A DNA stretch of 53,168 bases from a virus, in the IMG/VR virus record IMGVR_UViG_3300033153_001916, positions 1 through 53,168 of that record. One strand, written 5' to 3'. The translations under genes and the position numbers were made by a program. The notes below the pieces were generated by a model. The model was not told the DNA's origin and made no database searches. It saw only the letters and a program-made list of their open reading frames with translations. Shown here piece after piece: positions 1-53,168 of the stretch. Every line of letters begins with the position of its first letter. Position 1 is the stretch's first letter.

Positions 1-114
1 CAGCTTTCTGAACAAGCATCAAAAGAACGGTTGGGTCAACCTTGACATCAAGCAAGCAAAGAATGGTAACTATTACCTAGAGCTTGATACTTGGGAGCCG
101 AAAGGCGGCGCTAA
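1..114. repeat. terminal direct repeat (left copy)
   Basis: Identical over 114 bases to 53055-53168. The repeat lies inside one gene, which stays in frame across the join. It therefore most likely marks a circular assembly, or the overlap of a circularly permuted genome, rather than a true packaged terminal repeat. Confidence 0.95.
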
Positions 115-160
115 GGCGACACACAACCCAACAACACCAAGCGGTGACCTTCCGTTCTAA
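1..160 (+). CDS. SSB-like ssDNA-binding protein, 3' part (gene crosses the join)
   Basis: This is the end of the gene that starts at 52951. The reading frame begins at position 2 (AGC TTT CTG) and stops with TAA at 158-160. The last residues are a Thr/Pro-rich linker and the SSB-like tip GDLPF. No separate start is needed here; any ATG-initiated frame in this stretch (for example at 84) is a shadow. Confidence 0.7.
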   Translation, partial: SFLNKHQKNGWVNLDIKQAKNGNYYLELDTWEPKGGAKATHNPTTPSGDLPF

Positions 161-163
161 ACA

Positions 164-201
164 GGTTATCAGTGATAGGGGCGGAGCTGAGAGGCTCCGC
201 C
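164..201. promoter_or_regulatory. inverted copy of the TCACTGATAAC core next to a hairpin
   Basis: GTTATCAGTGATA at 165-177 is the reverse complement of the C-variant core (TCACTGATAAC) of the hairpin modules at 46.4-50.6 kb. It is followed by a hairpin, GGCGGAGC (180-187) pairing with GCTCCGCC (194-201). Read on the minus strand the order is hairpin then core, as in those modules, although the flanking genes are on the plus strand. TATCAGTGATA is itself a perfect odd palindrome, so it could be an operator. Confidence 0.45.
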
Positions 202-212
202 TTCCTATCTAT

Positions 213-224
213 TACCTAGAGGTA
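213..224. promoter_or_regulatory. 12-bp palindrome before the ATG at 228
   Basis: TACCT-AG-AGGTA is an inverted repeat ending 3 nt before the start codon. It could be an operator, or it could be chance; nothing else distinguishes it. Confidence 0.2.
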
Positions 225-227
225 GAG

Positions 228-434
228 ATGGCTTACTTCAAGGCAAAAGCTTGGAGAAAGATAGACACGTGGGTAGTCACCTTCGTGGAGGATAAAGACA
301 GAATACTTAAGGATGACTTCAAAACAAACTCCAGACTCAACGATGAATTCTACGGGTCAAAATTCAAAGGACAAAGAGGGCTCAGAATCGACAGAGTCAT
401 CAGCAAAAAAAGAATCGGATACACCAACTGGTGA
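228..434 (+). CDS. small basic protein of unknown function
   Basis: It encodes 68 residues beginning MAYFKAKAWRKIDTWVVTF and is rich in Lys and Arg (KFKGQRGLRIDRVISKKR), so nucleic-acid binding is possible. The start at 228 is chosen because the upstream part of the open frame overlaps the SSB-like gene and the hairpin at 180-201. It sits between the SSB-like gene and the 2OG oxygenase in the plus-strand early arm. I do not recognise a family. Confidence 0.6.
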   Translation: MAYFKAKAWRKIDTWVVTFVEDKDRILKDDFKTNSRLNDEFYGSKFKGQRGLRIDRVISKKRIGYTNW

Positions 435-458
435 TCAGGTATTTATCTACTGGGAGCA

Positions 459-881
459 ATGAGAAAATCTTACGGCAATATATTAGAACAACAGGATATA
501 GACTTCTTAGAGTCTATCCAAGACTATTCTAGACACAGCTTAAGAGAACCCAACAATACAATACAGAAGATACTTTCGGAGATATCTAAAGACTTTGACT
601 TCACTATAAAGGACGAGTCTTATTGGCTCATAGAAAGCCGACCATCAGGACACGAGTGGCACAAAGACACCGGTTCTGAAAACCATATGCAGTGGTGTGA
701 GGTCGGATGCAGTATGTTGCTGTCTGGCGATTTTGAAGGGGGCAAAACCCTGTACCGAGAGGGTGAAGATATTGTAGCTGTTGCACGCAACACATACGAG
801 CTTTTGGTACACACTTCTGATTTAGAACATAAAGTAGAACCAAGCTTAGGAAAAAGAAAAGTATTACTATTATTCATATAA
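459..881 (+). CDS. 2OG-Fe(II) oxygenase-like protein
   Basis: This 140-residue protein has the metal-binding pattern of 2-oxoglutarate/Fe(II) dioxygenases: HKD at 68-70 as HxD, a distal His at 124 (LEHKVEP), and Arg 133 (GKRKVLLLF) in the position that binds the 2OG carboxylate. The core between them (QWCEVGCSMLLSGDFEGG) fits the jelly-roll strands of the prolyl-hydroxylase branch. It is short for the family but complete around the active site. The substrate is unknown: protein, DNA base or small molecule. The early position near a glycosyltransferase allows a role in base modification, which is speculation. Confidence 0.72.
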   Translation: MRKSYGNILEQQDIDFLESIQDYSRHSLREPNNTIQKILSEISKDFDFTIKDESYWLIESRPSGHEWHKDTGSENHMQWCEVGCSMLLSGDFEGGKTLYREGEDIVAVARNTYELLVHTSDLEHKVEPSLGKRKVLLLFI

Positions 882-944
882 ATGTCGGGGAGGAGTATTT
901 TTTGGTTTGACGTTTGCCTTCGTGGTGAAGGCGCCTCCCCACAT
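882..944 (+). terminator. large stem-loop after the oxygenase gene
   Basis: GGGGAGG (887-893) pairs with CCTCCCC (934-940) and encloses a second hairpin, GCCTTC (916-921) with GAAGGC (927-932). There is no T-run after it, so it may be a 3' stabiliser or processing structure rather than an intrinsic terminator. Confidence 0.4.
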
Positions 945-950
945 TTACTC

Positions 951-1080
951 ATACGTGTGCCAAAGTGGTACACGTATAACCTTTAACACCAAAGATGATA
1001 CAAAACGATAGGGTTTTGTGTCTTTAATAGAACATTATGTCAAGTAAACTGCACAAGATGCTTGACACCTTTAACACCAA
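951..1080 (+). promoter_or_regulatory. hairpins with repeated ACCTTTAACACCAA tails
   Basis: Hairpin ATACGTGT/ACACGTAT (951-958, 970-977) is followed by ACCTTTAACACCAA at 979-992. Then comes hairpin ACAAAAC/GTTTTGT (1000-1006, 1013-1019). Then hairpin GTCAAG/CTTGAC (1039-1044, 1061-1066) abuts a second exact ACCTTTAACACCAA at 1067-1080. The 14-base repeat is exact, while the hairpins differ in sequence. The second copy ends 6 nt before the ATG at 1087. Function is unknown; leader control or RNA processing is plausible. Confidence 0.55.
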
Positions 1081-1086
1081 CGAGAA

Positions 1087-1176
1087 ATGATAGAGTTTAA
1101 ATGGTTTGTGATTATATTGACTATCGCCTTGAGTGCGATATTCATATATCTCACAGGAAAAGATGAGGACAATTAA
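1087..1176 (+). CDS. 29-residue membrane peptide
   Basis: ATG at 1087 gives MIEFKWFVIILTIALSAIFI, a single transmembrane segment (about residues 5-22), then the polar tail YLTGKDEDN. It directly follows the second ACCTTTAACACCAA element, and its end overlaps the start of the next gene (1163) by 14 nt, as expected for translational coupling. The size and hydrophobic profile make a real small membrane protein plausible. Function is unknown. Confidence 0.5.
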   Translation: MIEFKWFVIILTIALSAIFIYLTGKDEDN

Positions 1177-1357
1177 TAACGCAATAGAGATGAAAGAAGA
1201 GAACTTAAACATTGAGTGGTGGCATAAGAGGATGATCCTTTACGCCTTAAGAAATTTTGATACACAGCAAGAAGCCGCAGATGCCCTTGGGTGTAGCACT
1301 AGACATTTAATCAGGAAAAAAAGAGAGTACTATGAAGACAAACTACAAGACAAGTAG
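1163..1357 (+). CDS. small Fis-like helix-turn-helix protein
   Basis: It encodes 64 residues starting MRTINNAIEMKEENLNIEWW. The second half, TQQEAADALGCSTRHLIRKK, matches the Fis/NtrC-type HTH pattern, with an A-x-x-L-G-x-S-x-x-x-L spacing. The ATG at 1163 is preferred because it gives the classic short coupled overlap with the 1087 gene; the open frame extends slightly upstream without a better start. It is probably a DNA-binding regulator or architectural protein of the early arm. Confidence 0.6.
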   Translation: MRTINNAIEMKEENLNIEWWHKRMILYALRNFDTQQEAADALGCSTRHLIRKKREYYEDKLQDK

Positions 1358-1505
1358 AACAGCTGAAGCTCGTGAGACAATCATTAGAATTGCTCGCTAC
1401 GCTAGTAAGAATATGATGAGAACTAAAAATAAATCAGAGCAGTACGCAAAGATTATCGATGCGTGTATGCGTGATATCAATGACTATGGAATCGAAAAAG
1501 ATTAA
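1332..1505 (+). CDS. 57-residue basic helical protein
   Basis: ATG at 1332 overlaps the end of the HTH gene by 26 nt. The product (MKTNYKTSRTAEARETIIRI and onward, ending GIEKD) is rich in Arg, Lys and Ala and looks fully helical. The tight overlap on both sides matches the packing of its neighbours. No family recognised. Confidence 0.45.
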   Translation: MKTNYKTSRTAEARETIIRIARYASKNMMRTKNKSEQYAKIIDACMRDINDYGIEKD

Positions 1506-1755
1506 AGATGTTATCATAGAACACTACGCAGATACAGATGACATCTTGTTTGCCGACGGCTTTGATGATGCGATAATAGGCTTCGAACCCAACCTCTGGA
1601 AGGTTGTGTATTCTCGCCAGAAGTGTATAGAGGTACTCAGTAAAGAGGACGATATGAACGAAGAGGAAGCTCTTGATTACCTTGAGTACAATACATTCAA
1701 TGCATACGTAGGGGATAAGACCCCTGTATGGGTGGAAGATTTTGGCTGGTACTGA
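1486..1755 (+). CDS. acidic protein of unknown function
   Basis: With the start at ATG 1486 (MESKKIKD) it has 89 residues. Upstream in-frame starts at 1459 and 1480 would lengthen an already sizeable overlap with the previous gene. It is rich in Asp and Glu (DTDDILFADGFDDAI; KEDDMNEEEALDYLEY) and ends VWVEDFGWY. Such small acidic early proteins sometimes inhibit host DNA-binding proteins, but nothing here proves that. The stop overlaps the next ATG as TGATG. Confidence 0.6.
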   Translation: MESKKIKDVIIEHYADTDDILFADGFDDAIIGFEPNLWKVVYSRQKCIEVLSKEDDMNEEEALDYLEYNTFNAYVGDKTPVWVEDFGWY

Positions 1756-1859
1756 TGACAGCTCCAGATATTATTTTAGCTGTTGTTGTAGTTGCCCTAT
1801 GGAATGGGTACTTAATTTACAGAATGAATAGAGATGACAAGAAAAAGAAAACACGTTAG
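1755..1859 (+). CDS. 34-residue membrane peptide
   Basis: The ATG overlaps the previous stop (TGATG at 1753-1757). It gives MTAPDIILAVVVVALWNGYL followed by a basic tail (IYRMNRDDKKKKTR). It is one transmembrane helix with a positive cytoplasmic end, and it overlaps the next gene. This is the second tiny membrane protein within 700 bases. Function is unknown. Confidence 0.5.
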   Translation: MTAPDIILAVVVVALWNGYLIYRMNRDDKKKKTR

Positions 1860-2019
1860 AGAGATTCAGAAGTATCTAGAGATGCTTATGATGGATCAAG
1901 TAAACCTCAGCATATACGCTAGTAGGTTTGGATGGAGCGATGAGATACAGCACCAGCTGTCAAACTCAGCACTGTTAATTAGAAAGTATGAACGCCGACT
2001 CAGGCTCATAAAAATGTAA
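1834..2019 (+). CDS. small basic helical protein
   Basis: It encodes 61 residues: MTRKRKHVREIQKYLEMLMM, a short loop, then a second basic helix ending LIRKYERRLRLIKM. It overlaps the preceding membrane peptide by 26 nt and ends one base before the next start. It could be a nucleic-acid-binding or coiled-coil protein. No family recognised. Confidence 0.5.
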   Translation: MTRKRKHVREIQKYLEMLMMDQVNLSIYASRFGWSDEIQHQLSNSALLIRKYERRLRLIKM

Positions 2020-2020
2020 T

Positions 2021-2452
2021 ATGAGAACTTGCTCAACCTGCAAGAAGAGAAAACCTACATCTGAATACCATCGCAAAGGCAGTGGGTATATCAAGATGTG
2101 TAAGTCTTGCAGGAAAGAGAGGGGACATAGTAAGAAAAAGAGATATAAGGACGGATACTATACCGTGTATTATCTTCCTGAGCACCATTACGTAGGTATG
2201 ACAAACGCTCTTAAGAATAGGCTTCAGGAACACAGAAGTAAGAACGGTAGAATAACCGTTGGATACGAGGTTATAGCCACGTTTGAAAAAGCAGTTGACG
2301 CACACTGGTTTGAAACTACACTTCACGCTATGGGATATCACGGCTTTTATTACAAGAAAGGTAGAGACAAGAATAAAACAATAGATAAAGAAGTCGATAT
2401 TGACGATTTCTACAACACAGTTTTAAATGACAATCAAACTAAACTTTTTTAA
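2021..2452 (+). CDS. GIY-YIG endonuclease with N-terminal zinc finger
   Basis: The 143-residue product opens with a four-Cys finger: CSTC (4, 7) and CKSC (27, 30). The GIY-YIG nuclease core follows: YYTVYYL (about 46-52), HYVGMT (56-61), catalytic-type Arg in KNRLQEH (about 67) and the metal-binding Glu in HWFETT (about 98). It could be a homing-type nuclease or a phage resolvase/host-DNA nuclease. It lies within a tightly packed early operon and is not inserted in another gene, so a housekeeping phage role is more likely than homing. Confidence 0.75.
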   Translation: MRTCSTCKKRKPTSEYHRKGSGYIKMCKSCRKERGHSKKKRYKDGYYTVYYLPEHHYVGMTNALKNRLQEHRSKNGRITVGYEVIATFEKAVDAHWFETTLHAMGYHGFYYKKGRDKNKTIDKEVDIDDFYNTVLNDNQTKLF

Positions 2453-2454
2453 TT

Positions 2455-2661
2455 ATGTCCTATTTAGACAACCCGGAACACAAGAAGATTATCGACTGCG
2501 TACTCGAACAGAACGCAAAGCTGTTCCAAAACTTGGGCGAGGACTGCTCCAAGGCAGACTATGAAAAAGCAAAGCTGGAAGAACGTAGGAAGCTACGTAG
2601 GATAATAGATTTAGATCCTGAGAAGATAGGTAGACTAGTTAAAGACTCACTCGATGACTAA
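2455..2661 (+). CDS. small charged helical protein
   Basis: It encodes 68 residues (MSYLDNPEHKKIIDCVLEQN onward) of mostly charged helix: KADYEKAKLEERRKLRRIIDLD. It lies between the GIY-YIG gene and the DUF1599-like gene and overlaps the latter by 8 nt, so it is probably translated with them. Function is unknown. Confidence 0.55.
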   Translation: MSYLDNPEHKKIIDCVLEQNAKLFQNLGEDCSKADYEKAKLEERRKLRRIIDLDPEKIGRLVKDSLDD

Positions 2662-3142
2662 GGATGATATCAAAAGAGTTTGTGACAACACAAAGAATCT
2701 CTTAGTAAAAAAGAACGAGGCATACGGCGACAGCGCACTCAATCCACTAGGCATCTTCGGGAATGGAGATGCCGTCTTGTCTCTAGGGGCTAGGATGGAT
2801 GACAAGCTGATGCGCCTGAAGGGTCTTGGAATAGGCAAAGAATCGATAGATACTTTGTACGACCTACACGGATACATAACTTTACTTATTATTGCAATCG
2901 AAAGAAAAGAAAACCTAAACAGCTTTGATTCTGTGTGTGATGACGATAGCAATACAACAAAATTAATTTCAGATGCTAGAGAAAACCATAACGATGTTCA
3001 AGAACGTCAGAGATACGACCAACCCACAACACACTACCATACAAATCTCACTGGAGCGTATCAAGAGTGGCAAACAGAAATCCTTGATAGAGAGGGTCCG
3101 TGGAGTACACAGCGTGGACCAGAACGGGAATCCGATTCCTGA
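2654..3142 (+). CDS. DUF1599-like (nucleotide modification-associated) protein
   Basis: The first ~85 of 162 residues fit the DUF1599/Nmad1 pattern: KKNEAYGDSALNPLGIFG, then an Arg/Lys-rich helix (ARMDDKLMRLKG), then YDLHGYITLLIIAIERK. Proteins of this kind occur beside nucleotide and base-modification enzymes. The last 57 codons overlap the start of the primase-helicase in another frame. The C-terminal part (RENHNDVQERQRY onward) looks unlike a domain, so the useful protein may be only about 105 residues. The family call is moderate. Confidence 0.5.
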   Translation: MTKDDIKRVCDNTKNLLVKKNEAYGDSALNPLGIFGNGDAVLSLGARMDDKLMRLKGLGIGKESIDTLYDLHGYITLLIIAIERKENLNSFDSVCDDDSNTTKLISDARENHNDVQERQRYDQPTTHYHTNLTGAYQEWQTEILDREGPWSTQRGPERESDS

Positions 3143-4796
3143 TAAAGACGCTAAGCTTGAGCTTCCTGTGGTAATGTACAGCGGGAAGTTCTCTGGACGT
3201 AAAGACAATGACTTAGAAGAGCACAGCAGTGTCATCGTATTAGACTTTGACCACATAAACGTAGATGAATCCAAGCGTGTTCTAGCTACAGATGACTACG
3301 TACTTGCCTGTTGGGTGTCTCCAAGTGGGGACGGACTTAAAGCTTTGGTTAAAGTATCTACACCTAGCAAACACCGTGATCACTTCCGTGCCATATCTTC
3401 TTATATGGAGCGTCAGTACGGACTAGAGGTAGACCCTACAGGACAGAATGAAGCTCGCCTATGCTTCGAGTCATACGACCCGGAGATAATCATTAACGAG
3501 GACTCTAAGGTTTTCTCTTCGCTTCTTTCAGAGCGCAGTGAAAACCAAACCGCACAGTCCGCACCTAATACAGACTACAATAAGTTAGCTGTTCTTGCTG
3601 CTATGATTCGTAGAGCGGGAGATGGAGCCAAACACCAAGAGCTGCTGAAGGCGGCGAATCTTGCAGGAGGTTTCATCGCTGCAGGACGTATAGAGGAAGA
3701 CGAGGCTAAGCGTGTACTCATCAAAGAGATACTCAAGAGAGATATCGACAGCGAAGAGGTAGCTGTCAATACCATACGAGAAGGTATTGAGCACGGAAAG
3801 ACTATGCCTGTGCAGGACGTGGTTGACAATGAGAACAGGATTAAAAGAGAGATGCTCATCAACGATGGGGATATGTCTTTTATTTCTGACTCCGATTCAG
3901 ACTACCAATGGATACACAGGTTTGCCATTGGAGAGATCCCCAAAGGTCTCGACACTGGCAACGCAAGGCTAGACCAGTACTTCAGATACAAGCCTGAGTT
4001 CGTTATTATCAATGGGCACTCTAACGTAGGTAAGACTACGATGGCGCTGTACCTGATGGTGAATTCATCCATACGTCACGGATGGAGATGGATTATATAC
4101 AGCTCTGAGAACAAGACAGCTGCTATTAAGATGCGCCTGATGGAGTTCATACTAGACATCCCTATCAATATGATGACATATGCCGAGCGCACAGCTGCTT
4201 TTAGCTGGGTGTCGGAACACTTCAAGGTGATATCCAACTCAGATGTATACAGCTATATGGATCTGATTATCTTTGCTGAGAAGCTCATCCAATACGAGGG
4301 CAACTACCAAGGCTTCTTTATAGATCCTTACAACAGCTTGAAGATACAGATGGGTCAGGGTTCGGCACTATCTACCCACGACTACCACTACGAAGCGGCT
4401 AGTGAGCTGTTGACCTTCACCAATAGACACGATATGGCTATGTGGCTTAACGCACACTCAGTGACTGAGGCACAGAGACAGAAGGGTCCAGACGGTTTGC
4501 CTGTCGCTCCGTTCGCAGAGCAGACTGAAGGAGGCGGTAAGTTCGTGAACCGCTCTGATTCGTTCTTGTCATTTCATAGACGGGTCCAAGCACCTACCTC
4601 TGATGAACGTAGAACTATGGAGTTCCACGTCCGCAAGGTACGCTCACAAGAAACTGGCGGTGAACCTACTCCATTGGACGAGCCATTCCTATGCAGGATG
4701 AACATAGAGCGTACCGGATTCGAGACACTTGACACCCACAGGAGGTTATTTGAGCCATTGGTGATAAAAAATGAGCAAACTTACTTTGAAATCTGA
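2973..4796 (+). CDS. primase-helicase (VirE-N/BT4734-type primase plus RecA-fold helicase)
   Basis: It encodes 607 residues. The N-terminal part (about 1-180) looks like the VirE-N/BT4734 primase family: VLDFDHI at 89-95 as the acidic metal site and SPSGDGLKALV at 116-126. A linker (about 190-300) leads to an ATPase with Walker A GHSNVGKT at 348-355, IIYSSENK, and a Walker B-like segment near GFFIDPYN. This domain pair primes and unwinds DNA at the fork. The N-terminus fits the family start, so ATG 2973 is accepted despite the 170-nt overlap with the preceding frame. It is the main replication enzyme here; no polymerase gene accompanies it. Confidence 0.85.
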   Translation: MLEKTITMFKNVRDTTNPQHTTIQISLERIKSGKQKSLIERVRGVHSVDQNGNPIPDKDAKLELPVVMYSGKFSGRKDNDLEEHSSVIVLDFDHINVDESKRVLATDDYVLACWVSPSGDGLKALVKVSTPSKHRDHFRAISSYMERQYGLEVDPTGQNEARLCFESYDPEIIINEDSKVFSSLLSERSENQTAQSAPNTDYNKLAVLAAMIRRAGDGAKHQELLKAANLAGGFIAAGRIEEDEAKRVLIKEILKRDIDSEEVAVNTIREGIEHGKTMPVQDVVDNENRIKREMLINDGDMSFISDSDSDYQWIHRFAIGEIPKGLDTGNARLDQYFRYKPEFVIINGHSNVGKTTMALYLMVNSSIRHGWRWIIYSSENKTAAIKMRLMEFILDIPINMMTYAERTAAFSWVSEHFKVISNSDVYSYMDLIIFAEKLIQYEGNYQGFFIDPYNSLKIQMGQGSALSTHDYHYEAASELLTFTNRHDMAMWLNAHSVTEAQRQKGPDGLPVAPFAEQTEGGGKFVNRSDSFLSFHRRVQAPTSDERRTMEFHVRKVRSQETGGEPTPLDEPFLCRMNIERTGFETLDTHRRLFEPLVIKNEQTYFEI

Positions 4797-4815
4797 TTGC
4801 TATTGATTAGATTTG
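4785..4815 (+). promoter_or_regulatory. Bacteroidetes-type promoter before the RusA-like gene
   Basis: TTTG at 4785-4788 and TAGATTTG at 4808-4815 match the -33 and -7 elements, with 19 nt between. The ATG is 4 nt after the -7 element, so the transcript would have almost no leader. It allows rusA and the genes after it to be expressed separately from the primase. Confidence 0.6.
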
Positions 4816-4819
4816 TTAT

Positions 4820-5197
4820 ATGTACGTAGATTATAATGAAGTCATAATCATCCTCCCTAAGCCGCCAAGCCTCAACAAGTGGTATTCAGGCAAGCACTGG
4901 TCAGTAAGAAAGAGCCAGAAGGAAAAATACACCAAGCACATTAAGGAACAGTTAGATACGATCGATCCATTTTGTATGGATCGCTTCGTGATTGACGTAA
5001 CCTATAACTGTCGCTACGATGTAGACAATGCCATCACTTGTGCCAAGTTTCTTGCAGACTACTTGCGTGCTGAGGGATATGTTGAAGATGACAACCCTAA
5101 GTTTTTTACTTCACAGTCAACAACATATAACCCAGAATTAAAGAAAGATGAGTTCAGAGCAAAAATTAAATGCTATGGATATAAAAGCCGTGAGTAA
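4820..5197 (+). CDS. rusA: RusA-like Holliday junction resolvase
   Basis: The 125-residue protein starts with the RusA signature (ILPKPPSLNKWYSG) and contains the acidic cluster RYDVDN (Asp 67, Asp 69), a Lys/Asp helix (CAKFLADYL) and GYVEDDN (Asp 90-91), as in the metal-dependent RusA resolvases. Length is normal for the family. It would resolve branched DNA made by recombination-dependent replication before packaging, which fits the ERF and exonuclease genes. It has its own promoter and overlaps the next gene. Confidence 0.88.
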   Translation: MYVDYNEVIIILPKPPSLNKWYSGKHWSVRKSQKEKYTKHIKEQLDTIDPFCMDRFVIDVTYNCRYDVDNAITCAKFLADYLRAEGYVEDDNPKFFTSQSTTYNPELKKDEFRAKIKCYGYKSRE

Positions 5198-5390
5198 ATC
5201 CTACTACACGGCTCTTTATATGGTGCACGATTTAACAACAGACCTTTACGAATCCATTCACGATGACAAAGGCAATCCTATTCTAGACGAAGAGTTCTTA
5301 TACCAGCTGATACAGCAGTACAAGAAGGTCGTTCGTGGAGAACTAGATATGATTAAATCTGCAGCAGCACAGCACAATGAGTCAAGATAA
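5175..5390 (+). CDS. small helical protein of unknown function
   Basis: Starting at ATG 5175 (MDIKAVSKSYYTALYMVHDL) it has 71 residues. The earlier ATG at 5148 would add nine residues and a longer overlap with rusA. It is helical with an acidic middle and ends IKSAAAQHNESR. Its end overlaps the glycosyltransferase start by 14 nt. No family recognised. Confidence 0.55.
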   Translation: MDIKAVSKSYYTALYMVHDLTTDLYESIHDDKGNPILDEEFLYQLIQQYKKVVRGELDMIKSAAAQHNESR

Positions 5391-6345
5391 GATAGTACTA
5401 GTGTTTTTAGACTCGATGAATGGTATTAACTTTCATCGACTGCAGACACCGTTACTGAGGCTTATGTCTCAAGGTATGCGTGTACATTTCTTCAAAGACT
5501 TTGATGAGCTGAAGACCTTTAACACGGACTTCATCTCTCACATTATAGTTTCAAGAAGATGCACGGTCAATAACTACAAAGCTTTTAATGAATGGCTCAA
5601 GGCTAACGACATCAAGCTTGTTCTTGATCTCGATGATTACTGGGAGCTGCCTAAATACAACGAAGCATACAAGTACTACAAGAAGATAAAATCTGTAGAG
5701 ATTGTAGAGACCATAAAGATGTCAGACATCATATGGACACCTTCGAAATATTTAGGTAAGCTTATGTCTAACATCAATCCTAAAGCTGAGGTATACATCA
5801 TACCAAATACACTAGACCTAAATCACGAGCAATGGCAACAGAGAAAGAAGCCTAGCAAGGAGGTAAGGTTTGGATACGTAGGCGCAAAGAACCACGGGCG
5901 AGACATCAACCTGATATCATACAGCTTCGAAGGTAAGGAGATGTACTGCGTAGGTCTTGAGGATTATCCAGAAAGGTTCAAGGCATCACACGTTCTGCTT
6001 CCAACATCTATTGGCGAGTACGGAAAGATGTACGAGAGCTTTGATGTTTCGTTGGCGCCGCTTCAAGGCGGCACCTTCAACAAGTGTAAGAGTGATCTAA
6101 AGGTTGTTGAGGCTGGATACACAAGAAGCTCAATCATAGCTTCCAACACCACCCCCTACAAAGAAAGCATAGAGAACAACGTAACAGGTTTGCTGTGCTC
6201 TACGCCAAGGGATTGGAAGCAAGCGATTGAATCTATGACTAAGGAGAAGCACCGTGAGCTGTCAGGCAACCTGAACAGACACGTGAAGAAGCACTACGAC
6301 TTGGACAAATTAAATAAGATAAGAACAGACTCTCTAGGACTTTAA
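5377..6345 (+). CDS. GT-B fold glycosyltransferase
   Basis: It encodes 322 residues with the two-lobed GT4-like pattern: an N-terminal Rossmann half (IVLVFLDSMNGINFHRL; LVLDLDDYWELP), the linker SDIIWTPSKYLGK, and a C-terminal half with VRFGYVGAKNHGRD and the nucleotide-sugar region SDLKVVEAGYTRSSIIASN. It would move a sugar from a nucleotide donor. In phages such enzymes modify DNA bases, virion proteins or host glycans. Its place among replication genes favours DNA or an early target, but no base-hydroxymethylase was seen to supply the usual acceptor. Confidence 0.75.
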   Translation: MSQDKIVLVFLDSMNGINFHRLQTPLLRLMSQGMRVHFFKDFDELKTFNTDFISHIIVSRRCTVNNYKAFNEWLKANDIKLVLDLDDYWELPKYNEAYKYYKKIKSVEIVETIKMSDIIWTPSKYLGKLMSNINPKAEVYIIPNTLDLNHEQWQQRKKPSKEVRFGYVGAKNHGRDINLISYSFEGKEMYCVGLEDYPERFKASHVLLPTSIGEYGKMYESFDVSLAPLQGGTFNKCKSDLKVVEAGYTRSSIIASNTTPYKESIENNVTGLLCSTPRDWKQAIESMTKEKHRELSGNLNRHVKKHYDLDKLNKIRTDSLGL

Positions 6346-6346
6346 T

Positions 6347-6751
6347 ATGTTTATCAAAGAACAAGAGCTGTTCGAAGCTTTAAAGAACAGCTTCATACCA
6401 GACCTAACGCCAAGCCATAAACAGATGGCAAGGTATGACTGCTACTCTAAGTCTCATAACCTAGACATAGAGCTCAAGTGTAGAAAGAAACACTACGATG
6501 ATTTACTGATTGAAAAGAAGAAGTATGATGCGCTCATATTTAGAGCTGTTACCTTTGGCTCGTCGCCCGTGTATATAAATTCAACACCCGTTGGTGTATG
6601 GGCGTTCAGGATACTTGAGATAGGCGAGCCCTCTTGGGAAACAAGGGGGATGCCAAAGACCTCAGAGTTTTCACAGCGCCAGTTTATCGACAAGGTTGTA
6701 GGCTATTATCATATCGATTCAGGGGTGGAGATTACGGACAAAATTAAATAA
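6347..6751 (+). CDS. PD-(D/E)XK nuclease-like protein
   Basis: In this 134-residue protein the segment ARYDCYSKSHNLDIELKCRK has the spacing of a PD-(D/E)XK core, with an Asp near residue 30 and E-x-K at about 41-43. It is followed by a helix with YDDLLIEKKKYDALIFRAV. The rest (PVGVWAFRILEIGEP) is typical beta structure. It could be a small phage nuclease or an inactive relative; the active site needs structural comparison. It begins 1 nt after the glycosyltransferase stop. Confidence 0.45.
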   Translation: MFIKEQELFEALKNSFIPDLTPSHKQMARYDCYSKSHNLDIELKCRKKHYDDLLIEKKKYDALIFRAVTFGSSPVYINSTPVGVWAFRILEIGEPSWETRGMPKTSEFSQRQFIDKVVGYYHIDSGVEITDKIK

Positions 6752-6813
6752 CCGTCAGGTTATATTTTGTACCTTGCATCTCCTTTGTTTAACCCTGTAA
6801 AATACATTATGAT

Positions 6814-6936
6814 ATGGCTGAAGATATCAACCTCAGCGAAGACTTCGCAGACTTCGTAAACGAACTAGCAACCAGCGAAAAGAATAGCAATGCGTGTTCA
6901 ATAGATAACCCGGAATGCGAAGGCTGTGGGAGCTAA
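6814..6936 (+). CDS. 40-residue acidic, Cys-containing peptide
   Basis: ATG 6814 to TAA 6936 gives MAEDINLSEDFADFVNELAT and a C-terminal Cys cluster (CSIDNPECEGCGS). It lies alone between the PD-(D/E)XK-like gene and the DnaA-like pair. The strong acidic bias and ordered Cys spacing argue for a real product. It could be a DNA mimic or metal-binding peptide; function is unknown. Confidence 0.5.
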   Translation: MAEDINLSEDFADFVNELATSEKNSNACSIDNPECEGCGS

Positions 6937-6954
6937 GCGAAGAATATAATTTAA

Positions 6955-6988
6955 GAGAGGGGTTGTAAAGACCCCTCTCACCACTTAA
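6955..6988 (+). promoter_or_regulatory. hairpin plus ACTTAA leader (reduced module)
   Basis: Hairpin GAGAGGGGT (6955-6963) with ACCCCTCTC (6971-6979) is followed by ACTTAA (6983-6988), which ends 11 nt before the ATG at 7000. The order and spacing match the 13 modules at the right end, but the GGTTACTGAT half of the core is missing. Confidence 0.5.
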
Positions 6989-6999
6989 TTTAATTGACT

Positions 7000-7548
7000 A
7001 TGAATAAAACTCAACGAGAAATCGAGGACGTACTGCAGGTACGTCTATCCTTTATGCAGCTAGAGGATTACTGGGACAAGTACTCAAGAAAGAACAACGT
7101 CACTAGCAGCAGACTACACGAAAACGTAATACACCGACACGCATTCTGCCACGCAGTAAGGGAGAATGCTAGAATGTCCCTGCAGAAAATTGGCAAGATC
7201 ATTGGGCGTGATCACGCAACAGTTATATGGGGATGCAAGAACCACGAGATGAACTATAGGTTCGACTCTGATTACAGGATTGTATACGACAACATCAACC
7301 AAGAGATACAGCATATGCTTCTAGAGAACGGCGTGGTCCCCAAGACCATAGCCGATGGCAACGATGTCAGAGATGTGCACTTCAAGTTTCTAGATTTATC
7401 AAAGAAGCTGAGAAGCTCTATCAATACAGTCAACAGCTACAAGGTCGAGATGAAAAAGGTAGAGGTATACAAGAAGCATATAGCAGAACTTGAAGCTAAA
7501 AATAAAAAGCTTAATAAAGAATTATCTAGATTAAAGAATCTACTCTAA
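7000..7548 (+). CDS. DnaA domain IV-like DNA-binding protein with coiled coil (1)
   Basis: It encodes 182 residues. Residues about 43-88 (ENVIHRHAFCHAVRENARMS, then LQKIGKIIGRDHATVIWGCK) carry the DnaA domain IV signature GRDHxTV with the preceding helix-turn-helix. There is no AAA+ ATPase domain. The C-terminal third is a charged coiled coil ending in KKLNKELSRLKNLL. It could bind DnaA-box-like sites in the phage and mark an origin, recruit host DnaA, or compete with it. The next gene is a diverged paralogue. The ATG at 7000 is preferred over an in-frame TTG at 6994. Confidence 0.7.
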   Translation: MNKTQREIEDVLQVRLSFMQLEDYWDKYSRKNNVTSSRLHENVIHRHAFCHAVRENARMSLQKIGKIIGRDHATVIWGCKNHEMNYRFDSDYRIVYDNINQEIQHMLLENGVVPKTIADGNDVRDVHFKFLDLSKKLRSSINTVNSYKVEMKKVEVYKKHIAELEAKNKKLNKELSRLKNLL

Positions 7549-7565
7549 CAATTAAATTAAATACT

Positions 7566-8042
7566 ATGGGTACTCACTCAAAAATTAAAATGCCGCCTAA
7601 GCTGTTTAAAAAAATAACTAGAGAATATAAGCGCCGATATAAACTTAATCCATTAGAAGCCACCAGAAAGAGGGAGAACGTAATCAGTAGACACTGCCTA
7701 GGTCTGATCCTGCAAGATGAATTCCATATGGGCGCTACAGATATCAGCTCCCTGATAGGATGCGACCACGCCAACATACTCTACGGAAACAAGAAGGCGG
7801 AGGAACAGATAGCTGTTAGGGATGCACAGTACGTTAAGTCTCTGGAAAATTGGAGGCGCATCTTCAAGAGGAACGACATAGAGGTATCCGATACTGAGGA
7901 CACAACAAACACAATAAAGAATAGAATAACAGCTGTTATTAGTGATGGCATCACAGACTCGCTTATACTCAAGGAAGAAGTAGGAGACGTCTTAATAGAT
8001 GTGTTAAGAACTTTTGCACCAGAGTACGTGGAGGAAGACTAA
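7566..8042 (+). CDS. DnaA domain IV-like DNA-binding protein (2, diverged paralogue)
   Basis: It encodes 158 residues. Residues about 38-82 (ENVISRHCLGLILQDEFHMG, then TDISSLIGCDHANILYGNKK) align with the RHAFCHAVRENARMS and IGRDHATVIWG segments of the gene before it. The signature is degenerate: GCDHANI instead of GRDHATV, so the DNA contacts may differ. The C-terminal region is acidic (GDVLIDVLRTFAPEYVEED). The two genes form a tandem pair at the very end of the plus-strand arm. Confidence 0.6.
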   Translation: MGTHSKIKMPPKLFKKITREYKRRYKLNPLEATRKRENVISRHCLGLILQDEFHMGATDISSLIGCDHANILYGNKKAEEQIAVRDAQYVKSLENWRRIFKRNDIEVSDTEDTTNTIKNRITAVISDGITDSLILKEEVGDVLIDVLRTFAPEYVEED

Positions 8043-8103
8043 CCTTTACGTATCTTTGACCTGATTCTTATCCTGCTTTTCTCATAGTCATCTCTAAGCA
8101 GCG

Positions 8104-8136
8104 AAGGGTTCCTTAACGGGAACCCTTCTTTTTTTT
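8104..8136 (+). terminator. intrinsic terminator ending the early arm
   Basis: AAGGGTTCC (8104-8112) pairs with GGAACCCTT (8119-8127), followed by C and eight T. It ends plus-strand transcription where the two arms converge. The T-run is on the plus side only. Confidence 0.85.
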
Positions 8137-8232
8137 AGCCTTAGCGTAACAGCATTGCCCGTCACACTCCTTTGGCTCTATTTCACAATACTCAATCTTT
8201 CTAGAGGTATTGTCTTTCTTTCTCTTACTCAT
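8113..8232 (-). CDS. 39-residue Cys-rich basic peptide after the spanin
   Basis: The minus-strand ATG at 8232 overlaps the spanin stop and reads MSKRKKDNTSRKIEYCEIEP, then KECDGQCCYAKAKKKKGSR, stopping inside the loop of the terminator. Four Cys residues lie between basic ends. It would be the last gene of the late arm. Coding is plausible from the overlap and the composition, but it is short. Confidence 0.4.
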   Translation of the reverse strand: MSKRKKDNTSRKIEYCEIEPKECDGQCCYAKAKKKKGSR

Positions 8233-8659
8233 TAAACAGATACTTATCGATTAGTCTTTTTCCTATTGCCAGTGCTAAGAGTATTAGCGCAAAGTAAAAA
8301 ACTAACCCCTGTATCTTTTGGAAGAATGTTTTTTGTTCAACATATACAAATTTTTCAAATGGTACTTCAATCTGTTTCACTATCGTATCCGAGTCGCATT
8401 TGGCGTCTATAATAAGTGTGTCCACATTCCTTATTACTTTCACTTTCAGCCTTTCCTTTTCTACTACTATAGTATCTTGTTGCTTCGTAATCACAGTATC
8501 CGTGGTAACCACAGGCGGCACTACAACCGTGTCCGTCACAACCAGCGTGTCTTTTTCCAGAACCATAGGATCTTTTTTCATCGCTCGCTTTAGGTGCCAT
8601 TGAGCGCTGCAGCTCATCAATGAGCTTATTATAATTAACTGTACCAGCCATTTCATCAA
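8225..8659 (-). CDS. unimolecular spanin (outer-membrane lipoprotein with C-terminal TM)
   Basis: This 144-residue protein has both ends of a u-spanin. The N-terminus is a lipoprotein signal (MMKWLVQLIIISSLMSC, lipobox Cys 17). The middle is a periplasmic stretch of Thr/Val-rich beta segments (DTLVVTDTVVVPPVVTTDT). A C-terminal transmembrane helix spans about 112-135 (IQGLVFYFALILLALAIGKR). It would bridge the two membranes and fuse them at lysis. It follows the amidase with a 4-nt overlap (ATGA), completing a holin-endolysin-spanin cassette. An open frame inside it (8367-8651) has no membrane segment and is taken as a shadow. Confidence 0.8.
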   Translation of the reverse strand: MMKWLVQLIIISSLMSCSAQWHLKRAMKKDPMVLEKDTLVVTDTVVVPPVVTTDTVITKQQDTIVVEKERLKVKVIRNVDTLIIDAKCDSDTIVKQIEVPFEKFVYVEQKTFFQKIQGLVFYFALILLALAIGKRLIDKYLFNE

Positions 8660-9333
8660 GATAGTGATTTAATCATTTCAATCATTTCAGGTTGTGGGAA
8701 GATATCTGTCTTGTCCTTACGTACAGAGTTGTGAGTGTATAGTCCAGCCTCGCCACGCAATGCCTTCTTAGATACGCTCCACATATCTTCTTCGCTGTAG
8801 TCCAACGGGATGCCGTAGATCTCGTTCCAGTATCTCAACAGATTTTCTACACTGCGTATCTGTTCGTCAGAATATCTGTGGTAGAATCTGTGTCCTTTGT
8901 ATGGAGTCTCTAGTTCACACACCTCTTCCTTCGGCACTGTTCTGTCAACGTAGTTGTAGAACTTACCGTTCTTTTCTTCGAGCCATCCCCAAGCGTTGAT
9001 CTCTACACCGATAGCAATCTTGTCTAGTCTCTGATAAGGGATGTCGTATGCTTGGAAGACACTTCTTTTTATACCTAAGTGATAACCCCAGTATCTACTG
9101 CTGAATGCCTGAGCGATTACACCGTCGCCCTCTTTGGCGCCTGTATTTGAGATACAGACGCAAGTGGCGATCCTGCCTCGGCTGTCTCTACCCCAGTTCT
9201 TGATTGTGTTTACACCACTGGCGTTGCCTGCAGTGTGGTGCAAGTAAATCTGTTTCTTAGGGTGCTCTTCTTTTACATACTCACCGTCTGGTAGCGGCAC
9301 CTGAATAATGTCTTTTAGGAAATCGTGTGACAT
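8656..9333 (-). CDS. endolysin, N-acetylmuramoyl-L-alanine amidase (Amidase_2)
   Basis: It encodes 225 residues with an Amidase_2/PGRP fold. IYLHHTAGNASG at about 29-40 supplies the first zinc His, GVEINAWGW at about 109-117 is the central strand, and HRFYHRYSDEQIRSVENLL at about 148-166 holds the later His and the helix typical of the family. There is no signal peptide, so it should need the holin encoded just upstream. It cleaves the amide bond between MurNAc and the stem peptide. Confidence 0.88.
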   Translation of the reverse strand: MSHDFLKDIIQVPLPDGEYVKEEHPKKQIYLHHTAGNASGVNTIKNWGRDSRGRIATCVCISNTGAKEGDGVIAQAFSSRYWGYHLGIKRSVFQAYDIPYQRLDKIAIGVEINAWGWLEEKNGKFYNYVDRTVPKEEVCELETPYKGHRFYHRYSDEQIRSVENLLRYWNEIYGIPLDYSEEDMWSVSKKALRGEAGLYTHNSVRKDKTDIFPQPEMIEMIKSLS

Positions 9334-9336
9334 AAT

Positions 9337-9561
9337 TTATTTTTGTTTAGCAAATTTTTCTAATCCTGCGATACCGAATGATCCAAGGGTCACTATAACA
9401 AAACTGTTATAAGTGAACTCGTTGATGTATAGGTCGTTCCCAAACGCACCAGTGATCACATCGGCAATCATCACTAACACCATTACGGCAAAGGAGAGAA
9501 AACCTATAATGGTTTTCTCGTTCCAATTGTTGTCGTCCTTAAATATATCTATGAACTTCAT
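9337..9561 (-). CDS. holin
   Basis: It encodes 74 residues with two predicted membrane helices: TIIGFLSFAVMVLVMIADVI (about 18-37) and SFVIVTLGSFGIAGLEKF (about 53-70). The C-terminus is short and basic. It lies 3 nt upstream of the amidase gene and overlaps the end of the giant gene by one base. Size, topology and position all fit a small class II-type phage holin. Confidence 0.78.
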   Translation of the reverse strand: MKFIDIFKDDNNWNEKTIIGFLSFAVMVLVMIADVITGAFGNDLYINEFTYNSFVIVTLGSFGIAGLEKFAKQK

Positions 9562-12500
9562 TATATATCTTCAATTTTTAGCTGTATATATCGCTTGTTG
9601 AAATCGGCAACCAATTTGTATCTAGCTTTTTCAAGCTTGTCCAGTCTAGCTTCTTGCTTTAGTGGGTCCTTGATACCTGCTGCCTCGTCCTCAAGCTTAC
9701 TAATTTTTTTCAAACGGGATTTGTAATCCTTACCCATCTTATGCATTTCGTATATCTTCTTGGCATCTGGACCTTTGATTATGCCAGCCTTTACTTCCTT
9801 GAACTTTTGGTTAACATCAACAGTTCTTTCATAGAAACTGTTTATGTTTGAATACTCGTATGGTTGTCCGTTGAAGATACGTACAAAAGGAATCTGTCTG
9901 GATTCTAACTGGTCCCAATTGCCAGTCAAAATTTTATCTATAGCGTTTACAGATCTCGTAGCAAACTTACCTGCACCACCAGTAAGAGTTTCAACCACAA
10001 AATCAATATTATCTGGATTCCAATCTATATATCCTGATCTATACTCAGATCCCCCAGTAAATTCATTCAACCATTTAGCCGCTGCTTGTGTCCATCTGTA
10101 ACCGCTTTCTTTTCCTAATTGAGAATCCGGCTTTGGAGCTGGATCAAACGGGAAGTTCTCTCTGTATATCTTCTCACCAAAATAGTTTTCATTGAGAGCT
10201 ATGGATAGTGGAATCTGACCGATAGTAGGTAGAGCAAACTTCACTAAATATGAAGAGGCATCTTTACTGTTTGGGAAGTTAATCGGAGAGAACGAACCTA
10301 CTGCGGCCTGAACTATTGCCGATGCTACTTCTCCCGGAGTCTTGGTACCCATTAAGCCTTCAGCCATATAAGAACCTGCTACATAGAATGTATTCTGTCC
10401 ATATGGCAAAGGCATCTTCCAGTAGTCCTTGCCGTTAGGCTTCATAATAATTATATTTCTTTCCTTTTCGAAATCAGCTATCTTGGAGTAGAAAGATTCT
10501 CCATCTTCATCTTCGTCGCTCTTCAATTCATTGTATAGTGAGAAAAGACTACCCATAATGTACAATCCCACAACCATCTTCTGTGCTCTTGTGAGGTGGT
10601 ACTTTCTATTACCTTCACTATCTATTTTGTATGCTGGCTTTAAGGTACGCAACAATCTAGAACTACCCTGAACAGAGGCATTGAAGAACAGATATAAGCT
10701 GTTACCTATCTGTCCCCATTCCCCGCTCTTGTTAAAGTTGACTGTTAAGTTCTTTGCAAGCTCGGCGGCTTTGGCTCTAGGGACGCCAGCCTTCCGAGCA
10801 TTGACATATGCTGATAAACGAACTGCATTCTCTACAGAAGAGTTTATACGCTCAACTAAGTTAGCCGCAGCTTTGAGTGCATTATCTCCTTTACCTCTTA
10901 TCAATTTCTCGATGTCTTTGTTTATCTGATCTGCAGGTTTGCTATAGAACCATTCAGTCTTAGCACCGTCCTCCAAGAACTCCCTGTAGTACTGATCCAT
11001 ATCCTTGTTTCTGGAGGCCTCCTTCTTGCCAGTCCATCCACCCTCAACAGCGAATATAGTTACAGACGCAGGGTATACATCGTCAATTGTCTTGCCTACA
11101 ATGTCCTTATCTTTTATCAATCCATCGTTTAGATCTTGTTCAGCATACAAGTTCAGCACCGCTGTTTGAATATCTCTAGTGAAGTTACGGAATATGAAAC
11201 CGGGATCGTATGTGGTAATCAAAGCGCTTTGAAATCTGTTAAACGCACCCAGATATTTAGTAAGCCATTGAGACTTAGTGACATTAGCACCTCTAATGGC
11301 ATTGGCTAGCCGGACATTATCAAATCTAATAAACTTGTAATCACCATCAATACGAACAGATACCATCTTCTCGTCAAGAAGGTAATCAGAAACAGATTTA
11401 GCAACTGCCACCACCTTGCCATTACGCAATAAAGTCTTGTAGTCTTTCGACTTTTCTGGATCTACAACTTCGTAAATATCTTTATTAGGGTTGTCCTTGG
11501 CTAGTTCATAGAACCTACGCATAACGTCGTTCTTAGCGCCTCTAATAATTGTAGTGGTGTTAGAGATGATAGCCTGAGTCAAAGGAGAGTCTGCTTTTCT
11601 TTTACGACCCTTAGCTCTTTTTTCTTTGGCACGTACCTCTAGTTTGCCGCCGCCTTCAATAATCTCTGAGCCGAACTGCTCATCTGCAAATCCTCTAAGC
11701 GGTACGTAGTTTTTATACGCAGCGTTAAACGCATCTATAGTACCCTGAGATTCTAGCCCAGATTCAACTAATCTGTTTCTAGTATCCGCTATTAACTCTC
11801 TGATAGCTGTTACTGCTGGACGAATCTTCGGCGACAGCTGAGACACATCTGGAGATGTTAGATTGAGATCGTACTTAGCCAATATCTTTCTAGCTTCTAC
11901 ATCAGTCATACCAGAACCATCCTTCACTAACGCATTGTCATAGAAGAATCTATAAGGAGTTGAACCATAGATCAATAGAAGGTCGGTCAAGTCAGATGAC
12001 TTAAGATCTCTCTTGTTAGCTTCTACCTCTAGGTATTGTTCTTTAGAGATACCTAATAACTCGGACACCTCTGTAGGAGTCATACCGCTTTTCTTTCTCA
12101 TTTCAGATAGGCTCTTGCCAATATCTGTAGAGATAGTGCGAAGATATCTGTTACGCTCTTGAGCGTGCATAGCATACAGCAAATCATTAACTTCCTCTAC
12201 CGATAGACCAGACTTCTTGATCTTGCCAGCAATATCTTTTATTCTGTTTTCTGTTTTGTTTAGCTCGTTCTTTGCCGCACCGTGCATCAACACTTCCGCA
12301 TTACGGAAGTCTTGGTCTAGACCAACGGGCTTACGTGTAGCGTACTCAATATCTTCTTGGACGACAATGATGTCTCTGTAGCTGTCTTGTATTTTACGTC
12401 TAGTAAGGTCTACAAAGCGCTCAAAAACATTTCTTTCTCTTGACTTCCAAGTATCTGAGGCAGCAACATCTTGATCCACCTTATTGTCTATCTGAGATCT

Positions 12501-15500
12501 AAGCACACCCTCCTTATTGTCATTTATAGCAGAGTATGTTTCTTCACTGTTTTTTTCTTGGTTTACCTGATCTTCAATTTGGAATCTTACAGTTTCTCCT
12601 TTAGAATCTTTGTATCCCTGCACCTCGAATACAGGATCGTTCTTGTCTGCATACACTACATCTTTAGCGTATACTAAGCCTCCAATTTGAACTACCTCAG
12701 ATGCAGCCACTACTGGCTTTCCTGTACGTCTATCGTAGAAGTAGCTGTGACGGAATGGGTTCATACCAATCTGTCTCCAAGGTGATCCCTTACGAGCTGC
12801 ACCGGGGTAGCTGCTTTCTATAGCTACAATCTCTTCTACCTTTTTAACAGCTGAAGCATCACGCTCTTCTTTGGTCTTACCGTCAAAGTTCTTCCACTTC
12901 CCGTGCATACGAGCAATGGTCGTCTTGTCTTGCTTCTTGCCTGTATCTATGTTTTTACCAGCTGCAATGAAGGCAGCCACTTTAGGATTGCTGCCAAATT
13001 GCACATCAGTAGCCCAAGCTACAGAGCCGTAGCTAATAGACTTACCCGCCTTACCACTGTCGTGGACAGATACAACCCAGATGTTTCTGTTCTTGTATGC
13101 TGGGATGTCTAGACGTAGACCTACTTCCTTGCCGTCTTCTATAGCTGTATTTAGGATCTTACCCTTATTGCTATCCAGCGCCTCTCTCATATCCTTAGTT
13201 GAGGCAGGTAAGAAGAACCGTGTAATTGGCTCTACAGGCTGTGTGATACGTACTGTCTCTTGATATTCAGCATTGCTTATCTTTCCTTGGAGTAAGTCTA
13301 ATGCCGCTTCCTGTACAGGTGTAGATCTATTTACAATGGCTGGGTTCACTTGACCTTTACCAAACTTGCTAGACTCCCAGTCGATCTGTTCTCTAGCCTG
13401 TACCTTAGCTACCTTTGGAATAGCTCCAGCACTTGACTTTACATTAGATACAGCAAACTTAGGATCCTCTTTAGTGGATACCTCTGGTCCAGACACATTA
13501 TACTTAGTATACTCATTAGTAAGGTCGTAAGACTTGTAGTATTTGTTTGGCTGCAGGATACGCTTGATCTTCGCTTTTACAGTCCATCCGAATGATGGGT
13601 GGTGATCTGGATCTCCCGGCTTAGTCTTAGATATCTCGAAGGTATTAGGGTCAAACTCCACGAAGCTCATAACCTCACCACCTTCAACACCTTGATTAAG
13701 CGGGTCTGCAATAAGGTTGTAGAACTGATTCAAGTTCTTAATACCAATAGCTTTCTGGAACTCTTTACTTGCAGCGATCTTCTGGTTAAGAGCTTTACGT
13801 AAATCAGGTGAATAGTTATTATCAGCATCAAGAAGCTCCACTAGTTTCATAGGGTTCTTCTTGAACGAGTTTAGATTTTTAAGTCTAGATTTATTCTTCT
13901 TGTTAAACGCTTCGAATGCTTCAGCACCGGCTTTAGATTTGATAGCTCCGTTAAATACTTCCATCAATCTAGCCTTGCTCATAATCTTATTGTCGAGCAC
14001 TGTCTTTACTAGCTCCTCAAAGATATGATGCTGGAACTGCCAAGAATCTTTTAATGTTCCTGAGTGTGGGGCAAACAGATCAGCATTACCTTCTTTGGCG
14101 TTTCTAATAAACCCTTCTGCCTGTGACTCAGAGTTGAACGCAGCTAGGTTGGAAACCTCGCCGAGCTCTTTGCCGTTGCGCTCAAGCATTAGAGGCACAT
14201 AGTTTCTACCACCTAATAACTCAATAGAAATACCATTACCTAGTTCGGTTGTGCCTGCACTAGTATAGTCGTACATATTGGTAACAAAGTTTCTACCTTC
14301 TAGCTCATTGATGTCTATGTCGGTAACAAACTTGTTAACAAATCCTCTAGGGTCATCAGACGCTTTAGGGGCGTCGATGACTTTGATCTGTTCTCTAGGG
14401 ATGCTTATAGTACCTACCTGTCCAGACTCACCCTGCTCCTCTGTAGGCACTCCCTCTGTAGGGGCAGCTTCCTCGGCAACAGCTGTACGTCCCTCTAAAG
14501 CATCTAAGAATCCATTGATAAAGTCAAACGCTTCCTCCTTAGACTTAATAGCTGTGTCGTCTATCTTGAGTCCTAGTATGTTATTAAGTATTCTAACAAC
14601 AGCTTTTCTAATTCGCTCAATAGTTGATAGAGACATCTTCTGTACGTCAATGCCATCCTTGACCTCTGCGACAAACTCAGCCAAGAACTCCTCGGCAATC
14701 ACTGCATCCTCAAGAGTTAGACCCTTACCGTACACCTCTCTGTTGAGGTATTCTTTTTGGAAAGCTGTTAGCTTATCGGCTAACGCTTTCTCTACCTTGG
14801 TGCCTTTGTTCAATTGTGATCTCACCTCATTAGTGAATCGCACAATCTGTTTTGAGTTTAGATCAACAGCTTTAACATAAGCGTGCATCATCTCGTGAGA
14901 CAAACTACCTAGGCTGGCTTTGTCTGCATTCACTACTACAGCAGATGTACCATCCTCAAGTGTTCTGAATTGAGCTCTTGACGAAGACCCTGTAACGTTC
15001 TGCATATCAGCATCGCTAACTACATATACATTTACAGGAGCGGCACCAATAGACGATAACGCACTATTGAAACTCTCAATCATCTGTGGTGCCTTGTCAC
15101 TAAGGTTGATAGCATCTACAGAAGCAGTTTCTAGCTGTTGTCTATCAGCACTTGGTGCTTCAGTGACCACTGGCTCTTCAGTGACAGCTGCTTCTTCCGC
15201 TACAGCCTGATCAACCACTACATCAATGCCATATGTCTTCTCGCCTCTTCTACCAGTTGTTTCAGTGGAGAATACAAGTAGGCTTGGATCCTCAACGGAC
15301 AAACTTTCCTGAAGGGCTTCCGCTGCTGCCATTGCCTCTTCTTCTGTGGCGTAGGTCATTTCCTCTTCAGGGAATCTTCTTCGCTCTGTAGTAGGTTCTT
15401 CGGCAACAGCTTCTTCTACTGCTGCTTCTTCTACTATAGGTTGTTCTGCTGGTACTTCTTCTGTAACAGCCTCTTCAGCTGTTACTTCTTCAGGTGCTTG

Positions 15501-18260
15501 AACATCTCTATCTGCCGTAACCTCTTCAACGCCTGCTTCTTCGATAGGTTCGCCTTCGACAACGGCTTGCCCTTCTTCGACAGGACTTGGTACCCCTGCT
15601 TCTTCTTGACTAACATCTTCTAAGTATTTACTTTCGATCGCTGCCTTTCTGCTTCTAGCATCTACAAGTTTAGATCTAGCCTCTTGCTTTTCTTCGACAG
15701 TTTCGGCTACACCGAACTGTCTAGACAACTCACGTATTTCTGTATTGATATCTGATATAGCGGCTTGGTCTTCCGCTGAGAACTCTGCAGGAGCTTCGGC
15801 TATTGGAGCCTCTTCTCCGAGAACCTCTTCTGCTGTAACTGGAGCCTCTTCTACTACCTCCTCTTCAACCGCAGGTTCTACAGCTATTGGCTCCTCAACT
15901 GCAGGCTCTTCAACAATAACCTCCTCTACAGCGGCTTCCTGCTCTACTGCAGAAAACTTATCAGCTAATAGATCTGTTACCTCTGAATCATTTGTGGCTT
16001 CCCAAGCTCCTTCTGTAATCTCTTCAGGAGTGGCTGCTTCTAGCTGTTCTATAAATTGTTCTCTGCTTAGGAACTTACCATCACGAAGATATGTAGCATT
16101 TCTTCGCTCAGCCATATTAACTAACTCAGCATCTATTTCTTTTATCCTGTCGGTCTTATCCTTTACAAGGCTTTTATCTTTGCCCTGTATCTGTTCGTCA
16201 AGAGTTTTCTTTTCAACAAGCAACTCAAGAGCCTTCTTCTGATCGGCAATGTTTAAGTCGGTTGGAATCTGTGTGGTTACGCCAATGATTCTGTTAAACT
16301 CATCAAAATTTTGCTTAGCCTCAGCTTCCGTCATCTCACCAGCAGAGACTTTTTGTCTTAGGCTTTGACCATACATAGTGGTAAACTCAGAGTCGGTAGA
16401 CATATCCTTAAGCATATTAAACGCATCGTCGTCTATTAAGCTCATCTCTTTGTTATTCACTGCATTGATTACAGCTCCCGGAGTAGATAGTACAAAACCA
16501 CCTACAGCTTCTTGAGCACCGCCCTTTAAAACCTCACCAGCAAATTCAATCCAAGTGTTGGGGGTCTGGAACATATCCTTCTCCTTGGAGATATTGTATA
16601 TTTCTTTTATGGTGATTTCAGCAGCTTGTTGCGCTGCACCTGTTTCAAATTCTGCAAGACCACCGGCGCCCACAGTAAGAATACCACGAGCCATCATATT
16701 CTCAACATCCTCTCTAATAAACTGAGAAAATGTCTTAGCTGATGTTGACTTTGTAGATCTACCTAGGGCTTTTGCTACCAAGCTGTTGAGCAGACCTTTC
16801 TGGTTTATGACGTTTCTAAAACCATATGTTTCTAGTACAGCGACAGTTACACCAACTGGAGCTGTAATGTAGTACTTTTCACTTTCAGATATATCATCAA
16901 ACTCTGGATTGCTCTCCATCTCTTGGTTCAACTGATCTGTTGTTAGGGCATACATATTTGCAGTACGCTGAGCCCAACCCACAGGACCAGCACCACCAGC
17001 CATAGCGGGTAATGATTCAGCAAGTCCAAGAATAGCACCGCCCCAGAAGCCTTCCTTCTGCATATCACGCCACTGCTCTGTGGTTCCCTTGTCTCCAAAC
17101 AGCTCACGAGCACCTTCACGTGTAGCGTCTACAATACCCATCTCTGGATCTGTATTTGCAGCTACAAATGAATATGGGTTTCTGAAGTATCCTTCCCCAA
17201 ACTTTACGCCTTTCTTAGCGTTATCTTTAGCCTTCTCGTCTATAATCTGTCCAAGGGTTTTTCCAGCTGAGCGAGTACCATATTGCTGAAAGCTAACTGG
17301 ACCAAACTCAGCTCCGAAAGCATCAGTTGTTTCTGCAGGCTCCTCTGGAACACTGTATTTCATTTGCTCCTTAATCTCAGCTACAGTCATATCCTCATAA
17401 CCTTCAGGAAGAAGGTCTGAATATCCTAACTGCTCTGCAGCACTTATAAATGTCTCTCTATAGCCTTTCTCTCCCATCGCTGGTGTTGGGAAGTATTCCA
17501 CCATAAAGTCTGTGAGCATACTCATCTGACCTGCAGAAATAGAACCCACGCCTGATAAAACGCTGTTCCAGATACCTCCAGCCCAGTTACCCTTCTGAGA
17601 CTGCACGTCAACGAAATCACCCACCATCTTATCTAGACGGGCACCTTGTTCCTTGAAGTACTTTTCTCTCTCAACAAGATCTGCATATTCTTGTTGCAGT
17701 GCTATATCTCTCTCTTTGAATTCGTTGTACTCTAACCTAAGAGATGGATCGATGTTTATCTGCTCTTCTGTGAGACCTCCAAATTTATCATTGTATTCAA
17801 CCTTAATCTCTTGAGCACGGGCGGTCCAAGAATCTATATCTTCTTTGTATTTCTTGGTTTCCTCATTGAATATATTCGATGCCTTTTCTACGTCTTCTTG
17901 GCTGCGAATAATGTTTTGCTGTTTAGAAAAGTCAAGTGAGTAATCGTTTATAGCTTCACTATCTACTGTATCTTGAGGGAAGAACGCATCCTCAGGTTGT
18001 TCTGTATATGTCGAATCGCCATCCAAAGATACTGAAGGAATAGCGTCGTCTTTTTTTTTTACTGCAGGCTCAGGGAACTTATACTGATTAAGAAACTCTT
18101 CCTTACTCTTAGTATAGAAACCGTCTCTGCTAACAACATCAAAAACCTTTTCTTTATATTCTGGTTCCTCTAGATATTTGAAAGCAAACTCTTCCCAAGT
18201 TTTAGTATAGTAACCTTCTCGTACAAGAAGGTCATAAAGTTTTACTAATTCGTCGTCCAT
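9561..18260 (-). CDS. giant polyvalent virion protein (2,899 residues)
   Basis: The N-terminus has two copies of a short motif (LLVREGYYTKTWEEFAFKY; VVSRDGFYTKSKEEFLNQY). Membrane-active glycine/alanine-rich stretches lie at about 220-600, and a Glu/Val/Ala/Pro-rich linker at about 770-1045. A metallopeptidase-like domain has HEMMH at 1122-1126 and a downstream EEFLAEF Glu. Unknown beta domains cover about 1300-1890. An XRE-type HTH (KKSGMTPTEVSELLGISKEQ) lies at about 2050-2100. A segment like polyvalent-protein domain LPD38 (RNFTRDIQTAVLNLY; NLTVNFNKSGEWGQIGN) covers about 2320-2560. Such proteins are packaged and enter the cell with the DNA, where domains may counter defence or switch host transcription. 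A run of ten T at 18051-18060 encodes part of VKKKDD. Confidence 0.8.
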   Translation of the reverse strand: MDDELVKLYDLLVREGYYTKTWEEFAFKYLEEPEYKEKVFDVVSRDGFYTKSKEEFLNQYKFPEPAVKKKDDAIPSVSLDGDSTYTEQPEDAFFPQDTVDSEAINDYSLDFSKQQNIIRSQEDVEKASNIFNEETKKYKEDIDSWTARAQEIKVEYNDKFGGLTEEQINIDPSLRLEYNEFKERDIALQQEYADLVEREKYFKEQGARLDKMVGDFVDVQSQKGNWAGGIWNSVLSGVGSISAGQMSMLTDFMVEYFPTPAMGEKGYRETFISAAEQLGYSDLLPEGYEDMTVAEIKEQMKYSVPEEPAETTDAFGAEFGPVSFQQYGTRSAGKTLGQIIDEKAKDNAKKGVKFGEGYFRNPYSFVAANTDPEMGIVDATREGARELFGDKGTTEQWRDMQKEGFWGGAILGLAESLPAMAGGAGPVGWAQRTANMYALTTDQLNQEMESNPEFDDISESEKYYITAPVGVTVAVLETYGFRNVINQKGLLNSLVAKALGRSTKSTSAKTFSQFIREDVENMMARGILTVGAGGLAEFETGAAQQAAEITIKEIYNISKEKDMFQTPNTWIEFAGEVLKGGAQEAVGGFVLSTPGAVINAVNNKEMSLIDDDAFNMLKDMSTDSEFTTMYGQSLRQKVSAGEMTEAEAKQNFDEFNRIIGVTTQIPTDLNIADQKKALELLVEKKTLDEQIQGKDKSLVKDKTDRIKEIDAELVNMAERRNATYLRDGKFLSREQFIEQLEAATPEEITEGAWEATNDSEVTDLLADKFSAVEQEAAVEEVIVEEPAVEEPIAVEPAVEEEVVEEAPVTAEEVLGEEAPIAEAPAEFSAEDQAAISDINTEIRELSRQFGVAETVEEKQEARSKLVDARSRKAAIESKYLEDVSQEEAGVPSPVEEGQAVVEGEPIEEAGVEEVTADRDVQAPEEVTAEEAVTEEVPAEQPIVEEAAVEEAVAEEPTTERRRFPEEEMTYATEEEAMAAAEALQESLSVEDPSLLVFSTETTGRRGEKTYGIDVVVDQAVAEEAAVTEEPVVTEAPSADRQQLETASVDAINLSDKAPQMIESFNSALSSIGAAPVNVYVVSDADMQNVTGSSSRAQFRTLEDGTSAVVVNADKASLGSLSHEMMHAYVKAVDLNSKQIVRFTNEVRSQLNKGTKVEKALADKLTAFQKEYLNREVYGKGLTLEDAVIAEEFLAEFVAEVKDGIDVQKMSLSTIERIRKAVVRILNNILGLKIDDTAIKSKEEAFDFINGFLDALEGRTAVAEEAAPTEGVPTEEQGESGQVGTISIPREQIKVIDAPKASDDPRGFVNKFVTDIDINELEGRNFVTNMYDYTSAGTTELGNGISIELLGGRNYVPLMLERNGKELGEVSNLAAFNSESQAEGFIRNAKEGNADLFAPHSGTLKDSWQFQHHIFEELVKTVLDNKIMSKARLMEVFNGAIKSKAGAEAFEAFNKKNKSRLKNLNSFKKNPMKLVELLDADNNYSPDLRKALNQKIAASKEFQKAIGIKNLNQFYNLIADPLNQGVEGGEVMSFVEFDPNTFEISKTKPGDPDHHPSFGWTVKAKIKRILQPNKYYKSYDLTNEYTKYNVSGPEVSTKEDPKFAVSNVKSSAGAIPKVAKVQAREQIDWESSKFGKGQVNPAIVNRSTPVQEAALDLLQGKISNAEYQETVRITQPVEPITRFFLPASTKDMREALDSNKGKILNTAIEDGKEVGLRLDIPAYKNRNIWVVSVHDSGKAGKSISYGSVAWATDVQFGSNPKVAAFIAAGKNIDTGKKQDKTTIARMHGKWKNFDGKTKEERDASAVKKVEEIVAIESSYPGAARKGSPWRQIGMNPFRHSYFYDRRTGKPVVAASEVVQIGGLVYAKDVVYADKNDPVFEVQGYKDSKGETVRFQIEDQVNQEKNSEETYSAINDNKEGVLRSQIDNKVDQDVAASDTWKSRERNVFERFVDLTRRKIQDSYRDIIVVQEDIEYATRKPVGLDQDFRNAEVLMHGAAKNELNKTENRIKDIAGKIKKSGLSVEEVNDLLYAMHAQERNRYLRTISTDIGKSLSEMRKKSGMTPTEVSELLGISKEQYLEVEANKRDLKSSDLTDLLLIYGSTPYRFFYDNALVKDGSGMTDVEARKILAKYDLNLTSPDVSQLSPKIRPAVTAIRELIADTRNRLVESGLESQGTIDAFNAAYKNYVPLRGFADEQFGSEIIEGGGKLEVRAKEKRAKGRKRKADSPLTQAIISNTTTIIRGAKNDVMRRFYELAKDNPNKDIYEVVDPEKSKDYKTLLRNGKVVAVAKSVSDYLLDEKMVSVRIDGDYKFIRFDNVRLANAIRGANVTKSQWLTKYLGAFNRFQSALITTYDPGFIFRNFTRDIQTAVLNLYAEQDLNDGLIKDKDIVGKTIDDVYPASVTIFAVEGGWTGKKEASRNKDMDQYYREFLEDGAKTEWFYSKPADQINKDIEKLIRGKGDNALKAAANLVERINSSVENAVRLSAYVNARKAGVPRAKAAELAKNLTVNFNKSGEWGQIGNSLYLFFNASVQGSSRLLRTLKPAYKIDSEGNRKYHLTRAQKMVVGLYIMGSLFSLYNELKSDEDEDGESFYSKIADFEKERNIIIMKPNGKDYWKMPLPYGQNTFYVAGSYMAEGLMGTKTPGEVASAIVQAAVGSFSPINFPNSKDASSYLVKFALPTIGQIPLSIALNENYFGEKIYRENFPFDPAPKPDSQLGKESGYRWTQAAAKWLNEFTGGSEYRSGYIDWNPDNIDFVVETLTGGAGKFATRSVNAIDKILTGNWDQLESRQIPFVRIFNGQPYEYSNINSFYERTVDVNQKFKEVKAGIIKGPDAKKIYEMHKMGKDYKSRLKKISKLEDEAAGIKDPLKQEARLDKLEKARYKLVADFNKRYIQLKIEDI

Positions 18261-18269
18261 ACCTTAGTA

Positions 18270-19541
18270 TTAATCTAATTCGCCTCTTCCGCCCTGTTGT
18301 GAGGCTCCTTCACCAGACTCATTAGAGCTGGGTTTCTGAGTCAAGGGTTGCAAGTCGTAAGTGTCTTGATATTTAGTTTGAATCCTGCCTATCTCTAAAG
18401 CTGTTGCTGGTCTGTAGACCATTCTCTTTTCTGTCTTTGTTGTTGGGCTTCCGTACTCATCTTCTGCTGGTACTTCAACCTCTTCCTCTACATTTACATA
18501 TACGTTGCCGTCAGCACCCATACCTATTTGGGAAACACCGTCTACCTTAGCAGGCAGTGTCAAGAAATTAATCTCAACATATTTGCTACGGTCCCTGCGA
18601 TCACTTTCTGCGAAAGGACCATCAACAGATCCAGTGTAGACCTCCTGTGTCATTTCGCTCATCTTTTTCAATCTTGTAGAACCTCCTGATCCCCCACCTC
18701 TTGATCGAGATGGTCGAGCTACCTTAAGTGGTAGAAGATCAATATAATTATCAACTAAAGAATTTACGTAGAAGTCAACATACTCTTGCTTGTTCTCAGA
18801 GTTTCTAACTAGCTCAAGTTCTTCCAAGCTATTAATCCTTCCGTCACCGTCACCTGCAAAACCAGATTGAGGGTTGTTAGCTGTTGTTGCTCCCCATATA
18901 GCGGCACGCTCTAAAGCCTCTGGAGAACCAGACATCTTCTTAGTAGCGATGTCCGTAATACGTTCTCTTAATCCATCTACATCTAGGTTACCTCTTCTGT
19001 CATAGAATGTAGAAACCACGTTAGAGGTTTCTTTCTGTAGGATTCTAGCTTGATCGTAAGGATTCAATAAGGCGTAAGATCCTGCTGAAGGTAATGCATT
19101 TGGATTCTCTAGGGCAGCTACCATATCTGCAAGATCTCGCTTCTGTGTTCTGAAGCTTCGATCCCATTCAAGGAACTCACCACCACTCATAGCAAACTTA
19201 GTGGGGTCTGCATTAAAAGCAGCTACCTGCTTGCGGTGCTCTTTAGCAAGCACCTGAGCAGTACCTGCTAGCTGTGTATAGTCTGCGTACACGTCCCTTA
19301 GATTTCTTCTGGATTCAATGTTGTCGCTCTCCGCAACCATATCCATAGCACTCTGCACCTTGTCCCAAGCTGTTTGAACAGCCTCCTTATCACCGTCTAA
19401 GTATAGGTTCTTCTCCTCTACGAATTTATCTAAGTAGGAATTTGTAGCAGCTTCATCCTGTCTCTTTTGATTGATGCGCTGTTGAGCGAGACCAGCGAAA
19501 TCTGGTGTCTCAATTATATTTGCTGGTACGAAATCTGACAT
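18270..19541 (-). CDS. probable internal virion protein
   Basis: It encodes 423 residues, helical and charged, with a Gly/Ser/Arg-rich hinge (SRSRGGGSGGSTR). An EF-hand-like loop, DGDGRINSLEEL, lies at about 231-242. It overlaps the next upstream gene by one base and precedes the giant protein, a position typical of ejected or internal virion proteins. No named family recognised; the role comes from context. Confidence 0.5.
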   Translation of the reverse strand: MSDFVPANIIETPDFAGLAQQRINQKRQDEAATNSYLDKFVEEKNLYLDGDKEAVQTAWDKVQSAMDMVAESDNIESRRNLRDVYADYTQLAGTAQVLAKEHRKQVAAFNADPTKFAMSGGEFLEWDRSFRTQKRDLADMVAALENPNALPSAGSYALLNPYDQARILQKETSNVVSTFYDRRGNLDVDGLRERITDIATKKMSGSPEALERAAIWGATTANNPQSGFAGDGDGRINSLEELELVRNSENKQEYVDFYVNSLVDNYIDLLPLKVARPSRSRGGGSGGSTRLKKMSEMTQEVYTGSVDGPFAESDRRDRSKYVEINFLTLPAKVDGVSQIGMGADGNVYVNVEEEVEVPAEDEYGSPTTKTEKRMVYRPATALEIGRIQTKYQDTYDLQPLTQKPSSNESGEGASQQGGRGELD

Positions 19542-20485
19542 TACTTAAATTGTGGTTTATTCAGCAAGGAGCTTACAAATTTATGCAATTTTGAGTTGCC
19601 AGAAGATGATAGCTGTTTTAGTTTTTTAGCTTGGCTAGGGTTGAAGATGTATTCGCCGCCGGTCATTTCACCGATCTTAGCTCCATCCTTCATAATATCT
19701 ATCGGGTTCGTTTTATGTGAAAACGCACCCGGTGTCTTCTGCACCCCGCCATCGTCGTATTCTTCTTGAATCTCTTCTAGCTGGGTTTCGGTTACATCAA
19801 GTTCATCTACACCCTCTGCAAGTTTTTGGAACTCAGATAAAGTAGGGGTCTGGAAACGGTTACCGCCAGATATAGTTGAGGCTTCTTTGAACAGCTCTTC
19901 TTGGGCTCCCTCTGTAAGTATTTTGGCTCTTTTTCTGGCAGCTCTCTTACTTTCTCCACCAGTATCCATAGCATCCATTCCTACCATAGCTGTCTTAGCG
20001 ATATCTGTAAGACCGCCAACAATATTTTGTGTTCCAGCTGAAATAGCAGATGTAGCTTCTCCACGTTCTGCAGTCTCTCTTGCTATGTCTCTAGTGCGTT
20101 GGTTCTCAGCACCTTGAATGTTAGCGCGCATTGCAGCCATTATATCTGCTTGCTGCTGACCCAGCACACCAGTACGACCTTTGATACCAGCTTCTGTAAC
20201 AGCGCCAATACCTCCGATCACTCCTCGTGACCCTGCACGCTGCAAAGCCTCTGTAGAGGTAGCCATAGACTTGTTTATCTCGTCTAGCTGTCGCTGTCGT
20301 ACATCACTCTGTCTAGCCTGAGCAAGCATCTCGGCATATTCTTTGGGTCTCCCCGTTGGAGCTACATAGGCGTCTGCTAAGGCTCTTTTGCCTCTAGCTC
20401 TTTGTGATGCGCCAAAAACAGCCTTGCCTACTCCGGCAGCACCTTGTAGTGCTAGTAATGATATTGTTACTGGATCGATTGCCAT
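19541..20485 (-). CDS. probable internal/ejection virion protein
   Basis: It encodes 314 residues. A hydrophobic alanine/glycine N-terminus (MAIDPVTISLLALQGAAGVG) is followed by long Ala/Gln/Arg helices (about 45-170), the profile of podoviral pilot or ejection proteins. The C-terminus has GAKIGEMTGGEYIFNPSQAK, a short motif often seen at the ends of such virion proteins. It has its own promoter with the -7 element 4 nt from the ATG. Confidence 0.55.
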   Translation of the reverse strand: MAIDPVTISLLALQGAAGVGKAVFGASQRARGKRALADAYVAPTGRPKEYAEMLAQARQSDVRQRQLDEINKSMATSTEALQRAGSRGVIGGIGAVTEAGIKGRTGVLGQQQADIMAAMRANIQGAENQRTRDIARETAERGEATSAISAGTQNIVGGLTDIAKTAMVGMDAMDTGGESKRAARKRAKILTEGAQEELFKEASTISGGNRFQTPTLSEFQKLAEGVDELDVTETQLEEIQEEYDDGGVQKTPGAFSHKTNPIDIMKDGAKIGEMTGGEYIFNPSQAKKLKQLSSSGNSKLHKFVSSLLNKPQFK

Positions 20486-20489
20486 AGTG

Positions 20490-20497
20490 CAAAAATA
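20490..20497 (-). promoter_or_regulatory. -7 promoter element, leaderless arrangement
   Basis: On the minus strand the sequence reads TATTTTTG-CACT-ATG. The element fits TAnnTTTG and leaves only 4 nt before the start at 20485, so transcription would begin at or next to the ATG. The same CACTATG context recurs at 45236-45248. Confidence 0.55.
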
Positions 20498-20503
20498 CTA
20501 ATT

Positions 20504-23500
20504 TTAATTATGCAGCTTAGAGTCTGCAAATACTGTGTTAATAGCAAACAACTCAATTGGTGATGAGGTTGTTTTTGTGAGTTTTAGCTGTATGTAATAG
20601 TCTCTGATTTGATCTCCTTCGATAGAGCTGTTACCAACAACTACTAATAAATCTCCATCAGATACCGTGACATTACCGCTTAGCGTCAGTGTCTTCTCCG
20701 CTGTTATAGACAGCGGGTAGACACTTAGGCTGTCTAGCTGTGAGCCGTTAAGTTTGTATACCGTAGCGGTAGAGCCTAATGGGAATGACATCGTGTTTAT
20801 AGGGCTGTCAAAGGTAATACTGTTGCCTCCAACAACATCTGAAGCTACATTACCTAATACAAATATCTCGCTAGTGCTAGTGACAGAGGTTATAGATGAT
20901 CCGTGAGATGTAGTGTCTCCGTGAATAGAGGCGTAATAGAAGCCTTCTTTTTCGGTCCATACCCCGCTAGGCGCTGTGTCTGGATCGTATACAGTTCCTG
21001 CTAGGGTAGCTGTTTGGTTGGTCGTTGTAGCGACCACCTGCCAAGTAGCATCCCCCTCTAGAGATAGAGATTCAAAACTCTTGATAGCAGAAGGTGCACG
21101 GTTAGACACAGACTCAACAATAGATTCTGCAACAGCCCCACCGTAGTAAGTGTTTCTATCAGCATCTTCACTATGCTTGTATATCTTTCCTGACTTGAAT
21201 GTATACATATCGCTGTTTAAAGATACAATAGATTCTGGAGTAAACGAATATCTTGTGGTCCAAGCCTTGTCATTTGTTCCGTAAGCTATGGTAAATGCGG
21301 CTAGTGCTACAGCATCTGAAGTTATGGTACCTGTGTCGTCAGATGTACAATAATCATTATCAAAAACGAAGGTTTGTTCGTCTGTGTTTACAGTTATCGC
21401 AGCAAAGAAGTTAAAGTCTGAGTTTGTTGCTACACCGTATCTAGTTACAGTTTCCGTTTCGGCAGAATCAATAAATATAGCCCCGCCATCTGCAATGTCG
21501 TCCATATATACAATTGCCTGAAGGCTATCCTGAAACTCGTCACATATGCTGTTAAAAGCTCTTTCTTCCGTGTTGAAACTAAATACAGCTACATCGTTTA
21601 CAGTCACAGGAGCAAGAACTTTGGTTCCGCTACTGTCTAGCTGTGCGCTATATGTGTACTGCACTGAAGGTGAGGCATTAGTACTAACTACCACTTCAGC
21701 CTTTGTGATGGTATCAGATGATACTATATACTCATTGTTGTCTATATCTATACCTCCAACAACTTTAGTGGGCGAATACTTGGTAATCACACCAAACTTA
21801 TCTTCAAAGTACGAAGACATATTAGCATCGCTAATTATCGTGATTCCTTGTGAATCGATTCGTAATACCCTACCTTTTTTAACATCAGCAAAATATACCA
21901 TACCATCTCTTGAAGAGACGCTTTCTGAGTGTGAGGTTCCGTATTCTCCGACATAATATTGTTCTGATTGAAGTACGTTATTAGATAGCGCTACAAGGTT
22001 ATCTCCACTGCTAGTCTGTATTACATTTCTGTTTACAGCTATAACACCAGCTCTGTTTTCCTGTATGAAATACAGCCTTTGGTTATATCCTTCCAGACCT
22101 TTCACTGAGCCATACTCATAATCCAAGTCCATAAAATTACTCAAGGACAGGTTGAATGACGACAATCCGTTAAATGTGCCTTCGTGTAGGTATGGCTCTG
22201 AATACGTTATAGAGCCGCTACGCTTAACTGTTTTAGCATCTGGTATAGGTGCTAATGGTCTACCTATAGAAGAGCTCTCAGAAGCGAAGAAATCGCTAAC
22301 GCTGTAATCATCTATGTATTTGGTGATACCGGTTGTTCTCAGGTATATCCTATAGTTGTTTGCTTCTAGCTGATCAGTAGCTATAAAAATAGATCTAGGT
22401 CTAAAGTACGCATCTCCATTAGAGAGGTCAATAACCTTCTCTGGATTTGATACAGTAAAAGAATACGAACCAAGGGTGAATGAAGCCCCGGTTCTATACT
22501 TACCGTAATAGGTGCTTCCAGATTTCCAAGTATTTAGTATAGTGATATCTGGCTGTCCAGAGGTCTCTAAAACATCCCCCTTAAAGAATTGTGTACTGCT
22601 AGATATTTCATCAGCGGTGACAGTTGCTGTAAATGTAGTAGCTGTTCTTTCATCACTATGTACACCGTTAACAACTTGATAGCTTTTTCCTAGCTCATAA
22701 TATATATTGTCCTCTGTTTCCGGCTTCTTATTGTATACTTCTACAATACATTTCTCAAACCACTTACTAGCCCTGTCGTTTATTTTAGATATGGTGAAAT
22801 TAGAAGCTTCTGTATTTTCCTCTAGTACCAAAAATTTACCTGTAGTAGACTCTATGGAAGATGTACTAGAAGTATCTAGTATTGGGTTGTCATCACTATT
22901 CTCTAATATTTCGTACCCAATAACATTAAATTCTGATGTCTCGTATCCACCATCGTAACTTATGATACGAAGCTTATCCCCATTTTCAAAAGTATAGCTT
23001 AATAACGCTCCCGTAGAGTTGTCGTAACTATTTTCTTTCCCTGTTAGTGTATTTAAGGATACATAAATCACATCCGAAGATGAAAAAGATGTTATATCTC
23101 CTTCTGATCTAAAAGGAATAAATGCGCCGCCAACACCATATATAAACTTGCTGGTCGTACCTCCTCTACCTGTGTATACAGGAGCCCATCTACTAGCCCA
23201 AGAAGGAGCTGATTCAGGAAGTCTCATAACAATAGATGCCGCCCCGTACAGATCGTTTTCATTTGATCTGTCGTTTAGAGCATTCACATACACGTCACCT
23301 AACTCTTGAACACCACTACTTCTGTTTCTACTGTCGTAATAAACAATACCCAGTTTATGAGATGATCCAGATTTAAACGCCTTTGTTTCTTTTCCGAGCT
23401 CAGTGAGAGCGAAAGTACCCACACTCAATTCAGAACTGCTTGTCGTAACTACATAGCTTGTAAGATTGACAGATATCACATCTGAATTAACGATGTTCAT

Positions 23501-25150
23501 CCTCGTCTGAGCAGCTCCTTTATAATACTCCTGAACCTGAAGATCAACGCTTATAGGTCTGAATTCAACGGTTGATGTAGTGGTCCCTACTGGATGCGTA
23601 ACAAAGGTAGAAAACTCCATAGCACCCTTAAGATTCCCATTGTTATTGGTACCATTGAAGGCCATAATAGAATTACTCGTTTGAGGCTTTCTTAGGGTAA
23701 CGGAGTAAACGATACTGTCCAAAAGAGAGTTTACAGAATCTATTACCTGCTGTCTGGTATATCCAGAGGGTATATCTATGAATTCCTGAACCTGAATACC
23801 AGAGGAATCAAAATTAGCTCCGTTGGTCGTGGCGTCTGCAACTGTATTTATTGAGAATACATCGTATGCAAAGTTATTATTCGAATCGCTTTCATAATAC
23901 GCCACATCAGCGCTAGTAAATGCAAATGAAGTTCCTCCAGATCCATTTATAGTTATTAGATTGGTATCTAAAAAGAAGTTTATAAAAAGCTTAGAATCTG
24001 TAGAAACAGTAGCCGGGATAGATGAAAAATCAAGTGATACCGATCTTCCTGTTATCGCATTTAACGTAGCTGTTACATCGTAAACAATTGGATCTTGTTT
24101 GTAATTAGCTATCAGTGCTACATCCCCCTTTTCTAATGAGTTGGGATATCCTTCACTATATCCCCCGTACATCAATCTGCCGTCAACGATCTCTTGAGAA
24201 TCTGCTAACTGAGGAACGTTATCAAACAGCTTGTTTTTATCTGTAACGCTCAAGGCATTCCCGACAACCGAATTTGAAAACTGTACCGTAGTGGGGTTGG
24301 AAGTGAAAGAATTATTTAGTTCTTCGATCTGATAGAACGTACCATCATTTCCTTGTCTGGCAAACACCTGAATCTTATCTACATCAGCTACCGTGTTTTT
24401 AACAAACACGTTAATCTGATTGTAGAAGTCTTTTGATTGCTGAGTATTAAAGCCGTCTCTCAGCTGCGCCACTGAAGTGGTCAATGAAGAGTATGGCGAT
24501 AGTGCTGATATCTCTCCATCCTGATAGATGTATCTATAAGCAAACTGGAACACCTTATCGCTTATTCTATTTTCTTTTACATCTCCGTTATTTACAATAC
24601 TATAGGTAGGTGGGTCTAAAGGAGGTTGCTTAGCTGTTGTTAAGTACAACAGCTTTTCCTCATCCGTACCCGAAGTAAACTTAGATGGGTATCCACCACG
24701 TAAAGCTTTTGAAGCATTAATTTTTTTAGGCTCACTATTAGCTGTGCTAAAGTACACAAGCTCATCACCGTCTAGTGATGTCACAATATTAGCCTTGACA
24801 AATGCATCTTCAGTGAAGCCTAAAACAGAGTCTTTGTATACTTGGTATGCCGCATCTTTTGTTGCTGAATACCTATATATGGTGTGATCATTATTGCTGT
24901 TCCATACAAAATAGAATATGGAGTTTTTTTGATCGTTAGCTACAGAACCTATAACCTTGTTGGTACCTGCGGGCAATGCGGTGTCTAACGTAATCTCGTC
25001 ATTACCGTATGCGTTCTTAATGACAAAGGCATCTCCTTCGTCATCAGAAGAAATACGCACGTTAAGAGCATCAGTCATTTCTGTACTCTTAACTAAGCGG
25101 ACATCATCGTCACTGTTAAGGTATCTTGGGGTTAACTTATGTAGAGCCAT
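20504..25150 (-). CDS. tail nozzle / stabilisation protein (T7 gp12-like class)
   Basis: It encodes 1,548 residues. The N-terminus (MALHKLTPRYLNSDDDVRLV, then KSTEMTDALNVRISSDDEGD) and the propeller-like repeats that follow (NSIFYFVWNSNNDHTIYRYS; DGDELVYFSTANSEPKKINA) resemble the tail nozzle/stab proteins of podoviruses and crAss-like phages. The rest is beta-rich with domain insertions. It lies directly after two ring-protein genes, the expected order for a short tail. The family call is by pattern and context, not a search. Confidence 0.6.
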   Translation of the reverse strand: MALHKLTPRYLNSDDDVRLVKSTEMTDALNVRISSDDEGDAFVIKNAYGNDEITLDTALPAGTNKVIGSVANDQKNSIFYFVWNSNNDHTIYRYSATKDAAYQVYKDSVLGFTEDAFVKANIVTSLDGDELVYFSTANSEPKKINASKALRGGYPSKFTSGTDEEKLLYLTTAKQPPLDPPTYSIVNNGDVKENRISDKVFQFAYRYIYQDGEISALSPYSSLTTSVAQLRDGFNTQQSKDFYNQINVFVKNTVADVDKIQVFARQGNDGTFYQIEELNNSFTSNPTTVQFSNSVVGNALSVTDKNKLFDNVPQLADSQEIVDGRLMYGGYSEGYPNSLEKGDVALIANYKQDPIVYDVTATLNAITGRSVSLDFSSIPATVSTDSKLFINFFLDTNLITINGSGGTSFAFTSADVAYYESDSNNNFAYDVFSINTVADATTNGANFDSSGIQVQEFIDIPSGYTRQQVIDSVNSLLDSIVYSVTLRKPQTSNSIMAFNGTNNNGNLKGAMEFSTFVTHPVGTTTSTVEFRPISVDLQVQEYYKGAAQTRMNIVNSDVISVNLTSYVVTTSSSELSVGTFALTELGKETKAFKSGSSHKLGIVYYDSRNRSSGVQELGDVYVNALNDRSNENDLYGAASIVMRLPESAPSWASRWAPVYTGRGGTTSKFIYGVGGAFIPFRSEGDITSFSSSDVIYVSLNTLTGKENSYDNSTGALLSYTFENGDKLRIISYDGGYETSEFNVIGYEILENSDDNPILDTSSTSSIESTTGKFLVLEENTEASNFTISKINDRASKWFEKCIVEVYNKKPETEDNIYYELGKSYQVVNGVHSDERTATTFTATVTADEISSSTQFFKGDVLETSGQPDITILNTWKSGSTYYGKYRTGASFTLGSYSFTVSNPEKVIDLSNGDAYFRPRSIFIATDQLEANNYRIYLRTTGITKYIDDYSVSDFFASESSSIGRPLAPIPDAKTVKRSGSITYSEPYLHEGTFNGLSSFNLSLSNFMDLDYEYGSVKGLEGYNQRLYFIQENRAGVIAVNRNVIQTSSGDNLVALSNNVLQSEQYYVGEYGTSHSESVSSRDGMVYFADVKKGRVLRIDSQGITIISDANMSSYFEDKFGVITKYSPTKVVGGIDIDNNEYIVSSDTITKAEVVVSTNASPSVQYTYSAQLDSSGTKVLAPVTVNDVAVFSFNTEERAFNSICDEFQDSLQAIVYMDDIADGGAIFIDSAETETVTRYGVATNSDFNFFAAITVNTDEQTFVFDNDYCTSDDTGTITSDAVALAAFTIAYGTNDKAWTTRYSFTPESIVSLNSDMYTFKSGKIYKHSEDADRNTYYGGAVAESIVESVSNRAPSAIKSFESLSLEGDATWQVVATTTNQTATLAGTVYDPDTAPSGVWTEKEGFYYASIHGDTTSHGSSITSVTSTSEIFVLGNVASDVVGGNSITFDSPINTMSFPLGSTATVYKLNGSQLDSLSVYPLSITAEKTLTLSGNVTVSDGDLLVVVGNSSIEGDQIRDYYIQLKLTKTTSSPIELFAINTVFADSKLHN

Positions 25151-25151
25151 A

Positions 25152-25895
25152 TTAGTACTTAGGCGATAGTTTGTTATTGCGTCTTATCATCGCTAATGCG
25201 TCATTCTTACCGAACGACTTCATTCTGGCATTAGCCTTGCGTCTTTCATTATAGTATTCTTGTCTCGCTCTCATCTTCTCGTTGTAAGGCACATTGCTTT
25301 TACGTTCGATGATACGGTAGTATATATAAGATCTAAGCGCCTCTTCGGCAAATACGTGTACAGATGGGTCTGTTGCTCTAGCTTCGTCTGCTACATATTC
25401 TATAAGGACCTTATTAACCGAGGTGTTTAAGGCTACTTCAATACGCCCCTCCTCAAAGTTGATTCTATACTCTCCAGATCCTTGACCACCACCTAGACCA
25501 TATAGACGACCTTGTGAGCTGTCACTGATGTAGTTTCTATATACATATGATTCAAAACCGACCATATAATCAGATAACGTATCTGGTCCCTCGTTGGGGA
25601 GTAGGTTGAGGTTTGGATTCTCTACAAAGCTGTATAGTATACCGTCAGTACCTAGAACCCCAAGCTTAGTCAATGCAACAAAGTCTGATGGGAAGTCTAC
25701 CTTCCCTAGGGCTGTATCTACGGTGAGCTGGGCTGTTTTGATCTTTTTATTAAGATCAAAGCCCATCTCTCTAATCCCACGCAATGCAATATTACGCAGC
25801 GTTGTATCGCTAGCGTTTGATGCGTAGTCATCAGAGCCTTGTGTAAGGATGAAATCGTTTATTATTTGGGTTACAGATACTGATTCCTGTGACAT
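25152..25895 (-). CDS. tail ring / head-tail adaptor protein
   Basis: It encodes 247 residues. The N-terminal helices (VSVTQIINDFILTQGSDDYA; NIALRGIREMGFDLNKKIKT) and the beta strand with VDFPSDFVALTKLGVLGTDG resemble tail tubular A / gp4-type adaptors that join portal and tail nozzle in podoviruses. It sits between a second ring-like gene and the nozzle gene with 1-2 nt gaps. The C-terminal part is basic and helical (KMRARQEYYNERRKANARMK). Confidence 0.6.
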   Translation of the reverse strand: MSQESVSVTQIINDFILTQGSDDYASNASDTTLRNIALRGIREMGFDLNKKIKTAQLTVDTALGKVDFPSDFVALTKLGVLGTDGILYSFVENPNLNLLPNEGPDTLSDYMVGFESYVYRNYISDSSQGRLYGLGGGQGSGEYRINFEEGRIEVALNTSVNKVLIEYVADEARATDPSVHVFAEEALRSYIYYRIIERKSNVPYNEKMRARQEYYNERRKANARMKSFGKNDALAMIRRNNKLSPKY

Positions 25896-26638
25896 TATTT
25901 AACTTGTTCTTCCGTGATCTCTTTAGTTGCGTAATTCACAACATCTGCATCACGAAGGTTAATACCTATTAGCTGTGCTACCTCTACAACTAAATCTACA
26001 AAATAGTGCTCAGGCAATTCAAAGTCTACACTGGAGCTGGCAGAGTATAGCTCTACGCCAGCGACAGCTGTAGAATACCCAAACTTAGGCTGGTCTACAG
26101 ATTTAGCGCCTGAAGTGGGATTCAATCCCTGCGGTAGTTTATAATATCTCATTACCATTGTAGAGACATCCGTAGGGAATATCTCTATGTCTGAAGACAC
26201 CAAAGCCACTGGGTTTGTTGATGTCGGTTTAGAAAGGTCGCTAGATAGCACTCTGTCTATATCGTCTTGATCATAAAGGATAGATACCTGATTACCAGAA
26301 TATGAGCCGCCACTAAATGTAGCAGCTGTTCTCATAGAGATGATTCTGCCTAAATCAGAAGGCTTTGAAAAAACATCACCAGACTTTGTCAAGGTGGCTT
26401 TTTTAGCGAATACGCTAAGGTCCTCCTTTACTTGTTTATCTTTACTTAGGTCTCTACCTGCATCCAATGTCGCACGTCTAAAACGCAACGCATTGTTAAA
26501 CTGATCGAACAACCTGTTATATATATTCATCTGTGCTACTGAAGCAAACTCATTAAAGATAGCTGGAGTGACAAAGCCTTTCTGGTCTTTGTTTACTATC
26601 CCTTTGAGGGTGCTATACACTCGATTTACACTTGCCAT
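25895..26638 (-). CDS. ring-like virion connector protein
   Basis: It encodes 247 residues: an N-terminal helical part (FNEFASVAQMNIYNRLFDQF) and a beta-rich C-terminus (VALVSSDIEIFPTDVSTMVM), followed by ELPEHYFVDLVVEVAQLIGI. It overlaps the next gene by one base. Position between capsid genes and the tail adaptor suggests a head completion or second ring protein, as in crAss-like connectors. This is inference from context. Confidence 0.5.
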   Translation of the reverse strand: MASVNRVYSTLKGIVNKDQKGFVTPAIFNEFASVAQMNIYNRLFDQFNNALRFRRATLDAGRDLSKDKQVKEDLSVFAKKATLTKSGDVFSKPSDLGRIISMRTAATFSGGSYSGNQVSILYDQDDIDRVLSSDLSKPTSTNPVALVSSDIEIFPTDVSTMVMRYYKLPQGLNPTSGAKSVDQPKFGYSTAVAGVELYSASSSVDFELPEHYFVDLVVEVAQLIGINLRDADVVNYATKEITEEQVK

Positions 26639-26659
26639 TATAGAATTGCTTTACTATGG

Positions 26660-26667
26660 CAAAGATA
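26660..26667 (-). promoter_or_regulatory. -7 promoter element before the ring-protein genes
   Basis: TATCTTTG on the minus strand, 21 nt before the ATG at 26638. A TTTG lies 17 nt upstream, inside the preceding terminator stem. It restarts transcription right after that terminator. Confidence 0.5.
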
Positions 26668-26673
26668 ATAAAT

Positions 26674-26700
26674 AAAAGGGGCTGCAAAATGCAACCCCTT
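26674..26700 (-). terminator. intrinsic terminator after the 26727 gene
   Basis: On the minus strand AAGGGGTTGCA pairs with TGCAGCCCCTT (one mismatch), with a TTT loop, followed by TTATTTATT. It shares the half-site TGCAACCCCT with the terminator at 32984-33015. Confidence 0.7.
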
Positions 26701-26726
26701 TCTGTAAGTATATGTAAATGAGATAA

Positions 26727-27548
26727 TTAGATTTTCTCTAACTCGCTCAATACTCTTTCGTAAGCCGAGGCTCCCTTGTCTGTTAAGAAGAATCGGGTAG
26801 CTACATCAATAGTATCTGTTCCTGCTGGTGAAACAACGATCAAACGATTACTATCGTACCAGTACATACCGTCTTTTCTAGCGTTAAGAATCTGGTACTG
26901 GGTAGCCTGAACAACAGCTGAACGACACTTCACTTGTGGGTTATCGAACAACTGAACAAACTTAGATGGATTACCCTTAGCCTCTAGGAGTAGCTCACGC
27001 TTGATCTCAGCGTTTTTCTGGTTAATGTTGATGTTCAGATACATCGCTACAGATAAAAGCTCGTCAATCGGCTTCTCACGAACTAATGAGATTGCTTCGT
27101 GCTGAGAGAACTCTTTCTCTAGCATCTCCTCAGCTGTTGCGGCTTTGTCGATGGTCTTGAACGAGCCACCGCCATTAGCCTCGTTGCCGGGGTGTCTATC
27201 TAAAAACTCTTTTAGATTAGGCTTAGTGTAGGGTACTGCCAACATCTTGTCACGGAACATAATGTGTTCACGACGTGCGAACTCACCTTGCTCGTCTCTA
27301 AAGATAGAGGGCTCGTTAGGACAGTAACGAATAGAGCGGACACGTCCCGTGCCTTCATCAAAGATCGTTACTTCTGATGCAATCTTACAAACGATACCAC
27401 CGCCCTTGATTACTTCGTAAACAGTGGTAGTGCTTGGACTGTATGATTGTTTGATTTTGAAGCCAGACTTGGCTTCTTGAGGTGCTGCAACTGGTGCAGG
27501 TTTTGAAACGCTAGCTTTTGGGCTAGCTTTAGCTTTAGCTGTTGCCAT
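26727..27548 (-). CDS. virion protein next to the capsid gene
   Basis: It encodes 273 residues. A Pro/Ala/Lys-rich flexible start (MATAKAKASPKASVSKPAPV) leads to a mixed fold with VCKIASEVTIFDEGTGRVRS and IFRDEQGEFARREHIMFRDK. The C-terminus, FFLTDKGASAYERVLSELEK, resembles a short winged-helix end. It lies immediately after the major capsid gene and before the connectors. I do not recognise a named family; a head or head-tail role is inferred. Confidence 0.5.
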   Translation of the reverse strand: MATAKAKASPKASVSKPAPVAAPQEAKSGFKIKQSYSPSTTTVYEVIKGGGIVCKIASEVTIFDEGTGRVRSIRYCPNEPSIFRDEQGEFARREHIMFRDKMLAVPYTKPNLKEFLDRHPGNEANGGGSFKTIDKAATAEEMLEKEFSQHEAISLVREKPIDELLSVAMYLNININQKNAEIKRELLLEAKGNPSKFVQLFDNPQVKCRSAVVQATQYQILNARKDGMYWYDSNRLIVVSPAGTDTIDVATRFFLTDKGASAYERVLSELEKI

Positions 27549-27589
27549 TTTTATTCGTATTAAATATAATTAAAAACAAAAAGAATATA

Positions 27590-27612
27590 AGGGGGAGGTT
27601 TCGCCTCCCCCT
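27590..27612 (-). terminator. hairpin after the capsid gene
   Basis: AGGGGGAGG (27590-27598) pairs with CCTCCCCCT (27604-27612), with a 5-nt loop. On the minus strand a T-rich stretch (TATATTCTTTTTG) follows, so it may terminate or attenuate after the abundant capsid message. Confidence 0.65.
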
Positions 27613-27633
27613 CTATTCATATCAATAGTCTAA

Positions 27634-29055
27634 TTAAAGACCGTTGTTCTTGATAAGTACGTGTTGGTTAGCAGCACGAGTAATCAAGTTACACTCAGAA
27701 CGGTAGTTGAACTGTAGGCTATCAGTGTTAGCGTTAGTAACGCCCAAGATAGAACCTGTCATCCAGTGCTCCATTTCACGAGAGTATCCGTTAGCAGCTT
27801 TGTAATTCATTTCCAAAGCAGCTGCACGGTTACCGCTCTTAGGATCCACTACAGTAGTCAAAGGAATCATAACACCGTTGTAGTCAGAGCTACCCAACAA
27901 TGTTGGATCGTTCAACAATTTCCAAGACTTAGTGTGGAAAGTGTAACCACCACGACGGAAGCTTTGGAATCCTAGCTCGATAGCACCTTGCTGGCTGTTA
28001 GAGAATGCACCGAAAGCTTGAGCGCCTGTAGTTACACCAGTAACAGCAGTAGCCAAACCTTGAGCAACCATATCATCCAATGCTAGCATAGTAGCGCTGT
28101 TTGCGTAGATACAGTATTCTGGAGCAGCACCTTGCTTATCCAACTCTTTAACGATAGCGTCGATGTCAGCCAATGTACCGAAGTCACCATCAGCAGCTGT
28201 AGAAGCTACGATACCACGATCTTCGATAGCAGCGAAGTAACCTTCAGAACCAGTTACAGTCGTACTGTTGATAGTAAGACCTGATCCAGCAGTTTTCTCG
28301 CCCAACAACATCATCATTTCACGCTTGTCTAAGAAGCGCTGACGAGTGTCCATTTCGCCTTTAACGTACCAGCGGTAGTCACCTTTACCCAAATTGATCC
28401 AACCGATGTTGGTAGCTTGAGAACCAGAAACTTTGAAAGTTTCTTTCAAGATCATATATGGGTTAGTGCGCTTAACTACGTTAGACTCGATGAACTGGCT
28501 TGGTTGGTCTGAACCTTGAGCAAACAAGTTACCAATGATTGGCACATCCTGAGAGCTAGCTGTTGCTAGAGCTTCACCGAATGATCCAGTCAATGCAAAT
28601 GCAGTAGCTTCAGAAGTAGCAGCAGCTGATCCAGTACCTTCAGAATCGCCAACACCGTCGATTACCGCACGGATAGATCCGTTCAACAATACAACGTCGT
28701 TGTTACGCAAGAAGGTAGAACCTGATGCAACAATAATCTTACAAGAAGCAGCACCCGATGGGATGTTTGCAGCTGGAGAAGCCGTAGAAGAAGGAGTGAT
28801 TGTAGCCTTGCTGTGAAGACGAGACTCTTCCCAATATTGTACTTCGTCGTTAGAACCGCTAGCTTTTACAGCTCCGGTCATTTTCAAGAAACCAGTGATA
28901 CCTTGGTTACCGTAAGTTTTAACCAAAAGGTCACGGTTATCTGGTGCGTTTACTTCATCAATGAAGTCACCCAATGAAGTATACTTCGCTGGGTCTAGTG
29001 ATTTAAATCCTGCTGAGACGCCGCCGCCGTTAACAGGAGGAGTTCCTAATGCCAT
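27634..29055 (-). CDS. major capsid protein (HK97-fold)
   Basis: It encodes 473 residues. The N-terminal region resembles crAss-like and other podoviral capsid proteins (SLGDFIDEVNAPDNRDLLVK). The later parts fit P- and A-domains (LDKREMMMLLGEKTAGSGLT; LADIDAIVKELDKQGAAPEY, then CIYANSATMLALDDM). There is a probable inserted domain rich in Gly/Ala/Ser/Thr at about 80-170. It follows a scaffold-like gene and precedes connector genes, and it is closed by a hairpin at 27590. Composition and position make this the best capsid candidate. Confidence 0.8.
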   Translation of the reverse strand: MALGTPPVNGGGVSAGFKSLDPAKYTSLGDFIDEVNAPDNRDLLVKTYGNQGITGFLKMTGAVKASGSNDEVQYWEESRLHSKATITPSSTASPAANIPSGAASCKIIVASGSTFLRNNDVVLLNGSIRAVIDGVGDSEGTGSAAATSEATAFALTGSFGEALATASSQDVPIIGNLFAQGSDQPSQFIESNVVKRTNPYMILKETFKVSGSQATNIGWINLGKGDYRWYVKGEMDTRQRFLDKREMMMLLGEKTAGSGLTINSTTVTGSEGYFAAIEDRGIVASTAADGDFGTLADIDAIVKELDKQGAAPEYCIYANSATMLALDDMVAQGLATAVTGVTTGAQAFGAFSNSQQGAIELGFQSFRRGGYTFHTKSWKLLNDPTLLGSSDYNGVMIPLTTVVDPKSGNRAAALEMNYKAANGYSREMEHWMTGSILGVTNANTDSLQFNYRSECNLITRAANQHVLIKNNGL

Positions 29056-29075
29056 AGTATTTTATTTTTTAGGCT

Positions 29076-30200
29076 TTATAAAAATCTTAATGTTTTGTCC
29101 ACATTCAGAGCATCAAGTATTTGCTGCTCTAAATTATTGGTATTATTACCCGTTCCAATATTCGGGCTCTTTGTCGATACATTTGCAGCCTGATCAACGA
29201 TTCTACGCTGTCCATCACTTAATCCTTGCTGGTAAATACTCTTTGCAATCGCATCTATATTATCCACCAAGGCTCTGTGTGAGTTAAACAGATCGTAATC
29301 CCACTGACCATCCTGACCAACATACTGATCAAAGAAGGTTTCTATATTGCTGTTCTTGTCTATTAACTGACCTCTGTAATCATCACTAATTCCAAACTCG
29401 AACTCCCCTCCGGGAAGATCGAAACTCAATGCTTCTAGAGCATTGGTTTCTCTTTTCATAGAGCTGATCCATTGATCGTCAATAGGGCTTTGAACAGCTG
29501 TCTCTTGATCTACTTCAGGCATTGTGTAGTTGCTACGCAAACCTTCAATAGACTGTCGAGATTTATTTGCATCGATCTTAAGCTGTAATTTAGACAACTT
29601 GATTTCGTCTTCAGTGTATAGGTCTTCATCGATCTTGTACTTGTTTCCAACTAACATATCGATTTCCTCAGAATTTAAGTCTGGATATTCAGCTGTCATA
29701 GACATCTTTACCACTGTGAGGTCATCCATTTCGGATGGGTTCATAGCTTGGTATCTGAACCAGTCTTCTGGAGATCGACCTGTTTCTTCAACGAAATCAG
29801 CAATCACCTTAATTCGCTCATCAATCTCTGCTTGTCGTGGAGTTGTAGGATTTCGAAGATCCTCAAGACTGCTTAGGTCCATCCCTAGCTTTTCGCTAAG
29901 ATATCCCATAACAAGCCCGTCAACATCTTCGTTGTCATACGACTCTACGTTATTTTCCGTATTTAAAGAACTGTCTGGTTGTGGGTCGTAACCCCCAACC
30001 GTTTCAGTCTGCTCATTAGAGACTGGCTCTTGAACAGGCTGTGTATTTTCCTCTCCTCCAGAAAGATCAAAATCAGGCGCTACGCCTTCTGGGATTCCTG
30101 CTGGAGCTGTGGTCTCTTCTTGAACTGCTTCTGGTGTATCGCTTACCTCAAAACCAGCATCTTCAATAGATTCCAATAAATCATTTTCAACTGAACTCAT
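29076..30200 (-). CDS. scaffolding protein
   Basis: It encodes 374 residues, highly acidic and low in complexity at the start (ETTAPAGIPEGVAPDFDLSG), with long charged helices afterwards (DEDLYTEDEIKLSKLQLKID) and a short C-terminal helix (NLEQQILDALNVDKTLRFL) of the kind that binds capsid subunits. It sits directly upstream of the capsid gene, the standard scaffold position. It has its own promoter 22 nt upstream. Confidence 0.65.
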   Translation of the reverse strand: MSSVENDLLESIEDAGFEVSDTPEAVQEETTAPAGIPEGVAPDFDLSGGEENTQPVQEPVSNEQTETVGGYDPQPDSSLNTENNVESYDNEDVDGLVMGYLSEKLGMDLSSLEDLRNPTTPRQAEIDERIKVIADFVEETGRSPEDWFRYQAMNPSEMDDLTVVKMSMTAEYPDLNSEEIDMLVGNKYKIDEDLYTEDEIKLSKLQLKIDANKSRQSIEGLRSNYTMPEVDQETAVQSPIDDQWISSMKRETNALEALSFDLPGGEFEFGISDDYRGQLIDKNSNIETFFDQYVGQDGQWDYDLFNSHRALVDNIDAIAKSIYQQGLSDGQRRIVDQAANVSTKSPNIGTGNNTNNLEQQILDALNVDKTLRFL

Positions 30201-30222
30201 AATATATATTTAATTAATGTTG

Positions 30223-30230
30223 CAAAATTA
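30223..30230 (-). promoter_or_regulatory. -7 promoter element before the scaffold gene
   Basis: TAATTTTG on the minus strand, 22 nt before the ATG at 30200. The leader is nearly all A and T. No clear -33 TTTG is present at the usual distance. Confidence 0.5.
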
Positions 30231-30236
30231 ACGATT

Positions 30237-30479
30237 CTAGCGATATCTTTTTACAATACGCTGTACATCAGGAGAGTAGCTTGCAAACTGCTCACCTCTC
30301 TTAGTTGCTGCTCTCTTTTGGGCTGTGGCTTTTTTATAAAGCCCAGCCTTCTTCAGTGCAGCAACAGCTTTAGCTGGAAAGTATGCCTCGCCAGTATCCT
30401 TGCTCTTTTTACCGCTGGCTGTACTCCACTTCTGCTTTGTCCAATTTCTAAGGGACTGTTGTGATTTCTTGAGTGCCAT
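30237..30479 (-). CDS. small basic phage protein (DUF5872-like)
   Basis: It encodes 80 residues, very basic: SLRNWTKQKWSTASGKKSKD, then GEAYFPAKAVAALKK and SYSPDVQRIVKRYR. The NWTKQKW start and the YxPxKA motif match a small conserved family seen in cyanophages and other marine phages (DUF5872 as I recall). Function is unknown; it may be a minor virion or DNA-associated protein. It overlaps its upstream neighbour by one base. Confidence 0.6.
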   Translation of the reverse strand: MALKKSQQSLRNWTKQKWSTASGKKSKDTGEAYFPAKAVAALKKAGLYKKATAQKRAATKRGEQFASYSPDVQRIVKRYR

Positions 30480-30661
30480 TAGTTTTTATATCCGCCTCCT
30501 GCAGCTTTGTACTCTTTAGCGAGTAGCTGTGCTTTACGAGCAGACCACTGTCCGGGATTACCACCACGGCTACCTGCCATAATCTTATTGAACAGTCTTT
30601 TTCTAAGCGTTGGCTTAGTATAGTTACCGGCTTCGTTTACTCTTGACTTCTTAGCCTTCAT
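30479..30661 (-). CDS. small basic conserved phage protein
   Basis: It encodes 60 residues: GNYTKPTLRKRLFNKIMAGS followed by RGGNPGQWSARKAQLLAKEY. This motif recurs in marine phage and cyanophage small proteins and in some giant-virus proteins, usually beside the family of the next gene, as here. The strong positive charge suggests DNA contact. Function is not established. Confidence 0.6.
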   Translation of the reverse strand: MKAKKSRVNEAGNYTKPTLRKRLFNKIMAGSRGGNPGQWSARKAQLLAKEYKAAGGGYKN

Positions 30662-30666
30662 AGCTG

Positions 30667-30849
30667 TTACTCTCCTTTAGCTGCATCTACAGCGTCCTTC
30701 AACTCTTCTTTAACATTAGAGTATCTACGACGTGCTTCAGCATATGCTGCTAGAGCTTTCTCATCTAGATCGGTGAATCCCAACCAGTAGCACCAGAAGC
30801 GCTTGTGAGTTTCCTTGATCCAAAGCCAAAATACTTTTAGATGTTTCAT
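30667..30849 (-). CDS. small amphipathic protein
   Basis: It encodes 60 residues. An aromatic N-terminus (MKHLKVFWLWIKETHKRFWC, then YWLGFTDL) could lie on or in a membrane. The acidic helix EKALAAYAEARRRYSNVKEE follows. It is the first gene of a three-gene group of small proteins driven by the promoter at 30873. Function is unknown. Confidence 0.5.
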   Translation of the reverse strand: MKHLKVFWLWIKETHKRFWCYWLGFTDLDEKALAAYAEARRRYSNVKEELKDAVDAAKGE

Positions 30850-30872
30850 AATTATAATATGTTTTTAAAATA

Positions 30873-30880
30873 CAAAGTTA
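30873..30880 (-). promoter_or_regulatory. -7 promoter element before the small-protein group
   Basis: TAACTTTG on the minus strand, 23 nt before the ATG at 30849, with an A/T-only leader. Confidence 0.5.
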
Positions 30881-30924
30881 ATCTTTTCTGTAGCGCATTT
30901 TACCCTAATGGTGGCTCTGGCTAT

Positions 30925-32034
30925 TTATCTAAACTGATAGTTCAAACCAAGGCGCACGTTAAATATTTCTCTATCCCAATATTTCATATACTCCCCCTCT
31001 GCGAACAAGCCCCAGTTAGCACCTATCTTCCATCCAATAACTGCACCTGCATTGTAGTCTATCCACTGTCCGTCAATAAAATGATTTGTATTTTCTAATT
31101 GGTCGGCAAACTGCTCGTAAGAATACATATGATTACCGAGGATGTGCATATGCCAAGGCAGTATACTTGCCCAAGTATGAAACCAAAAGTCTTCCTCGTA
31201 GTGGTAGTAGTCAACACCAGCAATAGCTGACAACGAGCCTAATGCGCCTACTTCACTAAGTCTCGCTTTATTGTAGTCATTTACTATGTCTCCGTAGATG
31301 TATTTTCTAAAGTCCTCATCAGTATCCGCTACTCTGGCACCGTTTACATCTTCCCAGTACCAATCTGCGTCATCTGTTTCGCCATCATTATCATAATCAA
31401 TACCATAGTAATAGTCTTCATATCCATATTCAAACGCAAGCTCCCACCAAGGATTAGCCTGTAGATAATCTGCAATCGGGTTATATCCGTATGGTTGATG
31501 TTGTCTTGCTGCTGCCCCAATACTTAAGTCTAACTCTCCGATGTGTAAACGAAGACGTGAGTCTACTTGCGTGTAGTTTAAACCCACCAGACCTTGTTGA
31601 TAGTACTCTCCTTTAAGCATCCAATACTTACCAAGATACCTCAAGAAATAACGCTGGTTGATATACTCGCTTCCTTGCTGTCTGCCCATATCGTATTGAG
31701 CGAGATACTCCCATCCTTTAACTGCACCTACAGTAGCAGACAAAGAAGTAGTGGCTTCAGTCTGTCCATCGTAAAAGCGGTTTTGTCTGTTCTCATACTT
31801 GAACCTTGCTACCTTGCGGATACCTATAGTTGCTGTGTAGTCAAAAGGATTTTCTATAGTAATATCACGTAATTCTCCTGCTTGAGTTACATAATATTCA
31901 GTAGTTGGCTGCATTGGAGAATTAGCAAAAGCACTTGTATATACCGTAGAGTATTTAAAGAACTTCTGTACAGCATTCTGAGATACCGCTGTTGTAGTAA
32001 TAAGAAAGAAAGTTATAAAACTGATTAGTCGCAT
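30925..32034 (-). CDS. exported outer-membrane beta-barrel-like protein
   Basis: With the start at 32034 it has 369 residues: a Sec signal (MRLISFITFFLITTTAVSQ), then many alternating amphipathic strands (RYFLRYLGKYWMLKGEYYQQ; NWGLFAEGEYMKYW) and a last strand ending in LGLNYQFR, the aromatic-rich C-terminus of outer-membrane barrels. A calcium-loop-like DYDNDGETDDAD lies near residue 210. The start follows the previous stop by 4 nt; an earlier ATG at 32055 would overlap that gene. In a phage it could alter the host surface, block superinfection or be an unusual virion part. Confidence 0.6.
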   Translation of the reverse strand: MRLISFITFFLITTTAVSQNAVQKFFKYSTVYTSAFANSPMQPTTEYYVTQAGELRDITIENPFDYTATIGIRKVARFKYENRQNRFYDGQTEATTSLSATVGAVKGWEYLAQYDMGRQQGSEYINQRYFLRYLGKYWMLKGEYYQQGLVGLNYTQVDSRLRLHIGELDLSIGAAARQHQPYGYNPIADYLQANPWWELAFEYGYEDYYYGIDYDNDGETDDADWYWEDVNGARVADTDEDFRKYIYGDIVNDYNKARLSEVGALGSLSAIAGVDYYHYEEDFWFHTWASILPWHMHILGNHMYSYEQFADQLENTNHFIDGQWIDYNAGAVIGWKIGANWGLFAEGEYMKYWDREIFNVRLGLNYQFR

Positions 32035-32038
32035 AGTC

Positions 32039-32395
32039 TTAGAATTGGTCAGCACCAGTTAGGTTGTCTACTTCTTGCTGTATTTCTTGATAGGGTATGT
32101 CTAATGAAAAAGAAATCCCCGCTTCCCAGCGTTTAACTTCCTTACCATTCATATATAAAATTACTGTAGGTAATGAACGAATACCTTCTGATTCTTTTAT
32201 AGTGTTGTCTTTATCTATCCAAGCAGTCATTATTCTTGCATCCTTCACCTTGGCAACTTCGGTATAGTTGTTTTCTTTATTCCAAGTGGCGTTGTAGTGT
32301 ACTATAGCTATTCCCTTGATATTGATTTGATTAGAAATAGAGCTGGACGCAACTGGAGCAAATACGAATGCTACAGCAAGGATTAGATTTTTCAT
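32039..32395 (-). CDS. exported thioredoxin-like protein without CxxC
   Basis: It encodes 118 residues: a Sec-type signal (MKNLILAVAFVFAPVASSS), then a thioredoxin-like core with IAIVHYNATWNKENNY where WCGPC would be, and the cis-Pro strand GIRSLPTVILYMNGKEVKRW. Both active Cys are absent, so it cannot act as a disulfide oxidoreductase in the usual way. It could be a periplasmic binding or chaperone-like protein. It is packed with the barrel-like gene (3-nt gap), suggesting joint function in the envelope. Confidence 0.6.
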   Translation of the reverse strand: MKNLILAVAFVFAPVASSSISNQINIKGIAIVHYNATWNKENNYTEVAKVKDARIMTAWIDKDNTIKESEGIRSLPTVILYMNGKEVKRWEAGISFSLDIPYQEIQQEVDNLTGADQF

Positions 32396-32396
32396 A

Positions 32397-32672
32397 CTAC
32401 TTCATTTCAAACAAGCGTTCTTCGATTTTATCTAATTGTTCTTTGATTTCTGTAACATCCCCTTGAGTGTTCATAATAGTCTCACGAACTAATTCGTCTT
32501 TGAGATCATATTCTGTTCGGCTTATTACTGGGGCGGGTAGTTCCTTTGCCTCTTGAATTTCTGCTTGGAGGTCAAAGTAGCCAAGTGTTACTATTCCAAC
32601 TGCAGCAACGATTGCTCCAATAGTTTTTAATGATAGACCTACTACCGTATCTTCAGATATCTCTTTTGCCAT
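32397..32672 (-). CDS. small membrane protein with C-terminal coiled coil
   Basis: It encodes 91 residues: a transmembrane helix (LKTIGAIVAAVGIVTLGYFD, about 15-34), then a coiled coil (GDVTEIKEQLDKIEERLFEM). The topology resembles small phage membrane proteins such as holin-associated or i-spanin-like subunits. The lysis cassette is far away, and this gene neighbours two exported proteins, so envelope work is more likely. Confidence 0.5.
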   Translation of the reverse strand: MAKEISEDTVVGLSLKTIGAIVAAVGIVTLGYFDLQAEIQEAKELPAPVISRTEYDLKDELVRETIMNTQGDVTEIKEQLDKIEERLFEMK

Positions 32673-32675
32673 TTT

Positions 32676-32969
32676 TTACCACTTTACTTTATTTGCCCAA
32701 TAAGCAGCGGACAGCTTACCCTTAGCTATATTCTTTCTGTGACGTGCTTTAAAAGAAGCACGTTTCTTCTTCATCTTTTCTGACTCCCCTGCCTTTGGTT
32801 TACCAGCGGTCTTAGCCCCCTGCTCACCAAAACGGATCGTCTTAATAGTATCACCTACTTTAGCGACAACAATGTGAGATTTCTTGGGATGATCGGGTGT
32901 TCGCTTCGGCTTGTTATAGCCGCTCACACCTGCACGTTCAAGTCTTGAATCTCTCTTCTTTGTTTTCAT
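32676..32969 (-). CDS. small basic conserved phage protein
   Basis: Starting at ATG 32969 (MKTKKRDSRLERAG) it has 97 residues. The upstream extension of the open frame would run through the promoter and terminator at 32975-33015, so it is rejected. The C-terminus KKRASFKARHRKNIAKGKLS followed by AAYWANKVKW matches a motif (R-x-SF-x-ARH ... YW-x-x-K-x-W) common in virion-associated proteins of cyanophages and marine phages. The promoter places the ATG 5 nt after the -7 element. Confidence 0.6.
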   Translation of the reverse strand: MKTKKRDSRLERAGVSGYNKPKRTPDHPKKSHIVVAKVGDTIKTIRFGEQGAKTAGKPKAGESEKMKKKRASFKARHRKNIAKGKLSAAYWANKVKW

Positions 32970-32974
32970 AACAG

Positions 32975-32982
32975 CAAAGGTA
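32975..32982 (-). promoter_or_regulatory. -7 promoter element, leaderless arrangement
   Basis: TACCTTTG on the minus strand, then CTGTT and the ATG at 32969. It lies one base after the T-run of a terminator, so termination and restart are fused. Confidence 0.55.
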
Positions 32983-32983
32983 T

Positions 32984-33015
32984 AAAAAAAGAGGTCGCAT
33001 TTCTGCAACCCCTCT
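32984..33015 (-). terminator. intrinsic terminator after the 33043 gene
   Basis: On the minus strand AGAGGGGTTGCA pairs with TGCGACCTCT (small bulge), followed by six or seven T. It shares TGCAACCCCT with the terminator at 26674. Confidence 0.75.
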
Positions 33016-33042
33016 ACTGATAATCTATTGATTTTTAAGCTG

Positions 33043-33264
33043 TTAGGCTTCTTTAATTTCACCAGTTTTTAAGTCAATCTCATTTACACCATACTTCTCA
33101 CCTAAAGAAGCCTGTTGCGACTGTAGCTCAGCTATCAATTCTTTAGCTGTTTCTACAGCTTCTAGTTTTCTCATCTCAAATGAGGCGATGTCTATGTGGA
33201 CCTGATTGACTTTAGCCACAATATCCTTAAGAGCCTGTAGCTCTTCATCTGTTACTTTTTCCAT
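33043..33264 (-). CDS. small coiled-coil protein
   Basis: It encodes 73 residues, almost all one heptad-rich helix (EELQALKDIVAKVNQVHIDI and onward), ending in EKYGVNEIDLKTGEIKEA. Similar short coiled-coil proteins are common in marine phage morphogenesis regions. Function is unknown. A terminator follows it. Confidence 0.55.
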   Translation of the reverse strand: MEKVTDEELQALKDIVAKVNQVHIDIASFEMRKLEAVETAKELIAELQSQQASLGEKYGVNEIDLKTGEIKEA

Positions 33265-33289
33265 TGTATTAAATTTATTTAAGTATAAG

Positions 33290-33493
33290 TTACGCTAAGG
33301 CAGCGTTGATCGTTGCTAGTTCGTCAGATGTGATAGCGTCAGTAAACCAAGTGAAAGACTTAAGCATTGTTAAGTGGTCTTTATTTGCTTGGATGACTTC
33401 TGTTTCAGAAGCATCAGCATCATTGATAGCATCAACAGAATCTTGCCAACTAGCTAGATATATGTCCTTTAAATCTTGCGGATAGTCACTCAT
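33290..33493 (-). CDS. small protein of unknown function
   Basis: It encodes 67 residues, acidic with Trp (DIYLASWQDSVDAINDADAS; HLTMLKSFTWFTDAI). It lies 1 nt after the spike gene stop, so it is probably co-translated and could be a fibre assembly or minor virion protein. No family recognised. Confidence 0.5.
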   Translation of the reverse strand: MSDYPQDLKDIYLASWQDSVDAINDADASETEVIQANKDHLTMLKSFTWFTDAITSDELATINAALA

Positions 33494-33494
33494 T

Positions 33495-34889
33495 TTATTT
33501 TGACTTTAATAATTCAACTTCGGTTTGTAATTCCTTGATTGCATTTACCAAGACTGGAACAAGTTTAGCGTATTGTATAGACAGTGTTCCATCTCCCATT
33601 TCATTAACAACGTCTGGCACAACTTGCTTCATTTCCTGAGCGATAAAACCAATATCGTGTCTACCGTCTGCCTTTAAATCATACTCTACAGGACGCATCT
33701 GAGCAACATCATCAAGTCCGTAAGGAAGGTCTTCAACATTTTCCTTTAGTTTGATATCAGAAGGGCTGCTAAGAGAGCCGTAACAATATAGATCGGTAAT
33801 ACTAGAGTCACCAAGCATTACAGTATTTGAACCTTGACCCAACGCACCGGCTCCAATAACTATTTCATTAGTTGTGCCGTTATCTGAATATTCAGTATTG
33901 CTTCCTATTAAAATACCATTGCTATTTGTAGTCGGTGTGTTGGCAACCGCATTTCTCCCTGCTCTATATCCTATACATATATTATTTGACCCTGTGGAAA
34001 TATATTGACCGCTCCACGTACCCATATATAAATTCTGCATCCCAGTACTATTACTATATCCAGCCCAGCGACCAATAGCAATACAATGCGCACCTGTGGT
34101 AAGACTGTTCAAAGCGCTAACTCCTACAGCAGTAGCATAATTACCTGTGGTTACTGCCTTCGCTGCTAACGCACCAACAGCAGTTACATCCGTTGCAGTT
34201 GAACCTGTATTTTGAGAGCCCCCTGATTGATAACCTATAGCTGTTCTGTATTGTGAACCAGCTGCCGCTTTAGAAGCGGCTTCAGCGCCTACAACAGTTT
34301 GCCCGCCTTGTGTTGTTTGTGCGACAAGGGCGTTTCTTCCGATAGCAACATTCGAGGCACCTGTTGTTAAGGCTGTTCCTGCTAAGTTACCAATAGCCAC
34401 GTTATTGCTACCTGTAGTAATCTCTTCTAACGCTTGATATCCAATAGCAACACTTTGAAACGCGGTCGTAAGCTTTTCCATTGCCTGTGTTCCTATAGCT
34501 ATATTTTTAACCCCAGTGGTTGCTGTTGTTAAAGCATCTGTACCAAAAGCAATGCTATCTCTTTCTGCTGTAGTGTCGATTGCATCAAGCGCATTAGTAC
34601 CTATTGCATAACTTCCTGTCTGACCACTAATAGGGGATACACCACCACCGCCGCCTGAACCGTTTGCCGCTGCCGTAATACGACCTTGTGCATCAACAGT
34701 GATATCTGCCGTAGTATAACTACCCGCTGTTACAGCTGTATCGGCTAACTGGTCAGGACCGATTGAGTCGTCAGCAACGATGTTATCTGGATCTATTCTT
34801 ACGTTGTCGGAGCCTAAGTAACCCACCAAGAAATCTACGTTTGCTGGGTCTGTCTTTAATGTAAAGTCACTAAATTTTTTGTTTGCCAT
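33495..34889 (-). CDS. tail spike/fibre with S74 intramolecular chaperone
   Basis: It encodes 464 residues. The N-terminal virion-binding part (MANKKFSDFTLKTDPANVDF) is followed by a Gly-rich hinge (SGGGGGV). Then come many repeats of the YadA-head type (NVAIGNLAGTALTTGASNVA) that build a trimeric beta-prism. At about 377-464 lies a Peptidase_S74 domain: SDIKLKENVEDL with Ser 377 and a nearby Lys as the self-cleavage dyad, then GFIAQEMKQVVPDVV and a coiled-coil end. The chaperone trimerises the spike and cuts itself off. This is a receptor-binding candidate. Confidence 0.85.
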   Translation of the reverse strand: MANKKFSDFTLKTDPANVDFLVGYLGSDNVRIDPDNIVADDSIGPDQLADTAVTAGSYTTADITVDAQGRITAAANGSGGGGGVSPISGQTGSYAIGTNALDAIDTTAERDSIAFGTDALTTATTGVKNIAIGTQAMEKLTTAFQSVAIGYQALEEITTGSNNVAIGNLAGTALTTGASNVAIGRNALVAQTTQGGQTVVGAEAASKAAAGSQYRTAIGYQSGGSQNTGSTATDVTAVGALAAKAVTTGNYATAVGVSALNSLTTGAHCIAIGRWAGYSNSTGMQNLYMGTWSGQYISTGSNNICIGYRAGRNAVANTPTTNSNGILIGSNTEYSDNGTTNEIVIGAGALGQGSNTVMLGDSSITDLYCYGSLSSPSDIKLKENVEDLPYGLDDVAQMRPVEYDLKADGRHDIGFIAQEMKQVVPDVVNEMGDGTLSIQYAKLVPVLVNAIKELQTEVELLKSK

Positions 34890-34898
34890 TTTATCTTA

Positions 34899-35033
34899 TC
34901 ATTCTATGATTAAAAAGTCGCCATTCTCCGCTACCATATAAGAATCATCCTCCGCCAATATCTCAAAGAATGGTGTAGGGTCATCATCTGAAACAGAAGG
35001 TGTTTTGAGGATATGTATTCCTAATATTAACAT
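34899..35033 (-). CDS. 44-residue protein
   Basis: The minus-strand ATG shares its A with the previous stop (TAATG at 35035-35031). The product is MLILGIHILKTPSVSDDDPT, then PFFEILAEDDSYMVAENGDF and LIIE. It fills the gap between the 35033 gene and the spike gene exactly, which supports coding. The strand-turn pattern (SYMVAENGDFLIIE) resembles a small beta hairpin of a fibre or decoration protein. Confidence 0.5.
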   Translation of the reverse strand: MLILGIHILKTPSVSDDDPTPFFEILAEDDSYMVAENGDFLIIE

Positions 35034-35299
35034 TATAGTACTTCTCTGTATACTAATATTTTACCTGAGTCACAAGTAACAGAAGTGAACCTTCCGAAGA
35101 TTGTAAGACCCTTTGGTATTGTTGTGTCTGTAACGCTGTCGCCCTCTGTTGCAGTAGCGTCAATCTGGGCGTCTTCCAAAGCTGTGATAGCGATATAGTT
35201 GTGAGAGTTCACCGTTTCCGATGCACCCACCAAATCGAATCCAGCTTGACCAAAAGCCTGAAGATTGAAGTTAGCGTCTCTCTGTAATTTTTGAGCCAT
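35033..35299 (-). CDS. small virion (decoration-like) protein
   Basis: It encodes 88 residues with a compact beta pattern: AGFDLVGASETVNSHNYIAI, then DTTIPKGLTIFGRFTSVTCD and KILVYREVL. Such 80-90-residue proteins next to portal genes are often minor capsid or decoration proteins. It has its own promoter. The function is inferred from size and place. Confidence 0.5.
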   Translation of the reverse strand: MAQKLQRDANFNLQAFGQAGFDLVGASETVNSHNYIAITALEDAQIDATATEGDSVTDTTIPKGLTIFGRFTSVTCDSGKILVYREVL

Positions 35300-35315
35300 T
35301 ATTATTTGTTTTTTG

Positions 35316-35323
35316 CAAAGTTA
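35316..35323 (-). promoter_or_regulatory. -7 promoter element before the 35033 gene
   Basis: TAACTTTG on the minus strand, 16 nt before the ATG at 35299. Confidence 0.5.
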
Positions 35324-35329
35324 GTGTTT

Positions 35330-37738
35330 TTATGAAAACATATCTGATTCATCAGGGAGCTCGCCTCGGTAACCCTTGCGCTGGCTTATAAGCTTAGACT
35401 GCTCTACAGCCTGCTTCTTAACACGCCCGTCTTTACGGTCTTCCTTCATAGATTCTCTATCTGAGATTACTCGGCTTTCAATCTGCTGCTCCATCACACC
35501 AAACTCGCCCTTCATTTTCTCAAGCTCCATACGCATCTGGTGTTCTAGCTGTGCCAACTGAGACTTGAGCTGGTATTCCATCTGCTTCTTCTGCATATCG
35601 AGCTGTACCAGAGCCTGCTGCTTCTGAACCTCAGCCTGTGCAGCTACCTGAGATGCCTGAGCGTTAGCCTGAGCTTGCGCTTGGATATTCATCTGCTGCA
35701 TCTCCTGTTGCTTAGCGATACGCTTCTTACGTCGAATGATCAATAGACGTTCTGCCTGATCAACATCCTTGATGTTTCTAATGGCGATGGCGTCTTCAAG
35801 ATCGATCTCTCTCTGACCTAGTGCGATCTGAATGTTCTGCTCCAAGTACTGGCGATCTCTATCGCTGAGGTCTGACAATACACGGATGCCGAAGTTGTAC
35901 ATCGGCAGATCCTTAAAGCTATTCAGCACCTCCATATTGGTCTTACCAATAGCCTTCTCGTACACATTGTACAAGACGGATTGTGAAGGAAGGATCTGTA
36001 GACATTTTAGAATGTCTTCACAGACCTTCCTATATAATATCATACTAGCATTAGTCACATCGTACAGCGCATTGTTTGCTGCTGCCATAGCCATCTGGTT
36101 CACCCCTACTAAGGCTTCACCTTTTGGCGTAGAACCGTCTACCACCTCGTTAATGCCCGTAGCATCACGGATCATACGTAGATAGTGGTTATACAGAGCG
36201 ATAAGCTCGTTGATGTTTCTGATGCTGTTGTCGATCTGACGAACGGGCGGGTTTTGGAAACCGCCCTCTGGGTTCTTACTGCGATAGTAGAATACACCAG
36301 TTTGCTCGTAGATGTCCTGAATCTCTAGGGGTTGCAGGTCTCCACCACGACCGAGGTCTACATTCTCTAGACCTTCGACATCAATAATGATACCGTCAGG
36401 CTTTGCCTTGGCGATAGCTTGCTGGATCTTTAGGTGGGACAGCTGTAGTTGATCCGCAAAACCAATAACGCTAGAGATAAGGCTCTTAGGAACCATATTT
36501 CTAATGTTTGTCGCTACTACTGAGTAGGACATCTGCGCACGGGTGATGTCGTGGATATTCTTAGGGACATTGTTCTTTTGTCCGTAGTTCAAGATGTGCT
36601 CCGTACCGATGATGTACATACCTCCGTACACGGTGGCGTTATTCATCTGTACAGGCTCTCTGTCGTATACACTGTTCTTTGGTGTTTCGTAAGTGTTACC
36701 CTTGTAGTAAAATCCGACGTTTCCGAATCTAGACTTCTTCTTCTCGTATATCATAGAATCAACAGATAAGAACTCGAAGTCCAATACCTCTAGGGTAAAC
36801 TCGTCGTAGCCGTAAGTGTAACGGCTGAGGCGCTGGTCGTAATAGTTCTCCATAAAGCGAGAAGCATTATTACCGTACTTGTTCATCACCGTCTTAGCAA
36901 TCTTCTGGTACTCCTCTTCAGAGAGCTGGTCGCCACAAAGGCGCTTCAGCTCTTGGATAGAGATACGCTTGATGTGTCCCGCATATACGATGTCTGAGAA
37001 TGTAGGGTCGTCAGTGTAGCTGTGCACAAAGAACGCCGGGTCTACATACTCTTCGTTGATCCCGTAGTTGGGGTCGTTACTGCGCTTAGTCACTGCCATA
37101 CCACAGCTTACCAAATCCTCCACACATCTGCGGTATACACGCTCGTCGAAGTTGTTCCAACTCAGCGTCATATTGGTAGCTAGCTGTGCAGCGATTTCTG
37201 CATCAGTCTTAATATTTGTATCTAAGAAGATTTCTACTTCTTCTGGTGTTTCTGGCAATGATTCAGGATCTACGTCCACCTTCAATCCAGATTTTTTTGC
37301 TTCCTCGAACATCTCCTTGTTCTCGATACGCAGTGCTATCTTTTTCTTTTTGACATCCTTCTCTGATCTAGAGAGTGGGTCGATAGCTTCTACCTGTGGG
37401 TATCTGTATGAGGAGATGATTTTATTGACAACGATTTTAGCGAACTTGGGGACGATGGGAACTGGAGTCCAGTCCAGTGTCATCATAGTACCGTCACCAT
37501 TATTTGGATCTAGCGAGTTTAGAATCTGTTTATATATCGTGGTGTCTTGGGTACCGTTAGCGTAAGACCTAGAAGTTTCGAACTCCTTGTATCTGCGCTT
37601 ATAGAGGCTGCCCTCGGTATCTATGCCGCCCCATTGAGCCATCAATGACTTCGCATACGCTAGCCCGTATGCCTTACTCATTTTCTCTTCCGTGGGCGCT
37701 AGAGGATCCGGAAAAGTATACTTATTTTGATTATTCAT
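35330..37738 (-). CDS. portal protein
   Basis: It encodes 802 residues. The body resembles crAss-like/podoviral portals: FAKIVVNKIISSYRYPQVEA in the wing, NEEYVDPAFFVHSYTDDPTF in the clip/stem region, and IIDVEGLENVDLGRGGDLQP. The C-terminal ~130 residues are a Gln/Ala/Lys/Met-rich coiled coil (barrel-like extension). It directly follows the terminase and has its own promoter. It forms the dodecameric DNA gate at one capsid vertex. Confidence 0.85.
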   Translation of the reverse strand: MNNQNKYTFPDPLAPTEEKMSKAYGLAYAKSLMAQWGGIDTEGSLYKRRYKEFETSRSYANGTQDTTIYKQILNSLDPNNGDGTMMTLDWTPVPIVPKFAKIVVNKIISSYRYPQVEAIDPLSRSEKDVKKKKIALRIENKEMFEEAKKSGLKVDVDPESLPETPEEVEIFLDTNIKTDAEIAAQLATNMTLSWNNFDERVYRRCVEDLVSCGMAVTKRSNDPNYGINEEYVDPAFFVHSYTDDPTFSDIVYAGHIKRISIQELKRLCGDQLSEEEYQKIAKTVMNKYGNNASRFMENYYDQRLSRYTYGYDEFTLEVLDFEFLSVDSMIYEKKKSRFGNVGFYYKGNTYETPKNSVYDREPVQMNNATVYGGMYIIGTEHILNYGQKNNVPKNIHDITRAQMSYSVVATNIRNMVPKSLISSVIGFADQLQLSHLKIQQAIAKAKPDGIIIDVEGLENVDLGRGGDLQPLEIQDIYEQTGVFYYRSKNPEGGFQNPPVRQIDNSIRNINELIALYNHYLRMIRDATGINEVVDGSTPKGEALVGVNQMAMAAANNALYDVTNASMILYRKVCEDILKCLQILPSQSVLYNVYEKAIGKTNMEVLNSFKDLPMYNFGIRVLSDLSDRDRQYLEQNIQIALGQREIDLEDAIAIRNIKDVDQAERLLIIRRKKRIAKQQEMQQMNIQAQAQANAQASQVAAQAEVQKQQALVQLDMQKKQMEYQLKSQLAQLEHQMRMELEKMKGEFGVMEQQIESRVISDRESMKEDRKDGRVKKQAVEQSKLISQRKGYRGELPDESDMFS

Positions 37739-37763
37739 CGTTTCGCTGAATCTTTATCAACTG

Positions 37764-37771
37764 CAAATATA
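37764..37771 (-). promoter_or_regulatory. -7 promoter element before the portal gene
   Basis: TATATTTG on the minus strand, 25 nt before the ATG at 37738, in the short gap after the terminase stop. Confidence 0.5.
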
Positions 37772-37780
37772 ACCATTTTA

Positions 37781-39904
37781 TCAACGCTGGATAATCTTGC
37801 CCTTTCTGAAGAACGTCTTGTCTGTATTATCTTTTTTAACTTTCTTTTTCTTAACTCTTTGTGCCGCTAGAAGCGCTAAACCAGAAGATATAGTAAGGTC
37901 ATATTGTGTACGATTATCTATGCGAAAATTGATCCAGTCTTCCAGCGTTCTGTTGAAGTACATAGGCTGATAATTACCGTTATCATCCATACCTACATAC
38001 TCGTGGATATAGGACTCTATCGCCTGTGCGTGCGCCTGTATCACATCCTGTGAATTCGACGGGATTCCCTTGGTTTTTACCGTAACTCTAGCTGTTGACT
38101 TTAGATGCTCAGGGCGGTCCATCAAGTACTCGTCGTAGCCTCGCATCTCGAAGTAACGTGCAATACCGTACTTGTTGTTCTCTATTAGTATTTTATACCC
38201 ATAGAATACTGCAGCCATCAGCACATCCTCGTAGAAGATCCTAGCCAGTGGTGGGCGTGATGCGTACTCCACTACAAACATATTGGATGGGTACTCCATA
38301 TTGAACTTGTTATAGAGATGGAAGGCTCCCTTAGAGCCTCTTCCATCGACCGTAGCGTCGAGGTCATAACTATCCACGCCTCCCACGCCTAGCCAATCGT
38401 TACCCGGAGACTTTTTGCCGTGGTCCATAGATACATTGTTACGCATACCCATAGGTGGCATCCAAGATACTCGGAACCTACCGTTGACATCCGGCTTGAA
38501 AATTACGCTGGTATCTTGTTTCCCGTCTACCCATACGAAGTTACCCCTGACAACAGGCTGCGGGTAGAGGTCTTGGTTATACTCTATTTGCTCGTAGATC
38601 TTTGAGATATTAAAGAGGCTAGACTTAGTGGAGTCTCTGAAGGCTTCCTCTGCCGTAAAAGGGAACTGGCGTATGCTTTCGTTAAGCTCATTGCTATCAC
38701 CTGACAATCCTTTGCGTTCATTCTTGAGATAGGTTTTAGACCCTATATCTATCTGTTCCCCATCCACACCGATTACAGGTTCTTCAGGGTCGTCAATAAC
38801 AGGATTACCATAGATATCAAAGAAGCCTTCCAAGGCTTCGTAGGCAGGGACAAATATACGGTATAGCATACTCTTGGTTCTGCCGTTAGAGTTTCGGTCG
38901 TTAGGGTTAGACATATCCCACAGATCACGGTAGTTTCTACCTCCCTTGTCTAGTGGGTTGACTGTTGATCCGATGATCGCCTTACCGACAAATTTACGCC
39001 CTACCATAAGACAGGTACGCTGGATTCGCCACACCTCTAGAATGTCTTCGGGCTTCTCAAACTTACCGCCCTCATCAATAAACAACAGCTTTAGTTTCTC
39101 ACCATCGTATGCATTTGATGTGGTGTTGCGCCAGTTCACTATTGTATTCAGAGCCTGCCCCTTGAAGCTGGTCTTGTTGTTCTTGGTGATACGCTTACTA
39201 GGCTCACGGAAGGCGAGCTCCGTTCTAGGGTTTGTGGTACCGTCCTGAATAGGCTTAAAGAAAAAGGGGTACTGTCGGTACATCCCCACCACCTTCTTCA
39301 TAAAGATATTCTCCTGTGCGTCCTTACCAGTCTTTGACATAATGCCTATGGTGACATCGTAGGTTGACGTACCAACGTCGTCAACCTTACTGGCAGCGAT
39401 GTTAGTATATCCAGAGCGGCGACACTTGGTGTACAGCTGTCCGGCACACCTAGGGTCTACGATGCACGCTTCCATATGGTAGGAGATGTCTCTCTGGAAC
39501 CGCATATAGTACCCGTAGAAGCTGGCGTCAATCTTACTCCACTGGAGCATCATATAGTGGGAACCCGTTATATAAGTGGGCTCCCCGTTATTGAAAAACC
39601 ACAGCCCCTTTTTACGCCTTTCAAATTCCTGATCGATATAGGGCTCGTACTTCTTCTTGAACTCTTTAGGCATATCATACCACTCATCCATACTGCGTAT
39701 TCTGGACAGCTCGGTAGGCATCTCCTGACGATCCCATCGCTGCTCACTCTTAGGCTTGTCGTGGTATAAGATCTTGTTCTTCGCTGGTGCTTTGGGCAGC
39801 TGTATGAATAGGTCAGCGAGCTCTATCACCTCACCAGATGTATCGTCTGGACAGATGTTGATCACCTTCTCGTCGTAACCTTCTATGTCTTTTAGACCTG
39901 CCAT
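37781..39904 (-). CDS. terL: terminase large subunit
   Basis: It encodes 707 residues. The ATPase part has a variant Walker A (KCRRSGYTN, about 160-168) and Walker B LKLLFIDEGGKF (about 271-282), with motif III near GKAIIGSTVNP. The nuclease part (after ~490) contains GVGGVDSYDLDATVDGRGSK, the first acidic site of an RNase H fold, and later YGIARYFEMRGYDEYLMDRP. Long N-terminal arm (to ~150). The style matches crAss-like and related Bacteroidetes phage terminases. It overlaps nothing and is preceded by a small coiled-coil gene likely to be its partner. Confidence 0.9.
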   Translation of the reverse strand: MAGLKDIEGYDEKVINICPDDTSGEVIELADLFIQLPKAPAKNKILYHDKPKSEQRWDRQEMPTELSRIRSMDEWYDMPKEFKKKYEPYIDQEFERRKKGLWFFNNGEPTYITGSHYMMLQWSKIDASFYGYYMRFQRDISYHMEACIVDPRCAGQLYTKCRRSGYTNIAASKVDDVGTSTYDVTIGIMSKTGKDAQENIFMKKVVGMYRQYPFFFKPIQDGTTNPRTELAFREPSKRITKNNKTSFKGQALNTIVNWRNTTSNAYDGEKLKLLFIDEGGKFEKPEDILEVWRIQRTCLMVGRKFVGKAIIGSTVNPLDKGGRNYRDLWDMSNPNDRNSNGRTKSMLYRIFVPAYEALEGFFDIYGNPVIDDPEEPVIGVDGEQIDIGSKTYLKNERKGLSGDSNELNESIRQFPFTAEEAFRDSTKSSLFNISKIYEQIEYNQDLYPQPVVRGNFVWVDGKQDTSVIFKPDVNGRFRVSWMPPMGMRNNVSMDHGKKSPGNDWLGVGGVDSYDLDATVDGRGSKGAFHLYNKFNMEYPSNMFVVEYASRPPLARIFYEDVLMAAVFYGYKILIENNKYGIARYFEMRGYDEYLMDRPEHLKSTARVTVKTKGIPSNSQDVIQAHAQAIESYIHEYVGMDDNGNYQPMYFNRTLEDWINFRIDNRTQYDLTISSGLALLAAQRVKKKKVKKDNTDKTFFRKGKIIQR

Positions 39905-39906
39905 TA

Positions 39907-40203
39907 CTAGCGCTGAGCGTATCTTTCTGCTAAACCTCCGGAGAAGTCTCTAGCATCCTCAATACCTCCGGTCTCCTTTAGTTCTTTGATCATTGTTTCG
40001 AGCTTCTGGTATTCTGTGATCAACTCTTTAGCATCTAGAGCTGACTCTTTTATGCTCTTGAGTTCCGCCCTACGACCGGACCCTGTGAGGTCCGAGTCTA
40101 CGGGCTTTTTGATCTCTTCAGTGATGTTGCGTATGGCTTGAGCCATAGCGTCCAGCAATTCCTCACCAGCCCTTACACTGCTGAACATTTTCTTTCGTCC
40201 CAT
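39907..40203 (-). CDS. probable terminase small subunit
   Basis: It encodes 98 residues, helical with a strong coiled coil (RRAELKSIKESALDAKELIT, then EYQKLETMIKELKE). It lies 2 nt upstream of the large terminase gene, where the small subunit is usually found, and shares one base with the co-chaperonin stop. No clear HTH is visible, so the assignment rests on size, helical content and position. Confidence 0.5.
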   Translation of the reverse strand: MGRKKMFSSVRAGEELLDAMAQAIRNITEEIKKPVDSDLTGSGRRAELKSIKESALDAKELITEYQKLETMIKELKETGGIEDARDFSGGLAERYAQR

Positions 40204-40790
40204 TAGAATCCAGTGGCGTAGATATCATCCATATGCACACGGTAGAGTATCTGTCCGTCTACTTCCATCTCGTAGTCGGTGTTCTTCATTATCATCACCT
40301 TGTCTCCGGACTTCAGCCCTAGCTCCTGCACACGTGGGGAATCATACAGCACATACCCGAACTGGTTGTACTTAGGCTTCTTCGTAGATACTACGATGCC
40401 TGATTCTGTGACCTCCTCGTCTTTCTGCTCTTCTGGAGTTAAGAAGATCCAATCCGAGATAAGCTCTACCTCGCCAGTGTCCTGACACTTGAAGGCATAG
40501 GCTTGGCAGGCGTGACCGTTATTAGGGTCGAAGCGTATGTAGTAGATGTCGTCCTGTACGATCTGTCCACGTCCGTTACCGGCGATCACTACGTGATGGT
40601 GGAAGTAGAGGGTGTCGCCAACCTTTACGTTGGTCTCATACTTCTCTGGGATAGCTACTACTTCAGCCTCCATCTTTCTGTTCTTAAACTCGTTGAATTT
40701 TGGGTCGAGATATAGGCTGGTATCGCCCATCTGTATCTCGTCATTGAACGCCTTTGGCAGACGCACAAAGAAGTCGGATATACTACGCAT
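40203..40790 (-). CDS. GroES-like co-chaperonin with two barrel-like halves
   Basis: It encodes 195 residues. The second half matches GroES closely in pattern: a mobile-loop-like EVTESGIVVSTKK (126-138), GYVLYDSPRVQELGLKSGDK, then VMIMKNTDYEMEVDGQILYR and VHMDDIYATGF at the end. The first half has a similar layout (FFVRLPKAFND; VVAIPEKYETNVKVGDTLYF). It is about twice the length of GroES and may be a fused or internally duplicated form. It would cap host GroEL to fold the phage capsid protein, as T4 Gp31 does. It lies next to the packaging genes. Confidence 0.7.
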   Translation of the reverse strand: MRSISDFFVRLPKAFNDEIQMGDTSLYLDPKFNEFKNRKMEAEVVAIPEKYETNVKVGDTLYFHHHVVIAGNGRGQIVQDDIYYIRFDPNNGHACQAYAFKCQDTGEVELISDWIFLTPEEQKDEEVTESGIVVSTKKPKYNQFGYVLYDSPRVQELGLKSGDKVMIMKNTDYEMEVDGQILYRVHMDDIYATGF

Positions 40791-40810
40791 ATGAATTAAA
40801 TTTAGTTTCC

Positions 40811-41041
40811 TTAAAACTCTAGGTCGTACTCAATAAGTACAGGAACGTTCTCCACGCTCTTCCACAGCATCACACCATTCTTAGGATGCTTTATATATAC
40901 TAGGTATCTTTTTTCTTTGTATTTGTGTAGGTAGGCATCGTCTAGGATGATGGCATCTACCTTGGAGTCTCCAGCCTTCTGACCTACATAGTAAGCCATA
41001 GCTTTCAAGGGGTCTACCCCAATGATTATTTTACGTATCAT
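40811..41041 (-). CDS. small protein of unknown function
   Basis: It encodes 76 residues: MIRKIIIGVDPLKAMAYYVG, then SKVDAIILDDAYLHKYKEKR and YLVYIKHPKNGVMLWKSVEN. Compact alternating strands and helices. It belongs to the run of small genes ahead of the co-chaperonin and terminase. No family recognised. Confidence 0.5.
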   Translation of the reverse strand: MIRKIIIGVDPLKAMAYYVGQKAGDSKVDAIILDDAYLHKYKEKRYLVYIKHPKNGVMLWKSVENVPVLIEYDLEF

Positions 41042-41046
41042 TTTGT

Positions 41047-41373
41047 TTAATTTAATTCGTTACCGCCCATACGGTTGATCCAGTAATTAATGTTACTGGG
41101 GTTGTCTCGCTGTTCTATTCTGTATGCTTCTACTAAGTATGATAGCAGGTCGTCTAGCTCATCTTCACTATCTACAGATATTGAAGACAGCAGATTCATA
41201 TTTACTTCTATGCCCTCGCCATCAACGGCAAATTCAGCAGTGTCCATATTCAAGAACCCTACAGCCATAGCTACAAGAACCTCGTCCTCTAGTTCGTATT
41301 TTTTAACCACCTCAAGGATCTGAAGCATCAGCTCCTGAATCTCCTCGATGCAGTCTCTATGACTCTCTTTCAT
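41047..41373 (-). CDS. acidic protein of unknown function
   Basis: It encodes 108 residues, helical and acidic (ECIEEIQELMLQ-type start; SSISVDSEDELDDLLSYLVE), ending NINYWINRMGGNELN. It is flanked by 5-10 nt gaps, so it is co-transcribed with its neighbours. Function is unknown. Confidence 0.5.
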   Translation of the reverse strand: MKESHRDCIEEIQELMLQILEVVKKYELEDEVLVAMAVGFLNMDTAEFAVDGEGIEVNMNLLSSISVDSEDELDDLLSYLVEAYRIEQRDNPSNINYWINRMGGNELN

Positions 41374-41382
41374 AATGTATGT

Positions 41383-42084
41383 TTAAGATGTAGCTATCTG
41401 TAGTAACTCTACACAAGAACCAGCTTCTATTGTTGTTCCTGCGCTAGCAGCGGCTATATTAACTGTGATGTAATCGTCAGCCTCTAGTTTCTGAGCATAA
41501 TAGAAAGAAACCATAGAGTCAGCGCTGGATTTGCTTCTCACAGCTTTCGCTATCTCTGCACCGTTTTTTCTTAGCTCGATGGTAACTGTTACGTTGCCAT
41601 TGTTTACTAATGATATACCAAGATCTATTCGGTATACACCGGGGTTACCCACTACAATTCTAGTGCTTGACCCACCAAAGCTATAGACGCTACCATCGTC
41701 TTCAGCAAAAGATGCATTGGCGTCTGAATTGTCTACAGCGGCGAAAGCCATATCTGAATTATTCCCAGAGGTAATAGCATCGTTTGTAGCTTGTCGTGCA
41801 ATGATGCGAGGTCTCTCTGCCTTGAATGCAGATGTACCTAGCTCACGTTTTACCACATTGTCAGAGGCGTTGATAAACAACGCTGTCTGCTCAGAGTTAT
41901 CTGTTGAAGGGGCTGAGGTAAAGTTTAGTGTTCCGTCTACCTCTACCGTAGTTGTTGACAGCTTCAGTGCTGATGCGTCGCCGGTTCCATCCTCTACATC
42001 TTTAGTGGTTGAGGTAAGCCCACCTTCCACGTGAAGGAGGTTCCCGAACTTATCTTTTATCTTTTGTCCTGAGAGCGTGCTCAT
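41383..42084 (-). CDS. virion fibre/decoration protein with C-terminal jelly-roll
   Basis: It encodes 233 residues. The N-terminal part (DKFGNLLHVEGGLTSTTKDV) and the strand repeats that follow resemble head-fibre starts. The C-terminal ~110 residues (STRIVVGNPGVYRIDLGISL, then VTVTIELRKNGAEIAKAVRS and YYAQKLEADDYITVNIAAAS) fit a TNF/C1q-like jelly-roll. It is the first gene after the divergent promoters at 42.1 kb. It may decorate the capsid or bind the host surface. Confidence 0.6.
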   Translation of the reverse strand: MSTLSGQKIKDKFGNLLHVEGGLTSTTKDVEDGTGDASALKLSTTTVEVDGTLNFTSAPSTDNSEQTALFINASDNVVKRELGTSAFKAERPRIIARQATNDAITSGNNSDMAFAAVDNSDANASFAEDDGSVYSFGGSSTRIVVGNPGVYRIDLGISLVNNGNVTVTIELRKNGAEIAKAVRSKSSADSMVSFYYAQKLEADDYITVNIAAASAGTTIEAGSCVELLQIATS

Positions 42085-42090
42085 AAATAT

Positions 42091-42098
42091 TAATTTTG
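42091..42098 (+). promoter_or_regulatory. -7 promoter element for the winged-helix-like gene
   Basis: TAATTTTG on the plus strand, 24 nt before the ATG at 42123. It lies 2 nt from an oppositely directed -7 element, so the two promoters overlap and should compete. Confidence 0.45.
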
Positions 42099-42100
42099 TA

Positions 42101-42108
42101 CAAAGATA
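42101..42108 (-). promoter_or_regulatory. -7 promoter element for the fibre-like gene
   Basis: TATCTTTG on the minus strand, 16 nt before the ATG at 42084, facing away from the plus-strand element at 42091-42098. Confidence 0.5.
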
Positions 42109-42122
42109 TTAAATTCAATGTT

Positions 42123-42599
42123 ATGCCTAAGAGCGAGGTATCTAGGAAGAAGATGTTTAGAGACTTCTCCGTTATCAAGGATAGATACATAAAATCCAAC
42201 GACCTGAAGTACCTGAATCTAGCCCTACGTGATATGGCTAAGAACTATGACATATCCGAGGCTGAGATCCGGTTTATGGTATTCATATATGATCTAGAGT
42301 TCTTCACCATCGACTACGCATCGAAGGCTTACTTCTATAGTAAGCGGAAGATGTGGCAACGTCTCATCCAACCCCTCAAGGCGAAGGGCTACATATATAA
42401 GCACTTCGACAGGCTCTCTGGATCTGAGACTATGGAGGAGTATATGTTTCGTGAAGAAACAAAGTACAGCTACCGTGTTAGGTATGCGCTATCGCAGAAC
42501 GGCAGGCTGATGGTCAGCAAGTTCTATAGAAAGATGGCTGGGGAGGAACAGATAAACGTACCTGTAGATCCCAGAGCAAAAGGAGGCACAAAGCTGTAA
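42123..42599 (+). CDS. winged-helix-like DNA-binding protein
   Basis: It encodes 158 residues from ATG 42123 (MPKSEVSRKKMFRDFSVIKD); an upstream in-frame TTG at 42096 lies inside the promoter and is rejected. The middle reads like a MarR/PadR-style winged helix: SEAEIRFMVFIYDLEFFTID, then KAYFYSKRKMWQRLIQPLKA (recognition region), KGYIYKHFDRL, and a wing-like RYALSQNGRLMVSKFYRK. It is one of two plus-strand genes inside the late arm and sits on divergent promoters, so it could regulate the late/early switch. Confidence 0.55.
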   Translation: MPKSEVSRKKMFRDFSVIKDRYIKSNDLKYLNLALRDMAKNYDISEAEIRFMVFIYDLEFFTIDYASKAYFYSKRKMWQRLIQPLKAKGYIYKHFDRLSGSETMEEYMFREETKYSYRVRYALSQNGRLMVSKFYRKMAGEEQINVPVDPRAKGGTKL

Positions 42600-42818
42600 T
42601 TACTTACTATGCTGGGTGATCACTTTGAACGGAGCTTTTAGTGAAGCTCCTTCGTGGGGAACGAATTTTCCCTCGTGAGGCATAAGATAGAAACGACCCT
42701 TTACATCCATCCAGTGGTATCCCTTTGGGGCGTCGATCATAACCTTCTTGTCTGACTTGCCACCTTCCTTATACTGCTTCTTTTCAGATGATGCGTAGGA
42801 ATTTTTTTTAGCTTTCAT
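42600..42818 (-). CDS. small basic protein of unknown function
   Basis: It encodes 72 residues: a Lys/Ser-rich start (MKAKKNSYASSEKKQYKEGG) then KKVMIDAPKGYHWMDVKGRF and VPHEGASLKAPFKVITQHSK. The MKxKK...GG start resembles that of the 43316 gene and may be a shared virion-targeting segment. It ends immediately against the convergent winged-helix gene. Confidence 0.5.
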   Translation of the reverse strand: MKAKKNSYASSEKKQYKEGGKSDKKVMIDAPKGYHWMDVKGRFYLMPHEGKFVPHEGASLKAPFKVITQHSK

Positions 42819-42840
42819 AATGCTGATATATAGTAAGTTA

Positions 42841-42848
42841 CAAATATA
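42841..42848 (-). promoter_or_regulatory. -7 promoter element before the 42600 gene
   Basis: TATATTTG on the minus strand, 22 nt before the ATG at 42818. Confidence 0.45.
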
Positions 42849-42927
42849 CTGTAAATTTTTTTCACATTTTTTTTGGTTGGTATGATTTTATTTGTTTATC
42901 ATTGTACCAGAATCAAACTTTAATACT

Positions 42928-43269
42928 ATGAGAAAATTAATGATCATTTTGGCAATGTGCTTGGGGAGTCAAGCAATTGCACAGCAACTACCAGAAGAAC
43001 TTCAAGGCTTAGGCATTGAGTTAGATCACGTCAACGAAACAAAATTCGGACTAAACGAATGCTACGCATTCTACGGACACATCGACAGCATCTACGCTAT
43101 CTACGACATCGTAGCGGATATGTCTACAATCGGAGCGCCATTGGCATTCGAGACTGATGATGAAGAGGTATTTGAATTCGAACGCCCCGGACTAAGAGGT
43201 ATAATGTGTATCAATAAATACGTCGATCGATTAGCGATCATCTACACAAGGCACCCTGAAGAGCTATAA
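42928..43269 (+). CDS. secreted protein of unknown function
   Basis: From ATG 42928 it has 113 residues with a clear Sec signal (MRKLMIILAMCLGSQAIAQQ, cleavage after AIA). An in-frame TTG at 42892 is not needed. The mature part (LQGLGIELDHVNETKFGLNE, later FEFERPGLRGIMCINKYVDR) looks globular and soluble. It is a single-gene plus-strand unit closed by a strong terminator, unlike the long operons around it. A periplasmic host-facing role, for instance exclusion, is possible. Confidence 0.6.
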   Translation: MRKLMIILAMCLGSQAIAQQLPEELQGLGIELDHVNETKFGLNECYAFYGHIDSIYAIYDIVADMSTIGAPLAFETDDEEVFEFERPGLRGIMCINKYVDRLAIIYTRHPEEL

Positions 43270-43274
43270 AAAAG

Positions 43275-43302
43275 AAAGCCCCCTCAAACGAGGGGGCTTT
43301 TT
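43275..43302. terminator. bidirectional intrinsic terminator
   Basis: AAAGCCCCCTC (43275-43285) pairs with GAGGGGGCTTT (43290-43300). T-tracts follow on both strands. It separates the secreted-protein gene from the convergent end of the 43316 gene. Confidence 0.85.
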
Positions 43303-43315
43303 ATTTGGATGATGA

Positions 43316-44485
43316 TTAATCGAAGAATTCTGAAGCGTATTCAAACTCAATCTCATTTCTCTGGCTCTCGTAATTTTCGAAGCCTTTAGAGTCAGATAAA
43401 TCACTACCTAGGCGGCGCAACTTCTTGCGGTCGTTCCTAATCGCATCAAGCTCAGCTTTAAGAGCCTGACCTTTCTTGCTGTTTTTACCAAGTCTTCCTA
43501 GCTCATTATACTCACGAAGTACGTTCCTAGCTGTTTCGTTAGCTGCTTGAAGGTCTGCTTGATAAGCTTTAACCCCTGCATTGTACTCAGGGCTAGGCTT
43601 GAATTCCTTCTTAGGCTTTGGAGCGTTAGGATCTCTGTAAGCTCCTAACTCAGCGAACTGTGATAGCATTTCATCAGAGAACTTACTACCTTTTGTACCG
43701 TCAGGCAACAAAACCATAGACGACTTCTCTATTCTACCCTGTGCGGGATCTCCAGATTTTTGTCGTGTTTGCTCTATATATTTCATTTCCTCTGCGGTGA
43801 CTTGGCGTGCTGGTTCTGTTCCTGTCACTAGATGAGGCTCAACCTTTACGAGTCCTTGATCAAGTCTCAAAGACATCATATCTTGAGTTCCAAATCGACC
43901 TTCTGTACCCAGTCCCGTTCTCCCCTCGGCATCTCTACCTGCAGGGGTTCTAAAGTTTTTGTCCTGAAACATTCTTTGAACCGTTTGGAAAGCGCCTCTA
44001 GCCAATGCTGAGTGAGCGTCAGCTCTAAATTCATCAACCGCCTCTTGGGATCCTAATTTTCGTAACAAATCTTTGCTATTGTAATCAATGAGCTTATCTA
44101 TTTTCGCTATAGATTTGTTTAAAGAGTTCCCCTTCCATTGGTAGGTCGTTAATAAACCTTGTTTCTTTCCAGACTTGTCTTCAAAAACAGTTTTTGTAGG
44201 CAATACTCCACCGTCCTTTACTGGATCTTTTTTCCCGTTTTTCTCTGGTGGATCTGTTTCTCCGCCATTCTCGTAGCGTTTCATTGCTTTAACCAATGCG
44301 CCATATTCAGCGTACAACGATTTCTTTTTCGTCTTCATACTAGTTTTTTGTTTTCTTAAAAGTTTAAAGTCTTCTTCTGTTAGTTCTCCGTCATTGTTCT
44401 TGTCTAACTTAACTTGACCACCCTTCAAGTAGCTGTTACTCTGCTCTTTGCTGGATCCGCCGTGTTTGTACTTTTTTAACTTCAT
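43316..44485 (-). CDS. virion-type protein with EF-hand-like loop
   Basis: It encodes 389 residues. The start MKLKKYKHGG is followed by a canonical-looking EF-hand loop, DKNNDGELTEED, at 28-39. There is a Lys/Asp-rich linker, then a helical body (LNKSIAKIDKLIDYNSKDLL; FKPSPEYNAGVKAYQADLQA) with a very charged C-terminus. Similar starts occur on structural proteins of marine phages. It is second in the late arm, with its own promoter. The precise role is unknown. Confidence 0.5.
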   Translation of the reverse strand: MKLKKYKHGGSSKEQSNSYLKGGQVKLDKNNDGELTEEDFKLLRKQKTSMKTKKKSLYAEYGALVKAMKRYENGGETDPPEKNGKKDPVKDGGVLPTKTVFEDKSGKKQGLLTTYQWKGNSLNKSIAKIDKLIDYNSKDLLRKLGSQEAVDEFRADAHSALARGAFQTVQRMFQDKNFRTPAGRDAEGRTGLGTEGRFGTQDMMSLRLDQGLVKVEPHLVTGTEPARQVTAEEMKYIEQTRQKSGDPAQGRIEKSSMVLLPDGTKGSKFSDEMLSQFAELGAYRDPNAPKPKKEFKPSPEYNAGVKAYQADLQAANETARNVLREYNELGRLGKNSKKGQALKAELDAIRNDRKKLRRLGSDLSDSKGFENYESQRNEIEFEYASEFFD

Positions 44486-44509
44486 AAGACATTATACAAT
44501 GATCAAGTG

Positions 44510-44517
44510 CAAAGATA
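44510..44517 (-). promoter_or_regulatory. -7 promoter element before the 43316 gene
   Basis: TATCTTTG on the minus strand, 24 nt before the ATG at 44485. Confidence 0.5.
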
Positions 44518-44534
44518 GTTATTTATTGTATTGA

Positions 44535-45236
44535 TTATTTCTTTAGGGCGGACTTCACAGCCATCTGTGCTACACGAGACAGAGACGAGAACATATCATC
44601 GTCAATAGCGTCATCGTCATCAACCTCTTCTTCCTCCTTCTTAGTCGTATCACCTTTATAGTAATCGCTCTCCATAAAAGACGCTGTGGAGTCTTCAAAC
44701 AGATCGTAATCTGTGGACGCACCACCTGCGTGGTGGTACTTACCCCAGAAGTCTTTAGCGGAGATGTCTCCGCTGGCATACTTGCCGAGGTCTGCACTAG
44801 GGTGCTGCAGGTACTTTCCAATAAACAATACCTTCTGCTGTTCAGCTGTTAGTTTAGAAGCGTCTAGTGTTTTTTGCTTGTAGGCTTCTTCTAGCCAATC
44901 AGGAATAGGTATGTTGTTATCCTTAAACTCTCTGTAGGTTCTATTCACTGAAGTTATGCCGTCGGCTTTCTCACCAGCCTCAAACATAAACAACCCCTTG
45001 CCCACACCTTGAGGTACTAAGTTCCCCTCGGCGTCTTTTATCAATTGTACAGCACTAGCCTTCATACGCTGACGTGGACCTGTTTCGTGATATGCGATGA
45101 TATCCATTAGCTGTTCGTACTGCTGGGGCGTTCCACCTTTCTTAGAGATCAGGTGATTCATCATAGCATCGTACCCACTACCATTATTCTTTTTGGTCTT
45201 GATGGGATTGTTGTTTGCCTTCTTCTTTATTATCAT
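44535..45236 (-). CDS. lysozyme/transglycosylase-like virion protein
   Basis: From ATG 45236 (MIIKKKANNNPIKTKK) it has 233 residues. The segment LMDIIAYHETGPRQRMKASA, followed by GVGKGLFMFEAGEKADGITS, has the layout of goose-type lysozyme/transglycosylase folds: a catalytic Glu at the end of a helix, then G-x-GLFMFE. The C-terminus is very acidic (KEEEEVDDDDAIDDD). It could be a peptidoglycan-opening enzyme carried in the virion. The ATG follows the -7 element by 4 nt, so the nine extra upstream residues of the open frame are unlikely to be translated. Confidence 0.55.
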   Translation of the reverse strand: MIIKKKANNNPIKTKKNNGSGYDAMMNHLISKKGGTPQQYEQLMDIIAYHETGPRQRMKASAVQLIKDAEGNLVPQGVGKGLFMFEAGEKADGITSVNRTYREFKDNNIPIPDWLEEAYKQKTLDASKLTAEQQKVLFIGKYLQHPSADLGKYASGDISAKDFWGKYHHAGGASTDYDLFEDSTASFMESDYYKGDTTKKEEEEVDDDDAIDDDMFSSLSRVAQMAVKSALKK

Positions 45237-45240
45237 AGTG

Positions 45241-45248
45241 CAAAGGTA
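45241..45248 (-). promoter_or_regulatory. first late-arm -7 promoter element, leaderless arrangement
   Basis: On the minus strand TACCTTTG-CACT-ATG. It is the first promoter of the late arm, at the edge of the divergent control region. The TTTGCACTATG context is the same as at 20485-20497. Confidence 0.6.
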
Positions 45249-45423
45249 CAAAATGCATAACATATATAGGGAGAGGTATAATTAGCTGTTATATTATTAG
45301 GCTTGCCTAAACTAGAAGAAATGGAAGGTTTAGTTTGAGCTAAACCTTCTGTAACCCCCGTAAATATTAATTTGACTTTCTCCGAAAAAAGTTGTAACTT
45401 CGCTCTAGATTCCTCACGCAATC

Positions 45424-45446
45424 AGGATTCTTTCCACTTGAATCCT
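45424..45446. other. hairpin
   Basis: AGGATTC (45424-45430) pairs with GAATCCT (45440-45446), followed by a T/C-rich stretch. It may be a weak plus-directed terminator or a structured element of the control region. Confidence 0.35.
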
Positions 45447-45472
45447 TCTTGCTTTATCTAATTACTCACCCT

Positions 45473-45529
45473 GTAGCTGGAGGGTCGTCGCCTCAAGCAG
45501 AGACCCGCTCAGCTACTTTGTGAGAGCGG
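45473..45529. other. nested stem with a competing alternative stem
   Basis: GTAGCTG (45473-45479) with CAGCTAC (45510-45516) encloses GGGTC (45482-45486) with GACCC (45502-45506). CCGCTC (45505-45510) can instead pair with GAGCGG (45524-45529). The two folds share bases 45505, 45506 and 45510 and exclude each other, as in switch-like RNAs. Confidence 0.4.
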
Positions 45530-46129
45530 CAAAAACTATCCCTACAGTAAACACCCCCCAGATCCTGTCAGTTCGCACAGCTTTTAATAGCTGTTGCTCC
45601 TGCCAGTATCCTCCTTTCTCCTCCACGAAAACCTCCCCCGACTGGCTTGATCCTACTTAACAGCTTTATGTCCCTTCAAAAGCGCTCTAAACAGCTGATA
45701 TACCCGTTAAAAAAGGGATGAGTAATGTTTAGGTGGGGGATAATATATAGTATAGGACGTTGGCGCACGCAACCCGAAGTGGAATCTGAAACCCCACCCC
45801 CTACATATAAAACATTGATTGTCAAAACTTTTAGCGTTTGCTATCTACAGTACTGGTTCAGCTATAGCTATGTAACTATCTGGCTTTCAGTCGGCTAGCT
45901 GATGAGGTGGAACAGACTAGTTGCCGATGGTGTTCTGTCCATAGGTGGAACAATCCCCACCCCACCATACACCTCAACCCAACACACTCTCACACGCTCA
46001 CACATCCACGCTCCTGCCGTTTCTCAGGGCTGATGGATACCAACCTTGGGGCAGTCCCTCACGTGCGTGCGGGTCATACTATGGCAAGATTTAGATGCCT
46101 AGGTATTTACACTCAATTGTGAAAAAAAG

Positions 46130-46138
46130 TGTGTATAA
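46130..46138 (-). promoter_or_regulatory. DnaA-box match
   Basis: TGTGTATAA is the exact reverse complement of TTATACACA, which fits the consensus TTATnCACA. It follows a run of seven A in the non-coding divergent region. One or two such matches are expected by chance in a genome of this size. Confidence 0.35.
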
Positions 46139-46273
46139 CCCTTGTGTAATCCAAATAGCTGTCGTACCATTGTATTGTTGAAAGGGACAAAGCGCCGTAA
46201 CGCTGACTCCGACTAGTTAGGTCTAGTGACGTTCTTTACTTATTGGATACTAAGTTATAATCAGTCTGATGAG

Positions 46274-46353
46274 GGGTAGCAATCTACTACCCTGAGTGCT
46301 TCGGCACTCGACCCCTGAGATGGGGCGAAACCACGGGATATGGGGAGCATATC
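46274..46353 (+). ncRNA. multi-hairpin leader or small structured RNA
   Basis: Four consecutive hairpins: GGGTAG/CTACCC (46274-46279, 46287-46292), GAGTGC-TTCG-GCACTC (46294-46309), CCCC/GGGG (46312-46315, 46322-46325) and GATATG/CATATC (46337-46342, 46348-46353). A fifth, the module-1 hairpin, follows at 46366-46387. GGGGT (46273-46277) can also pair with ACCCC (46311-46315), giving an alternative fold. No known RNA family is recognised. It could be a free RNA or the leader of the early transcript. Confidence 0.45.
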
Positions 46354-46365
46354 AACTAATAACAG

Positions 46366-46406
46366 CGGAAGCGCTTCGGTGCTTCCGTTGGTTACTGATA
46401 ACTTAA
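46366..46406 (+). promoter_or_regulatory. hairpin-core module 1
   Basis: CGGAAGCGC-TTCG-GTGCTTCCG hairpin (46366-46387), 2 nt, then GGTTACTGATAACTTAA (46390-46406), then 12 nt to the ATG at 46419. Confidence 0.85.
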
Positions 46407-46418
46407 ATTAAACGCTTT

Positions 46419-46625
46419 ATGACTATTCAAAAATTCAACAACAAACTTGCTAAGATGACTAGCGTTACTGAAGCATCAAGACACTACGGTAAAAACGTAG
46501 ATGAAATCATTAAGGCACTTCAATGCCGTGTATGTGTTCGTAGATACAAAAACGGAGAAGTGAAGCAAATATCCATTGATTTCACGGATAACGCATCAGG
46601 AATCAATATCAAATTAATCTGCTAG
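46419..46625 (+). CDS. small basic early protein
   Basis: It encodes 68 residues: MTIQKFNNKLAKMTSVTEAS, then YGKNVDEIIKALQCRVCVRR and a beta-rich end (QISIDFTDNASGINIKLIC). The first half could be a small HTH-like helical unit (TSVTEASRHYGKNVDEIIKA). It is the first gene of the early arm, after the structured leader. Start set by the module spacing. Function is unknown. Confidence 0.6.
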   Translation: MTIQKFNNKLAKMTSVTEASRHYGKNVDEIIKALQCRVCVRRYKNGEVKQISIDFTDNASGINIKLIC

Positions 46626-46636
46626 GATAGGTTAAA

Positions 46637-46670
46637 GAAGGGCAACGCCCTTCGGTCACTGATAACTTAA
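46637..46670 (+). promoter_or_regulatory. hairpin-core module 2
   Basis: GAAGGGC-aac-GCCCTTC (46637-46653) directly abuts GGTCACTGATAACTTAA (46654-46670); 11 nt to the ATG at 46682. This is a C variant of the core. Confidence 0.85.
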
Positions 46671-46681
46671 TTAAATGCTTT

Positions 46682-46924
46682 ATGAAAAAGTACGCAATCA
46701 CACACGAAGACGGAACAAAGGATGTCTTCACCACTAGGTTCACCAAGGAGGAACTCAATGCATTAGCCTACGCTGTAGAACTCGCATTTGGAGACTCAGA
46801 CTTGTTCCTTGAGGACAAAAGGAAAGATGCTGATAAGTTATTGCTTAGGCTTTCCTCTAAACTAACCCTAAGAGGGGTGAACCAACAAAGCTATTCAAAC
46901 TTCGCTAACACCTACCTACGTTAA
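46682..46924 (+). CDS. small early protein of unknown function
   Basis: It encodes 80 residues: MKKYAITHEDGTKDVFTTRF, then TKEELNALAYAVELAFGDSD and KDADKLLLRLSSKLTLRGVN. A beta start followed by helices with acidic surface. Single-gene unit bounded by modules 2 and 3. No family recognised. Confidence 0.55.
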   Translation: MKKYAITHEDGTKDVFTTRFTKEELNALAYAVELAFGDSDLFLEDKRKDADKLLLRLSSKLTLRGVNQQSYSNFANTYLR

Positions 46925-46943
46925 CACCTACCTAGAGCAGAAA

Positions 46944-46977
46944 GCCCCCCGATGGGGGGCGGTCACTGATAACTTAA
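46944..46977 (+). promoter_or_regulatory. hairpin-core module 3
   Basis: GCCCCCC-gat-GGGGGGC (46944-46960) abuts GGTCACTGATAACTTAA (46961-46977); 11 nt to the ATG at 46989. Confidence 0.85.
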
Positions 46978-46988
46978 AGAAACGAATT

Positions 46989-47234
46989 ATGGACAACGTA
47001 AAAGAGCAATTGCTGTCAATGGAGATTGGTATCTACCAAGAAATCACATTCAGCAATGGTATACTTAAATCCACAAAAGAATTGTGCCGTATCGCAGAAG
47101 GCGAATGGGTAGTAGAATCTCATAGCTGTGGATGGTCTACAGCCTATATGAATCTAGATACAGCCGTAGCTTACCTAGAGGGAAAAATCAAGGGATACGA
47201 ACTAAGATGGGAGGACAACGAAATCATCCTATAA
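46989..47234 (+). CDS. small acidic early protein
   Basis: It encodes 81 residues: MDNVKEQLLSMEIGIYQEIT, then RIAEGEWVVESHSCGWSTAY and YLEGKIKGYELRWEDNEIIL. It looks like a compact beta-rich fold with a conserved-looking Trp/Cys patch. Function is unknown. Confidence 0.55.
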   Translation: MDNVKEQLLSMEIGIYQEITFSNGILKSTKELCRIAEGEWVVESHSCGWSTAYMNLDTAVAYLEGKIKGYELRWEDNEIIL

Positions 47235-47239
47235 ACTAA

Positions 47240-47273
47240 GAGGTGCAATGCACCTCGGTCACTGATAACTTAA
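47240..47273 (+). promoter_or_regulatory. hairpin-core module 4
   Basis: GAGGTGC-aat-GCACCTC (47240-47256) abuts GGTCACTGATAACTTAA (47257-47273); 11 nt to the ATG at 47285. Confidence 0.85.
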
Positions 47274-47284
47274 TTAAATGCTTT

Positions 47285-47533
47285 ATGAAAAATCATTTCG
47301 AAGAAATTAAATTTCACATCTTACTTGCTGAATACACTTCAACGAGGATTGAAGAAATGTCTGCAAATCGGATATTCAATTCAGGTAAAGAAGAAGGTGA
47401 CGACTTTGAATTTATTTACTCTTTACAAGATAACTACTTTGATAGAGTAATGAGATTGAGTGTAGGTCAATCTATGCCCTTTCTAACTAGCAGAGATGCA
47501 TCTTGGTACTCTGTAATTGTTAGGGTAAAATAA
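47285..47533 (+). CDS. small early protein of unknown function
   Basis: It encodes 82 residues from ATG 47285 (MKNHFEEIKFHILLAEYTST). The open frame extends upstream through module 4, but the module spacing fixes the start. Mixed helix and strand (DFEFIYSLQDNYFDRVMRLS; SRDASWYSVIVRVK), with an N-terminal helix. No family recognised. Confidence 0.55.
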   Translation: MKNHFEEIKFHILLAEYTSTRIEEMSANRIFNSGKEEGDDFEFIYSLQDNYFDRVMRLSVGQSMPFLTSRDASWYSVIVRVK

Positions 47534-47543
47534 CAAGATTCAA

Positions 47544-47577
47544 GAAGGGCAACGCCCTTCGGTTACTGATAACTTAA
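47544..47577 (+). promoter_or_regulatory. hairpin-core module 5
   Basis: GAAGGGC-aac-GCCCTTC (47544-47560) abuts GGTTACTGATAACTTAA (47561-47577); 11 nt to the ATG at 47589. The hairpin is the same as in module 2. Confidence 0.85.
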
Positions 47578-47588
47578 AACCTTTTACA

Positions 47589-47780
47589 ATGGAAAAGCTA
47601 ACAAACGAAATCATCGAACGCCTAGAATACGTAGATGGAGATGGCGTTGAATTCGAGGTATACCAAGATCCCGAAACCGGCAAATTATACTACGTAGAGA
47701 TTGAGATTGTGAGACACTTTGAATGCGCTGAAGCGATTGATGAGGCGAACGCAAATTTCATCATCGACCACAGATGTTAA
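47589..47780 (+). CDS. small acidic early protein
   Basis: It encodes 63 residues, strongly acidic: MEKLTNEIIERLEYVDGDGV, then EFEVYQDPETGKLYYVEIEI and ECAEAIDEANANFIIDHRC. The YVDGDGVEFEVYQDPETGKLYYVEI part reads as a beta hairpin pair. An anti-host DNA-mimic role would suit the charge, but that is a guess. Confidence 0.55.
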   Translation: MEKLTNEIIERLEYVDGDGVEFEVYQDPETGKLYYVEIEIVRHFECAEAIDEANANFIIDHRC

Positions 47781-47785
47781 GCAAA

Positions 47786-47818
47786 CCCTCCTGATGGAGG
47801 GGGTTACTGATAACTTAA
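47786..47818 (+). promoter_or_regulatory. hairpin-core module 6
   Basis: CCCTCC-tgat-GGAGGG (47786-47801) abuts GGTTACTGATAACTTAA (47802-47818); 11 nt to the ATG at 47830. Confidence 0.85.
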
Positions 47819-47829
47819 AATTATATATT

Positions 47830-48015
47830 ATGATACGAAGAAATTTAATTCATCAAGTAAGACACAAATTATCATCTACAAAACAAGAATTATTCTTGAT
47901 AAAGACAGCATTAGAAAAAGAAAAAGATGTTGTGTATGATAATTCAAAAGAAGAAATCGAAGAGCATCATTCTAAAATTGATGCAATACTTGAACAAATC
48001 GCACAAATAATATAA
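47830..48015 (+). CDS. small helical early protein
   Basis: It encodes 61 residues from ATG 47830: MIRRNLIHQVRHKLSSTKQE, then LFLIKTALEKEKDVVYDNSK and KIDAILEQIAQII. It is an all-helical hairpin. An open frame running in from 47719 crosses module 6 and is rejected. Function is unknown. Confidence 0.55.
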   Translation: MIRRNLIHQVRHKLSSTKQELFLIKTALEKEKDVVYDNSKEEIEEHHSKIDAILEQIAQII

Positions 48016-48016
48016 A

Positions 48017-48050
48017 GAAGGGCAATGCCCTTCGGTTACTGATAACTTAA
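48017..48050 (+). promoter_or_regulatory. hairpin-core module 7
   Basis: GAAGGGC-aat-GCCCTTC (48017-48033) abuts GGTTACTGATAACTTAA (48034-48050); 12 nt to the ATG at 48063. Confidence 0.85.
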
Positions 48051-48062
48051 TTTTATTGAACT

Positions 48063-48284
48063 ATGCTTTACGCAATGTACTACCAACTAGGAAATACCAT
48101 AACGTACATTATCTCAGGAGATAATTACGAGGACACCTACTACTACGAAATCGATGCCAACATCGATGATTTCAAGGTCATTGTATCACCTTTCGATTGT
48201 GATGATTCACCACAATTTAGAGACTACATCAAGCACCTGATTGAACGTGCAACGCCAACCAGATTTCACGTGGTGTACGAATAG
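48063..48284 (+). CDS. small acidic early protein
   Basis: It encodes 73 residues, Tyr- and Asp-rich: MLYAMYYQLGNTITYIISGD, then DTYYYEIDANIDDFKVIVSP and RDYIKHLIERATPTRFHVVY. Probably a small alpha/beta fold. Function is unknown. Confidence 0.55.
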   Translation: MLYAMYYQLGNTITYIISGDNYEDTYYYEIDANIDDFKVIVSPFDCDDSPQFRDYIKHLIERATPTRFHVVYE

Positions 48285-48289
48285 CAAAA

Positions 48290-48322
48290 GCCACCTTCGG
48301 GTGGCGGTTACTGATAACTTAA
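48290..48322 (+). promoter_or_regulatory. hairpin-core module 8
   Basis: GCCACC-ttcg-GGTGGC (48290-48305) abuts GGTTACTGATAACTTAA (48306-48322). The ATG at 48333 is 10 nt away; the ATG at 48327 would be only 4 nt away, outside the range of the other modules. Confidence 0.85.
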
Positions 48323-48332
48323 ATTGATGACT

Positions 48333-48701
48333 ATGAAAACTTTATTAGCTGTTATTGTAGCGCTGACCTTTGGGTCTTGCGCTCCAAATGTCTACGGAGA
48401 TTTATACGAGGTTACCAGCGTGGTAACTAAGCCGAACGAAGGACCTATTGAGGTCTACTCATCCGCTAGGGATTTCGTCCGCACCGATATCAAGATGACC
48501 AACGATAGCATCTTCCTGATGGAGGCTGTAGGTCAGGACAACAAATTGGTGGTGACTCAATCCTTCGACTACTTGAGTGTAGTGGACTTCAAAGAGGGCA
48601 ATAATGAAGAAGGTGAGCCATTCGAACTCTCACTAATTAATACCGACTCAACGTGTGTTACTACGTACTTGCTGTACGACCTAAATAACCACTACGAGTA
48701 G
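48333..48701 (+). CDS. early lipoprotein or exported protein
   Basis: From ATG 48333 it has 122 residues with a signal ending in a probable lipobox (MKTLLAVIVALTFGSC, Cys 16). The mature part is beta-rich (DLYEVTSVVTKPNEGPIEVY; KLVVTQSFDYLSVVDFKEGN). It is the only clearly exported protein of the small-gene string. An early surface lipoprotein suggests superinfection exclusion, which is inference only. Confidence 0.6.
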   Translation: MKTLLAVIVALTFGSCAPNVYGDLYEVTSVVTKPNEGPIEVYSSARDFVRTDIKMTNDSIFLMEAVGQDNKLVVTQSFDYLSVVDFKEGNNEEGEPFELSLINTDSTCVTTYLLYDLNNHYE

Positions 48702-48706
48702 TCTAA

Positions 48707-48741
48707 GAGGGGCAACAGCCCCTCGGTTACTGATAACTTAA
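48707..48741 (+). promoter_or_regulatory. hairpin-core module 9
   Basis: GAGGGGC-aaca-GCCCCTC (48707-48724) abuts GGTTACTGATAACTTAA (48725-48741); 12 nt to the ATG at 48754. Confidence 0.85.
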
Positions 48742-48753
48742 ATTGAATGCCTT

Positions 48754-49059
48754 ATGAACATTAAAACTATTTACAAGCTACAACGTGAGTACGGACTAGC
48801 TGATATGCAAGAAGCTATCAATACGGGTATGGCTTGGAAGCTAGAAGGTAGTGTAGGTCGAACTGCAATGCAGTTACTACGCTCAGGAGCTTGTTTACTA
48901 CCAAAGAAAGCCGTTATCGATGCATACGGCAACAAAGTACCAAGTAGAGACGAGGTAGTCTCAGGTACGTTAGGGAGCTTTGAGAATTCTGTAAACTTTT
49001 GGAGTGACGAATTCAACATCATAGAACTTGATGAAGCAATGTACTTTGAAGAGTACTAA
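48754..49059 (+). CDS. small early protein of unknown function
   Basis: It encodes 101 residues: MNIKTIYKLQREYGLADMQE, then LEGSVGRTAMQLLRSGACLL, PSRDEVVSGTLGSFENSVNF and an acidic end (NIIELDEAMYFEEY). Mostly helical. Its pattern recalls small conserved phage proteins of unknown role. Confidence 0.55.
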   Translation: MNIKTIYKLQREYGLADMQEAINTGMAWKLEGSVGRTAMQLLRSGACLLPKKAVIDAYGNKVPSRDEVVSGTLGSFENSVNFWSDEFNIIELDEAMYFEEY

Positions 49060-49065
49060 ACCTAC

Positions 49066-49102
49066 GGCCCTTTTAAGAGGGCCTTGGTTACTGATAACTT
49101 AA
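49066..49102 (+). promoter_or_regulatory. hairpin-core module 10
   Basis: GGCCC (49066-49070) pairs with GGGCC (49079-49083), with extra A-T pairs inside. After 2 nt comes GGTTACTGATAACTTAA (49086-49102); 11 nt to the ATG at 49114. Confidence 0.8.
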
Positions 49103-49113
49103 ACAAATGTATT

Positions 49114-49275
49114 ATGACTGCGAATGATTTTGCATCTATCTGCACCAGCGCCTCAGTTTCTGTAGCTGTAGCGCTAGAGAACAAACGTGTTGTTGAGCTC
49201 CTGAAGAAGGACAAGAAGCAACCATCAATTAATAACCAACTAATCCTTTCTGGATTGTTACAAACAGAATTTTGA
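49114..49275 (+). CDS. small helical early protein
   Basis: It encodes 53 residues from ATG 49114: MTANDFASICTSASVSVAVA, then LENKRVVELLKKDKKQPSIN and NQLILSGLLQTEF. The next gene starts 1 nt after its stop, so the two share module 10. Function is unknown. Confidence 0.5.
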   Translation: MTANDFASICTSASVSVAVALENKRVVELLKKDKKQPSINNQLILSGLLQTEF

Positions 49276-49276
49276 T

Positions 49277-49630
49277 ATGAACAAAGTAGATTTTATACAG
49301 CTGTTACAAGCGCACGACTGGACCTACCAGTACAGCGATGACCCCAGCAAGTACAAACGAGGTCAGGCTCAACGTGAAGCCATCAACAAGGCTAGAAAGG
49401 AGCTTGGCGTAGAGGGTGATGCCCTCTACGAAACCTACAGCAAAGTACCTGAGGCTAGAATCGTTATCCCGGTGAAAGCCGAACGCACTATGCCCAAGGT
49501 AATGTGCCGTAAGACCGGTCGTACCGGGCACTTAATCGATAAGAGCCCCAACGGATTTATGGAGGTTAGATTCAGCGATGGATACCGCACGGAATTCCTA
49601 CGCCATACCGACATCATCAAGCTAGGCTAA
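49277..49630 (+). CDS. early protein of unknown function
   Basis: It encodes 117 residues: MNKVDFIQLLQAHDWTYQYS, then KYKRGQAQREAINKARKELG (helical, basic) and a beta-rich C-terminus (RIVIPVKAERTMPKVMCRKT; GFMEVRFSDGYRTEFLRHTD). The first part could bind nucleic acid. Its stop codon lies in the loop of the module 11 hairpin. Confidence 0.55.
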   Translation: MNKVDFIQLLQAHDWTYQYSDDPSKYKRGQAQREAINKARKELGVEGDALYETYSKVPEARIVIPVKAERTMPKVMCRKTGRTGHLIDKSPNGFMEVRFSDGYRTEFLRHTDIIKLG

Positions 49631-49654
49631 GCCTAGTGGTTACTGATAACTTAA
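49622..49654 (+). promoter_or_regulatory. hairpin-core module 11 (stop codon in the loop)
   Basis: CTAGGC-taa-GCCTAG (49622-49636) holds the last codons and the TAA of the gene before it. GGTTACTGATAACTTAA follows at 49638-49654; 13 nt to the ATG at 49668. Confidence 0.8.
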
Positions 49655-49667
49655 ATTAAAACGTCTT

Positions 49668-49853
49668 ATGACAAATTTAGAAAAAGCAAAAGAATGGTTC
49701 GCTATGAACAGCTACGAGGTACACGTCGATAGATTTGACGGTGTAATTTCCGTAGGGATCGATGAGAACCTAATGGTTGAGATTAGTGATGCTGAAGTGA
49801 AGTTTAGAGCTGAACTTTGGGATGAAGCTGTAAAGCAAAGCAATGAACTATGA
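49668..49853 (+). CDS. small acidic early protein
   Basis: It encodes 61 residues: MTNLEKAKEWFAMNSYEVHV, then DRFDGVISVGIDENLMVEIS and KFRAELWDEAVKQSNEL. A helix-strand-strand-helix pattern. It overlaps the next gene by 4 nt (ATGA), so both depend on module 11. Confidence 0.55.
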   Translation: MTNLEKAKEWFAMNSYEVHVDRFDGVISVGIDENLMVEISDAEVKFRAELWDEAVKQSNEL

Positions 49854-50119
49854 AGACACGTGAAGAGATGTTGGTGATATTGGGAGAGCTGTTCCCTATC
49901 ACCGGAACTACTGAGGACTTCGATGGAAGCCAAGGTGGGATTTGGATTTGTGGCGAGTCTGGATACCTAAATGCTAGAGGTGTACGCTTCTTTGATTACT
50001 ACGCTGAGGATGAATCTTACGAGCTTGGCGTACTTACCAACCTGAGAAAACTTGCTAATAAGCACGGATGGTTCTTCGAATGGTACGATGCCGGAACTAT
50101 TATGGTGTACCCTGATTAG
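49850..50119 (+). CDS. early protein of unknown function
   Basis: It encodes 89 residues: MKTREEMLVILGELFPITGT, then DGSQGGIWICGESGYLNARG and LANKHGWFFEWYDAGTIMVY. Alpha/beta with many aromatics. It is translationally coupled to the gene before it. Its stop lies in the module 12 stem-loop. Confidence 0.55.
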   Translation: MKTREEMLVILGELFPITGTTEDFDGSQGGIWICGESGYLNARGVRFFDYYAEDESYELGVLTNLRKLANKHGWFFEWYDAGTIMVYPD

Positions 50120-50145
50120 GGTATGCCGGTTACTGATAACTTTAA
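50104..50145 (+). promoter_or_regulatory. hairpin-core module 12 (stop codon in the hairpin)
   Basis: GGTGTACCCT pairs with AGGGTATGCC (50104-50113, 50118-50127, including two G-U pairs). The TAG stop of the preceding gene is inside. The core follows directly with one extra T (GGTTACTGATAACTTTAA, 50128-50145); 12 nt to the ATG at 50158. Confidence 0.8.
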
Positions 50146-50157
50146 AAACAAATTGCT

Positions 50158-50601
50158 ATGGGACTAGATATGTACCTATTCAGAACTACTCACTTAAGAT
50201 TGACTAATGATGCGTCTACAAAGGAACTTAATTCAGCACACATCAAAGGGGAACGAATAACTAGGATAGTCGAGGAAATGGCTTATTGGAGAAAGGCAAA
50301 CCACATCCACAATTGGTTTGTTAAAAACGTTCAAGACGGCGAAGATGACTGCAATGAATACTATGTCACCAACGACCACATTAAAGAGCTTAACAAAGTT
50401 TGTAAGAGGGTCTTGGATGACAACTCTTTAGCGAAGGAGCTGTTACCTACAGCTAGTGGTTTCTTCTTTGGAGGCGTAGAGTACGACAAGTACTACTTTC
50501 ATTGGGTATCTCATACCCTAGAGGTAACTAATACGTTACTTGAGGAGATGGGGAGTTACAACTCATTTTCAGTCGACATTGTATACCAATCATCTTGGTA
50601 G
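50158..50601 (+). CDS. conserved phage protein of the MGLDMYL type
   Basis: It encodes 147 residues. It starts MGLDMYLFRTTHLR and has MAYWRKANHIHNWFVKNVQD, LLPTASGFFFGGVEYDKYYF and a C-terminal helix. This set of motifs is widespread in phages and prophages as a conserved hypothetical of about this length; I know no established function. Conserved Trp, His and Asp residues suggest a binding or catalytic pocket. It is the most recognisable product of the small-gene string. Confidence 0.7.
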   Translation: MGLDMYLFRTTHLRLTNDASTKELNSAHIKGERITRIVEEMAYWRKANHIHNWFVKNVQDGEDDCNEYYVTNDHIKELNKVCKRVLDDNSLAKELLPTASGFFFGGVEYDKYYFHWVSHTLEVTNTLLEEMGSYNSFSVDIVYQSSW

Positions 50602-50610
50602 AAAATTAAG

Positions 50611-50643
50611 GAGGGCATTGCCCTCTGGTTACTGATAACTTAA
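50611..50643 (+). promoter_or_regulatory. hairpin-core module 13
   Basis: GAGGGC-att-GCCCTC (50611-50625), 1 nt, then GGTTACTGATAACTTAA (50627-50643). The ATG at 50654 is 10 nt away; the ATG at 50648 would be 4 nt away and is less consistent with the other modules. Confidence 0.85.
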
Positions 50644-50653
50644 TTAAATGACT

Positions 50654-50917
50654 ATGAAATACGATTTAGAAGTAACAGGAGTAGTGTACACACAAACTCC
50701 TATGGGGACATCTTACAGATGCACAACGAACGTGGATGGTGTAACAATACACTACACTAGCATCATAGGGATAACCTTCATAGAGGGCACGTGGTCGAAG
50801 ATAAAACACTACCAGCACCTAACAGAGGCACAGCTAGAAAACCTGATCGATAAGTATGAGGAGAGTAAAAGCTTGCACGTTAACCAATTAAACAGTAGAT
50901 TTGACTATGGAAACTGA
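50654..50917 (+). CDS. small early protein of unknown function
   Basis: It encodes 87 residues from ATG 50654: MKYDLEVTGVVYTQTPMGTS, then YRCTTNVDGVTIHYTSIIGI and a C-terminal helix (LTEAQLENLIDKYEESKSLH). The first half is a beta sheet. It is the last gene to carry a full module, and it overlaps the next gene by 11 nt. Confidence 0.55.
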   Translation: MKYDLEVTGVVYTQTPMGTSYRCTTNVDGVTIHYTSIIGITFIEGTWSKIKHYQHLTEAQLENLIDKYEESKSLHVNQLNSRFDYGN

Positions 50918-51110
50918 ATTTATGAACAGCTTAAGCAAGGCTGAACTAAAAGCTGTTGAGCTAGGTTTGAGATTCCTATTGGATGACATAACAGAAGAGC
51001 TTAGGCACTACGAAGAGTCACGGATGGATGAAGCCGTGCAGACCTCAAGGGAGGTCTTAGAAGTACTTTATAGCGTACTTAAAAAGGTACGTGAAAAGGG
51101 GATGGAATAA
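50907..51110 (+). CDS. small helical acidic protein
   Basis: It encodes 67 residues from ATG 50907 (METEFMNSLSKAELKAVELG), all helical and acidic (DDITEELRHYEESRMDEAVQ) with a basic end (KKVREKGME). The overlap with the preceding gene suggests coupling. Function is unknown. Confidence 0.5.
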   Translation: METEFMNSLSKAELKAVELGLRFLLDDITEELRHYEESRMDEAVQTSREVLEVLYSVLKKVREKGME

Positions 51111-51115
51111 TACAT

Positions 51116-51259
51116 ATGACTATGAGAGAAGATTTAATTGAGGCGTTCAAGGATATGAATGTCGTTACCTTATTTATAATCGTAATGCTATTGCCAATGG
51201 CTATGGGTTACATTATAGTAACAGCTATTCAAAAGCTGTTCGGTTTATTCACTAGATAA
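51116..51259 (+). CDS. 47-residue membrane protein
   Basis: ATG 51116 (or 51122) to TAA 51259 gives MTMREDLIEAFKDMNVVTLF, then IIVMLLPMAMGYIIVTAIQK and LFGLFTR. A single hydrophobic helix (about 17-36) follows an acidic start. It lies in the gap between two coding genes and has typical composition. Function is unknown; an early membrane peptide could affect host physiology. Confidence 0.5.
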   Translation: MTMREDLIEAFKDMNVVTLFIIVMLLPMAMGYIIVTAIQKLFGLFTR

Positions 51260-51270
51260 AAACAAAAGAG

Positions 51271-51471
51271 ATGACAAAAGAAGAAACAATTCAGAAGATG
51301 AATGAAGGCACTAGCCTTATGACCAAGGGTCAAATGATGGATGAGCTGTACTCAGTAATCGAAAGGATGAAGAACAGAGCTGAAGCAGATTACGATGCTC
51401 TAAATCTGTTGGATGCAGTACGCATCGAATGTCTACTAGAGAACTACGAGATTCTAGCTAAGACTGAATAA
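51271..51471 (+). CDS. small helical protein
   Basis: It encodes 66 residues: MTKEETIQKMNEGTSLMTKG, then QMMDELYSVIERMKNRAEAD and LDAVRIECLLENYEILAKTE. All helix, acidic. It directly precedes the recombination genes and might be a partner, but nothing shows this. Confidence 0.5.
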   Translation: MTKEETIQKMNEGTSLMTKGQMMDELYSVIERMKNRAEADYDALNLLDAVRIECLLENYEILAKTE

Positions 51472-51493
51472 GTAACTAAATTAAATTAACTAT

Positions 51494-52075
51494 ATGACTT
51501 TAGGAGAAAAGCTGTCTTTGATACAGCAAGAATTCAAGGCTCAAAAGAGCCGTTACAACAGCTTTGGGAAGTACAACTTCCGTTCAGCTGAAGACATCTT
51601 AGAAGGGCTGAAACCCTTCAACAAGAAGTACAAGGTATACTTTGTGGTAAGGGAGAAGATAACGACCTCTTTCATCGGGGCAACAACTCCGGTGATGGTA
51701 TCTAAGGCTACCATATATGACATCGAAAGCGATGCATCAGTCTCAGCAACAGCTGTAGTGGGTGTTGACTTAGAACAGAAGGGGATGCAGACACCACAAT
51801 CATTTGGTAGTGCTTCTTCTTATGGGAAGAAGTACGCACTTGGAAACCTATTATTGATCGATGACACCGCAGATGCAGATGCTACGAACAGCCACGGCAA
51901 GTCCACAGCTCCGAGCAAAGCCCCTGCGAAGAAGGATGACAGCTTCCAACAGTCTATCGATTACTTGAAGTCCACTCCAGATGACAAGAAGGGAGCTGTA
52001 CTGCAGATGATTTTAGACAAATACGGCAACAAGTTTTCTGAGAAACAAGTAGCCGCACTTAGAAAGTTTGTCTAA
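51494..52075 (+). CDS. erf: ERF-family ssDNA annealing recombinase
   Basis: It encodes 193 residues. It has the ERF-type features FGKYNFRSAEDILEGLKP (about 24-41), a beta core (VYFVVREKITTSFIG; VMVSKATIYDIESDASVSAT) and the signature QSFGSASSYGKKYALGNLLL (about 97-116). A Ser/Pro/Ala/Lys linker and a small C-terminal helical unit (FSEKQVAALRKFV) follow. It anneals complementary single strands. It shares one base with the exonuclease gene, a classic two-component recombination system. Confidence 0.85.
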   Translation: MTLGEKLSLIQQEFKAQKSRYNSFGKYNFRSAEDILEGLKPFNKKYKVYFVVREKITTSFIGATTPVMVSKATIYDIESDASVSATAVVGVDLEQKGMQTPQSFGSASSYGKKYALGNLLLIDDTADADATNSHGKSTAPSKAPAKKDDSFQQSIDYLKSTPDDKKGAVLQMILDKYGNKFSEKQVAALRKFV

Positions 52076-52884
52076 TGGAGTTTGCTAAGTTATTGGTGGA
52101 GCGGACAGGTAAACCATACCTGTCCTACTCCGCCCTAAAATACGCCGCAGATGGTGGGAAACAGCAGGATATGAAGCTGTTTGAACTCTATGTGCGGGGG
52201 TTACTGAAGAAGGATAGCCCAGCGCTAACCTTCGGTAGCTTATACGATATGATGCTACTCGAACCTGAGAAGGTTGATGATAGCTTCTACGTTCTTGACG
52301 ACAGCGAAATCATCGCTGAGCTGAAAGACGAATACAAGAACCCTAGAGCCTCGAAAGCCTACAAGGAATGGAAGGCATCACAAGAATCGGGTGAGCGCAC
52401 TCAGGTGAACGAGGAGGATTGGCAGATGGCTGTCGATATGATTAATCGTTTGGACAGCTCCGAGATTGTGGACCCTGAGACCGGGGAGATGATCCCGGTA
52501 CGCAACTTCCTTCAGGGACAAGCTCAGGTTGAATTCAACACTTGGATAGAAGAGATACCGGTACGAGGTTTCTTCGATGTATTGGGTGACGGCTTCGTAA
52601 CGGACAGCAAGTCCACAAGAAATGTATATGGTTTCAAGTACGATGTCAAGTCTTTTGACTATGACATCCAAGCCTACATCTACACTCAGGTAGCGAAGAC
52701 AGATACCTTCTATTGGGTAGCTCAGGGCAAGTCTAAGCCCTATCTGACAGCTGTTTACAAAGCTTCTCCGCAGATTATTGCTTCTGGGGAGCGTAAGTTT
52801 TGGTCCGGCGTTAGAAACATTGAGAGATGGCTCCGAGACCCATCAAAGGGCACGGAGACATTTGCTATCTACCAAGAGATATAA
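52075..52884 (+). CDS. RecB/RecE-like PD-(D/E)XK exonuclease
   Basis: It encodes 269 residues. LSYSALKYAADGG at the start and LTFGSLYDMMLLEPEKV (about 51-67) are typical of phage RecE/DUF3799-type exonucleases. The active site lies at VRGFFDVLGDGFVTDSKSTR: Asp 168, then D-S-K at 177-179. The QxxxY-like helix is DIQAYIYTQVA (about 198-207). It resects dsDNA ends to give single strands for the ERF protein. The ATG overlaps the erf stop. Confidence 0.82.
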   Translation: MEFAKLLVERTGKPYLSYSALKYAADGGKQQDMKLFELYVRGLLKKDSPALTFGSLYDMMLLEPEKVDDSFYVLDDSEIIAELKDEYKNPRASKAYKEWKASQESGERTQVNEEDWQMAVDMINRLDSSEIVDPETGEMIPVRNFLQGQAQVEFNTWIEEIPVRGFFDVLGDGFVTDSKSTRNVYGFKYDVKSFDYDIQAYIYTQVAKTDTFYWVAQGKSKPYLTAVYKASPQIIASGERKFWSGVRNIERWLRDPSKGTETFAIYQEI

Positions 52885-52889
52885 GTGTA

Positions 52890-52897
52890 TAAATTTG
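52890..52897 (+). promoter_or_regulatory. -7-like element (TAAATTTG) after the exonuclease gene
   Basis: It fits TAnnTTTG. Its TTTG (52894-52897) also serves as a -33 element for the next promoter, so its own activity is uncertain. Confidence 0.35.
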
Positions 52898-52925
52898 TTT
52901 ATTAATCGGAGACAACATACATTTG
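52894..52925 (+). promoter_or_regulatory. promoter of the SSB-like gene
   Basis: TTTG at 52894-52897, 20 nt, then TACATTTG at 52918-52925 match the Bacteroidetes -33/-7 pair. The ATG is at 52951. Confidence 0.6.
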
Positions 52926-52938
52926 TCTCACAACTTAA
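52909..52938 (+). promoter_or_regulatory. palindrome over the SSB promoter, plus AACTTAA leader
   Basis: GAGACAA (52909-52915) and TTGTCTC (52923-52929) form a perfect inverted repeat that covers the -7 element, suiting a repressor site or an RNA hairpin. AACTTAA at 52932-52938 ends 12 nt before the ATG, the same spacing as in the modules. Confidence 0.5.
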
Positions 52939-52950
52939 ATTTAATTAGTT

Positions 52951-53168
52951 ATGGCAGAAGAGAAAATTTTTGCAAACGGATTCTCTTTTAAGAGAAGAGA
53001 GAACGCTCCTGATTTTATTATCGGGAATCAATCAATCAAGGTTGACGATGCTATCAGCTTTCTGAACAAGCATCAAAAGAACGGTTGGGTCAACCTTGAC
53101 ATCAAGCAAGCAAAGAATGGTAACTATTACCTAGAGCTTGATACTTGGGAGCCGAAAGGCGGCGCTAA
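52951..53168 (+). CDS. SSB-like ssDNA-binding protein, 5' part (gene crosses the join)
   Basis: The ATG at 52951 opens a gene that continues in frame into the left end and stops at 158-160, giving 87 residues in all. It begins MAEEKIFANGFSFKRRENAP and reads like a compact OB-fold protein with alternating strands. It ends in SGDLPF, which resembles the acidic DIPF tip of SSB proteins that recruits partners. It follows the ERF annealing protein and exonuclease genes, so a role in coating ssDNA during replication and recombination fits. Upstream lie a promoter pair, a palindrome over the -7 element, and AACTTAA 12 nt before the ATG. The SSB assignment is an inference from the tail, size and context. 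Confidence 0.6.
   Translation, partial: MAEEKIFANGFSFKRRENAPDFIIGNQSIKVDDAISFLNKHQKNGWVNLDIKQAKNGNYYLELDTWEPKGGA
53055..53168. repeat. terminal direct repeat (right copy)
   Basis: Identical over 114 bases to positions 1-114. Removing one copy leaves a circle of about 53,054 bases. Confidence 0.95.

Follow-up and report, generated by a model that had tools for sequence, protein, structure and literature searches.

What is the function of the repeated elements that precede 13 small early genes of this virus? In the 53,168-nt stretch analyzed here (IMG/VR record IMGVR_UViG_3300033153_001916, hereafter the window), a preliminary description had reported modules consisting of a hairpin of varying sequence, a constant core 0 to 2 nt behind it, and 10 to 13 nt to the ATG. 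This architecture was recovered in full. All 13 modules are present on the + strand, one per non-coupled gene gap; every gap of 37 to 64 nt in the whole stretch holds one, and genes without a module overlap or nearly touch the preceding gene (gaps of -11 to +22 nt). The core is exactly ACTGATAACTTAA in 12 of the 13 modules and has one extra T in module 12; with up to two mismatches allowed, 2.9 matches are expected by chance, and 13 were reached in none of 100 shuffles. As described, modules 2 to 4 carry the variant GGTC and the remaining modules GGTT, and the distance from core to ATG is 10 to 13 nt in all 13.

The hairpins turned out to be constrained in shape and position. Over 55 distinct sites in nine phages, the hairpin lies directly 5' of the GG in 38, with 1 nt between in 9 and 2 nt in 6, and hairpins at sites from these phages have a mean fold energy of -10.7 kcal/mol, compared with -3.6 kcal/mol in shuffled sequence. 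Oppositions in the module stems comprise 350 Watson-Crick pairs, 10 G-U, 0 A-C, and 5 others. Since G-U pairs occur but A-C oppositions do not, pairing is kept at the RNA level, on the + strand. Stems that diverge in sequence keep their pairing, in line with the earlier proposal that the paired shape matters while the core is read by sequence.

The system reaches further upstream than first described, into a leader RNA at 46251-46353. Here, the conserved leader 5' of module 1 (46251-46332) carries a complete hammerhead catalytic strand, with CUGAUGA, stem II, and GAAA. The features of this region are the following:

46142..46172, + strand: candidate Bacteroidetes-type promoter of the early transcript, TTG-N20-TACCATTG, by consensus match only
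46251..46265, + strand: 5' arm of the ribozyme, one strand of stem I, UAAGUU-AUA-AUCAGU, antisense to the core of the modules, with the 3-nt bulge AUA
46266..46332, + strand: hammerhead catalytic strand
46266-46272, + strand: CUGAUGA
46273, + strand: G10.1
46274-46292 and 46294-46309, + strand: two inserted hairpins
46312-46325, + strand: stem II, CCCC-UGAGAU-GGGG
46326, + strand: C11.1
46327-46329, + strand: GAA (GAAA, 46327-46330)
46330-46332, + strand: ACC (stem III strand)
46337..46353, + strand: conserved leader 3' hairpin, GAUAUG-GGGAG-CAUAUC

The candidate promoter has one mismatch to TAnnTTTG, lies about 80 nt upstream of the ribozyme, and falls in a block conserved in four phages.

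The arm pairs with ACUGAU of the core and, beyond the 3-nt bulge, with AACUUA, while the ACC following GAA pairs with the module's GGU. All 13 cores pair with the arm. Outside the modules, the window holds no antisense match to the core other than this arm (0.1 expected by chance), and among the 52 CTGANGA motifs in the window only the one at 46266 has a matching arm. Pairing begins exactly at the base adjoining C3 and at A15.1, so that each module reads GGUH/ACUGAU (the slash marking the predicted cut), a standard hammerhead cleavage site. With a pattern that allowed any base at H, position H17 is U in 57, C in 9, A in 1, and G in 0 of 67 sites from nine phages, which gives the cleavage triplets GUU (57), GUC (9), GUA (1), and GUG (0). 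In the window, one enzyme strand faces 13 matching sites. Cofolding of the other tested modules with the leader uses the same stem I as module 1, and in 300 trials with shuffled cores the duplex energy was reached three times. Stem III would have only 3 bp, and the minimum-energy fold of module 1 lacks it, the hairpin extending into the first G of GG. No two-sided compensatory changes between arm and core were seen. Where the arm reads UAAGUU, the distal AACUUAA is conserved in 47 of 51 sites, compared with 6 of 16 where the arm differs, a contrast confounded by kinship. AACUUAA is also present in leaders behind cis ribozymes, so another cause accounts for part of its conservation.

The modules are probably RNA cleavage sites, rather than promoters or S1 sites. 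Measured from the predicted cut, the 5' untranslated regions of all 13 genes would be 23 to 26 nt long. The sites, all on the + strand, are as follows:

Module 1, 46364..46406, + strand: hairpin 46364-46389; GGUU/ACUGAUAACUUAA; predicted cut after 46393; start codon 46419; could be cut in cis
Module 2, 46637..46670, + strand: GGUC; predicted cut after 46657; start codon 46682
Module 3, 46944..46977, + strand: GGUC; predicted cut after 46964; start codon 46989
Module 4, 47240..47273, + strand: GGUC; predicted cut after 47260; start codon 47285
Module 5, 47544..47577, + strand: GGUU; predicted cut after 47564; start codon 47589
Module 6, 47786..47818, + strand: GGUU; predicted cut after 47805; start codon 47830
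Module 7, 48017..48050, + strand: GGUU; predicted cut after 48037; start codon 48063
Module 8, 48290..48322, + strand: GGUU; predicted cut after 48309; start codon 48333
Module 9, 48707..48741, + strand: GGUU; predicted cut after 48728; start codon 48754
Module 10, 49066..49102, + strand: GGUU; predicted cut after 49089; start codon 49114
Module 11, 49621..49654, + strand: GGUU; predicted cut after 49641; start codon 49668
Module 12, 50104..50144, + strand: GGUU; predicted cut after 50131; start codon 50158
Module 13, 50611..50643, + strand: GGUU; predicted cut after 50630; start codon 50654

The extra T of module 12 sits in the outer stem I region. The hairpin loop of module 11 is the stop codon of the upstream gene, and the loop of module 12 likewise contains the upstream stop codon.

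Conservation of the leader agrees with a catalytic fold. CUGAUGA and GAAACC are invariant across eight distinct leaders, and the hairpins covary there: 97.8% of cells are paired, compared with 77% in shuffled data, and 44 cells are changed on both sides, compared with 16.7. The G10.1-C11.1 pair that closes stem II is G-C in 8/8 leaders; the stem II hairpin has 4 bp, one of them changed on both sides in one phage, and in the leader 3' hairpin both sides are changed in four of six pairs. The stem I bulge has 3 nt (AUA or AAA), and loop II reads UGAGAU or UGAAAC. Leader and module 1 together fold with a z score of -5.7, stem I included. The two hairpins inserted after G10.1 in the 5' strand of stem II are unusual. 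No known RNA family was found in the window at gathering thresholds and no convincing one at relaxed thresholds; at the leader, Rfam Hammerhead_3 scores 12.3 bits, far below its threshold of 48.5, these models describing compact cis forms. The cis-hammerhead of G004 likewise stays under the Rfam threshold (21.4 versus 52).

Homologous modules do occur in related phages: the ribozyme pattern matches eight other IMG/VR contigs, and modules are found in all eight. The module slot of close relatives is taken by cis-hammerheads and pistol ribozymes, mostly 22 to 27 nt 5' of start codons, and in relatives the genes ahead of the leader are preceded by cis ribozymes of their own in that position. A candidate cis-hammerhead also lies in the cultured Flavobacterium phage elemo (NC_055854, complement of about 16370-16300). 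These same-slot ribozymes prompted the idea that the module is itself a self-contained new ribozyme, which we dropped given the antisense arm. Two further pattern matches outside the group were not taken as members: one in a Nocardiopsis contig, judged to be chance, and one in L056, in GC-rich coding DNA without modules. The annotated phage collection gave no match to the ribozyme pattern, and no trans system was seen in the looser relatives (L049, L051, L053, and the terminase set), where many stretches stop short of the early region.

On this sequence evidence, we consider it very likely that the leader hammerhead cuts the early operon RNA, at module 1 in cis and at modules 2 to 13 in trans. 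The early operon would be transcribed as a single long RNA whose leader folds into the ribozyme; the 5' arm and the ACC after GAA would recognize GGUH/ACUGAU(AACUUA) in every module, and the cut would fall after H. Cleavage of module 1 in cis would free the leader, which we infer could then cleave modules 2 to 13 in trans, with turnover. Each cut would leave the downstream gene with a uniform leader of 23 to 26 nt beginning 5'-OH-ACUGAUAACUUAA, and the upstream message with a 3' end made of hairpin plus GGUH and bearing a 2',3'-cyclic phosphate, yielding single-gene messages ready for translation. The hairpin may lengthen the 3-bp stem III by coaxial stacking, in which case only its shape and its position beside GG would matter, and it may also protect the new 3' end. 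Further counterpoints bear on this mechanism: the hairpins inserted in the 5' strand of stem II may impair the fold, one leader per transcript must serve another 12 sites, and products may be released slowly from a stem I of 12 bp.

Alternatively, the ribozyme might cut module 1 in cis only, and the freed leader might bind modules 2 to 13 uncut, as an antisense RNA controlling translation or stability. Leader and module 1 do form a complete tethered hammerhead, and the 12-bp arm would bind all modules. However, modules 2 to 13 retain GUH and the stem III-pairing GGU, both needless for binding alone, and the relatives' own cis ribozymes ahead of the leader also argue against this reading, which we regard as improbable. 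A combined promoter and terminator, listed as an alternative by the preliminary description, fares considerably worse. The hairpin would end the upstream transcript and the core would be a phage or host promoter, perhaps an N4-like hairpin promoter: early promoters of phage N4 use small hairpins, there is one unit per non-coupled gene, and a giant virion-type protein is encoded. Yet, in agreement with the preliminary description, neither TAnnTTTG nor a run of five T occurs within 90 nt upstream of any of the 13 starts, an intrinsic-terminator U-tract after the hairpin is absent within 90 nt of all 13, stem and loop sequences are free, and the G-U pairs without A-C point to RNA-level pairing; nor would this reading explain the antisense ribozyme arm. 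By Pfam, PHROGs, and PDB sequence search, no polymerase domain was recognized in the giant, 2899-aa protein, which weighs against N4-model phage RNA polymerase promoters.

Least probable of all is the function favored in the preliminary description, an element of translation initiation recognized by S1, the ribosome, or a phage protein: the near-constant 23 to 26 nt from predicted cut to start codon would suit it, and AACUUAA-like leaders behind cis ribozymes hint that the start-proximal part may act in translation, but constant spacing is equally expected if cleavage sets the 5' end, and GGUH, the abutting hairpin, and an antisense leader with an intact hammerhead core would be left unexplained. 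No candidate core-binding factor was found among the searched window proteins (helicase, Erf, exonuclease, DnaA-like, and structural proteins). The core's complementarity to the hammerhead arm and the same-slot self-cleaving ribozymes of relatives instead favor another of the alternatives listed there, an RNA cutting site that would make single-gene units; the structural reading of the modules stands, and the function favored there is not supported.

The proposed leader hammerhead can be set beside several known systems. Phage and prophage cis-hammerheads share its catalytic core, the GUH rule, and the position just 5' of early-gene start codons; the HHphage hammerhead of haloviruses HF1/HF2, for example, lies 13 nt upstream of an early helicase gene (PMC3088659). 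Bacterial polycistronic RNAs with more than one active ribozyme have also been recorded. In those cis forms, enzyme and site share one compact fold, whereas here one enzyme strand faces 13 separate sites, hairpins are inserted in stem II, and the substrate hairpin replaces most of stem III. Engineered trans-hammerheads likewise pair a two-armed enzyme strand with a separate NUH substrate (PMC6155905), but they are man-made, whereas the phage leader system is encoded in natural genomes, and its bulge in stem I and its loop II resemble those through which natural hammerheads make tertiary contacts. The discontinuous hammerhead of mammalian CLEC2 3' untranslated regions also has enzyme and substrate strands far apart (PMC6155905), but it has one site in one RNA, in cis, compared with 13 sites here, 12 of which would need trans action. 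RNase P, termed the only natural trans-acting ribozyme in 2026 (PMC13254310), is likewise an RNA enzyme for many separate substrates, as proposed here; it is, however, an unrelated RNA that reads a tRNA-like shape and leaves a 5'-phosphate, in contrast to the 5'-OH and 2',3'-cyclic phosphate of hammerheads.

The closest described start-associated repeats are the SAS/ESAS of cluster K mycobacteriophages, likewise short repeats 5' of the starts of small nonstructural genes (PMC3203893, PMC11373665). SAS is a 13-bp sequence, GGGATAGGAGCCC, that lies 3 to 7 nt before the start, includes a Shine-Dalgarno core, and has an inverted repeat upstream of about half of the copies; ESAS arms are conserved in sequence, with a putative promoter inside, and no ribozyme is reported for either (PMC3203893, PMC11373665). 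The modules, in contrast, have the core GGUHACUGAUAACUUAA 10 to 13 nt before the start and stems free in sequence. With core and stem rule both different, we rejected an identity of the modules with SAS/ESAS.

The small self-cleaving ribozymes found in nature are known to act in cis. The catalytic motif itself is already known, but one enzyme for a whole operon is without described natural precedent in the literature searched, where we found no natural small ribozyme that cuts many separate sites. It is likely, if somewhat less so than the cleavage mechanism itself, that this is the first natural trans-acting hammerhead, encoded in a leader, serving 13 sites with shape-only hairpins on a 3-bp stem III, and letting genes join through the site. 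If true, engineered trans-hammerheads, in use for decades, would have a natural counterpart, and phage hammerheads would gain a clear job, the making of monocistronic early mRNAs with uniform leaders. How gene cassettes can be shuffled among these phages would also be explained, the site being their common boundary, and new genes could join the operon simply by carrying it.

The hairpin followed by GGTY-ACTGATAACTTAA occurs in 13 copies, all on the + strand from 46364 to 50643 and nowhere else in the window. Each of these modules occupies one gene gap of 37 to 64 nt, module 1 lying in the leader ahead of the first gene, while genes without a module overlap or almost touch the preceding gene, which makes one module per translation unit. 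In many leaders (modules 2, 4 and several others), an extra, out-of-frame ATG (AAATGCTTTATG) stands shortly 5' of the start. The window, a 53,168-base IMG/VR virus record, encodes a terminase that shares 42 to 47% identity with the terminases of an environmental podovirus and the Flavobacterium elemo podoviruses, and two further proteins were recognized:

9561-18260 (- strand): 2899-aa polyvalent protein carrying LPD38, an HTH and a zincin-like HEMMH motif; C-terminal third about 34% identical to a giant protein of Stx-type podophages
20504-25150 (- strand): 1548-aa protein matching crAss-like phage muzzle protein families

The conserved leader RNA before module 1 (46251-46353) reads, in order, UAAGUU-AUA-AUCAGU-CUGAUGA-G[hairpin]U[hairpin]GA-CCCC-UGAGAU-GGGG-C-GAAACC-ACGG[hairpin]. 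Its 5' arm has two parts, separated by a 3-nt bulge, that are reverse-complementary to the module motifs ACUGAU and AACUUA; its ACC matches GGU in the same way. Numbered as in hammerheads, the site is G16.3 G16.2 U16.1 H17, followed across the predicted cut by A1.1 C1.2 and onward, and pairing starts exactly at A15.1 and at the base beside C3, matching the hammerhead requirement. This arm-core complementarity was found nowhere else in the window, where 1 of 52 CTGANGA occurrences fits. Leader and module 1 fold with z = -5.7, forming stem I, stem II and the hairpins, and the same stem I formed on cofolding the leader with the other modules tested. The 3-bp stem III is missing from the minimum-energy fold of module 1 because the module hairpin also takes in the first G of GG. 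The complete hammerhead pairing is free of mismatches, yet the nearest-neighbour model, which gives no credit for the hammerhead core, makes it 12 kcal/mol less stable. Upstream of the ribozyme, about 750 nt (45490-46250) between divergent gene blocks are highly conserved and apparently noncoding, with further structured RNA being possible there.

Across eight distinct leader sequences, CUGAUGA and GCGAAACCACG are invariant, whereas in the hairpins 97.8% of cells are paired and 44 cells have changed on both sides, against 16.7 after shuffling. Among 67 sites from nine phages, in which the constancy of GGU was imposed by the search pattern, 66 carry ACUGAU and one AUUGAU, whose G-U keeps the pairing; H17 is U, C or A but never G, in a search that admitted any base. 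AACUUAA is kept at 47 of 51 sites in phages with UAAGUU in the arm versus 6 of 16 in phages without it, a contrast weakened by kinship and because AACUUAA may have a second function in the mRNA leader. Two departures in the related contig G004 (AAUUUAA) retain pairing through G-U. The ribozyme pattern recurs in eight IMG/VR contigs besides the window, all of which carry modules; nothing similar was found among annotated phages, and a match in a Nocardiopsis contig was chance-like.

From fold, register, conservation and the co-occurrence of ribozyme and modules, all computed facts, we infer that the leader can cleave module 1 in cis and would cleave modules 2 to 13 in trans, with turnover. The main doubts are that two-sided compensatory changes between arm and site were not seen, that hairpins are inserted in stem II and that stem III has 3 bp only; the 12-bp stem I may also slow product release.

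The variable module hairpins abut GG without a gap in 38 of 55 distinct sites. Their stem oppositions (350 Watson-Crick, 10 G-U, 0 A-C and 5 other) include G-U and lack A-C, which suggests that selection acts on the RNA of the + strand. Since the ribozyme supplies just ACC to stem III, an adjoining substrate hairpin could stack on the short helix; any paired sequence would suffice for stacking on these 3 bp, and the hairpin may also protect the new 3' end. Related contigs hold 12 (G001), 14 (G002), 5 (G003, a 9.6-kb fragment) and 7 (G004) core copies, and G005, G006 and G008 fewer. Genes are shuffled among these phages, with one downstream leader behind different hairpins and one hairpin before different genes. 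Each hairpin thus moves together with the gene 5' of it and each leader with the gene 3' of it, the core being the boundary. In G001, two modules lie 80 nt apart (L044:8542-8640) with a self-complementary spacer and no gene between; a cassette may have been lost here, or this may be a small noncoding unit. In a related podovirus (L041/L042, MW202828; 43.8-50 kb), at least seven early genes are preceded by another kind of repeat, the perfect palindrome GTGTCGTTAACGACAC.

Phage cis-hammerheads beside early genes have already been described (HHphage; PMC3088659). Trans-hammerheads are products of the laboratory, and the CLEC2 hammerhead is discontinuous, yet cis (PMC6155905); RNase P was termed the only natural trans-acting ribozyme in 2026 (PMC13254310). 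Searches confined to open-licence PubMed Central papers turned up no natural multi-site hammerhead, so an earlier report elsewhere is possible.

In a leader alignment of four phages, G001 has an extra cassette whose end reads as a hammerhead ribozyme, and a scan placed cis-hammerheads ahead of early genes in G004, G005, G006 and G008. These hammerhead calls are based on sequence and pairing pattern, and mostly score under Rfam gathering thresholds (21.4 bits in G004, below threshold).

Predicted self-cleaving ribozymes in relatives (L handles denote DNA stretches)
L045:3162, L045:4538, L046:3863, L046:5495, L010:10409: cis-hammerhead-like, before early genes
L004:4171, L044:5510, L075:1529 (-), L127:2078 (-): cis-hammerhead-like, before early genes; the G001 one within the leader
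L040 (cultured Flavobacterium phage elemoE_6-9C, NC_055854), complement of about 16370-16300: candidate cis-hammerhead ahead of an early gene
L045:3764-3828 (G004): pistol ribozyme, Rfam 70.6 bits, directly 5' of an early-gene start codon
L075:532-596 (-): pistol ribozyme, Rfam 71.7 bits, directly 5' of an early-gene start codon

The predicted hammerhead products start UGUAACUUAAAUAAAAUGCUUUAUG (G004) and UAUAACUUAAAUUAAAUGCUUUAUG (G005), and those of the modules ACUGAUAACUUAA...AUG. These product starts, together with pistol and hammerhead ribozymes just before start codons, place the modules in the slot of RNA self-cleavage sites.
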